Origin: Saururus chinensis
Taxonomy: Eukaryota > Streptophyta > Magnoliopsida > Piperales > Saururaceae
Reading direction: 5' to 3'
Length of the DNA: 64,000 bases
NCBI GenBank assembly: GCA_035235625.1
Contig: CP141149.1
Location: forward strand, 16,867,893 to 16,931,892
Shown here: positions 1 to 64,000 of the stretch, piece by piece
Position numbering within the stretch: the stretch's first letter is position 1
Layout: each line of letters starts with the position of its first letter
Translations under genes and position numbers: made by a program
The notes under the pieces: model-generated
What the model was told of the DNA's origin: nothing
The model's database searches: none
Seen by the model: only the letters and a program-made list of their open reading frames with translations

Positions 1-1092
1 ATTGCATCAAGAAAAGAAGCACAACAAATTGGTGACTATCTTACATTGTTGGAGGTATGATAACATTCGTATTGTTATTTGTTATTTGTTACTAGATCAT
101 ATATTGCCTAGAGATCTAATAATGGATTTTCTTATATTATAGGCATGGTCATATGAACATATTAAAATTGAGAGATCGGTCCCCAATATCTTGTATGAAA
201 AGGGGCAGCCACGAGCCTTACTCTGGAAGGGCAATATCTCGCAACCAATCAATCCTGCACATAAGCTAATTAAATTCAGGGAGGCTCTTGATCATTTAGA
301 TGCGCGAGAGGTATAATATGTTAATTTCATTTTCATTGATTGCAATTATAACAAGAGTTTATAACAATGATCTAGTATGAAAATTTTCAATTTTAAAAAT
401 AGCAAGATGATAACGTCCATGTGTATTGCCTCATAGGTTATATGGAACCCATACAAAGAAGAACATGCGCATTATCCACAATCTAGTAATTCATTGTACT
501 CGGGTTTCCTTTATTGTTTTCAAATTAGGGAACCCTATAATCCTACAAGAGTACTAAGACAGTTTGGTTTCATCCAAACAATCCCTCCACCACCACCCCA
601 GCCAATACCCAAAGGTTCTAGCAGGGGTGAGCATGCAAAGGGGTACAAACTTGTGTATGATGCAAACGTAAATATTTGGAAGCAGAACAATAGGCATACA
701 TTGCCTTCCAAAGACTATTGAAACCTCAGTAAAAATCCATGGGAGTGTGCACTTGATTACATTCAATGGTATAAAACAGTTTCACACCCCTTGGTGCAAA
801 ATCCGGTTGGCCAAGTTTATGCGTTGGACTACACAGGCCAACAGACAAATGAAGAAGAATGGGTCATTATGTTAGTGAATTATTGATGGGCAAGTCTATT
901 TTCATTTCTATATTAATGCTTTGTATTATGCAGTTTTTCCACAAGAAAAAAGCAATTGCCTTGTTACAAGACTCAATGACGGCTCTTCAAGGCAATGAAG
1001 GGAAGAGAAAAGTAAGCTTAGCACTTGAAGAGCTCCTTTACGATGAACCTGGTCCAAGTATCAATGACACTGGAAACAGAAGGGCAACTTGA
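1..1092 (+). pseudogene. Plant mobile domain (PMD, MAIN-like / PP7-long-form type) gene, broken, 5' end outside window
   Basis: Four coding pieces can be read: 1-54 (ends before gtatga), about 145-310, about 437-888 and about 933-1092. The second piece opens with AWSYEHIKIERSVPN, matching the 'LWAWERxPxxRP' core of the PMD (aminotransferase-like plant mobile domain). The third begins VIWNPYKEEH and contains RVLRQFGFIQTIPPPP, the PMD 'RQFGxxQxIP' hallmark. A TGA at 719-721 interrupts this piece, but the frame goes on with recognisable sequence (NPWECALDYIQWY). Introns have GT..AG borders. The family includes the host proteins MAIN/MAIL1 and many transposon-borne copies in MULE and Gypsy elements. 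The convergent MULE transposase next door argues for a transposon-borne copy. The nonsense codon makes it a probable pseudogene. The upstream part lies outside the window. Confidence 0.75.
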
Positions 1093-1267
1093 GTTAAAAC
1101 TAAAGAAGTGAAAGGAAAGGGAAAGCGGGTTTCTAAATAGCCTCAAATTGTTTGTGTTTGTTGAGACATTTTAATGTCAGTCGTTTGTTAGAGACATTCA
1201 AATTGTTTGAGTTTGTTGAGACATTTCAGCGTTTGTGTATTATGAATGATAATTGTTTTGACATTGA

Positions 1268-3900
1268 TTAATTGTTGTGCTGTAAGAAGAGTTTGGGATT
1301 AGTGGCAGGCGCTATTCTAAAGGGGAATATAGTCATGCAAATGTGATTAAAAAAAAGAAGCAAAGGAACACCGTAGCAAAACGCAATCATATACCCCATG
1401 TCCGGCAAGGTCATCCAATTCTTCGGTGGTGCCACATCTCCAAAAAAGGATAAACTTTCTATCAGTTCATCAATCCTCTCATTTCCACCAAAAATACTAG
1501 CATATTTGGGTGTATGGGTGGACAATTCATATACAAGATTTGCTCTTACCTTTCTCCATCCTTGCTGACTCATTCCTAATACTAAGATTACATGGAACCC
1601 ACAATGTCCATCTGCAGTGACGTTGAAAATGTCCTTGACGTATGGATAAATAGTACAAGGAAGGAAATTCATATATCTTTCTTTAACATGACTTTATTTT
1701 AACTTCTTCGATATCTTCAACTTTTTCATCCCTGCATTTTGTTGAGCTTTTAACTCTGCTACAACATATTCAAAACCAAAAGGATCTCGCTTAGTAGAAT
1801 TTTCGTGCTTATTTTTACTACCTTTGGGCCTACCACGTGACCTTGTGGGCATTGAAGGCATTTCCAACTAATTTGATTTAGGATCTATAATATCCTTACA
1901 TTGTGATAATATTTGAGTTTTAACCTCATCACTTGCCATATCAAATCGAGTGGATATTTTCTCTAAGTACTTCAAAAGCTCATGTTCCATTGATGAAATA
2001 TTTTTGCCAAAGACATATAATGTTTGTCAATGTTCATGAATTTCAATCAGCGACATCGGGCGGCCTTCAAGTAGCCATTCTAACAATTGGTATTTGCACG
2101 GAAGTCCATGTGTATTCCTTATTTCATGTTGACAATTTGCTTTCAAAACAGGGTATTGCTCCACGTTTTTCTTTTCTTCATCTATTAAATCCAATGCATC
2201 CCTTGACACTAATCCAACAACCTGTTTGTAAAACGGAATTCTATAGTGGTGACATCTCTTGAACCTACTTTCCTCAAATGACTTCCGTACTTGAACATAT
2301 TAAAGTTGGACAACTTCATCAATATTACTCCATGAATGAAGAATGTTCACCATTGAAGATGCCAAACCACTTTTTAGTTTTGCATGCATGCTCTCAACTC
2401 TATTTGTGGTTTTATTGCCAAAATGCATGTATTTATCTGTCCAAGCTCCAACAAATTGCTCCTTGTGTGGTTGTAACCATGTAGAATAAAGATATTTTAG
2501 CACATCCTAAAAGTCATTGTAATCAATCTCCAACCTGCGTATTGATTCTTCATAATCATTTTCTGTAGTTGAATAGACAACAACATTCCAACACTGCAAG
2601 AAATGAACCCAAGCTTCCTTGGTATCAAATGCTTTACGACAGTTCCACATAATACCCGTAGAGATATGCCACAAACAAAGTAAATTCTTTGAAGTTGGGA
2701 AAACCATCTCAATTGCTATCATGAGTGCTTTGTCTCTATCTGTAACAAAAACTGAAGGCAACTCAGTTCCATTGAACAAAGCCTTAAAATTCTCTAATGC
2801 CCATACATATTAACTCACATTCTCAGATGAGATAAAAGCAAAACATGTGAAGAACGATTTGTGTGTCGATGTCATGCCAATTATGGATAGAACCAGGAGT
2901 CCATATATGTTAGTTTATAAGTGCAATCCATAACAAACACATGATGGAACAAATTTGTTAGTCGAACCGATAATGGATGAGCAAAGAATATAGATGTTAC
3001 TATGTCTATGTCATTATCCTTCTTATAATAGCACATGTACCCTGACTCGTCAATCCATTTCATCAACTCTTGCAACATAGTTCTACCCTCTCTTTGAGTT
3101 AAAGACAAACGACTACGAACATTGTAAATTGTTTTCATAGTTTCTATGTCTACTTCCTTCAAAGATAACAAAATTTGTTGAGGTTTCAGCCCTATCTTTG
3201 ACAAATTATTCACAACTTCTATCTCTCCTTCTTTCAGACGACCAACATATGCATGGCCTTCTCCAAACTGCCCAGGGGGGTGATTGTGACTACCACAAAT
3301 TACTTTTAATTTCCACCCAACAACATGGTCAATATACATTTCCCTTGCTTGTAACTTGAATGGGCATCCACATTTCTTTGTGGTTGTTTGTCTACTATGA
3401 ATATCTGACTTGGACTTTTGAATAATACTTCTTTTGTAGTAACCTGCCCTTTCACAAGCTAGAGTAACACGTGGTTTCCGCTTTTGGGCAACCGATTTTA
3501 GGATTATAAGCATTGTACCATGCCTCATACAAATTTCTTTGGCCCATTTTATTAAAGCCTCTCATGATGGGAATACCTGCAAGTTGATAAAAATATATTA
3601 ATATTAACATTTCTCCAATTAATATGACATATTCTTCACAACATTTACAATTAATGAATTTACCTTATCATCAGAGAATGCAAAAGATATATCAATATTT
3701 AAGATGTCACCCTGGCTTTGGCCTTCTCTTTTAGATACATCCCGCTAACAAAGAGTTGCATCATAAAATTTTCATTTGACAAGATTAGAAAATACCAAAA
3801 TGCTTTTCGTTGCTCTTCATTTCTCTTTTAGATAGAAAAATGGTCTATACCTCTTTAGAAGATTGGTTGTCTACCTCACTGTATGGTTGATTCGCCTCTA
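1268..3900 (-). pseudogene. MULE (Mutator-like) transposase with FAR1-like N-terminus, SWIM, AT-hook and OTU-like C-terminus, broken
   Basis: The gene reads leftwards. A small exon ends near 3664 (DISFAFSDDK before a GT). The main exon starts near 3577 after TTGCAG. Parts in order: a FAR1-type DNA-binding region (KPRVTLACERAGYYK..CGCPFKL, 3528-3300), the MULE transposase core with VMDCTYKLTY and VTDRDKALMIAIEMVFP (two catalytic-type Asp, near 2930 and 2750), a LLCLWHI block, a SWIM-type CxH segment (CQHEIRNTHGLPC, near 2110), the AT-hook RGRPKGSKNK (near 1840) and an OTU-like cysteine-protease-type segment with DGHCGF (1672-1268). In-frame stops occur near 3559, 2880, 2505, 2298, 2026 and elsewhere, so the enzyme is dead. 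This domain order is common in plant MULEs. No terminal inverted repeat was located; the left end is probably outside the window. Confidence 0.8.
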
Positions 3901-5032
3901 TTTGTTTCAATGAACATGGAACAATCTCTTATATTTCCTCATTTGAAGCCGCACACCCACTATTTTTTATAATAGATGACATCAAATACATAAATTACGA
4001 AGATTCACCGGCAAGATGATCCATTCTTGATTGACTTAATCAATAAGCTATAGCCACCTAAGATGACACAAAATATGGGCAATGAAAACCTAGGATGATC
4101 ACAAATAGACTAATAATACTTGGCATGCATTAGTCCCCGTGAACCTAAGTATATTATGTCAAGTTATACCCCTCGCCATAGAGCTAACAAAAGTTTTTAG
4201 CCTGTGTATATACATTGTACTTAGCAGTGGGTAGTCCTCGTGCAGATACAAATATTGTGGCAGGGTTTACCTCCGCAAGTATACTAACAGAAGCTTTTAC
4301 CTAGTTAATACGTGGCAGGGGGTCGTCCCCATGAAGTGAAGGATAATGTGGTAGGGTCTACCCCCCGCTAAAGAATTAACATAAGCTTTCTTGCTTCCAA
4401 TAACGTTCTGGCAGAAAATATGATAAACATGTCTCTCGAAGTGTAAAGACACCATTGATGAACAAATACTACTATAAGGGAAGATAAACTACAAAAAGGG
4501 TTCAACTTTTTGGTCGTCGGAGCTTTTTTAGCCACAACTGGAGCTTTTTAATCGTCACCGGATCTATAGTGTATGCAGGAGCTACAATGCTTGCCGGCGG
4601 CTCTGACTTAGCCTGGAGGAGGAGAAGAAAGTCTACAAAAAAAATCACGTTCTTTAGGTTAACTCGTGGGGAAAAAAAAGAAAGGTAAATGGGGACTAAA
4701 GAGCAAGTTAGTTGGGGGAAAGTGGGGTTTAAAAGAAAAAAAATCTAACTTTTTGCTTTTGTTTGGGTGATACAGGGAAAAAATAAGGGTTTAAATAGCC
4801 ACGTTCAAATGAGAAATGGCTAAGCACCAGTTTTATTGGGATTGCTAATTACCCTATATTAGAATCTCTCCAATAAAACCCTAAACCTGGGCTTAATTGG
4901 ATAAAGGAAAATGGATGTCATATGACAATCGAGGGGGTCCAATTTTCTCTATCTAATTAAAACAAGTATAAAATTTTATTAAATATATTTTAGTTTTATC
5001 CTTTCTATCGGTTCGTATAGTTATACTAAACT
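3901..5032. other. Non-coding flank of the MULE with an imperfect ~95-bp direct repeat (4130-4400)
   Basis: No gene is visible. Three imperfect units share GTCC(C/T)C(G/A)TG, then a C-rich ACCxCCGC, then AAGCTTT-like blocks, with unit starts near 4133, 4233 and 4325. The stretch 4640-4800 is purine-rich. The repeat could be subterminal MULE sequence or a local minisatellite. Confidence 0.4.
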
Positions 5033-5525
5033 TAGAGGTGGCAAAAGCATGGGTTGCCCATAGCTAGGCTTCAACCTTGCACATTACGGGTCTGACAGTG
5101 GGCTGGGCGAAGTAGCCTAAGTCCGAGATGGCCCAGGCCCGCCCGCAAGCTGGCCCACCCCGCCCCACTGGCCGCAGCCAGGCTCTCCTAGCAACGGGAG
5201 TGTTTTTTTTTCGAAAAATGCTTTGACGACGTGAAGATTCATATGTCAAAACACTACTTCATCATCTTCACACCATTGATGTGTGGAGCCCACAAAAATG
5301 GGCCCCACACATCAACGGTGTGAAGGTGATGAAGTAGCTTTCTGATATGAGAATCTTCACGTCAGAATAGCATTACTCCTTTTTATAATATCAATGCCGA
5401 AGCGGTCCTTGCAAAATGTTTCGAGCTCGCCTCCCACCCCTGTGGGCCAGGCTTAGCCTAGCCCAATCCAAGAGAGGGCCGCAACGGGGCCAGGCCCGGC
5501 CTAGCCAAGCCTGTTGCCACCCCTA
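5033..5525. mobile_element. Non-autonomous hAT element (493 bp) with perfect 8-bp target-site duplication
   Basis: The ends are inverted: TAGAGGTGGCAA at 5033 and TTGCCACCCCTA ending at 5525. The flanking octamers are identical, ACTAAACT at 5025-5032 and again at 5526-5533. These are the defining marks of a hAT insertion. The termini are GC-rich (GGGCxGG / GGCCCxGCC), as in many plant hAT MITEs. There is no transposase ORF. The internal hairpin is listed separately. Confidence 0.93.
5196..5383. repeat. Long internal inverted repeat (hairpin, arms ~85-90 bp) inside the hAT element
   Basis: The left arm runs from GGGAGTGTTTT through GACGTGAAGATTCATATG, ACTACTTCATCATCTTCACACC and TGATGTGTGG. 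The right arm is its near complement: CCACACATCAACGGTGTGAAGG, GATGAAGTAG, GAATCTTCACGTC, CATTACTCC. The loop is about 15 bp near 5296. It looks like an older foldback MITE captured within the hAT, or an element-internal hairpin. Confidence 0.85.
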
Positions 5526-5903
5526 ACTAAACTAACAAGGGGTAGCTGGAAGTAACCTGTTGCATGTAACTGAAGGCATCCTCCATAGTTTCCATTTGAG
5601 GAATGTAGACATACCCAAACGGGAAAAAAATGTGGGTAGATTTTCAAATATTAGTATAAAATTTGAAGCAGGTAGGTCTTAACCAAAAAAACCTTCTCTA
5701 AACTATCATAAAAAATAAAAAAAGATTCGATCCCAATTAAACCCATGTTCCTTCCAATAGTATATTGCCAATAAAAAGACCAAGGACTGCGAGGGTTTGC
5801 TATTAAATTTGAAGTGATCGGCACAACAACGCAGACAGCAGCTTGCAAGCCAACACACTTGTTTTAGCCAATCACAAACTCCAGTCAGTGTAGCAAGACC
5901 AAC

Positions 5904-6264
5904 ATGAATGGTTCCAATATTTCACCTGAAGAGGAGGACCTCATCATTAGACTACACAAACTACTTGGGGACAGGTGAATACCCTTCAATTTTTCTCTTC
6001 CTACTATGCATACAGTGTTAGGATTTGCTCACCAATTTTATCAACAGATGGTCGCTTATAGCAGGAAGATTGCCGGGTCGAACGCCCAACGAGGTAAAGA
6101 GCTACTGGAAGGCCAGGACTGAAGCATCAAGAGCAGAAACTAGAGCTGATACTAGAGAGGACATGACTGGCGAGGTCTCATCCAGCAAAATCTTTCGGCC
6201 AAAGGCAATGAAATACACTAAGTTGAACCTCCTGCAACCGGACAGCCAGATGCCCAGCAAATGA
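5904..6264 (+). CDS. Miniature R3-only MYB protein (95 aa), fragment or small regulator
   Basis: There are two exons, 5904-5974 and 6048-6264, with a 73-bp GT..AG intron that splits the codon after GD(R). This is exactly where intron 2 lies in R2R3-MYB genes. Total coding length is 288 nt. Residues 7-44 form a single R3 repeat ([19 protein letters not shown], then [20 protein letters not shown]). The bHLH-interaction signature [DE]Lx2[RK]x3Lx6Lx3R is complete (D12 to R31). The C-terminal [12 protein letters not shown] resembles the motif after R3 in TT2/anthocyanin-type MYBs. The ATG at 5904 was chosen because an in-frame TAG lies at 5865-5867. No R2 repeat is visible upstream, where R2R3 genes would encode the end of R2. 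It is either a 5'-truncated R2R3-MYB relic or a CPC-like competitor that binds bHLH partners. Expression is unknown. Confidence 0.6.
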
Positions 6265-6775
6265 AACTCTTTGATGCTTGTCCTACCTAATTCGGTAGGG
6301 AAGATAGTCCCAAGCATCATGGAACAGTTATTTTTATTTCTGATTGTTCCTGACTTAATTTCTTCCCTGGATGAAAGAGATTTAATCATCGAAATGTTTC
6401 AGACAGGATGAAGCATGATGATGAATTCCTATTTGGTTTTTGTCTATTAACCTTTGAGGGAGTTGAACCCCTCCTACCAGCAGGTAAAAGTAGCGTCCTG
6501 CTCTTTGGATTCTTACTGTCTTCCAAAAATTCTTCCAGCAGTGATTCGTTTCTTCTCTGAATGTTGTATTATTTTTAGTTTGTTTTGGAGTTGCTCATGG
6601 ACAGCGTGAAGTACAAGTGCTGCTGATTTGAGATCTTATAAGTCACGAGTAGCTCTTACTCTTATTGTTAGTTTGTCTTCTCGTATTACGAATACTTTAT
6701 ACGAGTTAGACACCATCTTATGACAAAAAAAACGCAATGAAAAAGATAGATAGTAGGGAAGACTGAAGAGGGGTT
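6265..6775. other. 3' flank of the mini-MYB; no further gene seen
   Basis: The only open frames are short and on the opposite strand of the MYB exon. I see no conserved motif or repeat structure. Confidence 0.4.
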
Positions 6776-6975
6776 TAACGAAATTTATGTTTTTTTAGAA
6801 ATTTTTGAGCGTGCATCACACACCTTGCTGGCTATGTATTTCACCACTCAGCAATTATGCGACACCAAAAGGTATAACATGCTAATAGGTCATTTGGTGA
6901 GTAGTGAAATACACGGCCAACACAGCATGTGACGTGCACCCAAAATTTCTCATTTTTTAGGAAACAAAATGTTAT
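6774..6975. mobile_element. Foldback MITE-like element (~200 bp)
   Basis: The arms are imperfectly complementary over nearly their full length. The left arm runs TAACGAAATTTATG..TTTTTAG..GCGTGCA..GGCTATGTATTTCACCACTC. The right arm runs GAGTAGTGAAATACACGGCC..TGACGTGCACCC..TTTTTTAGGAAACAAAATGTTA. There is a short unpaired centre near 6870. No unambiguous TSD could be fixed. Confidence 0.7.
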
Positions 6976-7124
6976 AATCACTGTTAAGCAAAAGGTTAAT
7001 ATTCTAGTTATATCTCAACACTCAATTCCTTCCTCATAGGCAAGCATATACCAAAGCTTAGCATGTGGAGACAATTGTGCCCCGCAACACAAATGGTGGA
7101 AAAAAGTGCTCCTACAATCCAAGA

Positions 7125-7200
7125 CTTGGCTCTAATATCATGTTAGATAACCATGATCTTCTAATTGCTTTAAGCTGTTAGGAGAGGGTTATTATTACAG
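7125..7200 (-). mobile_element. Relic LTR / primer-binding-site junction (Copia/TRIM type)
   Basis: On the minus strand, TGATATTAGAGCC resembles the initiator-Met tRNA primer-binding site (TGGTATCAGAGC) and directly follows an LTR-like end (..TAACA). The other LTR was not found, so this is a degraded remnant. Confidence 0.45.
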
Positions 7201-7263
7201 TCATATCTAAACATAAAAGATGGCAGTTTTGCTATTTTGGGAACTTTATTAAGTTGAGCATGG

Positions 7264-7336
7264 AGATGGGAACTGTATAGGAAATGGATGTGTGCTCTTA
7301 GAATGACATCCATTTCCTATAGCTTGTGTTCCCAAA
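7264..7336. repeat. Short hairpin, ~29-bp arms
   Basis: GGGAACTGTATAGGAAATGG pairs with CCATTTCCTATAGCTTGTGTTCCC across a loop of about 15 bp. Confidence 0.7.
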
Positions 7337-7728
7337 CAGACTTTCAGGATAGAAGCAATGGGTCTTCCAGAGTCTCTCTCAATTTGATCACTTGCCTATT
7401 GACAGAATGAAAGCTCTAGATTATGACTATTAACTATGCTAACGAAGATGCAATAAACTACTGGCATAGAGGAATATAGCATTTTCCAAACCGATGGAAC
7501 CCACCTGTCAAACGTAGCCCCACTTTTGTGCTTAGCGTACCAAATTGATGTGTCTTGATACCATGAATAGATGAGCATTTTTGTCATCCCATATTTTAGC
7601 TAGCCTACCCCACTTTGTGTTAAGAAGGGAGGGCTCGCTAAAACAAGAGGTGGGTGACTTCTCACCCCTCTTTTATATTGAGACGTTGTCAAAAAAATTT
7701 TGTGTTCTACATTGACCCAACAACTAAC

Positions 7729-8870
7729 TAGGGTTGTCAACGGTACCCATTATACTTTTCTACCAACTCTACAATACCACTAAGAAGTTAAATAATATAG
7801 TTAAATTTATTCGAGAAGTAAATAAGAAGATAATCTAATCAACTATTTTATAATATCTATTAAGTTTATATATAATATAAATATTTTTTTGTACATTCTA
7901 TAATATAATATATATATTTCACAATAAACTTTTATTTTCTTTTTTACCCTATCCACAACTAGATCGGGAGTTGAAGATTAGGATTTGCATTAGTGATTGA
8001 ATTTGGAGCCACCTGCCTCTCCTCCGCTCTCATCCTCCTTTCATTTTCTTCTCCATTCAGAATCAGCTTTGTCGCTAGAGGGGGGGAGTTCTTCTCTTTT
8101 TATTCTTAACCTTCATTAAATAAAAAAATAGTACATTAGATTATTTGTTAGCATTCGACCGTATAAGTCTAAATCTAATATATACAAAAATGTCCTAACT
8201 AATTTTTTTTATGTTTGATACTCACAATATATTTATAATAACTATAAATAACATTAATAACGCTATTAGTTTTTTACCTTAGTAATATCTAATTCAATAA
8301 ATCAATTTGCAAAAGGTGCTTATTGTGGTCTTTTCGAGCTACTTCGGCTAATTTAGTTATGTTTTAAAAGGTTTATACCCAAAAACTGGTTTAATAAAGG
8401 TTGATGTACTATAAAAAAGTGAATTACTTCAAATAATTTACCACATATAAGAATATGTTGGTTGAACTTATAAATATTATATTTCAAAACTTTTAAATTC
8501 TAGCTAATATATTTTCAACTCATGCAAATAGTTTTTAATAATTAAGTTATACATAAAATAAAGAATTGAGCTATCTAGTCAACGTTCACCATGCATATAA
8601 TGTGGGTTACTTCCTTAAATTAAAAAAGTTTAAACATCCTATTTATTTAGCTAAATAAACTATTAATTTTTACGAATAGCCATGTTTATTACGTTGACTT
8701 ACAAATCTTTATAAAAAATGTAATGAATAATGGTTGATCAATTAAGTGACCAATTATTAGCGAATGGAACAGATATAAAAGAACCAAATAATTATAACTA
8801 AATATTGAGAAACAGTTATAGTAATAAAATATACTACATCAAACAACCAATATTCATTCTTCCCCTCTCC
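7729..8870. mobile_element. Degenerate hAT element related to the copy at 52272-54579
   Basis: It starts TAGGGTTGTCAACGGTACCC, nearly the same as the other element's start (TAGGGCTGCCAACGGTACCC). It shares internal blocks such as AAGAAGTTAAAT near 7780, ACTATAAATAAC followed by TTAGTTTTTTACCTTAGTAA near 8240, and AATGGTTGATCAATTAA near 8725. The last shared block is near 8850; the right terminal repeat is eroded and no TSD is recognisable. It contains no transposase. Confidence 0.7.
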
Positions 8871-10301
8871 CATATTTTTTAATTAATACCTAAATTTTTT
8901 TAAAAATTAATAATACGTGAAAGTGTTAGTTCTCCCTATTTGGGCATGTCAAATCCGGATTTGCTCCCCTTCTCTTGCGATTAAAATACGCCTCACAGCC
9001 AACTATCATTTTATACGACGGCCAGAAACAGAAATGACGGGGTTTCGTCATTTGTGGACGTGCTGTCTAGTACATCTTTTTAACTGAAGCTTTGGGCCCC
9101 AGCCTTCCCACAAGGATCCAGTGCCAACTTCATAAAAGTACTGAGTTTGAAACTGTGATAACAGGAGAAACAGGCTGACAAAGGGAAGATTGGCTGGTGA
9201 AACGGTGATAACAGGATAAATAGGCTGACAAAAGGGAAGATTGGCTGAAGAAAGGCTCCATAATACGTAAAAAAAATAAAACTATCAAAATTTAAACCAA
9301 ATTATTTTCTTTCAAAACACTTTCATGAGCAAGACTTACCCACTGAGGATAATTACAAAAAACAGGAGTCAAAGCTATCCCACTGCAATATCAGCTTGCA
9401 GTATAATTAATAAAACAAGGGTGGGCCAAGGCCACCCTGATACCATTGCAATGTCAGCTGTATAATTAAAATAACAAGGATCAAGGCCGTTCCACTGTTC
9501 ATTTATGCTTTGGCACCCCCTTCCCGCTTTCTAGAATGCTTAAGAAACAAAACCATGAAAGCAAGAAGCCACAGAGGCACTGACATTGGACTTTAAATTT
9601 CCAAAACCTCCATTTTAAATTTCCACAATCATATGCGGAGCACGTTACAAAGGGCATTGAAAGAGCAAATGAAGGTTTAACAGAAGCGTATCATTACAAA
9701 GGGAGGACAAGTTCTCATTACAAGAAGATTTTTTTTAGTAATTGTCATCACAAGAAGATTGAACCGACAACAAATAACCACTAACTGAACCTTAACAAAA
9801 GGCACAACTTCACAATGCATTTAGATTTATAAAATGTCAGACGGGCTTTTCTATCTTTTGTGAGAAAAGATCACAAAATCCGGCGTGTAACCATATATAT
9901 ATGTAGAGTTTCACAAGTATGGGTACAAAGAGGTAGCTCTCCCTAGTTTAAAAAGTACAATTTCATATGTTTTAATTTACCTTCTAATAAGGAGGATCAC
10001 ATTCACTTGCAGTATTCTGTTGAGAGGCATGGTAGGTCGAACCTAAACAGCTCCAAGAGGACCATATCATGGGTAAAGAAACAAATAATGCACAGCTCCT
10101 CAGTCTAATCAACAAGCCATATACGATTGATTTAGCTTCTGAGTATGGTTCATCCTCTTGGCTTACAAGACATATTTCTTTGCTTCAATTCCTCATCACC
10201 TGTGACAAGAGCATTCTGTCAAAATATTGGTCCAAGAATAAACAGTAACAGATTTCCATATAGTGGACCTATCAGAAGGGACATGACTGAACGCTACTTG
10301 A
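8871..10301. other. Intergenic region with short direct repeats, then the 3' flank of the RING gene
   Basis: A 50-bp tandem duplication lies at about 9150-9249; both units carry GTGATAACAGGA and GGGAAGATTGGCTG. A looser repeat at 9380-9480 carries TGCAATxTCAGCTxxxGTATAATTAA twice. The last few hundred bases are likely the 3' UTR of the downstream minus-strand gene. No coding sequence was recognised. Confidence 0.5.
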
Positions 10302-13141
10302 TCACCCAGCCAAAACACGTCCAACAGCATCACCAAAGGTGCCATTCCCTATCATCCTTTCGCTTTGCCGCCTAGTAGAATTTGTACCAGAAATAGCCTC
10401 CCCAACCTCGGCCTTGCAAAGAGGGCATGATGCATTTATTTTTAGCCATTTATCCACACATGCTACATGAAAGAAATGAGCACATGGCAGTTCACGCAGT
10501 TCATCATTGTCCCCATATTTTGCTAAGCAAATGCAGCACACCTATGATGTATCAAACAATGTTTATCAGCACTTTTGGAAAATGGAAAAGACATCTATAA
10601 ATAAAAGGTATAAAAAAATATATCAACAAATAGACATGCATATTATTGTCTAAAAGTTGTTCAAATTCAATGCAATAAAAGAAGCGGAGTATATCAGCAG
10701 TCATTTCTAAGGCCTACACGTCTAACAAAAAATATCTAATAACATCCTACAAATTTTTCCTACTAACACTAGTTACTGACAGAATAAATCAAATCATATC
10801 CTCTTAATTAAGGTTCGTGATATTCGATGTATACAGATACATAAAATCCAGCTAATAAAGTAATAATTAAACATTGGTAGAAAACTTAATATTTTGAGAC
10901 AAACAAGGATTTGAATTGATATCATTTTCAGCCACTATGACATAAATAAGTCAACAGGGCTAGCTCTTAAAGATTTTTAAAGATATTAACTTAGCTCAAC
11001 TGCGCAAACATGCTTATCTAACATATTTGCCTCGATAAATGAGGATCACCACTCCATTTTTACTATATGAATCATTCCTTCAACAATGTAAGATCCACTA
11101 AGAGGGAAAGTCAGATTACAACGTACATGTCTTTTTGTCGGTAGCATAACCAAAGTTTAACAAGACAAAAGGATCTCCCCACATATGTTGTCGCATGAAA
11201 TACATAGATTTTACAACTTACATTAAATGAAATATGCAGAGAGATTGTCATACTTACAGCATCTTCCCCTGATATTACCCTTTCTTTGTCAGTCCCAGCA
11301 GCCAAGATCCCACCCTCACCAGCACTTTCCGAGTTGATTTCATTTTCCTCCCCACTTCCACCTCTCTTTAACTTGAACTTGTATGTGGGAAGTGCATCAA
11401 TTGTTTCCGGAGTTGCTCCTCTGATTTGACCCAGATCCTCTCTAAGACCTAGTAATGAGATAATACAGGGCAAGCAACAACAGATGGTTGCACAACATAT
11501 AAACGGCATAGCATACCCAATGCAGCTGAATGTAAGAAACACTAAACATAATCTGCACACACACAATGGAAACTTTCTATTAGATGACATTATAAGTGGT
11601 ATAGTAGGACAAATTGCGTAAAAATCATCACCTGTACAAATTTGGAGCATCAGCAACAGAAGTGTGCCCGCCAAATATCCACACATTACCAACGACAAAC
11701 CATACAGCAAAGAAGCAGTCTAATGCCATTTTAAAGTGGTCCACTAACACGTTAAGCCTGTACAACACCCTGTTCGATTAAGATTTATAATTAAAAAACT
11801 ACAAATAAAATATAATCATATAAATGTAAGGAAAGTAATAACCAGAGGTCCATACAATTATCAATGAAAAATATATTTTACATAATAATTATTAATTAAT
11901 TTGTTCTTTGTTGTCTGTATTTGAATCAGAAGTTCAAAATCCCAATATTTGGAAAAATATTTGCAAGCAAGTAACCAAGATGACAGTTGACAAATGATTT
12001 CAGTCAAATATCAAGTTTTGCTCTTAAGATATGAAAGTGTTACAAATATTTTGGGCTTAATATTTCTCACCTGAAAATCGTTCCTCATTATTCTGTTCTT
12101 TCAGAAAACGATTTACTAATACTTAAAGATGTACCTCAAGTATTATAAACAAGAAATGATGAGAACTACTCATACATAATTTTCATGTTTCAAATGAATT
12201 TGAAAAAATATGCTAGGTACTGATTTCCAGAAGTTACATGAATGAACCATCTTTTTCGAATACAGCTACAAAAATATTTATATCCAGGAAATGTGACGTA
12301 CGGTACAATATAAATCTCCTATAGCTTCTAAGATGCATATGGCTCACAAACTGAGTACCATAGGAAAAAAACCATAATGTTGAGGGGCTTGACATAAAGA
12401 TATAGATAAAAACTGACGTAATGATACAATCAATAACTATATTTAACAAGCTAAAAACAACACATACCTAGCATTTATAGTTGCTGATCGCAACCATCTT
12501 CTACCTGCCATATGGCGCTGCCCTTCTGCCTGACCGCGTGGGATTGAGATAGAGATATATGCTGATTCAGATGAAGGACTATGTTGGGAATTACTTTGAC
12601 GCATATTTGTGGTTTCTTGCTCAGAACCCTGATTGTTTCTATGGATATATCGCCAATAAAGTAGTGGAAGGGTAGCCACACATCCTGCTGCATAACCCAC
12701 AATCCAAGCAAACAAAGGGGCTTGTGGAGTCTCGTGCCTGGATAAGGACAAGACAACAATAGAAGCAATAATCTGACATAAGGTGACAACGAGCTCAAAT
12801 GAAATCCACAACCCAGAGTTCAACGGACTTCTACGACGGCGATTGTAATTATCCCCACTTCTTCTCATTAAGTTACCACGTGAGTTAGCAGCAGTGGTAG
12901 AGGATGATGGTTGAGAGACTGGCACATGTATGCCACTAGAAAGCTCCTCTTCATGATTTATCGTCCCAGGATGAGGAGGTAGGTCAACATGAGAACCAGA
13001 AGAAGAAGCAACACTCTCTCTAGGAATATCAATAGTGTACTCATGCTCCCTATCCAAGGTGTTGGCTTTGGGTTGCTCCATCAGTAAAGGATGCTTATCT
13101 GTTTGTGTATCACCTTGTGCATCCAGTGAGGGAACAGCCAT
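10302..13141 (-). CDS. Membrane-anchored RING-H2 E3 ubiquitin ligase (At1g12760/At4g11680-like), 444 aa
   Basis: There are four exons on the minus strand: 13141-12468, 11757-11632, 11552-11258 and 10541-10302. All introns are GT..AG and the 1335-nt sum is in frame, ending in TGA. The start [10 protein letters not shown] was chosen over an in-frame ATG 19 codons upstream. The N-terminus is polar and acidic, followed by a basic RRRRS near residue 101. Predicted membrane segments lie at about 111-133 and 142-163, and more lie in exons 2 and 3 ([17 protein letters not shown] and a Cys-rich [10 protein letters not shown] stretch). The C-terminal RING-H2 (C3H2C3) starts near residue 367: [18 protein letters not shown], with every ligand present. 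This family transfers ubiquitin from E2 to substrates at endomembranes; its substrates are unknown. The gene appears intact. Confidence 0.92.
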
Positions 13142-14345
13142 CAAAGTCCACCAACAAGTTAGAGTAGAAGAAAAACATAGGAGAGTAGATGATTTCACAC
13201 TTCTCTAATAAGCCCCGCCAGCAAATGAGTCTTGGTTTCCCAATAAAATAAGGAATCAAACTCTAAATCAAGCAAACCAAAGTTTCGCTCAATAACCCAT
13301 AAATATTAAGAAGACCAACTTCTGTAAGTTGGCTTTATTCCTCCGTTACTGATGGAAGTGTAAAGTTTCCTGAAAGAATATAAATCAGACCACCATTCAC
13401 AACAATGCAAATTGCCTCTTCCAAACCACCATAAGATTGCCAAACCACCTTCAATAAATAGCTAATTCCCTGACAATAATGCACCTAACATACGAACAAA
13501 CTATTATGAACAACGTGTTGATTCACGTAATGCAAACATACAAATTTAGCCAAAAAATTGTGCATGTTGGGTGGGGGGAGAGGTTGAAGTGAACACAATA
13601 AATTTAGAAGAGAGAAAGGGCAGAGGTAATTCGGAAAAGCATATAAATAAGTCCTGAGAGTGCTTCTTAATTAACCGTTTTAAGCAACACTCTGTCATGG
13701 CTTTAAAACATGAAACACAATTTCCTGCTATATGATCAACAAGGTCAACACAGCATGCGCCTCAAATACGTCAAAATCCTCCCAATCACGGCGAACGATC
13801 AAGCAAAATCAACCTCAAGACGCAAAATAACTAAAAACCCACATCCAATTTCGCGCCAAAACAACAAAAACCACGTCCCATCTTTGGCTTTCCGTGAACA
13901 CCGATCATAAACCATACCCCAATTCACACGCAAAGAGGGGAAAAAAGGAATATTGACAAAAATTGCACCATTAACCCAGCTGGAAACGGGTCAAAGCTCC
14001 CAAATCAAGCGCCCAAATCACTTGGCGCCCATCAGATTCCCGAACCAATTCCAATCGAAACCGTTCGAAAACAGGTGAAAACCCTAAGAATCAGAAAGAA
14101 GCAGTTGATGCACTCCGAGGTGAATGCAAGAACATGCTCACCGAATTCTCGCCCATCCGCACGCCATGAATGCCGAATTGGAGGATCAAAATCGGAGAAT
14201 TTGAGACTGTCATCCAATTTCGTCCATGCTTTGGGATGATTGAGAGGAGCACCTCCACCTTCCTTCAGAATCGCATGAAGAAAGAATCTGAGATTGGACT
14301 TGTGAGAAAAGATGTCAATCACCAGACCCCACAAAATTAAGGCCA
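13142..14345 (-). promoter_or_regulatory. Probable 5' leader with a leader intron, and promoter, of the RING-H2 gene
   Basis: No other gene is seen here. On the minus strand, a GC-richer block from about 14340 to 14142 ends in TTCG followed by GTGAGCAT, a good splice donor. This fits a 5' UTR exon followed by a leader intron of about 0.9 kb. Frames open in this block carry no known motif. This is inference from position and splice signal only. Confidence 0.35.
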
Positions 14346-15826
14346 ATCAATCTGTTCAGGTGGCCCCCATTTTTTTGTGGGGTCTTAACTTTACCCATCA
14401 AGCCGGGCCCACAGCTGCCGTGACTATACATTCTCCTTAAAAAAAATAGGGAGCTTTTATCTTTTAAAACTTTTTCACATGTACTTCTTTGGGTCTTTTA
14501 AATACGATGCGGGGAAGCCTTTGATCATGATCTCATGGCTAGCACTGCATGTGGGCTGGGCCTCAATGGGCCGCCCAGGCTAAAAAATTATCTTGATATG
14601 GCTACCACCTTGTATGCGGGTCCAGGCAAGCGTTGCCGGGCTTTGGGCTTTTTTCTTTTTATATTCTATACGAGTATTATTTAAAATAGACTTTAACCAT
14701 TAAGGGAGCATTCAATTTAGCCTTTTGGGTTGGGACCTTCGGTGTAATTTTAGATGTTTTGCCCCTCTTAAATCGGCAATTTTCCCCTTCAATTTTTTTC
14801 TTATTTTGGGTCGGCCAGCGGGGCTATGTGTTACAACAGGCCTAAACTATTCACGCCTGAGCCCACTTTCAGGCTGAGGTAGGTTTAATTTCTCAACCTA
14901 ACCCTTCAAACCTGCCCACTTCCTCTCCCTTCTTCATCCTCTTCATTGGCCACAAAGTGTGTGATTTCTCCAGTTCTCATCTTCCTCTTTTGTACTTATT
15001 AATTTTAATTTATTAAATTTGGCTGATGTGTTGTATATTTTCCTTGTTACATTATTCTAACCCCCCATTATGCAATAATTTTTTTTCTAAGCTTGCTTTA
15101 TAGCTTTTTTGGTGATTTAAGATGTAAAATATGAAGTTTAGCTCATATGATGTCCGCTGAAGTCACACCTGGGCTGGCTACTGAGAATTTAGAACATAAC
15201 AACACCAAAAGAAGACCCTACAAATTCTAGAAGATGTATGAACATTTGGGCAAAATGCATAGATGTCTCAGTCTATTGCATTGCCGTTTATGAAGAAGAA
15301 AATCAAGCCTAAATCAGCATAGATATTTCAACCACATTGTTATTTTCTTACTACAAAAATGTTTAAATTCTCAATATTATTGTATATTAGATCTATTGTG
15401 AGTTGAGTTATCTATGTTGTAAGCTGTTGGGATTAACTTGTTAATTTGTTAAGGTAAAATGATTGAAGAGTGAAGTTAGAAAAAACTTTTATATTAGGTC
15501 TATTTCGGCCTGAAAGCCCATGGCCTGACCTATGCCTATCTAAATTTAGGGTTGGGCCATATTTTTGGCCCTGGCTCTGATACTGGGTTGGGCCTTGCAA
15601 TTTTTTTTGGGTCTAGGCCCGGGTCTGCCCATGGCCCTCTTGAAACCCTATACATAATAATCAAGGTAGACGACTTTAAATTAAACAATTGCTTCCTTAA
15701 TTTAACAACCATTATATTATGATCTTATGGCTTACATAGGCTGAATGCATATTTTTGTAAAAAAATATGTCATATGTTAGGTTAATTGATTAATTTCTTT
15801 ATCAAAACTATGTCAGAAACCTTAAG
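14346..15826. mobile_element. Transposon debris with hAT-like GC-rich terminus near 15480-15650
   Basis: The stretch before 15650 (GGGCCATA..GGGTTGGGCC..GGGTCTAGGCCCGGG..GAAACCCTA) resembles the right terminus of plant hAT elements. Similar GGGCTGGGCC / GGGCCGCCCAGGC sequence occurs near 14555-14580. Matching TSDs were not found, so the borders are uncertain. No gene is visible. Confidence 0.4.
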
Positions 15827-18800
15827 TGTAATATCCCGGATTTTCCTAGGTTTCAAAAATTAAATACATAGAAAATAGGGTGTTTGACCTATTGATATTA
15901 TTAGTCAAATAACTTTATCTCTAGATAGAATTTGTGGCTTAAACATATATAGTTAGAAAGTAGATAGAAAGAGCTTCGAAACGTTACCAAGAATGCATGA
16001 ATCGGAGTTCAGATGAGGGAGATACGACTGTTTGAAATTGAACATATCGTATAGGGCTAGTTTACCCGATTTAAATGTGTATTTGGACCATTTAAGTCAT
16101 TTTGCGGGCCCGGTTGTTTAAAGTTCCAAAATTTATTTTTAGACGTCTAATTAAGTTGCCTAAGTTAGGAGGTTTGACCCAACTTCTAAGGGGATTAGGA
16201 ACCCTAATCCCCATGCTTATAAAAAGGATGCTTAGGGCACAATTAGGGGGTCTTTGACCGATGGGAGGAGAGAAGGTGGTGGACGGCGAGGCTCCAGCGG
16301 TGGTGGATCGACAACAAATTGGCGATTAAGATAAGATCGTTGTCATTGTCTTCGAGGGAAGATTAATGAAGGTTTTATTAAATAAATTTGAATAAAAATT
16401 AGATTTCTACAATGCGTAATTTACATGAATAGTGATTGCAGAAATCATTGTTCTGTAATTTCGTTAAACACAATAGGTTTTTTGTAACTTCCTCCGCTCA
16501 CCAGCCAACGACAGCTTCTAATGGGCCAGGCTCCAGCACGCGGCTACCACCAAGTAGACCACTAGACTAGTGCAGAAAAAAAACACTAGTCGCGCCACCC
16601 TTGTTCGAGCTAGCCCTGGCCGCGCTGGCTTTGCCGCTTTGTTTAAAAAAGGGGGGCTGCTTCTGCCCCGGCCAGCCACCGGGGTCAGTGGGGCCAGGCC
16701 AATCTGGTAGCAATCCAATGAGGCCCAGCCCCGCCGCGCTGTGGTAACTGGAGACGGTGCTGCTAGCCGATCTTAGGGAAGACGACCTGCAATGCGGGTC
16801 ATCATGCCTTGGACCAAGTCAGGTAACCCAATTCGGTTCGATCCGACTCATTAAAAAAACAAACACATAATATACCGACCGAATTGGGTTTGGTTCAGTA
16901 GGTTAAAATAGTCAAAAAAATGTGGAAAAAATTATAAACAACCATGAGAGCATGAAGGGTGCCTTGAAAAAGTTTCAGATTGAGGAAAAATCCCAGATTC
17001 TTTTAAATGACCAATTTACCCTTGTGAGTTGAAGGGTAGAATAATAATTAATGACCAAACTTAGGGGCCCCAGTTCAAGGGCCTATGAGTGGATTCTAAA
17101 ATTAAGAAAAATCTCAATGAGATGTTAATGTGTATCCTAAATTTGGATCAAGCCATAAGTTAGGGAAAAATTCCCAATAAATCGAAATTTGAATGTTTCG
17201 CCCCTAGGGTTAAGGTAAGACAATTAATTGAACCGGCGGGGCGGGGGGGGGGGGGGTTGAAGGGGTTTACAACCCCGTTAAATGGCAAGAAAATTACCTC
17301 AAGTTCATAACGTCAAGGACTACCCCTAAGATTAGTTTTGGACCCATTAGGATTTAGGGAAGTCCTGAACAAAAAGACAAAAATACCCCTATGTAGACCG
17401 GCTGCATTCGCGTGAATGGAATTAAGGGGCCAATATGGTAATGAAACCTTTAGAGAGGTTGACACTTACCCGAGAATGGAGAGGACCGTGTCTAATATTA
17501 TATAATTACTTTAATGCCATTTGGTACATTTTGGCTAGTTTTCATAAAGACTTAATCAGTTAACCCAAGGAGGGTTAGGGCACGAGAGCTCAAACATTTT
17601 TAATATCATTATCGAGTTTGATTCTTGATACTATGATTTGCTTAGACCTGTTGGGGTCTATATTGTTTATGTTGTTCTTTGTTTTAATGATTACTATTGT
17701 TGTGATGATAAGAATTTTTCATTAGCTTAAGATTAATGAAAGATTAATCAATGGGGTTAGATAGCTTTGGATTGGGCGAGAATACCTAATCAAGATAAAT
17801 ACTAAAATACCTCAGAGGGGTCTGGGACTAGTTCATAGAGTGAACAAAGCCTTTGACTTGACGATTTGCTTGGATTGATAAATCGATGGCAGTTTCGAGT
17901 TTTAAACCCTAGTCTAGAAGGGATTAATAGAGTTTGAGATAGTAATTTGAAATCCTGGCTTATTGATGAGTAAGATAGGGTTCAGAATGGTTTCCTAAGT
18001 TTTAGCTCTTTTGAGGAGTTGTTGATTTGACCGTGTAGTTGCATCTCCCTGTTGGAGGGAGCTCTGTGTGAGCTGGGCTCACTTCCGATCTAATGAGGAT
18101 CCTTTAGTGTACACGTATTTGGATTAGCTAACATCCTGCTTGGTTGTTTTTTCCCTCCACTTCTATTCAAGTGCAGTTATGGGTCATGCCCTTCCACTCC
18201 GGTCAAGTCTTTTATGGGCTAGGATAGGTGTGATACTTCCTGGTGGATTTCAGGGGCCTAGTCATTTCCAGGGTTTTCGTCATGGATTTACCTTTTAGGG
18301 TGGTCTATGGTGAGTGTATCATTTGTCACTTAGGTTAACATCTGATGAGTCTGTCATTAGGACTAGACAGGGATATTAATTATCGAATAATGGTTCGAGA
18401 GATAATTAATAACATTGTTTAATATTGCTTGTTTAATTAGAACAAGTGGAACGATTAAAGGACTTACATAAAATGTATGTTGGTTGAAAATACTTAAGTA
18501 TTGCATGTGTGGTGTTATGCTTCTTAGGATAATGCAGATTTTAGGAGAAACTACATATGGATCCCATATTGTTGGAAACATTGGAGATGTTGTCTGATGA
18601 GTACGTAGGCTACTAACATCGGGTGATGTTGGCCCGATCCGAAAAACATTAATTAATATTTTTGTTCTTTTGAGACACTTCTCCAAGGGGAGGAGATGCT
18701 TGGTTGTTGTTTGGTCTTATTTGTAGGTTCTTTAGAAGAGGACGTAGCGAGATCATAATGTCAGTGGGCAATTGAGGACGACATTGCACTAGTGGGATCT

Positions 18801-19103
18801 TGTTTCTTACTTCTACAATTAAGTAAGTAATTGTAATTACTAGCATGAGAGACAACTTTACTCGATTATTTATTTTCGGACAAATGACAGACTTGTACGT
18901 AGAGGGTTAACCTACTATTTATCGAATTTCGACACATGTAATAATATCATATGTTTTGATATTCATATTTGTGAACCCCAGTTATCATGTCCTGGATAAT
19001 TAATTGATTGATTTGTTTTGTATTTCAAAAAGGAAAAAATTTATTGTGATTTATTTTGTGTGTCCTTTATTTAAAAAGGGTATTAAAAATTTGGGTCATG
19101 ACA
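15827..19103 (+). mobile_element. Solo LTR (~3.3 kb) of a Ty3/Gypsy-like family
   Basis: It begins TGTAATATCCCGG and ends GGGTCATGACA (TG..CA). The flanking pentamers are TTAAG and TTATG (4 of 5 bases equal). A TATA-like CTTATAAAAAGG lies near 16216, after blocks (AAGAGCTT.GAAACG, GGAGTTCAGATGAG, TTTACCCGATTTAAA) also found at 35320-35440 in the Gypsy LTR. No primer-binding site follows the 3' end, so it is solo. A G-homopolymer run lies near 17245. Confidence 0.75.
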
Positions 19104-20603
19104 TTATGTACTTAGTCTTAAAATCTGATTAGATGTAATTGTGGTCGAGTAAGATTTAGAATTGATAGACATGAAAAATAGGAACAGACATATTCTTATG
19201 GCTAAAGACAGAAGACTAAAGGATGTTGATAGTTTTTTAAGATTATTTAGAACACATTAACATACTAAAATTACTTGGAGAAGTTTCAAAGGTTTCAGGG
19301 TAGAAAGGATAAAACTATAATTAAATAGTATAATTGATTGATCACCGGACAATATACTACATAAAATGATTGATCGGCACCTGAATTAGCCCTGTATAAA
19401 ATGAAGCCGAGAGTTATAGATCGATTGCTTCATTGACTAAAAGATTGCTCAAGGTATCGCGTGTTTAGAAAATAGAAAACAATCAATCGTTGTCTGAAAC
19501 GATCGATCCCTAACGGTTCTAGTTGCCCTAAATAAGCCATTCCGTATTGAAATTTTATCCTTGTTAAAATAAAAATAAAAAACATTTTTGAGACCTATAT
19601 CAGAAATGACAAATTTGGACAGAGGAATACCTAGAAAAAATTAGAGAAAAATGGAGAGACCTTTGCTTATTATTTTCCTTGAGAATTTACATAGAGCTTG
19701 AAGAGAAGATAAATGGTGATTTCATGAAACTACCACGACTAAAGAAGAGATTTTACACAAAAGTTTTCAAGAGGAGTTGCAGAAAATCTTAAATGAGATA
19801 TTGAAGAATCTAAAAGGCTAAAGTTAATACAGCAAGAGAAGCTTGTTGAAGGCTAGAAGAAGACAAAAATAAAGTAAGGATGAAGAAAAGTTTCAAGAGC
19901 TTGAGCGATAAGACTTTAAGACCAACAACTACAAGAATTTTTGGAGATATAAATAAAAAGAGTTTATTTCAGAGTCGAAACAAAGGTTGATGGTTTGTTT
20001 CTGTTATGTAATTACATTGCTTACTAGTAGTTCATTGATTTGATTGCTTGTTAGAACTGCTATGATTTTTTACCCGAGTTTGGATTTTCCACGTTAAAGT
20101 ATTGTGTGATAATGTGTGGATTGAATGCTTTATGCTTGATGTTTAATAAGTTGATTAATCATAAGTGCACATAAAGAATAGTCTCATTGTTTCCGCTTTA
20201 TAAGAAAACTATGCATAAAATGTCATATCTTGTAGTCTTTATCTTTGTTAGATAATTGGACTATGAGTAATATGGTGATCTGCTAGGTTGATTGGACGGA
20301 TATTAAACACATAAGTGGTAGCTGAGGTTTATTTATTGATAATTTGATTTTGCTCCATGATATTAATCTAATTTAGCATGTTAGTGTATCATTATCTTGC
20401 TTAATCTTCCTATAGTTTGATTTCTTGTGCTAGATAACTTATGTTAGGGTTTGAGTTCTCAATTTTGCATAGTTTACTTGTTTTTATCTTAGAATTACTT
20501 TTTTAAACTTGCTGATTTGTGTGCCTAGATTTTTAGTTGTTTCTCTTATAATTTTCCTTGCTTAAAGTGTGTTGCTTGGGTGATTTTTGTTCGATTTAAA
20601 TCA
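19104..20603 (+). other. Non-coding leader/LTR-like sequence before Copia gag
   Basis: No ORF or motif was seen. From its position it is probably the 5' LTR or leader of the Copia element, but no clear LTR border or primer-binding site was found. A cluster of GATCGAT-type words lies at 19340-19510. Confidence 0.35.
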
Positions 20604-22224
20604 ATGATTGGTTCAAATAACTCAACGAATGATCATAGGGATTTGGGTAATCCAATAAATCGTCCACCCTTGTTTGATGGCCAAATTTTCTCAAATTGGA
20701 AAAATAGGATAAGAGCTTTTATTTAAGCGATTGATGGGAATGCCTGAAAATAGGTGATTAAAGGTTGGAATCCTCCAATGACTAAAATAAGAGAGGAAAT
20801 TCAATCCTAAAAAGTGAAAGTGAATGTGATGAGAATGAGATAAATCTTGCAAATGAAAATTGTAAAGCTCTTAGCGCGTTGTTCAATGTCGTAGGAAAAT
20901 CACAATACATGTTGATTTCTAATTGCATATCTACCAAGGTTGCATGGAAAAAATTAGTAAAATATAATAAGAGAACTAAGTCTGTTAAAGTGTCTAGGCT
21001 ACAAATGCTTACCCTAGAGTTTGAAAATATGATAATAAGTGAAGAATTGACTATTTAGGAATACTATGCAAAGATTTCAGACATAGTAAAAACATGTAGT
21101 TTAATTAGGGGAGCTTATACTTGATTACCTTGTTATGAGGAAGCTATTAACTTGTCCTCTAAATTCAAAATTAAGGTTACAACCATTAATGAATCTAAAA
21201 ATATAGACATCTAGATATTGAGGAGTTGGTTAGGAACTTTACAACTTTTGCGATGCAAGAAGTCATATGAGAACAAGAAATAGTTGTTTGAAAAGTCCAA
21301 GGGAAAACAGAATGTCCTAAAAGCATCTAAAAGAATTTCCAAGAAGAATGGAATCTTAAACACCTTAGAAGAATATGAAGAGTCTGAAAATGATGAACAA
21401 CTAATACTTTTATTGGCTAAAAACTTCAAAAAATTCATGAAAACTAAGAACTTTAGGTTTGGAAATCATGGTCAATATTTTGGGAAGAGAAAAAGGAGAT
21501 AAGAGAGATGAGAGGCAAAACAAACAAGACAAGAAGAATTTGAAATTTTTTGTGTAACAACCCATTTTTTTAGTACGTCTAACCTAAGGGGTGATGGGCC
21601 ATTATGTAATTTTGGTTAAGAATTAGGTGGTTTTAAAGGATAAAATCCTTATATATGGGTAGAGCTTGAAGTAACAAGCATAACAAATTGAATAATACGC
21701 GAAACGAACGTCAGGAGCAAAAGTTACGACCTCTAGAAATATGACACATTGGCAGGACCCACTTGAAAAGTGCAGGATAACCTACCAATGTGAGGTATAT
21801 TTTTGAAAGTCTTGTCGATACAAGTCCATCAATACCAAGATTGCGCAATTCTGACTTCGAGGTAGGAAGTAATTGCGTTTTGAAGTTGGGATATTATTTT
21901 ATTCAAATAATATGGAAAATGAATAAAATAAAATTACAACTCCTGTTGAACATGCGGCTTGTTCGCGATCGGACATGCGGAAGCTCGGCAGACACCACCA
22001 CATGCGCCATGCAAATTTCGCACCCACGTGCATGTGTGGTCTGCTCGCGGGTCTTCCCCTATAAATGGGGAACCCGTTAGTTTCCAGGGGGAGTTTTCTA
22101 TCCATTTTGAGTCTGATTTCCCCTGTTGAAGAGGTGTATGTAGTTAATTTGAGGATTTTCTACGCAATGGAAGTCTCCATTCTTTGAGTTGGTAACTCTA
22201 GAGGGGGGAAATGGCCCGAGGCAT

Positions 22225-22600
22225 GAGGAGGCTTTGTTTGACGTCCTCGGGCCAAAGAGAGATAAAAACGGTCCAAAATAAGAGGAGACTTTGTCCTCTG
22301 CCATCAGACAGCAATGAAGTGGTTAGGAATAAGGGAAGGCTCCATCCTCCGCTGATGGGCCACAAAGACGAGTTAGGGGAGGCTCTGTCTGCCACCTTTG
22401 GAAGTGTAGTGAAAGAAACATCCCCGAGTAGAGGGAGGTTTTGTTCACCACCTTCAAGCATGTAAAAAGATATACATATCTGGGTAAGGGGAGGTTTTGT
22501 CTGTCGCCTTCGCGCACAAAGAGATAGAAAAGCCTTGGGAAAGAGAAGGATTTGTCTGTTACCTTCAGGCACATTTTGGAGCAAGAGGAGGCTCCACCCA
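22225..22600 (+). repeat. Imperfect minisatellite, ~8 units of 42-57 bp, inside the solo LTR
   Basis: Units begin with (G/A)GGGAGG(C/T)T(T/C)TGT-like words near 22225, 22282, 22333, 22377, 22432, 22488, 22543 and 22585. Each continues with a CTGxCACCTTxG block. The repeat leaves several frames open (for example 163 codons on the minus strand), but these are repeat artefacts. Confidence 0.75.
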
Positions 22601-22779
22601 TCGACCACTGTCTCAGAAGGGGAGGATGCCCTAAAGGAAGGAGTAACTTCGAACGCTACTACTTCTAGAAATCTCAGGAGAGTAAGCATTTTTTACCTTT
22701 TTATTTAATTTATATATAAACAAATGTGTGTGCATCTTAAGTAGTTAATTTAAGATGCTAGATAAGATATATGGTTTAC

Positions 22780-22985
22780 TCTCATCTGATGTGTTCTAAT
22801 CTACTCTGTTTTAATTCAATCTGCTCTGATATGCTCTCTATTTGATTCGATATGATATGATATGATATGATCTAATCTGATATGATCTGATTTGTTCTTA
22901 TATGTTCTGTTCTGATTTGTTTTGATTTGATATATTCTGATATGATCTTATCAGCTTTGATGTGTTCTACTCTATTTTGTGAATA
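22780..22985 (+). repeat. Degenerate (TCTGATATGA)n-like simple repeat
   Basis: About 200 bp is built of TGATATGA, TGTTCT and TCTGAT words, including four consecutive GATAT steps near 22847-22870. Confidence 0.7.
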
Positions 22986-25900
22986 GAGCAAGATGTCTGA
23001 TTCCGCTAGTTTATTAACTTTTGTCCGACTCTATTGATTTATGAGATTTTTGACTGACTCCAAATGATTTATTTAGATATAAGTATTATAAATATATGAT
23101 TTCTGATGTCTGGTGCATGTAATAGTTGTTAGGCAGAACTACGTTTAGATCCAATCGTATTGGAATAACATCATAGATATTATCCAATACGTATGTAGGC
23201 AACCAACGACACAACAACATTAGCCCCATCTAAATTAGCTATAAAAATAGGCTTGTTTTGGAACATTACGGCTCTCACACACAGAAGCTGCTCCTGGATG
23301 TGGTTTGTTTTAAAAAAAAAATTATTTAACTCCGATCTAGTTTTCCGAACCCCCGGTCCCAGTTGAACCTCTGGCTGGGGCATTATATTTAGAATGTGGT
23401 AAGTTAGGTCACTTTGCTGCTAATTGTCCTAATATTAATTCTGACAATTTTTCTAATGATAAGCCTAAGAAATCTAAGGGGTTTAATTATAAAAGAAAGG
23501 GCAAGGTGTTTCAAGCAATTTAACATGATGGTAGTTCTTCAAAAGAAGATGATTGGTGTAACTATACAACCTTTCGTACAAGTGTGAAGGAAGATAATTC
23601 TAGAGAAGAGTCTCACGAGTCCATTTCTCTTAAAGAGAACTCAGAGTCTAACTTTGATTCTAATGAATACAAAGGATTACAAAGCATTGAGAGAGAGTTG
23701 AAAAAGAAAGAGGATGAATTAATTTTGTCTTCTCAAGAGGCAAATAGGCTAATAGAGTTGAAAGTCAAACTTGAGAGAGAAGTGCGTGACCTTAAGAAAG
23801 ATCTAGAGAGTGAAAAAAAGAAGTCTAATGCTCTCAATAGAGAACTCATGTCCTCTAAAGAGAAATTAGATGGATTTAAGAGTAGGAAGAAGAAGTTGAA
23901 AACCATGTTAAGCATTGGCCAAACCAATAAGATGGGCTTAGGTTTTAGTAATTACTTGACTACCCCCTTACCAAAATATATTATCTTTGTAAAGGCAAAA
24001 GAAAGTGACAAAAACCTTAAGATAGTGCCCAACCCACCCAGGTCAAGAGTGGAAGGAGGAATGATAGATTCTAGTATTATGGGTGTGTGTTACATTTTCC
24101 ATAGTGATTCTCATACCATAAGAGAATGTCCTAAGAATTATCATTTCAAACTTAGGTTAAAGAAAAATGAGAAGAAGCATACTACCCATATCACCCCTAA
24201 ATTGGCCCACTAAGTGTATGAAAAGAAAATGAAGAAAGTGTGGGTGAAGAAGATTGATCTTCAAGTTTTGAAGGATCAATTATGAAGAGAAAGGAAAAGC
24301 ACCTTAGATTGGCGTAAGATAGGTTGGCTAGGCTAAGCTAAAGAGCTTGTCATCTCTAAGTAAAGAGATTCTCATTTGTGTATATGGTTTAATTCTTTTG
24401 ATCTTTTGGGCATTCATGTTTTTAGTTTTGTCACATTCTACTTTGTTTTTACATGTCTTTAATTCATAGGCTTTAAATTGAAAAAAATACAAGAAATAAA
24501 ATATAATAAAAAATACATAAACAATTAGTGTAGCTTTTACTTGAGTTTGCAATTAGCTTTGTTTTAATTTTTTATTAGTTCATCTCTTGAAACATATTAA
24601 AATTAATTTTCTTTTAAGCTAAAAAATAACTTGATTAGTGGTTAAACATACCTTCATGAAGAAAATGATACTCCAAGGAGAGTAATAATCAATTTGATCT
24701 TCTTTTACTTGATGTTGCAATTCTCTGATTTTAAAAACTTGTACACATCATGTTAATACTCAAATCATTTTTATGTATGAACATCAAGAGATAATTCTTA
24801 AACATAAATTAACTTAAGTGTTTGGATTCTAATAGAATTTAGGTGATCAAATTAGAGGATCTTTGACTAGATTTTTATTTAGAATTCAAAAGAAAAGAAA
24901 ATTTTATGTAATATACTTCAATGTTCAATGTAACCACTTAAGGCCCAAGATCATATGCCTTTGGCTTTTAGGTGGGGTCTTTCACAACTAACTATGATGG
25001 CTTGTAAACTAAGAATATCCTGAACTTCTTTAAAATACATTGCATCCTCCTTTTCCCTTTTCCTTTATAAAAGAAGGTAAAATTAATTTTTTTAATACTT
25101 GGGGATAGTCCAAATGGGCATGCAGGCTTTTTGCCCCTGCCCTTGCCTAACCTATTCAAGCTAGGTCTAAACCTAACTCATTTGAGATCCTATGATATTT
25201 TCGCAAGTCATGAGTGAAGGTAACTCTAGTAAGTAGTATGACGTCATGAAGGATGAAAAGAAATCTATGACTAATAATCACATTTAAATCTCGTAGAATT
25301 ACCCCAGTGTGCTAGAACTCTTGAGTGTAAATAGGTCTATAAAACTAAATTAGATCAATTTGGAAACACCACTAGATATAAAGCTTGACTTCTAGACAAA
25401 TATTTTCTTCAAAAAGATGGTGTCAATTACAATAAAACATTTTTCTCCAGTTTCAATGAATGATTCATTAAGGATTATCTTGGCCCTAATCGCTCATTAT
25501 GACCTATAGCTACATCAAATAGATGTGAATATGACATTCTTAAATGGGGATCTAAAGGAAGAAGTGTACATGTATCTGCCTCAAGGTTTTACTTCAGATA
25601 AGGGCAATCATCTAGTTTGTAGACTCAAAAAGTCAATATAGGGACAGTGGTATTTGAAGTTCAACAATGTTATTACTTCATTTGGTTTTAAGAAGAACAT
25701 TATTAAATAAAACAAATACCTTAAGGTTAGTGGGAATCGTTACATATTTTCTATCTTATATGTTGATGACATTCTACTTACTATCATTGACTTAGGGATG
25801 TTGCATAAGTCTAAGTAGTTTCTTGCTTAGCACGAGTCTAAGCAGTTTCTTGCTTAGCGCAAGTTTAAGAAGTTTCTTACTTAGAACTTTGACAGGAAAG

Positions 25901-26760
25901 ATTTAGATGAAGCATCTATGCCATTAGGATTGAGATTTATTGAGATAGATTTAGAAGGATCTTTGGTTTGTCTTAATATGCCTATATCAATAAAGTTTTG
26001 AAAATATTTAACATGGAAAATTGCTCGCCTACTGGGGCCCTATTATGAAGAGTGACAAATTTGGCTTATTTCAATATCCAAATAATTCTTTGGAGTTGGA
26101 GAGCATGAAGGATATTCCCTATGCATTGGTTGTTGGTAGTATGGTGTACTTGGAGATTTGTATTAGATCTGATATTACCTTTGCAATGGGAATGTTAGGT
26201 AGATACCAAAAAAATCTAAAGTTTGATCATTAGAAAGTTGCAAAGAAGTTTATGCAGTATCTATAAGGAATAAAGGACTATATGCTTAAATAAAGACATT
26301 CTAATCATTTAAAGTTGGTGTTGGTTGCATTGGCACGAAAAAGTCGACATCAGATTATTTTTTTTGGAAGGTGATGTTGTCTCATGGAAAGTAAACCATT
26401 ATAGCTTCGTCGACTATGGAGGCAGATTTTGTTGCTTGTTATGAGAGCACATCACATGCTACTTAGCTAGTAAACTTTATCACAGCTCTTACCATTATGG
26501 ATTCAATTTCTAGACTACTTAGGATGTATTGTGGTAATAGTGATGTCGTGTTCTTCTCCAAAATAATAAGAGTAGAAGTCAAAGTTAACACATTAACATG
26601 AAGTATCATGTTGTTAGGGATTATGTTAAAGCATTAACAATTATTATTGAGCATATAGGTACTCAACCGATGACTGCTGATCCAATGAGCTGATCTAATG
26701 ATTAAGGGCTTATCCGCTTCTGTGTACAAGAGTCATGTGGATAGTATGAGTCTTATTTGT

Positions 26761-26942
26761 TCATTGTACATTCATGTGGATTGTATTGGTCTTATTTGGT
26801 CATTGTACATTTGATTTAGTTTACATACATCTAGACATTTTTATTTAACATAGCAATTAAGTTTTATTTTCTTGTTTTATCTCATTTACTTTTTATGTAC
26901 ACTTAAATATGAGACAAGGTTAGGACAATGAGTGGTAACATG

Positions 26943-27009
<67 letters not shown>

Positions 27010-28800
27010 CTGTGTATGTGTAATATTTGTTACATATAGTACTCAAACTAGTGGATTAATTGCATTGTGATACATAGTAGAGAATGCTCGCATATGAGGA
27101 CATAATTGCCTTGATTCTTGCAATTATGAACCTTTGTACGAGTATAAATTTGCTACATAAAGTTAGAAGAGTATTGCTATTTTTAAAACATTATGCACAT
27201 ATGAAGGTTGTCATTTCAAATTTCACTATTACCCACCTTGTTATTTTTTTTATAAAATATTTTCTCAAATTTTGTTTAATTGAGCTAAGTAGGATATTTT
27301 GTTTCTAAAGCTCAATTGAGAAGTTGTGTCAAGCGGGATTATGTTGGGTTTGTTTGCATTTGAAACATAAAGTGACCTAACTATTTCAATTGTCACAGTT
27401 TTTGGCTTTTAAAACTGTATGAGTAATGGGCTTGAGTTCTAGATACCCATTAAGCTTTAGTTTTAGTAATAAATCTTGACCGTTGCTTGACCCTTTAATG
27501 GATGATTAGGATTTTAAGGTTCTTAACAATAATATCCTACTTTAGTTATAAATACATCATTAGTCATCCTAATTCAGATATTACACAAAAAATAATTTCA
27601 GCCAAGTCTAAACCCATTGTGAGCTTAGGCAGACGATTAGTAAAGTTTGTAGAAGAAAAGCTTGGGTTTTGTTCTAATGGCTACAGGTGAGTCTTCAATC
27701 TCCTATGGTTTATTTTAACACCCACCCACCCCTATGGCCCCATTTGTGATTTAACACATAACCACCTAAATTACATTAGTGAACCAATGGTATCCCAATT
27801 TTATCATGCTTATATTCAAATATAGTTAAAATGATAAAAAAAATGCCATTCTTTCAAGTATGGGAGTAGGTGCTACAGGAGTTGTGATCAGCGGGTGAAG
27901 GTTGGCACATATATTAAAGTAAGGACTTCACAACAAATCCGATACCATACATAAAGTGTGTGTGCATATATGTGCAGTTGATTTATCATGATAGACTACC
28001 AATAAAGCGTCACAAGCTCATCACAACTCGTGCCACCCTGTATTAAGTGACTTTCGGGTCCCAAAAAGTCTTGCCCAGTTGAGAGGATTTGTTGGGTTAA
28101 TATCATTTTCCATACCAAATGCCTTAATTCCATCTCACTTATTGTATATGGAGGTATGATCTAGGCACTAGTATCTTAGTAGTTGTTGCTACGGATATCA
28201 GTGCTCTCTACAGTTTGATCATGTGATGCCCGGAAATGTTCGGCTTCTCAGTTTTTTTTGTTTTCTTTCTCGCAAATCCGCTTCTCACTTGCTCTTTCTG
28301 TTCGGTGGACAGTTTTATCTATTAAATCAAGGTTAAAATGAATTTATCGACAATGATTTTCTATATAAATTAGCACCTCTTGGTTCATTTGTCTTGCTTG
28401 CCCATGAAGAAGGCCTTGTGAACTCCTCTATTCGACTGCATATGAAGAACCCAAAAGGAAGTGTCTTACCAGGTACCATGTGGTGATGCTAAGCATTGAC
28501 CAAATATGAATATCAGATTCGAATTTGATCACGCAGGTCATTAATGGGTGCCCAATGGGCTTGGGTATATAGTATCAGCCACACAAGAAAAAGAAGTACA
28601 AAATCAACGTAGACTGCACAAATATCGGTACTTGTCATACTACATAAATGGCCAAAAGAGAGGAAGCTTCTTGGCAACTGCTGATTCCGAACTGTAATCC
28701 ATTCTTCTTTCACATGACCCAGTCTCACCCTTGTCTCTAGCCACAGGGATGATAAAGACCGTAAGAAGCTGGCCTTGCTTAGTTTGGAAGCTAGCTCTTC
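26761..28800. other. AT-rich intergenic/retroelement remnant with an (AT)n microsatellite
   Basis: The (AT)n tract is at 26946-27010 with one G interruption. The rest has no convincing gene. A minus-strand frame at 28513-28728 has a hydrophobic stretch but no recognised motif. The 27340-28150 segment (TGTTGGGTTTG..) may be a further LTR remnant; its borders were not found. Confidence 0.4.
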
Positions 28801-28810
28801 ATTTTGATAT

Positions 28811-28817
28811 TATAAAG
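28811..28817 (+). promoter_or_regulatory. TATA box of the CYSTM-like gene
   Basis: TATAAAG lies 110 bp before the start codon. It is followed by a C/T-rich leader (TTCTTTCTCTTCTTCTACCTC), as expected for a plant 5' UTR. Confidence 0.55.
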
Positions 28818-28926
28818 GGCCTTTCTACACTTGATTTACTGCCACAAACTTCCATCACTCTGCATTCTTTCTCTTCTTCTACCTCTAAAGAGTATCCTCT
28901 TACCAGCTAAGTCACCTTTTAAAAGG

Positions 28927-29437
28927 ATGTATGCACCTCTTCCTTACCAAGATAGCTCTTACTTTGCGCATATCAGGAGACGCCATGAAGAGAAGGGCTT
29001 CCTCTATGCATGGTCTGTTCTTCTTCACGCTCGTCTTTCTTATTTTGTATATTATACAAACAAATACAGATAGAAGGTTGCTAAACATTACTGCTGATTC
29101 AAAGCTCATGTGCAGTGAAAAGTGTGTCATCAAGAAGCGAATTTGTTAATCATTATCCATTGGTTAACAATTAATTAATAACAGGGAATCCGCAACATTG
29201 TTTAAACTTAGAACATTGATTCTTGAAGGAAGTAATATGCTAATGCAAAGATTAGCCATGGGTTTGAATTCCTGTAATCTATTTAAGTTCTTCTTTCATT
29301 TCATTTGCAAAAAAGCTGATGTAAACATTTGTTTCCATCAATTTTTCTGTTTCAGTATCTTTGCTCTGTGCTGCTGCTTCTGCTGTTTCGAGGTCTGTGA
29401 GTGCTGTTTGGACATCCTCTGCTGCTGCTGTCCGTGA
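28927..29437 (+). CDS. Small cysteine-rich CYSTM-like peptide, 55 aa, two exons
   Basis: Exon 1 is 28927-29012 and exon 2 is 29356-29437. The donor is G|GTCTGT and the acceptor TTTCAG|T; 86 + 82 nt gives 56 codons with a TGA. The N-terminus (MYAPLPYQDSSYF) is polar and Tyr/Pro-containing. EEKGFLYA then leads into a 27-residue Cys/Phe/Leu-rich tail with 13 Cys from residue 29 (CIFALCCCFCC, ECC, CCCCP). An intron just before the Cys block and a C-terminal Cys-rich hydrophobic module fit the plant CYSTM (cysteine-rich transmembrane) class, whose members sit at the plasma membrane and are often stress-induced. The match is to the general pattern, not to one known protein. Reading exon 1 through the donor gives a rival 54-aa frame from the ATG at 28985 (MKRRASSMHG..), which is signal-peptide-like and less convincing. 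A TATA box lies upstream and a decayed exon-2 copy downstream. Confidence 0.62.
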
Positions 29438-29913
29438 AGAGAACAGATTCATGTTGTATTATTCAAATGCCTTCAATGAGGGGCAGTTCTCATATTTTGT
29501 CAATCTCCCTAGTCCCTAGTAATAAGCTAAACCTTCACATTGTGCTTTGAAAACCTTTGATTGGCAAAGTTCATTACAATTATGTCGCTTAGTTAGCAAA
29601 TTGGCAGACATACTGTTAGCTCTTGCCTATCAAACTAAGGACGTCATCCCATTATGTAAGCAATAAAGAAGCGGGAAGATCTGCCATTCGGTAAGACCTT
29701 ATTGTCAAGAATGCCCATCAAATATATCAAAAATTAAACATAATATACAGCGCCAGGTATTAGGCTAGTGCATAAGTTGTAAACTGTAATGGCATTGTTG
29801 ACGTAAAATAGTTCCATATACTGAACTCTATGCATCTTCTTTTATCATTAATAAGATGATACTTGTTTCTAAACTTTTGCTTTACCTAGTTTTGATATTT
29901 CAGAATTTTTGAG

Positions 29914-30000
29914 TTGCAATGCTGCTGCCACTGTTTCTGGGTTGTAAGTTGTAAGTTGTAACTCCTGCTTGAACATTCCCTACTGCTGTTCGCAACGAAG
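29914..30000 (+). pseudogene. Decayed duplicate of the CYSTM-like exon 2
   Basis: Here TTTCAG is followed by AATTTTTGAGTTGCAATGC, then TGCTGCCACTGTTTCTGGG, and finally AACATTCCCTACTGCTGTTC. This matches exon 2 in order, Cys codons included (QCCCHCFWVV). Joined to exon 1 it would give a TGA at the junction (TG+A), and a GTAAGTTGT duplication disturbs the middle. The downstream flank also resembles that of the real exon 2, so a segment of at least about 200 bp was duplicated. Confidence 0.6.
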
Positions 30001-30476
30001 AAAACATATTTATTGTGCTATTTCTGAATCTTTTTTCTCCAACAACTTAGTGTAGCATTAAACCAAAACCTTCATTCCCCCTTAAACAGAAACAGTTCAC
30101 GTCAGCTTCAGTCAGCACAACATATTCGAAGAACCAATTAACAACATTGCGCACCAAGCGAAAGATGACATATTGTTAGTCCACCCACAATCCCACCCTA
30201 ATTGTAACCCACTTTCCGATTGTAGGAGATACAGCTCTCAACTTACTAATGAGAAATCGAACCCTTTGGGTTCATCAGCTCCGATACCTTATTCCCACGT
30301 AATAAAAAATGTAGCAATAGGAAATAAGTAAAACTGCCAAAATGAAATGAAAATAGTATCCCATTACTCATTCAATTGTACAACAGGAAGGCCAGCCATG
30401 AAATCTATGCTTTCAACTGTCTTCTCTGTCCATCCATCTCCAGTTTACAGAGAACAGAATGGTTCATGCTTGCCTT
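30001..30476. other. Intergenic / convergent 3' flanks
   Basis: This lies between the duplicated CYSTM exon (+) and the stop of the PGR-like gene (-). I see no gene; part is likely the 3' UTR of the PGR-like gene. Confidence 0.4.
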
Positions 30477-32938
30477 CTAAAAAATGTATGACGAGGCCAA
30501 ACCAGTGATAAGAGTTGTTAGTAGAATCGAGGTTAGATTTACAGCATTGTTGTCGAGAAAGTCTATTCCTGATATCTTCTTCACTGTTGGACCCCGTTTT
30601 GAAACCACCTTCCCAACAAATAGTTCACAAGGAGTGTAAGATTTATAATATCAAACACTAAATTGCAAAAGCACAAAAGAGGAAACAGATCAAGAGCATG
30701 AGTGAAGCTACAATGTAACCTGGAACAAGATCTTTAATTATTGAAACTAGTATAAACAGACGGTGATTGATGTCAAAGAGAGATGACCAGAAGCTAATTA
30801 ATAAAAGATCTATTTCATTCATTTTGACATAAAAATTGGATAGGCCTAACATTTTAAGAAACAAAATAAGAGCATATAAAATCAAATGAAGTAAACAAAT
30901 GCATCTGACCATACCTTATTACGAACTGTGCAATATCCACTGAACTCGAGAGTTGCACCTAAGAGAGAGTCAATCAGGCTTCCACACAGTCCTGCAAGTG
31001 TGGCAAGGGGCAACACCCATAGCTGCCTCAAAGCAATTACACTGGTGGAACATTTGGCCGTCAATAAACCAAAGAGAACAAATGTTAAACCAATCACGCT
31101 TCCTGCTAATGCAGCTGCTAGCAGCCCTGTTCTTGTAACTCCACCATTTGTACCCTTGCGGACAGGCTGTAGTTAAAAACATATATACAAATATCAGACA
31201 TTCACAGGTTCCATATCCTGAAAGGGAAGAAAACAAATTAATAGCTATAAAATCTAAATCAAAGCATCAATGCTCTGACTTAGAATTTCAACTGCGCTCT
31301 AGAAGGCCCAGATACATAGACTATACTCAAGCACAATATCAAAAGTTTTCTAGAAAAGTTCATTCAAAACAATGCATCATCCTCCATATTATAAATAAAG
31401 ATTCAAAACTCTTGGCATTAAAACCATAGCTGTCAATTGCAAATTCCAGTCATATTGAGCATAACTTAACTCTTTGGTATATCATGTAAGTAACTAGATA
31501 AGAAGAGAATTTTGCAACAATATTAAGAACAAAGAGCCAGGCCATGTTTACATCAAAATATAAAGAAATCCAATGGAGTTGAAATCTAGTAAAGAATCAA
31601 TCAGTTTCAAGTTTTAGAGTACCAAGCAACTGCAAAGAATGGTGCACCAGTTAATAGCGAAATATGTAGGTAAAGCACTAAAAACGACACTACTAAGTAA
31701 AGAACGAAAAAGGACATATATACTTAATAACAAGTTTCAGAAAATAAAAGTAACACTAGGAGGAAATATAAGAAGTAAATTTTTTTATGCCTGCATAATT
31801 CAATTAGGATTACCGTGGCTGTGCCAGCTAAGGGAGATGATTAATCAGAGTGGAACGAATAGATAACAAAATGAAGTAATTAAGGAAAATACATAGAAGA
31901 CTAAATAAATAAGCATAATATTACTATGCCCATCAGGAAATATGGATTGATTATTAACTCGAAACACAGCCTTTACCTTGAAGGTTGTTATTAATCGTGG
32001 CTGCTCCTCACTGAGCATCCCAAGTTCGGATGACCAAGTATCTCCATTACAGCAGGAATAGTGCCCAATTATGCTTGCAATAAGAGCAGTTATAATTGCT
32101 GAGTGCTGAGAGTCTAGACAGTGGTCGTTCCAATTAGTTAGCATCCCAAGAATCACAACCAAGACGGTGGCAATTCCACTATTAGCCAGGACTTGCAACC
32201 TACGTAAAAAACCAAGCATAAGTGTAATCACGAAAAAAGAGATAGTTCTACTAATGTATAATTTACAAGTTACTGCTTGAGGAAAAACAATCTGAAACTC
32301 CACTCCATTATCATTGAATAATTGCTCAAGCCATGTTAATTCCTTTTATAGATTTGTCACTTCACACAGGAGGGTACTCATTCCTACAATTCTATAGGAC
32401 CACCAATTCCAATTCTGATTCAAGTTATCACAACATCGAAAAGGGTATCGTTCCAGATATTACCTAGCATGACAACAACACGGGGATGCCACCCTTAATT
32501 AAAATACAATGAAAAAGCAAGAAATAGTATCTCGGTATCAAATACTCACCAGTTCCTCTGGCCTCCTTCCTTGAACTCCCCTTCAATTTTCCGCTTCTGA
32601 TCCTCCCCAACCTTGGTCAGCTTCGACGACGTAATGAAGAACACCAGTATCAGAGCCCCGAACCTTCCACCATCAACACACAAGAATCGGGTACCCACAT
32701 TTGAAGCAGAATTCAAAAATTCAATCTTTTCCAAAACAAAAAACAGAGGACCCAGGGGTGCAATAGGCAACGCAAGAGAAAAAGCTCACCTGAAACCGGC
32801 AGCCAGATGGATGGCCATGACCAGGAACCCAGTTACGGCGCCGGATAGATCCAAGGACTTCTTCTTGTACGATTTGCAGGCGATGGTGAAGGAGACCACG
32901 ACCGCAACCAGAAACCGGGCAGCCAAAGCCTCCATCAT
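30477..32938 (-). CDS. PGR: TMEM19/DUF92 family membrane protein (PGR-like), 289 aa
   Basis: There are five exons on the minus strand: 32938-32790, 32663-32550, 32199-31977, 31166-30915 and 30608-30477. All junctions are GT..AG and the 870-nt sum is in frame, ending in TAG. Features in order: MMEALAARFLVAVVVSF (first membrane helix), KSYKKKSLDLSGAVTGF, FGALILVFFITSSKLTKVGEDQKRKI with the family's conserved 'SSKLTKxG' loop, a helix near LQVLANSGIATVLVVILG, CCNGDTWSSELGMLS, the PVRKGTNGGVTRTGLLAA loop, two further helices, LAGLCGSLIDSLLGATLE, and a final helix. Length and domain order agree with Arabidopsis 'Protein PGR' (about 288 aa), the plant TMEM19 homologue implicated in growth and sugar response. 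The related DUF92 protein VTE6 is a phytyl-phosphate kinase, so a lipid-phosphate activity is possible but unproven. The gene looks intact and is convergent with the CYSTM-like gene. Confidence 0.92.
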
Positions 32939-33059
32939 GTCTGCAAATGGTTGAATTTGCTTGCTGTGGAAAGCTGAGAGGGATTTGTAGTGGGCACCAA
33001 TGATGGGTCGATTTCCTACGTGAGTCGGCCAAACTTAGCTTCTGTAGGGGAACGAGTAT

Positions 33060-33560
33060 ACAATAATCAATATGTCCCATATTAATTGACTGGATTAGAA
33101 AATTAAAATAAAATAAAATAATAAATCTTAATTTATCAATATAATAATATAAATTAAAAATAACACTCCTTACGTATTATATTAATAATTTTACTTTTTT
33201 AAAAGTAAATTAAAATTAATTTATTTTAAAAATTTTACATGAAATTATTAATGGGAAAAAATTGCTATTAGGTAATGTAATTGAAATATTAATTATTTTT
33301 TATGAAAATAATTAGAATAATAATTGGTGCTGGTAGCTCTCTTGCTCCAGGCGAGAATCATGCTTTGAGTGCAAAGAAAGAGTTTGCGAGGCCCAAAAAA
33401 CAAATAAGCAGGGCCTGTAACGAAAATACGGACTCCTTGCATGGTATATAAAAAATTAACATAATACTAGCATGAGGCCTACTTCAGGCATATATAAAAT
33501 GGCATTGGTTTCGATCACGAGAAATGCTACTCTGGGGTATCTGATAATTAGTTTTGGCAT
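33060..33560. other. AT-rich intergenic sequence upstream of the PGR-like gene
   Basis: It is very AT-rich with no coding signal. It probably includes the PGR-like promoter, but no single element stands out. Confidence 0.4.
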
Positions 33561-33564
33561 ACGT

Positions 33565-33755
33565 ACTATAAGGGAAGTGTTTTTAATGCTATGCTCCGAC
33601 AATGAGCCCAATGTAAAAAATGCATAAGAGCCTTTTATCAATAAGATCAACAACACATACATTAGCATCATTGATCTCCATATAAGGGGTTATGATGAGT
33701 TCCTTAGACTAAGCTCATTATCATATAAGGCATTAAATATACTTCCCACGACAAG
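33565..33755. mobile_element. Foldback MITE, family X copy 1
   Basis: The left end AGGGAAGTGTTTTTAATGC is complementary to the right end GCATTAAATATACTTCCC. Internal words (GACAATGAGCCCAATGTAA, AGAGCC.TT.ATC.ATAAGAT) recur in the same order at 57172-57384. It is inserted at a TATA-like site. Confidence 0.65.
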
Positions 33756-33794
33756 CCCGTCATTAAGTACAAATATATAATAGAATTATAATGT

Positions 33795-33965
33795 TGATAT
33801 TCTTACTCTACTTTCTCTATACTAAAAGTCTATTCGAGCTTCTCATTAGATAGAGAAAGGTGAGTCACACCTGACAACATAGGGATTTACTTTTATCAGT
33901 CCAATCATAGGTAGAGTAGGCTTTTGGTGTAGCAAAAGTTTAGCAGAATTATCATTTTCCTATAA
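33795..33965. mobile_element. Foldback MITE, family Y copy 1
   Basis: The left arm ATTCTTACTCTAC..ATACTAAAAGTCTATTC is complementary to the right arm (GTAGAGTAGGCTTTTGGTGTAGC..AGCAGAAT). The interior (GTGAGTCACACCTGACAACA, AGAGTAGGCTTTTG.TGTA) matches 55690-55810. Confidence 0.6.
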
Positions 33966-35189
33966 CTATGCTCCCATTGACTTAAACTTTCCCATATATA
34001 TCATTGTGATGGCATGATGTAGCCTATTACATATAAAATGTTGAGTTTTTGTCATAAAAGACCAATTGATTGACTATAAAAAATTTAATGTTATTTTTTA
34101 CATCATATATCTCTTTTAATAAACTCTTTTTTATGTTTTATCATGGAAAAGAAATGTGTTAAGCTTGTTGCAAGTGACCGGATCTAAATTTGATAGGGTA
34201 TGCATATTTAAGAGGTGGGTGAGGTGTAAAATTCTTGCCTACCTCTGTCTTATAGGCACTGACCCATACTCCCTCCCTCAAATATTAATAGTTACACGTG
34301 ATAAAATAGTGGGTTTTATTGAATGGTTGAACCCGCATCTAAGAGAGAGGAAAATAAGCTTATGATACTATTTTTTAAGTAACTAACTAATTAAATTGAA
34401 CAAACTGAAGCTATTAATATGTTATGGCCCTAATTTACTTTCTTAAATTAGTTTCATTCCTAAATTAGTTAGGATTTGATGTCTTTATTAAGTTGAAATT
34501 AGATTAGGAGTAGTTTCCTTATTCTAGTAGGATTAATTTACAATTCATATATTGATTGTAATGCATATCGCATATTAGTCATGAAACAATTTAATTCAGA
34601 AATTAGTTCAACTTAATTTGCACTCTCTACTCTTCTTCTCTAAGCCCCCCCCCCCCCCCCCGGCCCCCCACCGTAGTTTACAACATTGGTAATTGAGGGA
34701 GTTCATGCTCCCTATGCCCTCCCACCCTCTTGATCTCCACTATGACCGGCTAGCATAAAAAAAGTCTCGATTTGGCATTGGACAAGTCCATGGCATGGAT
34801 CCATCAACACTCCAAAAGGTGCCCGTCTCATAGTCTTCTCTCGTACGACTTCACTTACAAATTACTTAATTGGAGACGAGAATAGAAGAGGCGGGATAGG
34901 AGATACCAGCGTTAAGTGCTCCTTGGGGGCCCTTGACCAGAAGTCCAACTCGTTCCATCAATAGATCAATCGCCGCTTCGATCAACTTTTGTTGTTCATC
35001 CAGCTAGTGCACACTTCACCTCCACCGGAATCAGACTCTTTCCCTCCTCTGATAGTAGTCAACTTCTCCCCAATGTCCACCAAACCTTCTACTCTTCATG
35101 CCCCTTGGTGCATCTAGCCTCTGGTGGCTCCAAGTGATTGGAGCTATAAGATACAATAATTTTTGTTTCCAATTGTTTTTCTTGTTGGT
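33966..35189. other. Intergenic/retroelement remnant with a C-homopolymer run
   Basis: A 16-C run lies at about 34647-34662, followed by GGCCCCCC. The 34425-34640 segment resembles the AT-rich end of a Copia-type LTR, but no partner repeat was found. I see no gene. Confidence 0.35.
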
Positions 35190-35726
35190 GGATGGGCATG
35201 CTAAAATTTAAGGAGTTTGACCCTTTAACCATATTAGTTAAATAACTCTCTAAATAGGTTGAATTTATTGTTGAAACTAAAGCCTTGGGTAAAAATATTG
35301 TTTGGGGTCATAATATGGTTAGAAACTAGACATAAAGAGCTTTGAAACGCCACTAAGAATGCGCAAATTGGAGTTCAGATGAGTGAGATATAACTAATTG
35401 AAGTTGTACTTAATGCGTTGGGCTTATTTACCCGATTTAAACCTAAAATTGGGCATTTTATTTAGCATTTTGGGCCCTTTTAAATTTAGTGATGGGAATA
35501 GGGATTTGGGGACCAATTTGGGTTGCCCAAAAGTGGTTTAGTAGCCCATGCCCTAAAGAGATTAGGAATGCTTATCCCTATCACCTATAAATATTTCATA
35601 AGGGCCTTAATGAGAAAGTTTTTGAGCTTTTTGGAAGCGGCTAAGATTTTTGGTGCCCTAGCTTCTCTCAAGGTGAGTAAATTTGAATTATTCTTTTTAA
35701 TTCCTTGAGTTTTTATAAGAAATTAA

Positions 35727-36430
35727 GGGTTCGTTTAGATTGGTGGAAAGTGGGGGAAAGGAAATGAATCGTTTTGAAATCTCAAATTTCACTATTTGGT
35801 ACATCGGGGAAATAGAAATTAGAATGGAAATTGAGAGAAAATGTGTAGAAAATTGACCTCAAAAGTTTCCACGGAACAACCCATGAAATTTGGAAGAAAA
35901 AATACATATAAGTCTTTAATAATCTTAATGTCAACTTTGTTGCTACTACTACCACCACCGTTGCCTCCATCACTGTCGTTGCTGCACTACTACTACTACC
36001 ATCGCCACCCCTTCCACCACCACCTCCGCAACCACTATCACCGCTGCTACCATCATCACTGCTGCCGCCTCCACCACCACAGCCTCTACAGTCACCGTCA
36101 CTATTGCCACTGCCACCTCTACCACCACCGCCACTACCACCACTAGCGTCGACACCGTTGCCACCATTCATCGCCACCACCACTCCACTACCACCATTTC
36201 CAATTGCCACAGTTCCACCACCACCATCGCTGCAACCACTACCACCCACACTGCCATAGCTAACTCCACCACTACGACCATTGGTGGATTCATGTTTCAA
36301 TTTTCTATAGCAACATTGGGTACAACCAAATAGTAGAAAATTTAAAGAATCTCCTAGTTTCTCTTTTACCCGGATTCACTTTCACTTTCTCTTTCCCTTT
36401 CTCCTGATTTCCACTAATCCAAATAGACCC
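35727..36430. mobile_element. PIF/Harbinger-type MITE copy 1 (704 bp) with an internal (CCA)n tract
   Basis: The left end GGGTTCGTTTAGATTGGTGG matches the inverted right end (GGGTCTATTTGGATTAGTGG on the minus strand), and TAA flanks both ends (35724-35726 and 36431-36433). The terminal repeat and the TAA duplication are Tourist/PIF-Harbinger marks. The centre, 35940-36280, is a long imperfect CCA/CCG/CTA trinucleotide tract. It lies inside the Gypsy 5' LTR and touches the assembly gap. Confidence 0.8.
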
Positions 36431-36433
36431 TAA

Positions 36434-37433
36434 NNNNNNNNNNNNNNNNNNNNNNNNNNNNNNNNNNNNNNNNNNNNNNNNNNNNNNNNNNNNNNNNNNN
36501 NNNNNNNNNNNNNNNNNNNNNNNNNNNNNNNNNNNNNNNNNNNNNNNNNNNNNNNNNNNNNNNNNNNNNNNNNNNNNNNNNNNNNNNNNNNNNNNNNNNN
36601 NNNNNNNNNNNNNNNNNNNNNNNNNNNNNNNNNNNNNNNNNNNNNNNNNNNNNNNNNNNNNNNNNNNNNNNNNNNNNNNNNNNNNNNNNNNNNNNNNNNN
36701 NNNNNNNNNNNNNNNNNNNNNNNNNNNNNNNNNNNNNNNNNNNNNNNNNNNNNNNNNNNNNNNNNNNNNNNNNNNNNNNNNNNNNNNNNNNNNNNNNNNN
36801 NNNNNNNNNNNNNNNNNNNNNNNNNNNNNNNNNNNNNNNNNNNNNNNNNNNNNNNNNNNNNNNNNNNNNNNNNNNNNNNNNNNNNNNNNNNNNNNNNNNN
36901 NNNNNNNNNNNNNNNNNNNNNNNNNNNNNNNNNNNNNNNNNNNNNNNNNNNNNNNNNNNNNNNNNNNNNNNNNNNNNNNNNNNNNNNNNNNNNNNNNNNN
37001 NNNNNNNNNNNNNNNNNNNNNNNNNNNNNNNNNNNNNNNNNNNNNNNNNNNNNNNNNNNNNNNNNNNNNNNNNNNNNNNNNNNNNNNNNNNNNNNNNNNN
37101 NNNNNNNNNNNNNNNNNNNNNNNNNNNNNNNNNNNNNNNNNNNNNNNNNNNNNNNNNNNNNNNNNNNNNNNNNNNNNNNNNNNNNNNNNNNNNNNNNNNN
37201 NNNNNNNNNNNNNNNNNNNNNNNNNNNNNNNNNNNNNNNNNNNNNNNNNNNNNNNNNNNNNNNNNNNNNNNNNNNNNNNNNNNNNNNNNNNNNNNNNNNN
37301 NNNNNNNNNNNNNNNNNNNNNNNNNNNNNNNNNNNNNNNNNNNNNNNNNNNNNNNNNNNNNNNNNNNNNNNNNNNNNNNNNNNNNNNNNNNNNNNNNNNN
37401 NNNNNNNNNNNNNNNNNNNNNNNNNNNNNNNNN
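36434..37433. other. Assembly gap, exactly 1000 N
   Basis: This is a placeholder-size scaffold gap. It begins one base after the TAA flank of MITE copy 1 and ends inside MITE copy 2, about 85 bp from where that copy's left end should be. Confidence 0.98.
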
Positions 37434-37933
37434 AGAAACTAGAGTGGAAATTGAGAGAAAAGGGGCAGAAAATTGGCCCCAAAAGTTTTCACGACTCAAC
37501 CCATGAATTTTGGAAGAAAATATGCATCTAAGTCTTTAATATTCCAAATGTCAACTCGGTCGCCACTACTACCACCACCGTTGTCGCCACCACCATGCCA
37601 CTACCACCGCCACCTCCACCACTGCCACCACCATCACTACCTCCATTGCTGTCGTTGATGCACTACTGCTACTACCATTGCTACCCTTTCCACCACCACC
37701 TCTGCAACCACTGTCGACGATGCTACCATCGTCACTATAGTCACCGTCACAACCACCATTGCCACTCCCACCCCTACCACCACTGTCGTCACCGCTACCA
37801 CCACTAATGTTGACATTGTTGCCACCATTCATTGCCGCCACCACTATTTCCAATTGCCATAATTTCACCACCACCATCGCTGCCGCCACTACCACCCACA
37901 CCACCATGGTTGTAAGATCTCTAAACCCTAACA

Positions 37934-40900
37934 TGTCACACCCCGGCACCACCCAACCCTAGCCAAACTCGGTCCAAGGGCGACAGAAAATTGAAAGAGA
38001 TTAAAGGATTGCAGAAGACTTAGCCCCTTATACGGGCAAATTAAATGGCGGAGTTACGCACCACATAACCTTTAAACAAGAGTAATAAGTATAACGAAAG
38101 AGAATTTTAACTCTGAATTAGCCACAAATCTTATACCCACATACTTATAATCCTGAGCCAACAAACATGGCTCGAATCAAAGTCTCAAACAAATCCAAAA
38201 CATAATATAAAACACAAATCTGAAACAAGAACCACCATATATACATGATGTTCTATCATCATAACAGAGTAATTAGAAAAATGTAACAACGTCTAGGGGC
38301 ATCTACACCTAATCCCATGCTCTGCCCGACCATTCCTCAAACAAAGGGTCCTGCCCGACTGCATGTCGAACTATGCAGCCCCAAAATAAAAGCACATAAA
38401 AGTGGGGTGAGTAAAACTCAATAATGTTTTGAATGCAGCGACATTAATCGAGAAAACCCTCACGACATGGCAACAAAGCAATTCAAATTCATAATGGACA
38501 TGGTATACCCTTTTCTGATCATTCCCTTGCTAAACCCCTATTTATCCATAAACATAAGAGCTATCATGCATATGACACACCTATCAAGGTCAAGACATAA
38601 ATGATCAAGTTATAACCTAACATCCATCCTGCATATGTAATAGTTCACATCTAATCCAATCAAGTATAATGACATGCATAATCCGCCTGAGAAGTATTTC
38701 TAACATACTTTTTGATCATACATTCATATTACATAAACTTGCATAATAGTGTCTCATTCACACATTTTTACATAATGCAGATTCATATAATTCATTCATA
38801 AATCATTCACTTTGCACGATAAGTGTCTCAATCACACTGTTCTAAATTATGCATAATAAATCACATCCACATGTGTCACATAATCTCAAATATCCTTCCA
38901 CAACCTGTGTAATCTGGACATAATATTATTTCATACACATGCATTATCAACAAATGGTGAATGCCTCCATCAAGGAGTGAACACAATCATTGTCACAAAG
39001 GCTGAATGTAGTCTGATTTTCTAACTAGAAACCTAGGGCATTGCCCACTTTGGACACAGTCCGAATCCCTCACGGGAACTAAGAAGTAGGGGTGGTCAGC
39101 CCCTCTGCTCGCCCAGGACAATCCACACGGGAAGTCCAAATTCCCAAAGGGAACCTAGAGCAGGTCTACTCGCCCAAGACAATTCTGGCCAAGAATGTCC
39201 AAATTCTCACATAGGGAACCTAGAGCAATGTGTTCGCCCATAACATCTCTGTGGTGGGGAGAGTTCAAATTCCCACATAAGGAACCTAGAACACGTGGTA
39301 GCCGGTGCACAAAGGCGTACCACTATGGATGCTCAGTGTCTAGATGTGACTATCTCAATAAATAAATCTCAACCGTATTAACAATTTAAAGCGACTCAAC
39401 TCAACTCAGATGGACTCAACCTGGGGAGTATACATGTTCCACACAGGAACTCAAATCGAAATCATGTCTTTTCGGACCAGCGAAGTTTCGATTAAGCCAA
39501 TGATTGATTAATCCGGCATGCAATCTCACATCATTGCATATAATCAATCAATCACAGCTAAATATCGGTAAAATCTCATTCATGAAGTCCATTTCATGAT
39601 GCATGAAATCATGATACATCCGTGAGCAAGATCTACATGAATTCCAACCCATGGAATGTAATCCCATTGATGCACTGAAATAATATTCAATAAAATGTTT
39701 TCAAATTTCTATTTGCAATCCTATTTTGTGTTAATTCATTACCAATTTGGGCTATTTATGTTTTGAATAGGTTAGTTGGACCTTAATTGAGTTTACATGT
39801 CTAAACAGGCTTCAACAGGATTCAACTGGAATATGAAGTGAAGCCCAACTACCCAAAGCTATTTAAAAGTCAAGAATGGGCTCCTAATGGTCTAAACATG
39901 CATGGAATGGTCGAACACAACCTTGTGGACCCATTTGATTTGAGATTTGTATGAATAGAACTAAATTATGAAAGAAGTTGATTCGGACAGATTGACACAG
40001 CCTTAGTATTTCGATCATATCTTTTTATGTATAATTCGAATTGATACGATTCTGGTGGCAATGGAAAGAAGACTTTCGTGGCTACAAGTGTTATTTTAGG
40101 AAGAAATTCCAAATTCCGAAGATATATGGGTCCAATCAGGCAATCAATCAGGATGAAATCTGGAGATATGATTTGACTTTCCCCTTTGAAGCAACCCTTT
40201 CTTTTCATATAAATAGAGGGGTGGACGTGATAGATGGGTCATTCTCTCCTCTTTGGAGCTCTCTTCTCCTATTTTCTTCTCTCATTTTGCAATTTTGTTT
40301 TTAGTTTCATTGTAATGGCATTCTAAAACTCTCAAGCTAAGGCTAAGAATGAAGCTTGTACTTGATGTTTAATGGATACTTTGATTCAAGTAAGTTCTTT
40401 ATCATTTTAAATTGATGTTTCATATTTAAGGAGTTTATAATCTATATAATTATTTGATTCAGCGTTGACGAAAGACACGCCGAATGCTTATAATTCCCTG
40501 TGATTATACACTTAATACTTTCACATAGTAAACAATCAATTACTATTGTTCTATTTCAAAGTTCTTTAAAAGATACATTTTCCGATTGAGACAAATTTTC
40601 ATTTGATCTTAATTGAGTTATCATTTGAATGAAGTATACATTAGAGATTTATTACAAGTGGATTTTTGATGCCTTAGCACTTTCTCTTTGAATTGTCTCT
40701 TCATAATAGTTTTCTGTGTCACACAAGGCTTTCCCTGTGGATCGACCTTGTTTACTATAGTTGACAAGTAAAAAAAAAGAAATCTGAACTAGACTCCTTC
40801 ATAGTCTTAGTTTGGACGTAACACCCATCAGTCCCCTCATGCATCATAATCGAATCACAAATAACCATGATTTTATAGTAAATTCCCCACACATATGTGT

Positions 40901-42605
40901 TCATGCATTTCCTAAGCACATGACCAATGCTTTGATATAATCTCATAAGGCAATACACACATGCTTAAATATATTCAAATCATGATTACCAATTGAAATA
41001 TAGGATAAAATCTACCATAAACCATAAATCTGTTCATGTAAAATCAAATGCTTAACTCCTACAAGCATAATTATTCTACACATTAAGCTATAACAATATA
41101 ACATCATTCACCCACAATTCATTCTCATTATATGATTACATATCATCTCATTGTCATATACTAACTTTGCTGGAAACATGGTTAGAACATAAGAACTTCA
41201 TCCACCATAAATTTACAATAATCAATGCTAAACATGTATAACCAGAATCATGTAGTTCAGCATAATCCTTAAGCATGGTTCATAAATCCCAACCTATATA
41301 ACATATCCTTCCAATAGTTTATTCTAACTCAAAACACTCCAAATAAACATTTGAACTTTAGTTGGAAATTAAAAATACCAAAATAAACATAAGAAATAAA
41401 TTTCCCAAAATCTCCTATGTAGCTAATCGATCGACCTAGAAGGCCATTCAATCGGTTAGCCTGAAAATTAGAAAATTTGTTGTGTAGCTGATTGATTGGC
41501 CTGGCAGGCCGTTCGAACGGCTCGATCGATTGCCAACAAACAGTTTGATCCTTCTTCTTCATTTAAAAATTCAAAACCAAAACACCATTGTTAAACCATA
41601 AAACCTTCATCCCAAGCCTCATACACTATCAAAATTCAATCAAACATTCCAGAAAGCTAATTGGTCTCATTCCAAGGTAAAACCCCAAGAAATCAAGGCA
41701 ATAGATTAACATTTCATAAATCTACCATTAAAGCCTTAATCAAGAAAACTCATTCAAATAAAACCTATAAAAATCGAGATTTTCACCATAACAAGGTTGA
41801 GATTTGAAAACTCATTACATCTTCACTTGATTTGAGTTGGATTTACTCTTTAATCACCACCAAAACCTTCCAAAAGTAAGATTTTTATGTTAAAACACAC
41901 CTAAACTCGATTTAGACTTGAAAATCATGAAGCAAACCCTAGATCTAGAGCTTAGGAGACATAAAAAAGAAAATTTGAAGGTTAGGGTTTAAAATAGAAA
42001 AGTAAAACAGTGATTAAATGGTTTAAAATCGGATTTAATCAATGGAGGAAGATAGATTTAAGAGAGTATTAGGAAAAGCCCTAATGATTAAGTATGAATT
42101 AGGGAAAACATACCTCTAATCACTTCCTCTTTGTGCCTAAATGGGGATTAGGCTCTAAACATCCTTGCACAGCCTATTCCCAATTTGGAAATGGCTCAAC
42201 CTCTTTCCTTTTATATGAAGGGTTGGGCTATACCTAATTGAAATTTGAAGTAAGAATATAATTTTTAACTAAAATTAGGAAATTTGGCAATTTAACCCAA
42301 AATTAGGACTAAAACAATTTTGAAAAATTTTATAATGACTTCCTTTGTTGTCTGGGATGTTTTGCCAGATTCGACTATGGGGCCGACAAGGGGTCCCGCC
42401 AAACCCTAAATTTTGAAAAATATGTACAAATTCTAAAATGGTTTAGATTCACTTAAAACTCATAAATATGAAGTTATTTTTGTTTAAAACCTTGGAAATC
42501 ACCTTTATTTCCGAAAATCATCAAAATTAATTAGAAACGGCTTAAACCACATAAAAGCAATTAAACCAAATGAATTTAAATCGGTTCAAGATTAGGGATC
42601 TTACA
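37934..42605 (-). mobile_element. Solo LTR A, same family as LTR B, inverted, inserted at base 23 of LTR B
   Basis: Read on the minus strand it starts TGTAAGATCCCTAATC at 42605 and ends CCGGGGTGTGACA at 37934. The flanks are TAACA (37929-37933) and TAACC (42606-42610). Without LTR C and its duplication it is about 3.5 kb. It aligns with LTR B along its whole length in inverse orientation, for example GAGCCATGT..GGCTCAGGATT..AAGT.TGTGGGTAT at both outer ends. Confidence 0.8.
39668..40823 (+). mobile_element. Solo LTR C (1156 bp) nested in LTR A, perfect 5-bp TSD
   Basis: It starts TGATGCACTGAAATAATATT and ends GGACGTAACA. CCCAT flanks both sides (39663-39667 and 40824-40828). A TATA-like CATATAAATAGAGG lies at 40206-40219. 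A GTGGATCGACCTTGTTTA block near the 3' end resembles the insert at 49760-52033 (TTTGGATCAACCTTGTTTAG), so the two may be one family (Tat/Athila-like by style). Confidence 0.88.
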
Positions 42606-44802
42606 TAACCAGTCTGTTTTAATTTTATTCAGTGATTATTGTGGTTTAATGTTAACTTTGATCGGTTTTGACTTATTTTTAAAATTAAAATGGTTAAAAA
42701 AGGTTTTAGATCAAATTTTCTTCACCAAGATAGTTTTTATTATGTTAATATAGTCAATAGGAGATTTTTTGTATTTTTTGTAATTTTGACTATTTTACCC
42801 AAAAAGCTAGGGGACGGGACCCGCCATGGGCCCCACATTCAAAATTAAGATTATAGGTCTCAAATGACCCTAACAACTTCTTAAGATAATACTTAAATAT
42901 TTTAAAATTTTTAGAAATCGATTTGTGCTTAAAATAAGCAAGTTTTTCATTTTTAGTGTAAAACTCTATTTATACCCCACATATCTATTAGTTTTACCCT
43001 AAAGCCTTCTATAAATAAAAAAACTTAGCCACTTTCCAAATTGAGAAGGGCTCGAAACTTGGAGCTTAGGAGTCCTAATCCCCATTTCCCAAGAAAGAAA
43101 TGTGATTAAGGTAAGGATTAGCCAATCTTTCACTAATTTCTTAGGGTTTCTTCTAAACTTTTTAAACCCCTTCTTTTGACAAGGCTTAATCTCAATTTCT
43201 ACCTAAAAAGCTACTGATTTGAAACCCTTATGAAAGGAACTTCATTTTTGAACTCACTAAACCCTAGATCTATAATTTTTTAAGAGATTTAGGTATTTTA
43301 AATCGGATTTATGAAGGTATTAGCAAAAACCCTATGTTGGGTAGGATTTGAAGCTATTGGAGGAGTGATTTCAAGTCAAGAAGCTTGTTGAAGGTAAGTG
43401 TTTTCATCATAAATGTGGCTGTGATTTCATATTTGAGTTTTGATGGAGTTTGAAGTGGATTTCCATGGATTTGAGCTTTAATAAAAAATTTAGTAAAGCT
43501 TAATCTTTCTTATGATTTCTTTGTGTTTTAGGTTGTAAATGACTAGATTTACTATTTTCTAAGCATGAATTTCATTATTATGAAGTTTGGGAGTGAGATT
43601 TGAAGGTTTATGTTGTTTATGTGAAGTTTAGGTTTTGAATTCAAAATGGTGAAGATGAACTAGATATTTCAATTATGGCGATCGAATGGCCATGCAGGCT
43701 GTCGAACAGCCCTACAGGGCGTTCGAACACCAACATAGCATTTCGGCTATTTTTGCTATTTTGCTCATTTTTGAGTTTTTATCCTTAAGTACCATTTCTT
43801 ATGTTCATAATAAGTAATATATGCTAGATAAAGCTATTGGAAGGGTATGAATTTAATGATGGAAGCTATGATTAATGTTTAAGTATTATGTGAAGTTCAT
43901 GTTATTCGATTAAGCATATGATAAATCCTTGTCTTGAACCCATGTTGAATGATTCATATCTTAAGTATGATTCCAGCAAGGTTATAGCACGATAATAGAT
44001 TTGTATGTCTGCACATATAATGATTAAATTATGGGTGAATGATGGTGTCATGTTTAGCTCTAAGTGTAGTAATGATTATGCTTACTTGAGTCTAACATGA
44101 GATTGCACTTGATTCGAATTGTATTTTTCGATGATTTTCAATCATGATTTCAGTAAGAAGTCATGATTAAATGTTAAATGACATGTGTGTAGTATGTTAA
44201 TAGGATGTTTATAATGCATGTCCATATACTTAGTATGTAATGATTCTACCATGTACACACACATGAGGGGGGGTAAATATGGTGATTACCAATGTTTATG
44301 ATTAGAAATGATGCATGCATGGCTAATGGGGAGAATGTTTGATGAATTAGAATTCATATAGTTATTGCTCACGTATGTACCATGTTATATGACATCATGA
44401 GACAGATTTACGAATAAGATTTTATCGAGATTAGTCATGTTGATCAATTGGATGCAATTGTGTGATATTGTTTGTCAGGTTAATCGATCGAAGGCTTCTC
44501 GATTCAGTTTTACTTCCGAAAGGACTAGGTTTTACGTCCCTTGAGGACGGGTTTTCCTCCTCGGGTTGAGAAAAGCGGCAATGCTATAAGGAGATAAAAT
44601 TATTGGGGCTATCTAGACCTTAAGAATCTAGGCTAGTGTAGCCAAGTGCACCGGCTTACTAGGGGGTATTCTTCCCCATTAGGGAACTTATCCTAACTAT
44701 GTAATTCCTTCAGACTTTCCAATTGGGGATTGTTTGGAGTGAGCAAAGACTGTTTATGCTTCGACTGATTAAGCAAAGTTATTTTATCGACTTACATGGT
44801 TA

Positions 44803-45224
44803 TGATTGTGTGTTAGAAACACTTGATATGCAGGTTGATGGATTATGATTATGCATGATGTGATTGTGTGGTAGAGACACTTCTCATGCAGTCTAAATGT
44901 GATGAATATGCATGATGTGATTGTGTGTTAGAGACACTTCTCATGCAGGCTATATGTGATGAATATGCATGATGTGATTGTGTGTTAGAAACATTCATGA
45001 TGTGATTGTATGTTAAAGACACTTCTCATGCAGGCTATATGTGATGATTATGCATGATACGATTGTGTGTTAGAGACATTTCTCATGCAGGCTATATGTG
45101 ATGATTATGCATGATGTGATTGTGTATTAGAGACACTTCTCATGTAAGTTATATGTGATAATTATGCATGATGGGATGGTGTGATTAGACACACTTCTCA
45201 TGCAGGTTATATGTGATAACTAGT
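44803..45224 (+). repeat. 57-bp minisatellite, ~7 units, in LTR B
   Basis: Units contain GCATGATGTGATTGTGTGTT, AGAGACACTTCTCATGCAGG and CTATATGTGATGA. One unit near 44990-45005 is shortened. The matching part of LTR A (38690-38900) has only about three diverged units. Confidence 0.85.
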
Positions 45225-46079
45225 CATGTCAAGAATACTATGCTTGGAATACTTTCATGCAAGGTATTTGTTTATGTTTAAATATAGTTATGGTAAGAGA
45301 AATAATTAGAAACATGATATTATGTGATATATAGATCTAATAGACCATGAATATGTGTTATGGTTATTTTTTGATTTACTATTATCATACCCAAAACCTT
45401 ACTGAGTTTTACTCAACACTCTTTCTTTCTGTGTTTTGTTTTGGGGTTGCATGACATTACATGCAGTTAACCAAGATCCTCTGTATGAAGAACGGTCAGG
45501 GAGAGCATAGGCGTAGGCATGGATGCCTTTGGACCATGTTATGTTTTCTGATCTATGCTGTTAAGATTATAGAACATCATGTATGGTGTTTCTTATTTCA
45601 GGCTTGTGTATATCTTATGTTTTTAGATCTATTTCAAACTTTCTAATTTGAGCCATGTGTTTAGGCTCAGGATTTTAAGTTTGTGGGTATATGATTTATG
45701 GACTAGTTCAAAGTCCTCTTTCATTCTCCTTATTTCTCTTGCACAAAGGTTTAAAGGTGCACAACTCCGTATGTGTGAATGCCCGCTAGAAGAGTTAAAG
45801 TCTTCCACTTGTTAAACCAACCAACTCTGTCGCCCCCGTGTGCTTTGACCGTCCCTTGGACCGGGTTTGGCTTGGGTCGGGCGGGTGCGAAAGCATGACA
45901 ATGGCTAACTCCACCACTTCCACCATTGGTGGATTCAAGTTTCAATTTTCTATAGCAACATTGAGTGTAACCAAACAGTACAAAATTTTAAGGCATCTCC
46001 TAATTTCTCTTTCACCCGGATTCACTTTCACTTTCTCCTTCCCTTTCTCCTGGTTTCCACTAATCCAAATAGACCCTAA

Positions 46080-48055
46080 AAGTCTTTCATACCTAATCCT
46101 CATTCTTATGCCTCTTTCTATTGAAATTTCCAAATATCTCTTAATTGATTCAATTTGTAGAACCCTAAATCTTAGTTTTTTTTATTTAAAACCTTGTGAT
46201 TCATGCGTAGAATTCATTAGACACAAGGAAGTACTTGAAATTACATGTTTATCCTACTTGTGAGCTTCTAGTTGGTAGAGATCATGATTTTTGCTAAGGG
46301 CTAATGGAAAACTTTAATTTTTGGAGTAGGGATCTTTTGATTTAGGAAGGTTGGAAATATTTTTCTGCCCTAGAGGTAAGGGGTTTTTGTTTTGAGAGTA
46401 ATTTATTACATTAACACCTTGTTTAATGATGTTAATCATGTTTTTTGATGAAGAATGACTATATGACTTGATTCTTCTCTTTGAGAGATTTTGATGTTGT
46501 TTGCATATGCTTTTGGATAAGTTTGATAGGGGTTTTCATAATTAATGGTTTAGAATTGATTCCAAGAAGAATTATGATGAATTGATGATTAATCGCAATG
46601 ATTTTAATTCAAAAATTGCAATTTCAATAATTTCCATGAATTGGTGAATTTTTTTTAAAAACCCTACTGGGTGATCGATCGACATAATGTACTGAGACCA
46701 ACACCATGTTGCTAATCGATCGGTATGACATACTATGTTCGTAATAGTGTTGTCAATTGATTGGCCCACTTGGCGATCAATTGGCTACACTATTGTGATC
46801 GACACAATGTTGACAATTGATTGCCCTGGCCTGGTGATCGATTGCGAACATGGTATAACCAAATTTTTATTTGTTTTTTTTCTTTTGAGCCCGATTGATT
46901 GGTCTAAAGGATTTGATCAAAGGGCACTCTTATGAATGGATCATGTGCATATTCTACAAAATTAACCTCATGTTTGAACACTCTTTTGCACATAATAGGT
47001 TCACTATGATTGATAAACATTAGAGTTATTCATGCAACCATGTATTTGATATTATCTTTATAAATTCGTGTTACATCATACATGCATCATGTCCTAGTCC
47101 ATATGATCTTATCTACTAAATTATGTCTTACATGATACAGTATGATTCCTTCGGTTTTTACATGTAACCATGCCCTATATTCCATGCATCATGAAAATGA
47201 TTTGTGAACTATGTTTAATCGTGATTAGCCAAGGATTTTTGTACTTTTTCAGGTTAGCCATATCAAGTTTAAATAAACCGATTTTTGGTCCAAAAGGTAG
47301 GGTTTTTTTGTCTAAAAAGGGGGGTTTTACCTCCCTGGGTTGATATAACTGAGATGTTTATATTATTGAAACTTCTGGACGGGTTCCAGGTTGGTCATGT
47401 TTATGTGCACCGGCTTGACCAAGGATTATTTTTAGCATCTCCGGTTTGGAATGTCAGGTTACGCATCAGATATAAGGTAATAGGTAACATGTTACATTAT
47501 TTTTAGTTACTCTAATTTCTATTATCTTGAGACAATTTTAGATGCAATTTCTGAGATTAATTACACCAATATGATTGTGTAGGACTTTTGATGCACTTTC
47601 AATATTTATGTACACTATGGTTGTGTAAGGATTTTGCTTTGAATGTTGAAGCATGTATTATGGTGTTAATGATTTTTTTTAAAAAAAACTTATTGGGTTT
47701 AATGTCACCCTTGCTTTGTTTTTGGGAATCCTTTGGGATTCCTTGTGTGATAGTGTCACGTAGGTACTCAAGATAACTTGTTTTGTGAGAATAATTGAAG
47801 GAATATTAGGAAACTTCATGGTATATTGATAGCATTTCATTTTTAGTTATAGTAGATCTCTTTCATAATTTGAGGCATATGTTATGCCACTGCATTTGGA
47901 TTTGTATAAGAGTGCTTAATTGTAGTCTAGTTTCCTTTTATATTCTTTGGATTGTTCTTAAACAAAGCGATGACTTATTGTGTATTCCTATTTAATCCAA
48001 GTATGGGTTAAAAGTTGTCGCATCCTCTCACCGGTTTGGGTCATGGGGCATGACA
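46080..48055 (+). mobile_element. 3' part of the Gypsy 5' LTR
   Basis: It continues the LTR interrupted at 35726. Blocks such as GTGCACCGGCTT near 47405 are shared with LTR B near 44650. A cluster of GATCGATCG / ATTGATTGGCC words occurs at 46670-46910. The end GCATGACA at 48048-48055 is followed by the primer-binding site. No genes. Confidence 0.7.
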
Positions 48056-49759
48056 ATTTAGTGGTATTAGAGTCAGTCTTTGTTTAAAAGGATAAGAGAA
48101 TAATATAAAATGAATATCCCCACTAATGGATAATATCTAATGGAGAACAAAAGAATAAGGGATATGAGGAGAGGGATAATAAAAGAATTAGACACGGCTA
48201 GCAACTTTAGTACCATTGTTTATTGTGTTTTGGCTTGCTTTTGGTGCTATTTTATTGATTTCTTTTGGGTGTTAGATCATGAGACTCAACACCTAGATGT
48301 TGTGTAGATGGCGGATTGTAGTCAACTAGGGGCATCAAGCAGCCAAACTAGTAGGGATCCCCATGTAGATGATGTATTTTCATCCATTGAGGAATTGACT
48401 CAAGTGGTGTTTGCTCAACAACAGGGCAGGTAACACAATGGTGGATAGGAGCAACTGACCTTGGAGGGCTTCAAGAAGTTGAATCCTCTTAGCTTCAAGG
48501 GTGGAGTGGATCCTACTAAGGAGAACAACTAGAGGCTACATATAAAGAATATTTTTAGTGCAAGAAGATGCTTAGAGGAGGAGAAGATTTGCCTTGTTGT
48601 GTTCACTTTTGAGGGTGATGATCAACGATAGTGGCATCCTATGAAGAGGCAGTAATTCCATGACCAAGTGGACATTCCTTGGAGGGGATTTTTAGTTGCT
48701 TTCAATGACAAGTAATTTCCATTGCATGTGCATGAAGATAAGAATAAAGAATTTCTGAACTTAAAGCAATGATCCATGACTTTCATCGAATATGAGACTA
48801 AGTTTGTGGAGCTAGAACTCTTTGCCCCTCGTCTATTTGATGTTGAGTATGAAAGTGCAAGGAAGTTTGAAGACAAGCTTAAGCCTTTTTATTAGGGGTC
48901 AAGTGGTGCCTTTCAGACATGAGACTTTGGCAGTGTCATAGCAACTGACATAGTTGTTGGAAAGGAATCTGATGAGTATCATAGGAGGAAGGAGCAGCCT
49001 AAGCGGAATTGGCAATGTAATTTTTAGGGAGACCGTAATCAGAGGCCTTTTGGGAACAATGACAATCCTAGCAACAATTCAGGTAATAAAATGTCGAGCG
49101 ATTCGGGAAATAACTTTTGCTGGAACAACAATGATATAGGTTAGTTAAGGGGAACAAACAAAGGGAATCACTAGAATGATCGTACAAACTTTACATATTT
49201 CAAATGCAGGCAGCAAGGGCACTTTAGGAAGGATTGTCCTTATAATACTCAAGATGAAGCTTCAAGGCATCAACAAACTCCTCAAAACCAATGACAAAGG
49301 TAGCAAGGTGCTCAACAAAAGAATCTTGCAAATTAAGGAAGGATCTTCGCTATCACAGCTAATGAGCCAGCTAACACTATAGTAGTGGTGGAAGGTATGC
49401 TTAAAATAGCCTCCCACCATGCTAGATTATTATTTGATACTGGTTCTTCACATTCCTTTATTTTTCCTATCTTTTCTAGAGAGCTCAATATTGAGCCAAA
49501 ATTACTATTGACTCCTTTGTGTGTTTTTACCCCTTCATCGTCTCTTTGGGCGGAGGAACACCTTAAGGAACTTCCTATTGATATTGAGGGTCAAGAGTTG
49601 GTTGTTGATTTGATTATTTTGTCTATGATTAATTTTAAAGTAATTTTAGGTATGAACATAATGTCTATATATCATGGTCATGTTTATTGTTGGAAAAAGG
49701 GTAGTGTTTACTACGCTAGATCTAAAGCCTTTTGTCTTCCAGGGTATGAGATAGGTTAG

Positions 49760-52045
49760 TGATACACATAATTTTTATCTATTTTATACATCATTTTACC
49801 TTATTTGCTAGTATAGGATTAGGCTAATTTAGGGTTAATTAGGGTTTATAATGTTAAGGCAGATAGTAATTGTTTGATTTATTAATTAATTAATTTGGGC
49901 ATTATTAGTAGTTTAGACATGTATTCAAATCAAGTTGAGGTTTTATTTAAGTTTTACACGTCTCAATTATGGTCTTATTGTGCTTTGTAGGTGAATGTTG
50001 GGCAAACAACTTTCTTGATACTCAGGTCACTTAAAAAATATTTGGACACGGTTTAGACATCTCAGACAGATCGAACATTGGTACAGAGAAGAAATTGTCT
50101 AAGAGCTTGCACATGTTGAGATGTTGGAGTAATTTCATGAAGAGAAAGAGAGCAACAACCAATTTTTTTCTCACTACTTTTCCAACATCGGCAAAAGAAG
50201 AGTACAAGCTATAACAAGCCAATGAATCCAACAAAACCAAAGAAAAGAAAAGACAGAGAATAGAAAGAAATTCAACAATTTTAAAGAAAGAAAAATTAAG
50301 AGCAAACCAGAAAATTAAACTACAGAGAATAAGCCTCACATGAAAAGAAAATCATTGAGCAGAATTCCATTTTCAAGTACCTATGCCAATAGCCATATAT
50401 AATCAAGGGTATTTCCCTTTTTATTCCAACAATCAAAGAAAGATCAGAAGAGAGTAATAGGGGAGAATAATCAACGAGGAATGATCACCTCATGGCAAAC
50501 TAGACTAAAAAATCAGAGGGCAGCCACGTCCATAACTAGAGAAAACCCATAGCGGGCGACCAACAGATTTTTGCAGAGAAGAGATCTTTCCCATAGGCAT
50601 GAGAACGACCTCCTTTTCATTTATTTCCTATCTTTTAAAGCAAAGTCAAGACTTTAGAAATGAAGTAACTAGTTCTCAGCCAATGTCCAGCAAATTGCAG
50701 CATGGAACATTCAGATTTGAATTCCTATCAACAATAAAATGTCTAAAATATAACATGACGAATCAAATTAAATAAAGGAACAACAAGAGAAAGGAAAGGA
50801 TTGGGCAAGAAGAAGAAGGAAGACAAGGTAATGATTAAGCAAAGAAAATAGCCTAAATATGGATAGAATTTAGGGCTTGAATTAGAAAGAAAAAAAATAT
50901 GTCCAGCATGTTTAAATAAGAACAGAGAATTGCAGTTGATAGAAGAGAGAAGAATCATAAACCAGAAGCAAATTCATTCAATCTCATCCTCCAAAATCAT
51001 TTGAAAAATAGTTTGGAAATGAGGGAATTGAAAACCAAGCTAGAGAATGAAGAACAAGCAAGAAATTTTTTTCAATGGATACGAGTACTATAGCAGAGAA
51101 GAGAGGTTGAAGATGGTGAACAATAAATAGGTATTGTAGCAGTTCGAACATTTTAAAATTTTCTTTACTTTCTTCTAAACTTGTAAGTTTATTTCCACTT
51201 ATTTTAATAGAGATTATGGTTTTAGGTCTTAGGTTAATGAGTAGCTAAAATTTTCATCTATGGCCAAAATAAAATCTTGTTAATTTGTATGGATTAAGGA
51301 TCATGAGAGTTGATTAAATTTCTTTTATATGTGCTTCAATGTTTGATTGTTCTACTTATTTTTAATTGAAAAACTCTATTTTAGATATAAGATTAATCAT
51401 GTTCTTCTTATGATTTGAGGTGGTTTTTATTAGTTAGTTGCATAGATTTTTAACTCTTGAATTAGGGTTGGTATTGATTGTGATTTGCATATTGAGGATA
51501 AAATTATGGACTTAATCTTAATATTATTAAGCAAAGGAGAACATAATTTTTATTCTTGAAAATACGCTTAATATATTCCATAATACATGGGATTAAATTC
51601 TAATGTATTATGAGATAGTATGGAAATTGAATCAATAATCATGGTAATGACTTACAAATTAATTCGTGTGGATTCTCATGCCTTAGTAGTTTGGTTAATT
51701 GGATGTTCGAATTATTTAATATTGCTTTCTTAGTTTAAATTGATTCTCAGAGTTTTGATTCTAGTTAGTTATTAGATTTAACTTTGAATTCTATTACTTA
51801 TTTTTTTATAGTTTCAGTAACTTTACTTCTTTTATTTACTTCACTTTTCATTCTTATTTATTTTAGGGTTTTAAAAGTAGAAAATTATTTGATAATTCAT
51901 TAACTAGATTAGGGTTAGACTCAATTAGATTAAAATTTAGTTTTCTGTTTTGAAGTCTCTTTGGATCAACCTTGTTTAGCCACTTTTCTACCTTTAATTC
52001 ATGTGCTTGTGAGTAAACAAATAATATTTAACAATAAATAGTAGC
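49760..52045. mobile_element. Insertion between Gypsy protease and RT, probably a solo LTR
   Basis: It starts TGATACACATAATTTT and contains TTTGGATCAACCTTGTTTAG near its end, like LTR C. A plausible end is TTTAACA at 52033. Gypsy coding sequence stops at 49757 and resumes near 52046. The flanking duplication is not clear. Frames inside it are short and carry no domains. Confidence 0.6.
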
Positions 52046-53429
52046 AAGCTCTTGGTGTCTTCATTTAAAGCAAAGAATTGGATCAACATCGGGTGCATGA
52101 CTTTTCTTGTAAGCATTTCTAAGGAAAGGGTAGAACCAACCCCTATTGAATCTATTTCAATGGTGTCTGAATTTTCGGATGTCTTTCTAGAAGACTTACC
52201 AAGTTTACCTCCTTAGAGAGATATCAAGTTTAATATTGAACTTCATTCGGGCACTATGCCAATCTCAAAAGTAGGGCTGCCAACGGTACCCGTTTTACCA
52301 TTCTACTGTTTGTACCATTCTGTTAAGAAGTTAAATGGTATGGTTAAACTTATTCAATGGGTAAATAAGAGGATACTTTTATTCGACCGTTATCTTAATT
52401 GAAGGTAATGGAAAAAGTCTTTCCATACCCATTTATCTGTTACCCATTTATCATATTTAATATATATATATACTAATTAGTCTTAAGTGATTTAATTTCA
52501 AAAGAGATTGGCTTATGATCTTTTACAATAATCTTCATGTCATAATTCACCACAGTGATTTACTCAACGAAAGATATCATTTAAATCTAAATATTTATTT
52601 AACTACTTACAACCATTTATTATAGTTGTTACAAGCTACTACTTAGAAGATAATTTGTTATTTCTAACATTTCATATCTAACTGTATTTTTTTAATAAAA
52701 AAATATCTATTTGTAATTTATATTTTATATTTTCTTAAACTCACTTTACTTTGATGTTTCTCATTTGGTTGCTTTGTCTAATTTTTATGGTCTCATTAGG
52801 CCACAATTCATCTTTAATCATATGTGATAAAATCTTAACTAACTACATAGACACTTTGTACAATTTTTTTTTGCAATTCTCAGGTTAATTTAGATTCCAT
52901 TTTGATAACTCAAACACGTGAGTCTTTTTCTGTTTTTGATAATTAAACTTATAAAATGTTTATTTGTGCAAGGAAATAATTGGTTGGTTTGGAGTAGGAT
53001 TGCTGAATCAGCTCTATCCTACTCGAGGGCTCTATCCTACTCGAGGGTAGACTCAAGTTAGCTCAAATCAAAGCTTGAACTTGGGCTAAAAGAACCAAAC
53101 TCTTGATTGGCCTATCTTGAATAGCTTGGTTTGAGTGCTGGTTGACTTAACTTTAAATGAGTGATATCAGTGGTTTACTTTGAGATTTGGTATATGTTGG
53201 TTGGAATCATGATTATGTTACAAATTATGTTTGTATATGAGATTGCAAAATTTAGAATGATTTAATTATTGAAATAGGTTGGTATCAATAAGTTTTGAAT
53301 GACTAAATAGGTTTAAGTGAAACTTTGAATAGGTTTAAGTGAAACTTTATCTAAAATATGGTGAACTATTTTAAATTTTTTAGGTGATGATGTCATCATC
53401 CGGTCAACCAAGGTTGACTTAGCCTAACC

Positions 53430-54013
53430 CAATGTTTTAAAAACTAGCCCGGACATTGACCTAGATTGGTTGTCAGGCCAGGTTAATTGGGTTTAACCAC
53501 GGGTCAACCTAGGTTGACCTGATTTTCCCATATATTAGATTAAATAGAAAGTTAGGTACAATATTCACGTAAAATCATTATAACTTAGTTTGTAGAGCGT
53601 AAATGCTATTTTTATTACGACCTAGGTTCGAATCCCACCGTGGAGAATTTTTTTGGAGCAATGTAAAGCAGATAAATATTAAATAAAATAAAAATGTGTA
53701 TAAACAAAGTTGTTGCAACCCAATGGGTTACGCTTGTTGATGGGCTCTCACAGAATGTGAGTACGAAATCCATCTCCAATATAATTTTTTTTTGTGAGAG
53801 TGTTAAACCGGTTTGACCCAAGCAACGGGTCGATGGTTCAATTGGCCAGGTCGTGTTGACCTGGTCGGGTTAACTTAACCCGTTAAAGTAAATGAATCGG
53901 CCCAATTTATCAACTGGATCTAATTGAGCCTGGTCCAACTCGCTAGGCCAGTTTTAAAATATTGGCCTGGCCACTAATCTGGGTTAGGGTCCTGGCTAGG
54001 TTTTAATACATTG
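53430..54013. mobile_element. Foldback element (584 bp) nested in the hAT element
   Basis: The left end CAATGTTTTAAAAACTAGCCC is complementary to the right end GGCTAGGTTTTAATACATTG. The subterminal regions are rich in GGTTGACC / GGTCAACC words. No clear TSD was found. The ends resemble plant hAT MITEs of the 'CAGTGTTTTAAAA' type. Confidence 0.65.
53583..53645 (+). repeat. tRNA-like relic (A-box-like and perfect B-box sequences)
   Basis: GGTTCGAATCC at about 53630-53640 equals the RNA polymerase III B-box / T-arm consensus. TAGTTTGTAGAGCG about 35 bp upstream is a weak A-box/D-arm. The acceptor stem does not pair and the anticodon arm is not formed, so it is not a working tRNA; it may be SINE-derived. 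Confidence 0.45.
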
Positions 54014-54210
54014 CTTCAAAAAGACACTAATAGATAATGTGCATCACTACATGTAGTCTCATTCTTGCCTTTAATACATCTTTAAAGACAATTGCTATAA
54101 GAAGACAATTATTATTCTCATATTGGGATTCTTCTTAAACAGGCAGTAGATGGTTGTCTTGAAGCTAGACTCATATAATAGGAAATAATTATTGGAAAAT
54201 AAGTAGTTTT

Positions 54211-54212
54211 AT

Positions 54213-54247
<35 letters not shown>
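54211..54247. repeat. (TG)n(TA)n microsatellite
   Basis: Seven or eight TG units are followed by about ten TA units. Confidence 0.9.
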
Positions 54248-54899
54248 GCATAATATATGTATCTATTTATGTTTCATGTTTAATCTTTACAATTTATTTA
54301 CAACAACTATAAATAACAGTAGTAATGATGTTAGTTTTTTACCTTAGTAATATCTAATTAAGTAAATAAAATATATTCATTTTAGCCTTTTTGAGCATAT
54401 TTTAAAAAATATAATGGATAATGGTTATCCAATTAATCAACCGATTATTAGTGGAAGGAACAATTATGGAAGTACTTATACCGTTTACTTAATGGAACAA
54501 TTATGAATAAAAATTTAGGAAATGGTTATGGTAATGGAATAGGTTATATCGTAACCGTATCATTTTGTTGGCAACCCTACTCAAAAGCTCCTTATCATAT
54601 GGCATCAACTGAATTAAAAGAGCTTAAAATTTAGTAACATGATTTATTATTGGACCTAGTGCATATCCTTAGGGTGCACCTGTTCTCTTTGTCGTAAAGA
54701 ATGATGGTTCTCTCATACTCTGTATTGATTATTTAATCTTAAATCATGTTACAATAAAGAATAAGTATCCCTTACACCATATTGACGACTTATTTGATTA
54801 ATTGCAGCAAGTACAAGTATTCTCAGAGATTGGTTTAAGGTTGGGTTATCATTAGCTTCGTATTAGACTTGAGGATATGTCAAAGATTGCTTTCGTATT

Positions 54900-57171
54900 C
54901 CCCCTTCCTCATAATGTAGGTCGGTATGCCTTAGTTTCCAGCAACCACCACCCCTTACCACATTGTCATCACCTTAGAATTAATGGCATGTATTGTAAAA
55001 GAAATCTGAATTGCCATCCAACAAACTCGATCAACCCTAATCCTAGGGCTCCTTTGACATGCAAGGAAAGAATGGAAGGGGTAGAAGAACAAGAAACTCA
55101 GTGAATGGTAAAAGTATTGGTAGCTCGTCATGGAGATTTCAAAGGAATGAAAAAAACAATGGCAATGAACAAAAGTTGAAAGAGGTTCCCGATTGGATTG
55201 TTGTTTATAGTTTTTTTTAATGAAGAAGAAAAGAGTTGTTTGCAAAGGAGTGGTTCGGGTGGAGGAGATGGAAGAGGTTGAGCTTTTAGACAAAGGAGTT
55301 TGAAAACATCCCACTGGTTCCTACCATGCAATGGAGCACTAGTTTATGAAGGTTGCTACCTATGGGTGGATATATCATTGGCTAAGGTAGGGAACACACG
55401 AGGGGAAAATGAGTAGAACATGTCTAGCCTAACTGGGCTCCATGATCAGAGCCCCAGGCCCAACCCACATAAGGCTTTAAACATGGTTCATAAAAGAGTA
55501 GTTGTACATAGATGGCGAATTGCCCTCAATATACTATGTTTGGAGCCCTATGTAGGCTGGTCAAGGGGCTCTAGGGGCAGGAGGCAGAGTTATATTTGGG
55601 ACTAGGCTTTAAGTTTTCATGTGAGTTCACTAATGTGAACACAACGGGAAGCAAAATCATGTTCTCAGCATTGGATATCGATACAGTAGTTAGAACATGA
55701 CTCACACCTAACAAAAGGGAGATTCACTTTTCTCAATCTAATCAGAGGTTGGAGTAGGCTTTTGATGTAAAGAAAGTATAATAATATCATTTTCTATATC
55801 AAAACTCTAACAACTTACCAATGTTGAACCAAAATCCCTATTTTATATAACCATAACCTACACGACTAAAGTAACATATTGAACCAATCTTATTGACCGT
55901 TATTAATATACAAGGGACTAAGTCTGAAACAAAAAATCATCGACCTTGTTTTAATTTTAATATAGTATAGATTTTTAACCAAAAATTAATGTCAAAGCTG
56001 CCATGGTCTTTATTGTCCTCTTTTTATTTATTTTCTTGTTTTTATCTAAACTATGCACCGTGCTAACATATGTAGCATCAATTCTTATGATGGATATTGG
56101 CTCCTGCCTTGCATAAGACATCCTGATGGACACTTAGGTATGAGGACAAAAACTCTTCCTTATCCAGAAGAAACATGAGGCACAACATGAGGATGAGATT
56201 TTGAAAGCCAATTACCGACTTTAGCTCCCTAGAATGGTGGTTACTATGTCCATCATGACTATCACTGAAAAGTTACATGACAAACAAATGCACCACCTTG
56301 ATCACGCTGGATTGGAGTTGGTTCTTTGGTTATAAAGTTTCTGACTTTTAGTGTGACAAGTATGCACGTTTGATCTCCTGCCCTTGAGTTAGACTTATTA
56401 CAAGAATCAACAAAGCTTAATTGGACACCATCGAGGAGACTATCATTACGGAAATTTATAAACTTAATAGTAGGTAATATGCCCTCCCGATAGCTAACTA
56501 ATTATGGATAATAACGATATAAACACCAACAGCGGGAGGTTGGCTTGTTAGAAATAGTAAGACAACATTAGAGGACGGGTGAATAATGATCTAACAAAAA
56601 AATGGAACTTTTATTCATTAATCCAAATGATAAATCTAATTCGCATCTAAAACACGAGTGATTAGAATGACTTGTGTTTCATCTTCAACCAAGCTTACAC
56701 CCACTCCTGTTCTTTCTGCTTTTTGTAATCTGCTATGGCTTTTCCTAAAGTTGAGACCTTGCTTTTACTAATGTTTTGGAGTTTACAACATGGAAAAGTT
56801 AGTACATAATCTCAGGCTCACATTCATCACCGTGAGCCTAGCCATCTCAATCTGATGGCATAACGGGGCAGGCAGTGGTTCAAACTTGCATGCTGAGTTA
56901 TTGTTGGGTGGCGTCAGTGGAAGCATGGTGGTGAGCCCCCAGTGGAGGTGCAAAAATCCAATTGTAAACTCTCTCAATGATAGATCACATGCAAATCACA
57001 AAGAATAATCATATATAAGCAATAATCTACATGCTAAAAATTAATTAACAATTAATAAAAAAATAATCAAGGACTACTACATATTAACCTTTTGGGGTTG
57101 AGCTCATAGGATGCAGTCTTTGCACGCCCAAGAGAAAATCACATTTTTTTCTGCAACTAATCAAATTATAT
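54900..57171. other. Transposon debris, no gene recognised; MITE family Y copy 2 at about 55690-55810
   Basis: The Gypsy RT breaks off near 54897 into unrelated sequence. The 55690-55810 segment (GACTCACACCTAACAAAAGG..GGAGTAGGCTTTTGATGTA) matches the MITE at 33795-33965. Other frames are short and carry no motif. Confidence 0.5.
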
Positions 57172-57384
57172 AAGGGAAATATTTTTAATGCTCCTTTTGA
57201 CAATGAACTTGGTGTAAGGAAATACATGAGAGCCCTTCATCCATAAGATTGATGACACACATGCTAATGTGCACTAACATGTGTACCATCAATCTCAAAT
57301 ATTAAGGGTACCCATGTGTTCTTTACGTTGGGCTCATTATTTGTGTGAAACATGAAAAACTCTTCCTTATATAAGAGAGGGATA
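57172..57384. mobile_element. Foldback MITE, family X copy 2
   Basis: The left end ATAAGGGAAATATTTTTAATGC matches, inverted, the right end (CATGAAAAACTCTTCCTTAT). Its interior matches 33565-33755 in order. Confidence 0.65.
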
Positions 57385-59084
57385 TGAAATACCTCTTAGT
57401 ATAAATTATGATCAAGATCACCACAACCCGTATAGCATGAAAGGGAAGAGATTGCCTCACGAGAGCCTCCTCACGAGTGCACAAGCCACCGATTGATCAC
57501 CTTCTTCAACTTGCACACAGCTCGAAACAAGGGACTAACACATGCCAAGGGTGAGAGAGAGGAACGTCCTCCCTTAATCACCACACAAAGAGCAATGAGG
57601 TCAAGTCAATGGCTCAACCCAAGGAGAGGGGAGCTGCGGCCAAGCCAAGAGGGAGAGAGGAGCACCAAGGGGGAGGGGCGGATGGTCCTCCCTCATGTGA
57701 AAGAGAGAGCACGAGAGAGAGTTGGGCGACTGGTGTGGGGGATAAGGGCTCAAGAACCCCAAGTAGTGTTGACTCTTCTTTCATTTGGGCTAATACTCTA
57801 GGCCCAATATGTCACTTTTATCATGGGCTTCCTAGTGGTGTCTTAATCAAGGTTATTAGCTCAATCATATGGGCACATAGAGGCCTAACACACCCTTTAT
57901 TAGTCATGTCCATGGGGGCTGACCTTTAGCGAGTTTACATTGGTCCTGCTCTAGTTCGTAAATATACTTTGGGCCCACAAGGTGTATGCAAACACAATCA
58001 CATGTAATATAATTAATGTAAATATAAGTGTGTGTGTGACTCAGGGCCACCATACACGTGTAACAATAGGCAATAGGACATAGGTCCACCCCTACATACC
58101 TTGACCCCTATAAACTTGAACCGGTTTACCCTAATTGGACTTCAAGTGACCATATGGCTCAAATCACATAATTTAGTCCAACAATTATGTGCACCATCGA
58201 ATCAACGGGCCTCTTACAATATTCCTTACAAAACCCTTTTTGAGGGTGAGTGAGTGACACACAATCGTTTTCAAGGCTACTCTCCTTACAAAAGATTAAA
58301 ATGATACTCAAATTTGGCCCCCATAATTTTCAAAAAGACGGTTATGATCATTTTCAAAAAAATTATTCTATGCTTTCATCATTTGCTGTTTAACAAGTCT
58401 ATCATTTGCGAGTAAGTGGGATTTAGCATTTTTCTAGTACACCAATGATCAAACCTGAAATAAAATTAACCAAAACATATCTTTACCCAAAAAAACAAAC
58501 CAAAGACACAAACATGGAAGAGCAATAATTACCAAAAGAGACATGTAATCTTCTGCTCTTACGTGCAGGGACGTCAGCTGAGGGACTGGAACACACTGCC
58601 CACGATGTTCCTCTGCGCCAGCCGACGTTCACGACTCCCTCAACCTTGTGGGATATGATTGACTGGATTTGTTCGATCCAATCCCGCACACTCCTTTGGT
58701 AAACGACATGGAACCTGACGAAAGTGATAAAAAGACGAACTTTTCTTCGTTCTGTTCTGCAGCCTCCGGGATGCGGGGAGTTCTCTGTATTATTTTATGT
58801 TTCTCTCTTTCTGTGTCTGTGTGATGTGTGATGGATAAAGGGTTCTGCTCTTTTTGGGGTCTAGTACCATATAGATATAGTTCATGAAGGCTAGTGTGGG
58901 TTGTTGAAGGGTTGGGCAGGCGGTGAAAGTGTTAGGTGGGCGGGTCTGGTCCCTCTGTTGTCTGTATGGAAAGTGGGGCTTGTTTAGTGCGCCGCCCTGT
59001 CGTGTAGCAGTTATCCCGAGCGATTTTTCTACCTTCTCTGGCCAATTCGTGGATCGTGTCAAGAGAGGGGTGGGAGGAGGAAAG
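57385..59084. other. Intergenic LTR-like debris, then the promoter/leader of the aminotransferase gene
   Basis: 57400-57930 is GA-rich and LTR-like in style without proven borders. 58700-59084 is GC-richer and presumably holds the 5' UTR and core promoter of the aminotransferase. A minus-strand frame at 58483-58689 ends near a GTAAGAGC donor and could be the first exon of a divergent transcript, but no domain is visible. Confidence 0.4.
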
Positions 59085-62000
59085 ATGGGGTCTTTGGCAA
59101 GACTTGCGAGGAGGGCGCTGGAGACGGACATGCCGGTCATGGTTGAGGTTTGTTCATCTTGGATTTATTGTTTGTGCATGAGTTTTGGATTATTTGATTC
59201 TGTGATTTGATGAGTCCTTCATGTGTGTGTGTGTGTTTAGGTTTATTTGGAATATGGTTTGATGCATGTAGTGATTGATGCTGGTTGCAGGTTCAGGAAC
59301 TGATCCGAGGAGCTAAGGATGCAATTTCTCTGGCTCAGGTTTGTAATTTTGTTCATGTTCATAGTTTGTAATTTACGTAAATAAATTGCCGTTCCCTTCC
59401 GGTTTCTGGCAATTGCTTGGGGTTTTTAGTACAGGCCATGGTGAAATAAAAGAGATCTGACCATGCAATTCAGCTTAGCTGAGAAGCGCACAAACTACTA
59501 TACGAGAATGTTTTAGGTTATAAGATGGTGATAATTTGATCAAACTTATAAAACTCGTGAAGCATGATTGGTCGCAAAGCTTTTTATGATTCGACTTTTG
59601 TTACTGCTTATTGGGTTGTAAAAGAAGTACGGGACTAAACTCAAGCTGCTAAGTCCAGACTTGACTAATTGGTGGAAATTGATGTTCTACAGTCAGTGTT
59701 TCTTTTGTGGCGTGTTCTTATATTGATACCCGATTGCAAATTTGATGCAGGGTGTGGTTTACTGGCAACCACCTGAATTAGCATTAAATAAGGTTAAAGA
59801 AATGGTCTGGGAGCCTTCAACCAGTCGTTATGGTGCTGATGAAGGACTACCAGAGCTGAGGGCAGGCTTGCTTGAAAAGGTATAATTTTGAACATTTTTG
59901 TGCTCTAGAGTACCCATTTGTTGAATGGGCTTATGTTGTTCTTGTTAAGGAGCTTTTTGCATTTTTACTTTTTAGACCATAGGTGTTTATCTGCTTATTC
60001 TAGGATCGATTTGCCAATATCTTTCTTGTTACAGAATAACAGATAGCGTAAAGAAAACAAAATATAAGGCGTGCAGATTTGCTTTTTTTTTTTAAATATG
60101 TTTACAGAAAGCATACAAGTTTAGTTTCTCCTATATTATAAAAAATAAAGTTTAGTTTCTCCTTGTATAGGAACTTTTTCGAGCTTTCCTTGAGCTTTCA
60201 GTTACAGTGCATACATTGCAACTGCATTCATACTTCATATTCTCTGTAAAATATTCTTGATTATGCTTGATCATTATTGCCCCATTGCAGTTAAGTCGGG
60301 AAAATAATTTGCATAACTCGTCAATCATGGTCACAGCTGGGGCTAATCAGGTATCTAAGCTTTTGTGTTTTGTTATTTAACATGAATTATATGTACTTTG
60401 TCTTACTAAATGTGCTTATTTCCTATGCCTGATGTTTTAATTGGTTTTTCATTTGTGACTTTTCCTGCCTACTGATTTTGGATGTATGTTCAATCAACAA
60501 TTTTGTGTTAGAAGAGTCAGCTGGTAATTTGTATGTGACAAATTAAGCAAGTTTATCTGTCTCACTTACAGGCTTTTGTAAATTTGGTTCTTGCGTTGTG
60601 CGATCCTGGAGATTCTGTTGTGATGTTTGCTCCATACTACTTCAATTCATTCATGTCATTCCAGATGACTGGCGTAACCGACATATTGGTGGGTCCTGGT
60701 CATCCAGATACGCTTCAGCCAGATGTTGGTAAGAGAGAATTATGTTCTGCGGCATTCTATGACCTGTAGTTTTGTTCTATTATTCTCAAATTCACTGTTA
60801 AGGTATTTCCCTTACGTAGTACACCTGACAATGTCCTTGAATGCAAATAACAGTAGTGTTGCTCCCAGAACAGAAGGGCATTGGTTGATCATCTGTGCAT
60901 TTTATGCCACGAATGGTGGTCAATTTAGCAACCTGTTCTGAATCCCATTAACATCATTGGCTTGGCTATTTAATATGTGGCAAATGTGTTTATTCATGTT
61001 AGTGTTGTTGACCTTTTGAATAAAAGGCGTGGTCCAATCCGTCCCCTCAGCATATTCATTTGAGTTTTATTTAGTGGCTTGTAGATTGGTTGGAGAGGAC
61101 TTTAACGGCAGAAGAAAATAAACTGGTCCCAAAGCTTGTTAGCATTGTTAATCCAGGCAACCCATCTGGGACCTACATTCCAGAGCCTCTTCTCAGGGTA
61201 TTCTGAGTCTCTTCCTAGGTTATATATTGTATTGATCTTTTGCATGTTCTTACGGATGTGTTTTGTTTCCTCTAGAGAATTTCAGATCTATGCAAAAGTG
61301 CTGGCTCTTGGCTCATCATCGATAATACCTACGAGTAAGCTCATGTTGGCCTTAAGGCATAAATATATGTCAACACTTGTGTTAATATTCGTATTGGAAA
61401 CTTTGCTTTAGGGGCTGTTTGGATGGCAAATCAACATGGAAGCAGTATGTTGATACGGCTGAATTAATTCAGGCAGAATGGGTTAGAATCTGAATAATGT
61501 TTGGCAATGGAATTTAAGATTCCAAATTCCAACTGAATACTGTTTGGATAGTGAATTATTAGTCCGACAAAATCAGAAGGCTTTTGGCTACAAACTGACT
61601 AAAATACCCATGATTTATTCCATCTAATACCCAAGTTAAGCAAGTATGAGTTGTTGGACCTCAATTTGTTGGCCCATGTGGACAACCTCAACCCACTAGA
61701 CCTCAACTTGTCACTCACACCTGGTTGGGCAGAGAAGAGAACAATGCCTGTTTTTTTTTTGTTTGGGCGGCAATATGGTTACGGGAGGAGGAAGGACCGC
61801 CTGGTTTTTTGGTTCCAATTACAGAAGGGTAATACTGGAAACTAAGGCCTTGTTATCATTCCAATTTTAAGGTATAGACCTAATCTCCTCAGTAGGACAT
61901 TCAGCGGAATGGGCCGAATTGGGGCGGAATGGCTAATTCAACGGAATTGTTGATTCATTTGAATAAGGATGAAACATGCCGAATCAAGAAAGAACGGGCT

Positions 62001-63133
62001 GAATCAGAGGGCAGATTCGCTATCCAAACAGCCCCTTAGTTGGTTGGAACAGAAAATTATTTAAAAAGTAAGTGTGAAGATGATTGCAGGAGACTAAAAC
62101 AGATGGATATGGTTCTCTCATTTATTGTTTGCAGGTTCGGGAATTGAATGCACTTTTACTAATAGACATTTTATTCATGTTGCAATTGCAGGTATTTCAT
62201 GTATGATGGACTGACGCATAAATGCATTGAGGATGATCATATAGTTAATGTTTTTTCCTTCTCTAAAGCATATGGGATGATGGGATGGCGAGTGGGATAT
62301 GTAAGTAGAGTTTCTTCATGTTTGCTTTCATATTATGATCTGGAAAATTCTTATTCAATACTTTTGATCTTCATTCTTGAAACACTTCTGATTTGATGAT
62401 CCATGAATTTGAAAATTAAATGTAAACCTTTATGAGTTCTTTATTGCTATCAAGAATTCTAGTACATGCGCTGTCATATGTATTGTCCCAAGTATAAGTT
62501 GGAAATCAGATTGCATATTGCATGTTGATAGGATAGTAGAACTTTCTGCTATGGTTGTTCCATGATAAAGACTAATAAAGCCTTTAGATCTCTGGGACCT
62601 CTTGTTTTGCATTGTACCCAGGTGTATGCTTGTGCCAAAAGTTTTCTTTGCTCCTTATTTTATGTATGTTGCAATGTCTGCAGATAGCATACCCTTCCAG
62701 AGCAGAGGGGCTTGGGGCTCAGCTGCTTAAAGTGCAAGATAACATACCTATCTGTGCCACCATTATAAGCCAGCGTCTGGCACTGTACTGTCTTGAAGCA
62801 GGACCTGAGTGGATAGGAGACCGTGTGAAGGACCTTGTGAGGAACAGGGAGATTCTCCGAGAGGCTCTCTCACCACTTGGTAAAGATGCTGTCAAAGGAG
62901 GTGAAGGCGCCATTTACCTCTGGGCAAGGCTTCCGGAAAAATATTCTGACGATTTTGAGGTAGTTCGCTGGCTTGTCACAAAGCATGGGGTGGTAGTTAT
63001 TCCAGGTAGAGCAAGCGGCGGGCCTGGTTGCATTCGAATATCCTTTGGGGGACTAAAAGAGGCAGAGTGTAAGGTTGCAGCAGGAAGATTGAAGAAGGGG
63101 CTTGAACAGCTTGTTAGCGAGGGGATGATTTGA
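59085..63133 (+). CDS. ISS1: PLP-dependent aromatic aminotransferase, ISS1/VAS1 type, 395 aa
   Basis: There are nine exons: 59085-59147, 59291-59338, 59751-59879, 60291-60350, 60572-60728, 61085-61197, 61276-61334, 62192-62300 and 62684-63133. All junctions are GT..AG and the 1188-nt sum is in frame. The start MGSLARLARRALETDMPVM matches the family start. Fold-type I aminotransferase marks: GVVYWQPPELAL, YGADEGLPELR, TAGANQAF, NPGNPSG (175-181), DNTYE with Asp206 (PLP ring nitrogen) and Tyr209, the Schiff-base lysine Lys235 in FSFSKAYGMMGWRVGY, and the substrate-carboxylate Arg364 in IRISFGG. Every key residue is present. In Arabidopsis, ISS1/VAS1 (At1g80360) moves the amino group of methionine to indole-3-pyruvate and acts on phenylpyruvate, tying auxin, ethylene and phenylalanine metabolism together; it is cytosolic and has no transit peptide, as here. 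Intron 7 carries a MITE. Confidence 0.95.
61411..62035. mobile_element. PIF/Harbinger-type MITE (625 bp) in intron 7 of the aminotransferase
   Basis: The left end GGGGCTGTTTGGATGGCAAA matches the inverted right end (GGGGCTGTTTGGATAGCGAA), two differences in 22 bp. TTA flanks both sides (61408-61410 and 62036-62038). It is intact-looking and does not touch the splice sites. Confidence 0.92.
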
Positions 63134-64000
63134 TTTTTAGTTGGATAAGCGCATGGCTTGCTTGGAATTGTAATTCATGATTTCCCCTGCATGCGCCTGT
63201 AGAATATTTCATTTTAATAATGGTCTTCATGGGGTAATGGTCTTCATGAGGGGTTGTCCAACAATCTATACTTGATTTAGGAAAAGCTGCTAAAATTTGG
63301 CAGTTGGCTTGAAGATGAAAATAATACCATCGATCTCCATTTGTCTGGAATTTAACTGTAAAAGAACGTCTAGTAGGAAAATGAAAAACTGAAAGATTCA
63401 TAGTTCAGATGTGTATTTGCGATATCATGACATGATAGTTTGCTGATGAGGTTGATGATCCGTGGAAAGGTTGTAGTATGGCTCTATGCATATATAATGA
63501 TCGATTGCATGCAACTCCAGGGAACCAGGAAATAGGTGCAATGGTGCAAGGCTTCTCTGGTAAGCCAATAATCAAACTGCCTAGTTTGATGTCTTAAATA
63601 ACCACATTTTAAAGTTGTTGATGCTGATCATTTGGATGAAATAGTCCGTTTGGCTTGACAATACGTCAATACTAGGTCCAACATTTTTTGAAGTTTTTTT
63701 ATTGGTAACTCGATTATGCAGAACTTTGATCTCTATTTTTTTTTTTTGCAGAAAAACAATAACAAGCTATAAATGACTTGCCGGGGGGTTAGTCATTCTC
63801 GATTTTAGAATGATGGATTTTGAATATAGGATTCAAGAATGTAATCCAAATTCTTGAATTTGAATTGCCAAATTTTAAAATATTTATATACCCAAATCCT
63901 GTAGTGCTAGAATTGCTACCCGATATTAAAATAATTAACCCCAAAAAATGTTTTATCTATAATTTTTAAATGTAACTAACTCATAATTTATTAGTCTTGT
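63134..64000. other. 3' flank of the aminotransferase gene; no further gene seen
   Basis: The first 100-250 bp are probably 3' UTR (AATAAT-like signals near 63215). The rest is AT-rich intergenic sequence with only a small hairpin near 63830-63860. Confidence 0.5.

Follow-up and report, generated by a model that had tools for sequence, protein, structure and literature searches.

An inverted pair of retrotransposon ends in Saururus chinensis is very probably an ordinary fossil nest of Ty3/gypsy elements, in which a host element (H) was entered by a solo LTR (B), B was entered by a second solo LTR (A) in inverse orientation, and A was entered by a third insertion (TE3). The analysis covered the whole 64,000-nt stretch of DNA that contains the nest, called here the window, and a genome of 516 Mb in 11 contigs was searched for related copies. 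The nest reading is based on the element boundaries, the target duplications, uninserted relatives of the target sites, the order of nesting, and the division of A and B into distinct families. The coordinates of the features are given in Table 1.

Table 1. Features of the nest, its host site and the adjoining LTR C (positions in the window)
Feature	Position	Strand	Details
Second H copy, without B, A, and TE3	35727-36430	+	Related uninserted site; TAA at 35724-35726 and 36431-36433
N gap	36434-37433	.	1000 N, separates the two H copies; sole N run in the window
Host element H, portion left of B	37434-37910	+	MITE-like, PIF/Harbinger-like ends; starts where the N gap ends
Target-site duplication of B, left	37906-37910	.	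ATGGT
LTR B, first ~18-23 bases	37911-37933	+	TGTAAGATC...; ends in left TAACA (37929-37933), target duplication of A
LTR A, complete, within B, inverse orientation	37934-42605	-	Own-strand ends TGTAAGATCC...GTGTGACA
TE3, TG...CA insertion inside A	39668-40823	+	Strand from a TATA-like stretch, by eye; CCCAT at 39663-39667 and 40824-40828
LTR B, rest	42606-45900	+	Ends ...GCATGACA; starts with TAACC (42606-42610), right target-duplication copy of A
Target-site duplication of B, right	45901-45905	.	ATGGC; related uninserted site is ATAGC
Host element H, portion right of B	45901-46076	+	Includes 3' terminal inverted repeat; then TAA at 46077-46079
LTR C	46080-48055	+	Ends ...GGGGCATGACA; more distant relative of B; left limit provisional
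Primer-binding-site-like motif	48062-48074	+	TGGTATTAGAGTC; two bases off initiator-Met type
Protease RVP_2, 3' of LTR C	49337-49756	+	Pfam E=2.5e-29

The first-pass annotation had placed B as an LTR split near its 5' end by the oppositely oriented A, and its coordinates proved to be exact, with the junction at 42605/42606. The target duplications that it gave, ATGGT/ATGGC around B and TAACA/TAACC around A, were also borne out. Each pair agrees at four of five positions with one mismatch; as a comparison, the frequency with which two random 5-mers from the window agree at four or five positions is about 0.02. LTR B is 3,313 bp in length, begins with TGTAAGATC, and has CATGACA as its final bases, whereas LTR A is 3,511 bp without TE3. 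In five of seven other copies of B (L030, L031, L033, L035, and L036) the sequence is continuous across the insertion point of A at B position 18/19. The match begins at positions 105 and 185 in the other two copies (L032 and L034), so that the insertion point is not covered there. A 57-nt tandem repeat array occupies 44801-45228 inside LTR B, and Tandem Repeats Finder listed none in LTR A.

Self-comparison revealed terminal direct repeats in neither A nor B. Neither contains a second LTR or an internal region, and each aligns end to end with the other. Both have the TG...CA ends and the short target duplication that characterize a solo LTR. The complete ends, the target duplications, the uninserted relatives of the target sites, and the lack of an internal region uphold the earlier proposal of two insertion-plus-recombination events that left nested solo LTRs, and we infer that each solo LTR formed by LTR-LTR recombination. 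What did not hold was the description of A as a plain LTR, because A carries TE3, an insertion of 1,156 bp with a perfect CCCAT/CCCAT duplication. TE3 is missing from all seven other copies of A (L002-L008), in which the match crosses the insertion point unbroken. It is probably another solo LTR.

The nest was built in four steps. The MITE-like element H was in place at the start, and a Ty3/gypsy-type element of family B entered it and would then have shrunk to a solo LTR through recombination of its LTRs. An element of the related family A was next to arrive, lying inversely to B about 20 bp inside its 5' end, and would likewise have become a solo LTR. TE3 entered A as the third element.

The inverted diagonal that a dot plot was expected to reveal was confirmed between 37934-42605 and 42606-45900 by self-comparison, nhmmer, and MAFFT. 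A first scan of 37000-46800 gave inverted arms at 38241-38391/45434-45584 and 38399-38431/45392-45424. Gapped self-comparison gave an inverted match of 74% between 38049-38431 and 45769-45392, with inner pieces at 39494-39647/44497-44347, 41063-41322/44083-43828, and 42111-42330/43113-42895. When A was used as the nhmmer query, B was found at E=1e-89 and 2.1e-66; when B was the query, A was found at 9e-68, 1.5e-63, and 5.1e-21. Aligned end to end with MAFFT after removal of TE3, A and B are 59.0% identical over ungapped columns and 53.3% over all columns. As controls, 10 dinucleotide shuffles of B gave 43.0-45.7% and the alignment of A with reverse-complemented B gave 42.5%.

Both LTRs are repetitive in the genome. 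With the middle piece of each as query, relatives of A were found at 39 other places at 79-88% identity (40 rows; the best 40 of 1734 candidates), and relatives of B at 39 other places at 80-87%, along with a fragment of 36 bases (41 rows; the best 40 of 2841 candidates). The overlap between the two sets of places, among these best 40 of each, was zero. Members of one LTR family are at least 80% identical by the 80-80-80 rule, and the 59.0% between A and B lies below this threshold. The first-pass annotation had called them sister LTRs of the same family; judged by their identity and by the non-overlapping places of their best-scored relatives, A and B are two related but distinct families. 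The divergence between A and B is uninformative about when A landed in B.

The inverted arms had also been expected to give a read-through transcript that folds into a very long double strand. Folding back is indeed what is predicted: the 7,990-nt RNA has a predicted MFE of -2357.9 with 1,591 cross-arm pairs, of which 1,156 lie no more than 10 nt off the inverted diagonal. With A shuffled, two control sequences had MFEs of -1846.2 and -1849.3, with 580 and 356 cross-arm pairs, of which 11 and 0 were on the diagonal. The double strand itself, however, is ragged. The predicted helices are short, with the longest cross-arm helix reaching 20 bp, and the longest Watson-Crick run in the A-B alignment is 13, with the best 100-column stretch being 72% identical. 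The two arms have no 18-, 20-, 21-, or 24-mer in common and share 15-mers at two positions. TE3 and 344 gap columns break up the arms further.

These folding data bear on the idea that the locus is a functional hairpin, in which, as has been suggested for Mu killer of maize, read-through RNA would form a long double strand and be diced into small RNAs that target both LTR families. The low predicted MFE and the many pairs on the diagonal fit this idea, and so does the recurrence of 21-mers of A (392 of 3491) and of B (378 of 3244) in seven copies of the own family of each (stretches of 3.6-3.9 kb). Across families, 1 of the 3491 21-mers of A occurs in seven B copies and 2 of the 3244 of B occur in seven A copies, so small RNAs cut from one arm would seldom have a match in the other family. 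A hairpin that feeds siRNA production has a long, near-perfect double strand, whereas the duplex predicted here is ragged and interrupted, and this weakens the silencing idea. A functional hairpin locus is very unlikely. The palindrome is best seen as a by-product of the inverse insertion of a related LTR, most probably with no function of its own.

The outer host site of the nest is H, an element of about 0.7 kb with inverted repeats (35726-35767 versus 36390-36431 in the second copy) and TAA on both sides. Its ends resemble those of PIF/Harbinger as described in PMC2213677, and it seems to be MITE-like. The strict motif G(N)5GTT, which that source requires, fits the 5' end of H but not the 3' end (PMC2213677). 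The outer flanks of B match 35814-36433, an uninserted relative in which the site reads ATAGC in a single copy, and the empty H copy is 85-91% identical to the flanks of B when simple repeats are excluded.

We compared each piece of the interrupted H with this uninserted copy and with six other H copies. The right piece matches the uninserted copy at 91% over 174 of 174 bases and the six others at 81-86% over 136-169 bases. The left piece matches the uninserted copy at 85% over 122 of 122 bases and the six others at 73-85% over 86-118 bases, with one of the six at 85%. The best match for both pieces is the uninserted copy left of the gap. Among the H relatives in the genome (67 rows; the best 40 of 1146 candidates scored), those of near-full length are at most 72% identical. 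These comparisons point to the uninserted copy as a relative of the target of B and possibly the same site.

The two H copies face one another across the 1000-N gap, one with the 8-kb insertion and one without it, and the contig left of the gap stops exactly at the TAA of H. Given this arrangement, they could represent two haplotypes of one site that the assembler failed to merge. Alternatively, they could be a local duplicate or plain relatives.

An assembly artefact, in which two unrelated LTR fragments were misjoined, gains some plausibility from the gap, which ends 477 bp left of B, and from the repeat-rich character of the region. However, the gap is the only N run in the window, and a misjoin would not be expected to create complete LTR termini with flanking duplications at all three levels of the nest. 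We consider such a misjoin extremely improbable. The chance that the structure is a single DNA transposon of the foldback type, with limits at 37911 and 45900 and inverted repeats of 3.3 kb, is negligible: two long inverted arms do lie within an outer 5-bp duplication, but the first ~20 bases of B stand alone at the left, A has a duplication of its own, separate A-like and B-like LTRs are seen elsewhere, and the arms are only 59% alike. Self-integration or inversion of one retrotransposon, with its two LTRs left face to face, can yield inverted LTR pairs, but both LTRs of one element are identical at the outset whereas A and B share 59% identity and their nearest relatives, among the best 40 scored for each, differ, which leaves this origin scarcely credible.

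To the right of the nest lies LTR C. Its relationship to B was detected by nhmmer (7.4e-10) and by a local alignment that exceeded all of 30 shuffles. The match of C with A is marginal, with an nhmmer value of 0.024 and an observed score of 577 that is below the shuffle maximum of 587. The remains of an element behind C extend over 48062-54634 and comprise the primer-binding-site-like motif, gag-like pieces, a zinc knuckle (zf-CCHC, Pfam E=0.00021), the RVP_2 protease, and pol-like frames recognized by eye. We take the initiator-Met type of primer-binding site to be TGGTATCAGAGCC. The pol-like frames at 52025-52216 and 54452-54634 are apparently split by further insertions. No Pfam match was obtained for two gag pieces or for the pol-like pieces 52025-52213, 52217-52399, and 54452-54631, and a PDB search with the protease of the C element gave no match.

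The stretch 35140-35727 was considered as the left part of LTR C. Against the 5' end of B its local-alignment score was above 60 of 60 shuffles; against that of A, 8 of 60 shuffles reached its score. An arbitrary control stretch gave a comparable result with A (1 of 60), and the claim was dropped. The copy near 15.9 kb likewise showed no clear continuity across the joint. The stretches 15947-16261 and 35313-35727 form a related, directly oriented pair (nhmmer 7.5e-27; 79% over 129 nt) and appear LTR-like by eye.

At one other place in the genome (L040), a B-family LTR is followed by TGGTATTGGAGCACC and then by a gag-like ORF. This ORF has no Pfam match but shares 64% identity with the gag-like piece behind C over 58 aa. 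Here B is found as the LTR of an element with a primer-binding site and gag, though the strict primer-binding-site pattern TGGTAT[CT]AGAG[CT] does not match there. This pattern had no occurrence in the 13 neighbourhood sequences scanned, those of A included, and no complete family-A element was identified among the neighbourhoods read. In A and C, the U5 end carries GGG at positions -8 to -10. The corresponding bases of B are G, A, and A at -8, -9, and -10, and three B-family copies (L037, L038, and L040) read GGG by eye. The elements likely belong to the Ty3/gypsy superfamily.

We read 10 neighbourhoods of other copies, six of A (19.8 kb each) and four of B (7.9 kb each), all of them drawn from the best-matching copies and not a random sample. 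In three of the 10, all of A, an LTR of the A/B lineage in the opposite orientation lies within 1.1 kb (L017+L018, L019+L020, and L021+L022). One of these, from 3325 in L017 to 685 in L018, is a second inverse nest, with a plus-strand LTR of the A/B lineage within a minus-strand A-family LTR. A fourth neighbourhood (L027+L028) has an opposite-oriented relative 6.7 kb away. No such relative was seen in two A neighbourhoods or in any of the four B neighbourhoods. In L023+L024, A-family stretches in the same orientation (7706-10663 and 12933-16318) are 2.3 kb apart and may be opposite ends of a single element that has been shortened. Other copies resemble solo LTRs with target duplications by eye, namely L027 (TTCAT/TTCAT), L037 (CATTC/CATTC), and L038 (TTTGT/TTTGC).

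Elsewhere in the window, self-inverted palindromes occur at 5217-5374 (158 nt, 80%) and 26938-27019 (82 nt, 90%). Toward the right end, 62588-63130 is a frame of a cellular gene with a Pfam match to aminotransferase class I/II (E=1.4e-10). Three other frames of the window had no Pfam match.

Nested LTR retrotransposons, termed "autoinsertions", are described for plant Ty3/gypsy lineages such as Tekay in PMC6911290, where 5-bp target duplications are the commonest, two of six dot-plotted nested pairs are in reverse orientation, and the LTRs are the least-hit region. The nest studied here is similar in that an LTR element sits in a relative and in that reverse orientation is also reported there; it differs in that both partners are solo LTRs of different families and the insertion lies in the LTR itself (PMC6911290). 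PMC4029996 gives LTR lengths of 1143-4831 bp for Del/Tekay chromoviruses. Both A and B are within this range and the GGG in A and C agrees with this group, whereas B departs from it at its U5 end, and the likeness is one of LTR length and U5 end (PMC4029996).

Mu killer of maize is a partial inverted duplication of MuDR for which a hairpin RNA formed by read-through has been proposed, and its silencing is tied to short antisense transcripts in PMC3440606. Inverted transposon copies are common to both loci. However, Mu killer is a duplication of a single gene with a silencing phenotype, whereas the arms of the A-B pair are 59% alike and are known from sequence alone (PMC3440606). Searches of an open-access collection, by titles and abstract openings and within the terms used, yielded no report in which small RNAs arise from one solo LTR lying in inverse orientation within another. 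It is highly doubtful that the inverted A-B pair is a transcribed cross-family silencing locus whose ragged hairpin yields small RNAs against two related Ty3/gypsy families together, and that inverse nesting of related families repeatedly generates loci of this kind in the genome.

Taken alone, the A-in-B locus is of little weight, and it offers a clean inverse LTR-in-LTR nest in which the order of events can be read from the DNA itself. Should transcription of such inverse nests be demonstrated, they would lend themselves to testing how much mismatch a plant hairpin tolerates while still feeding silencing.
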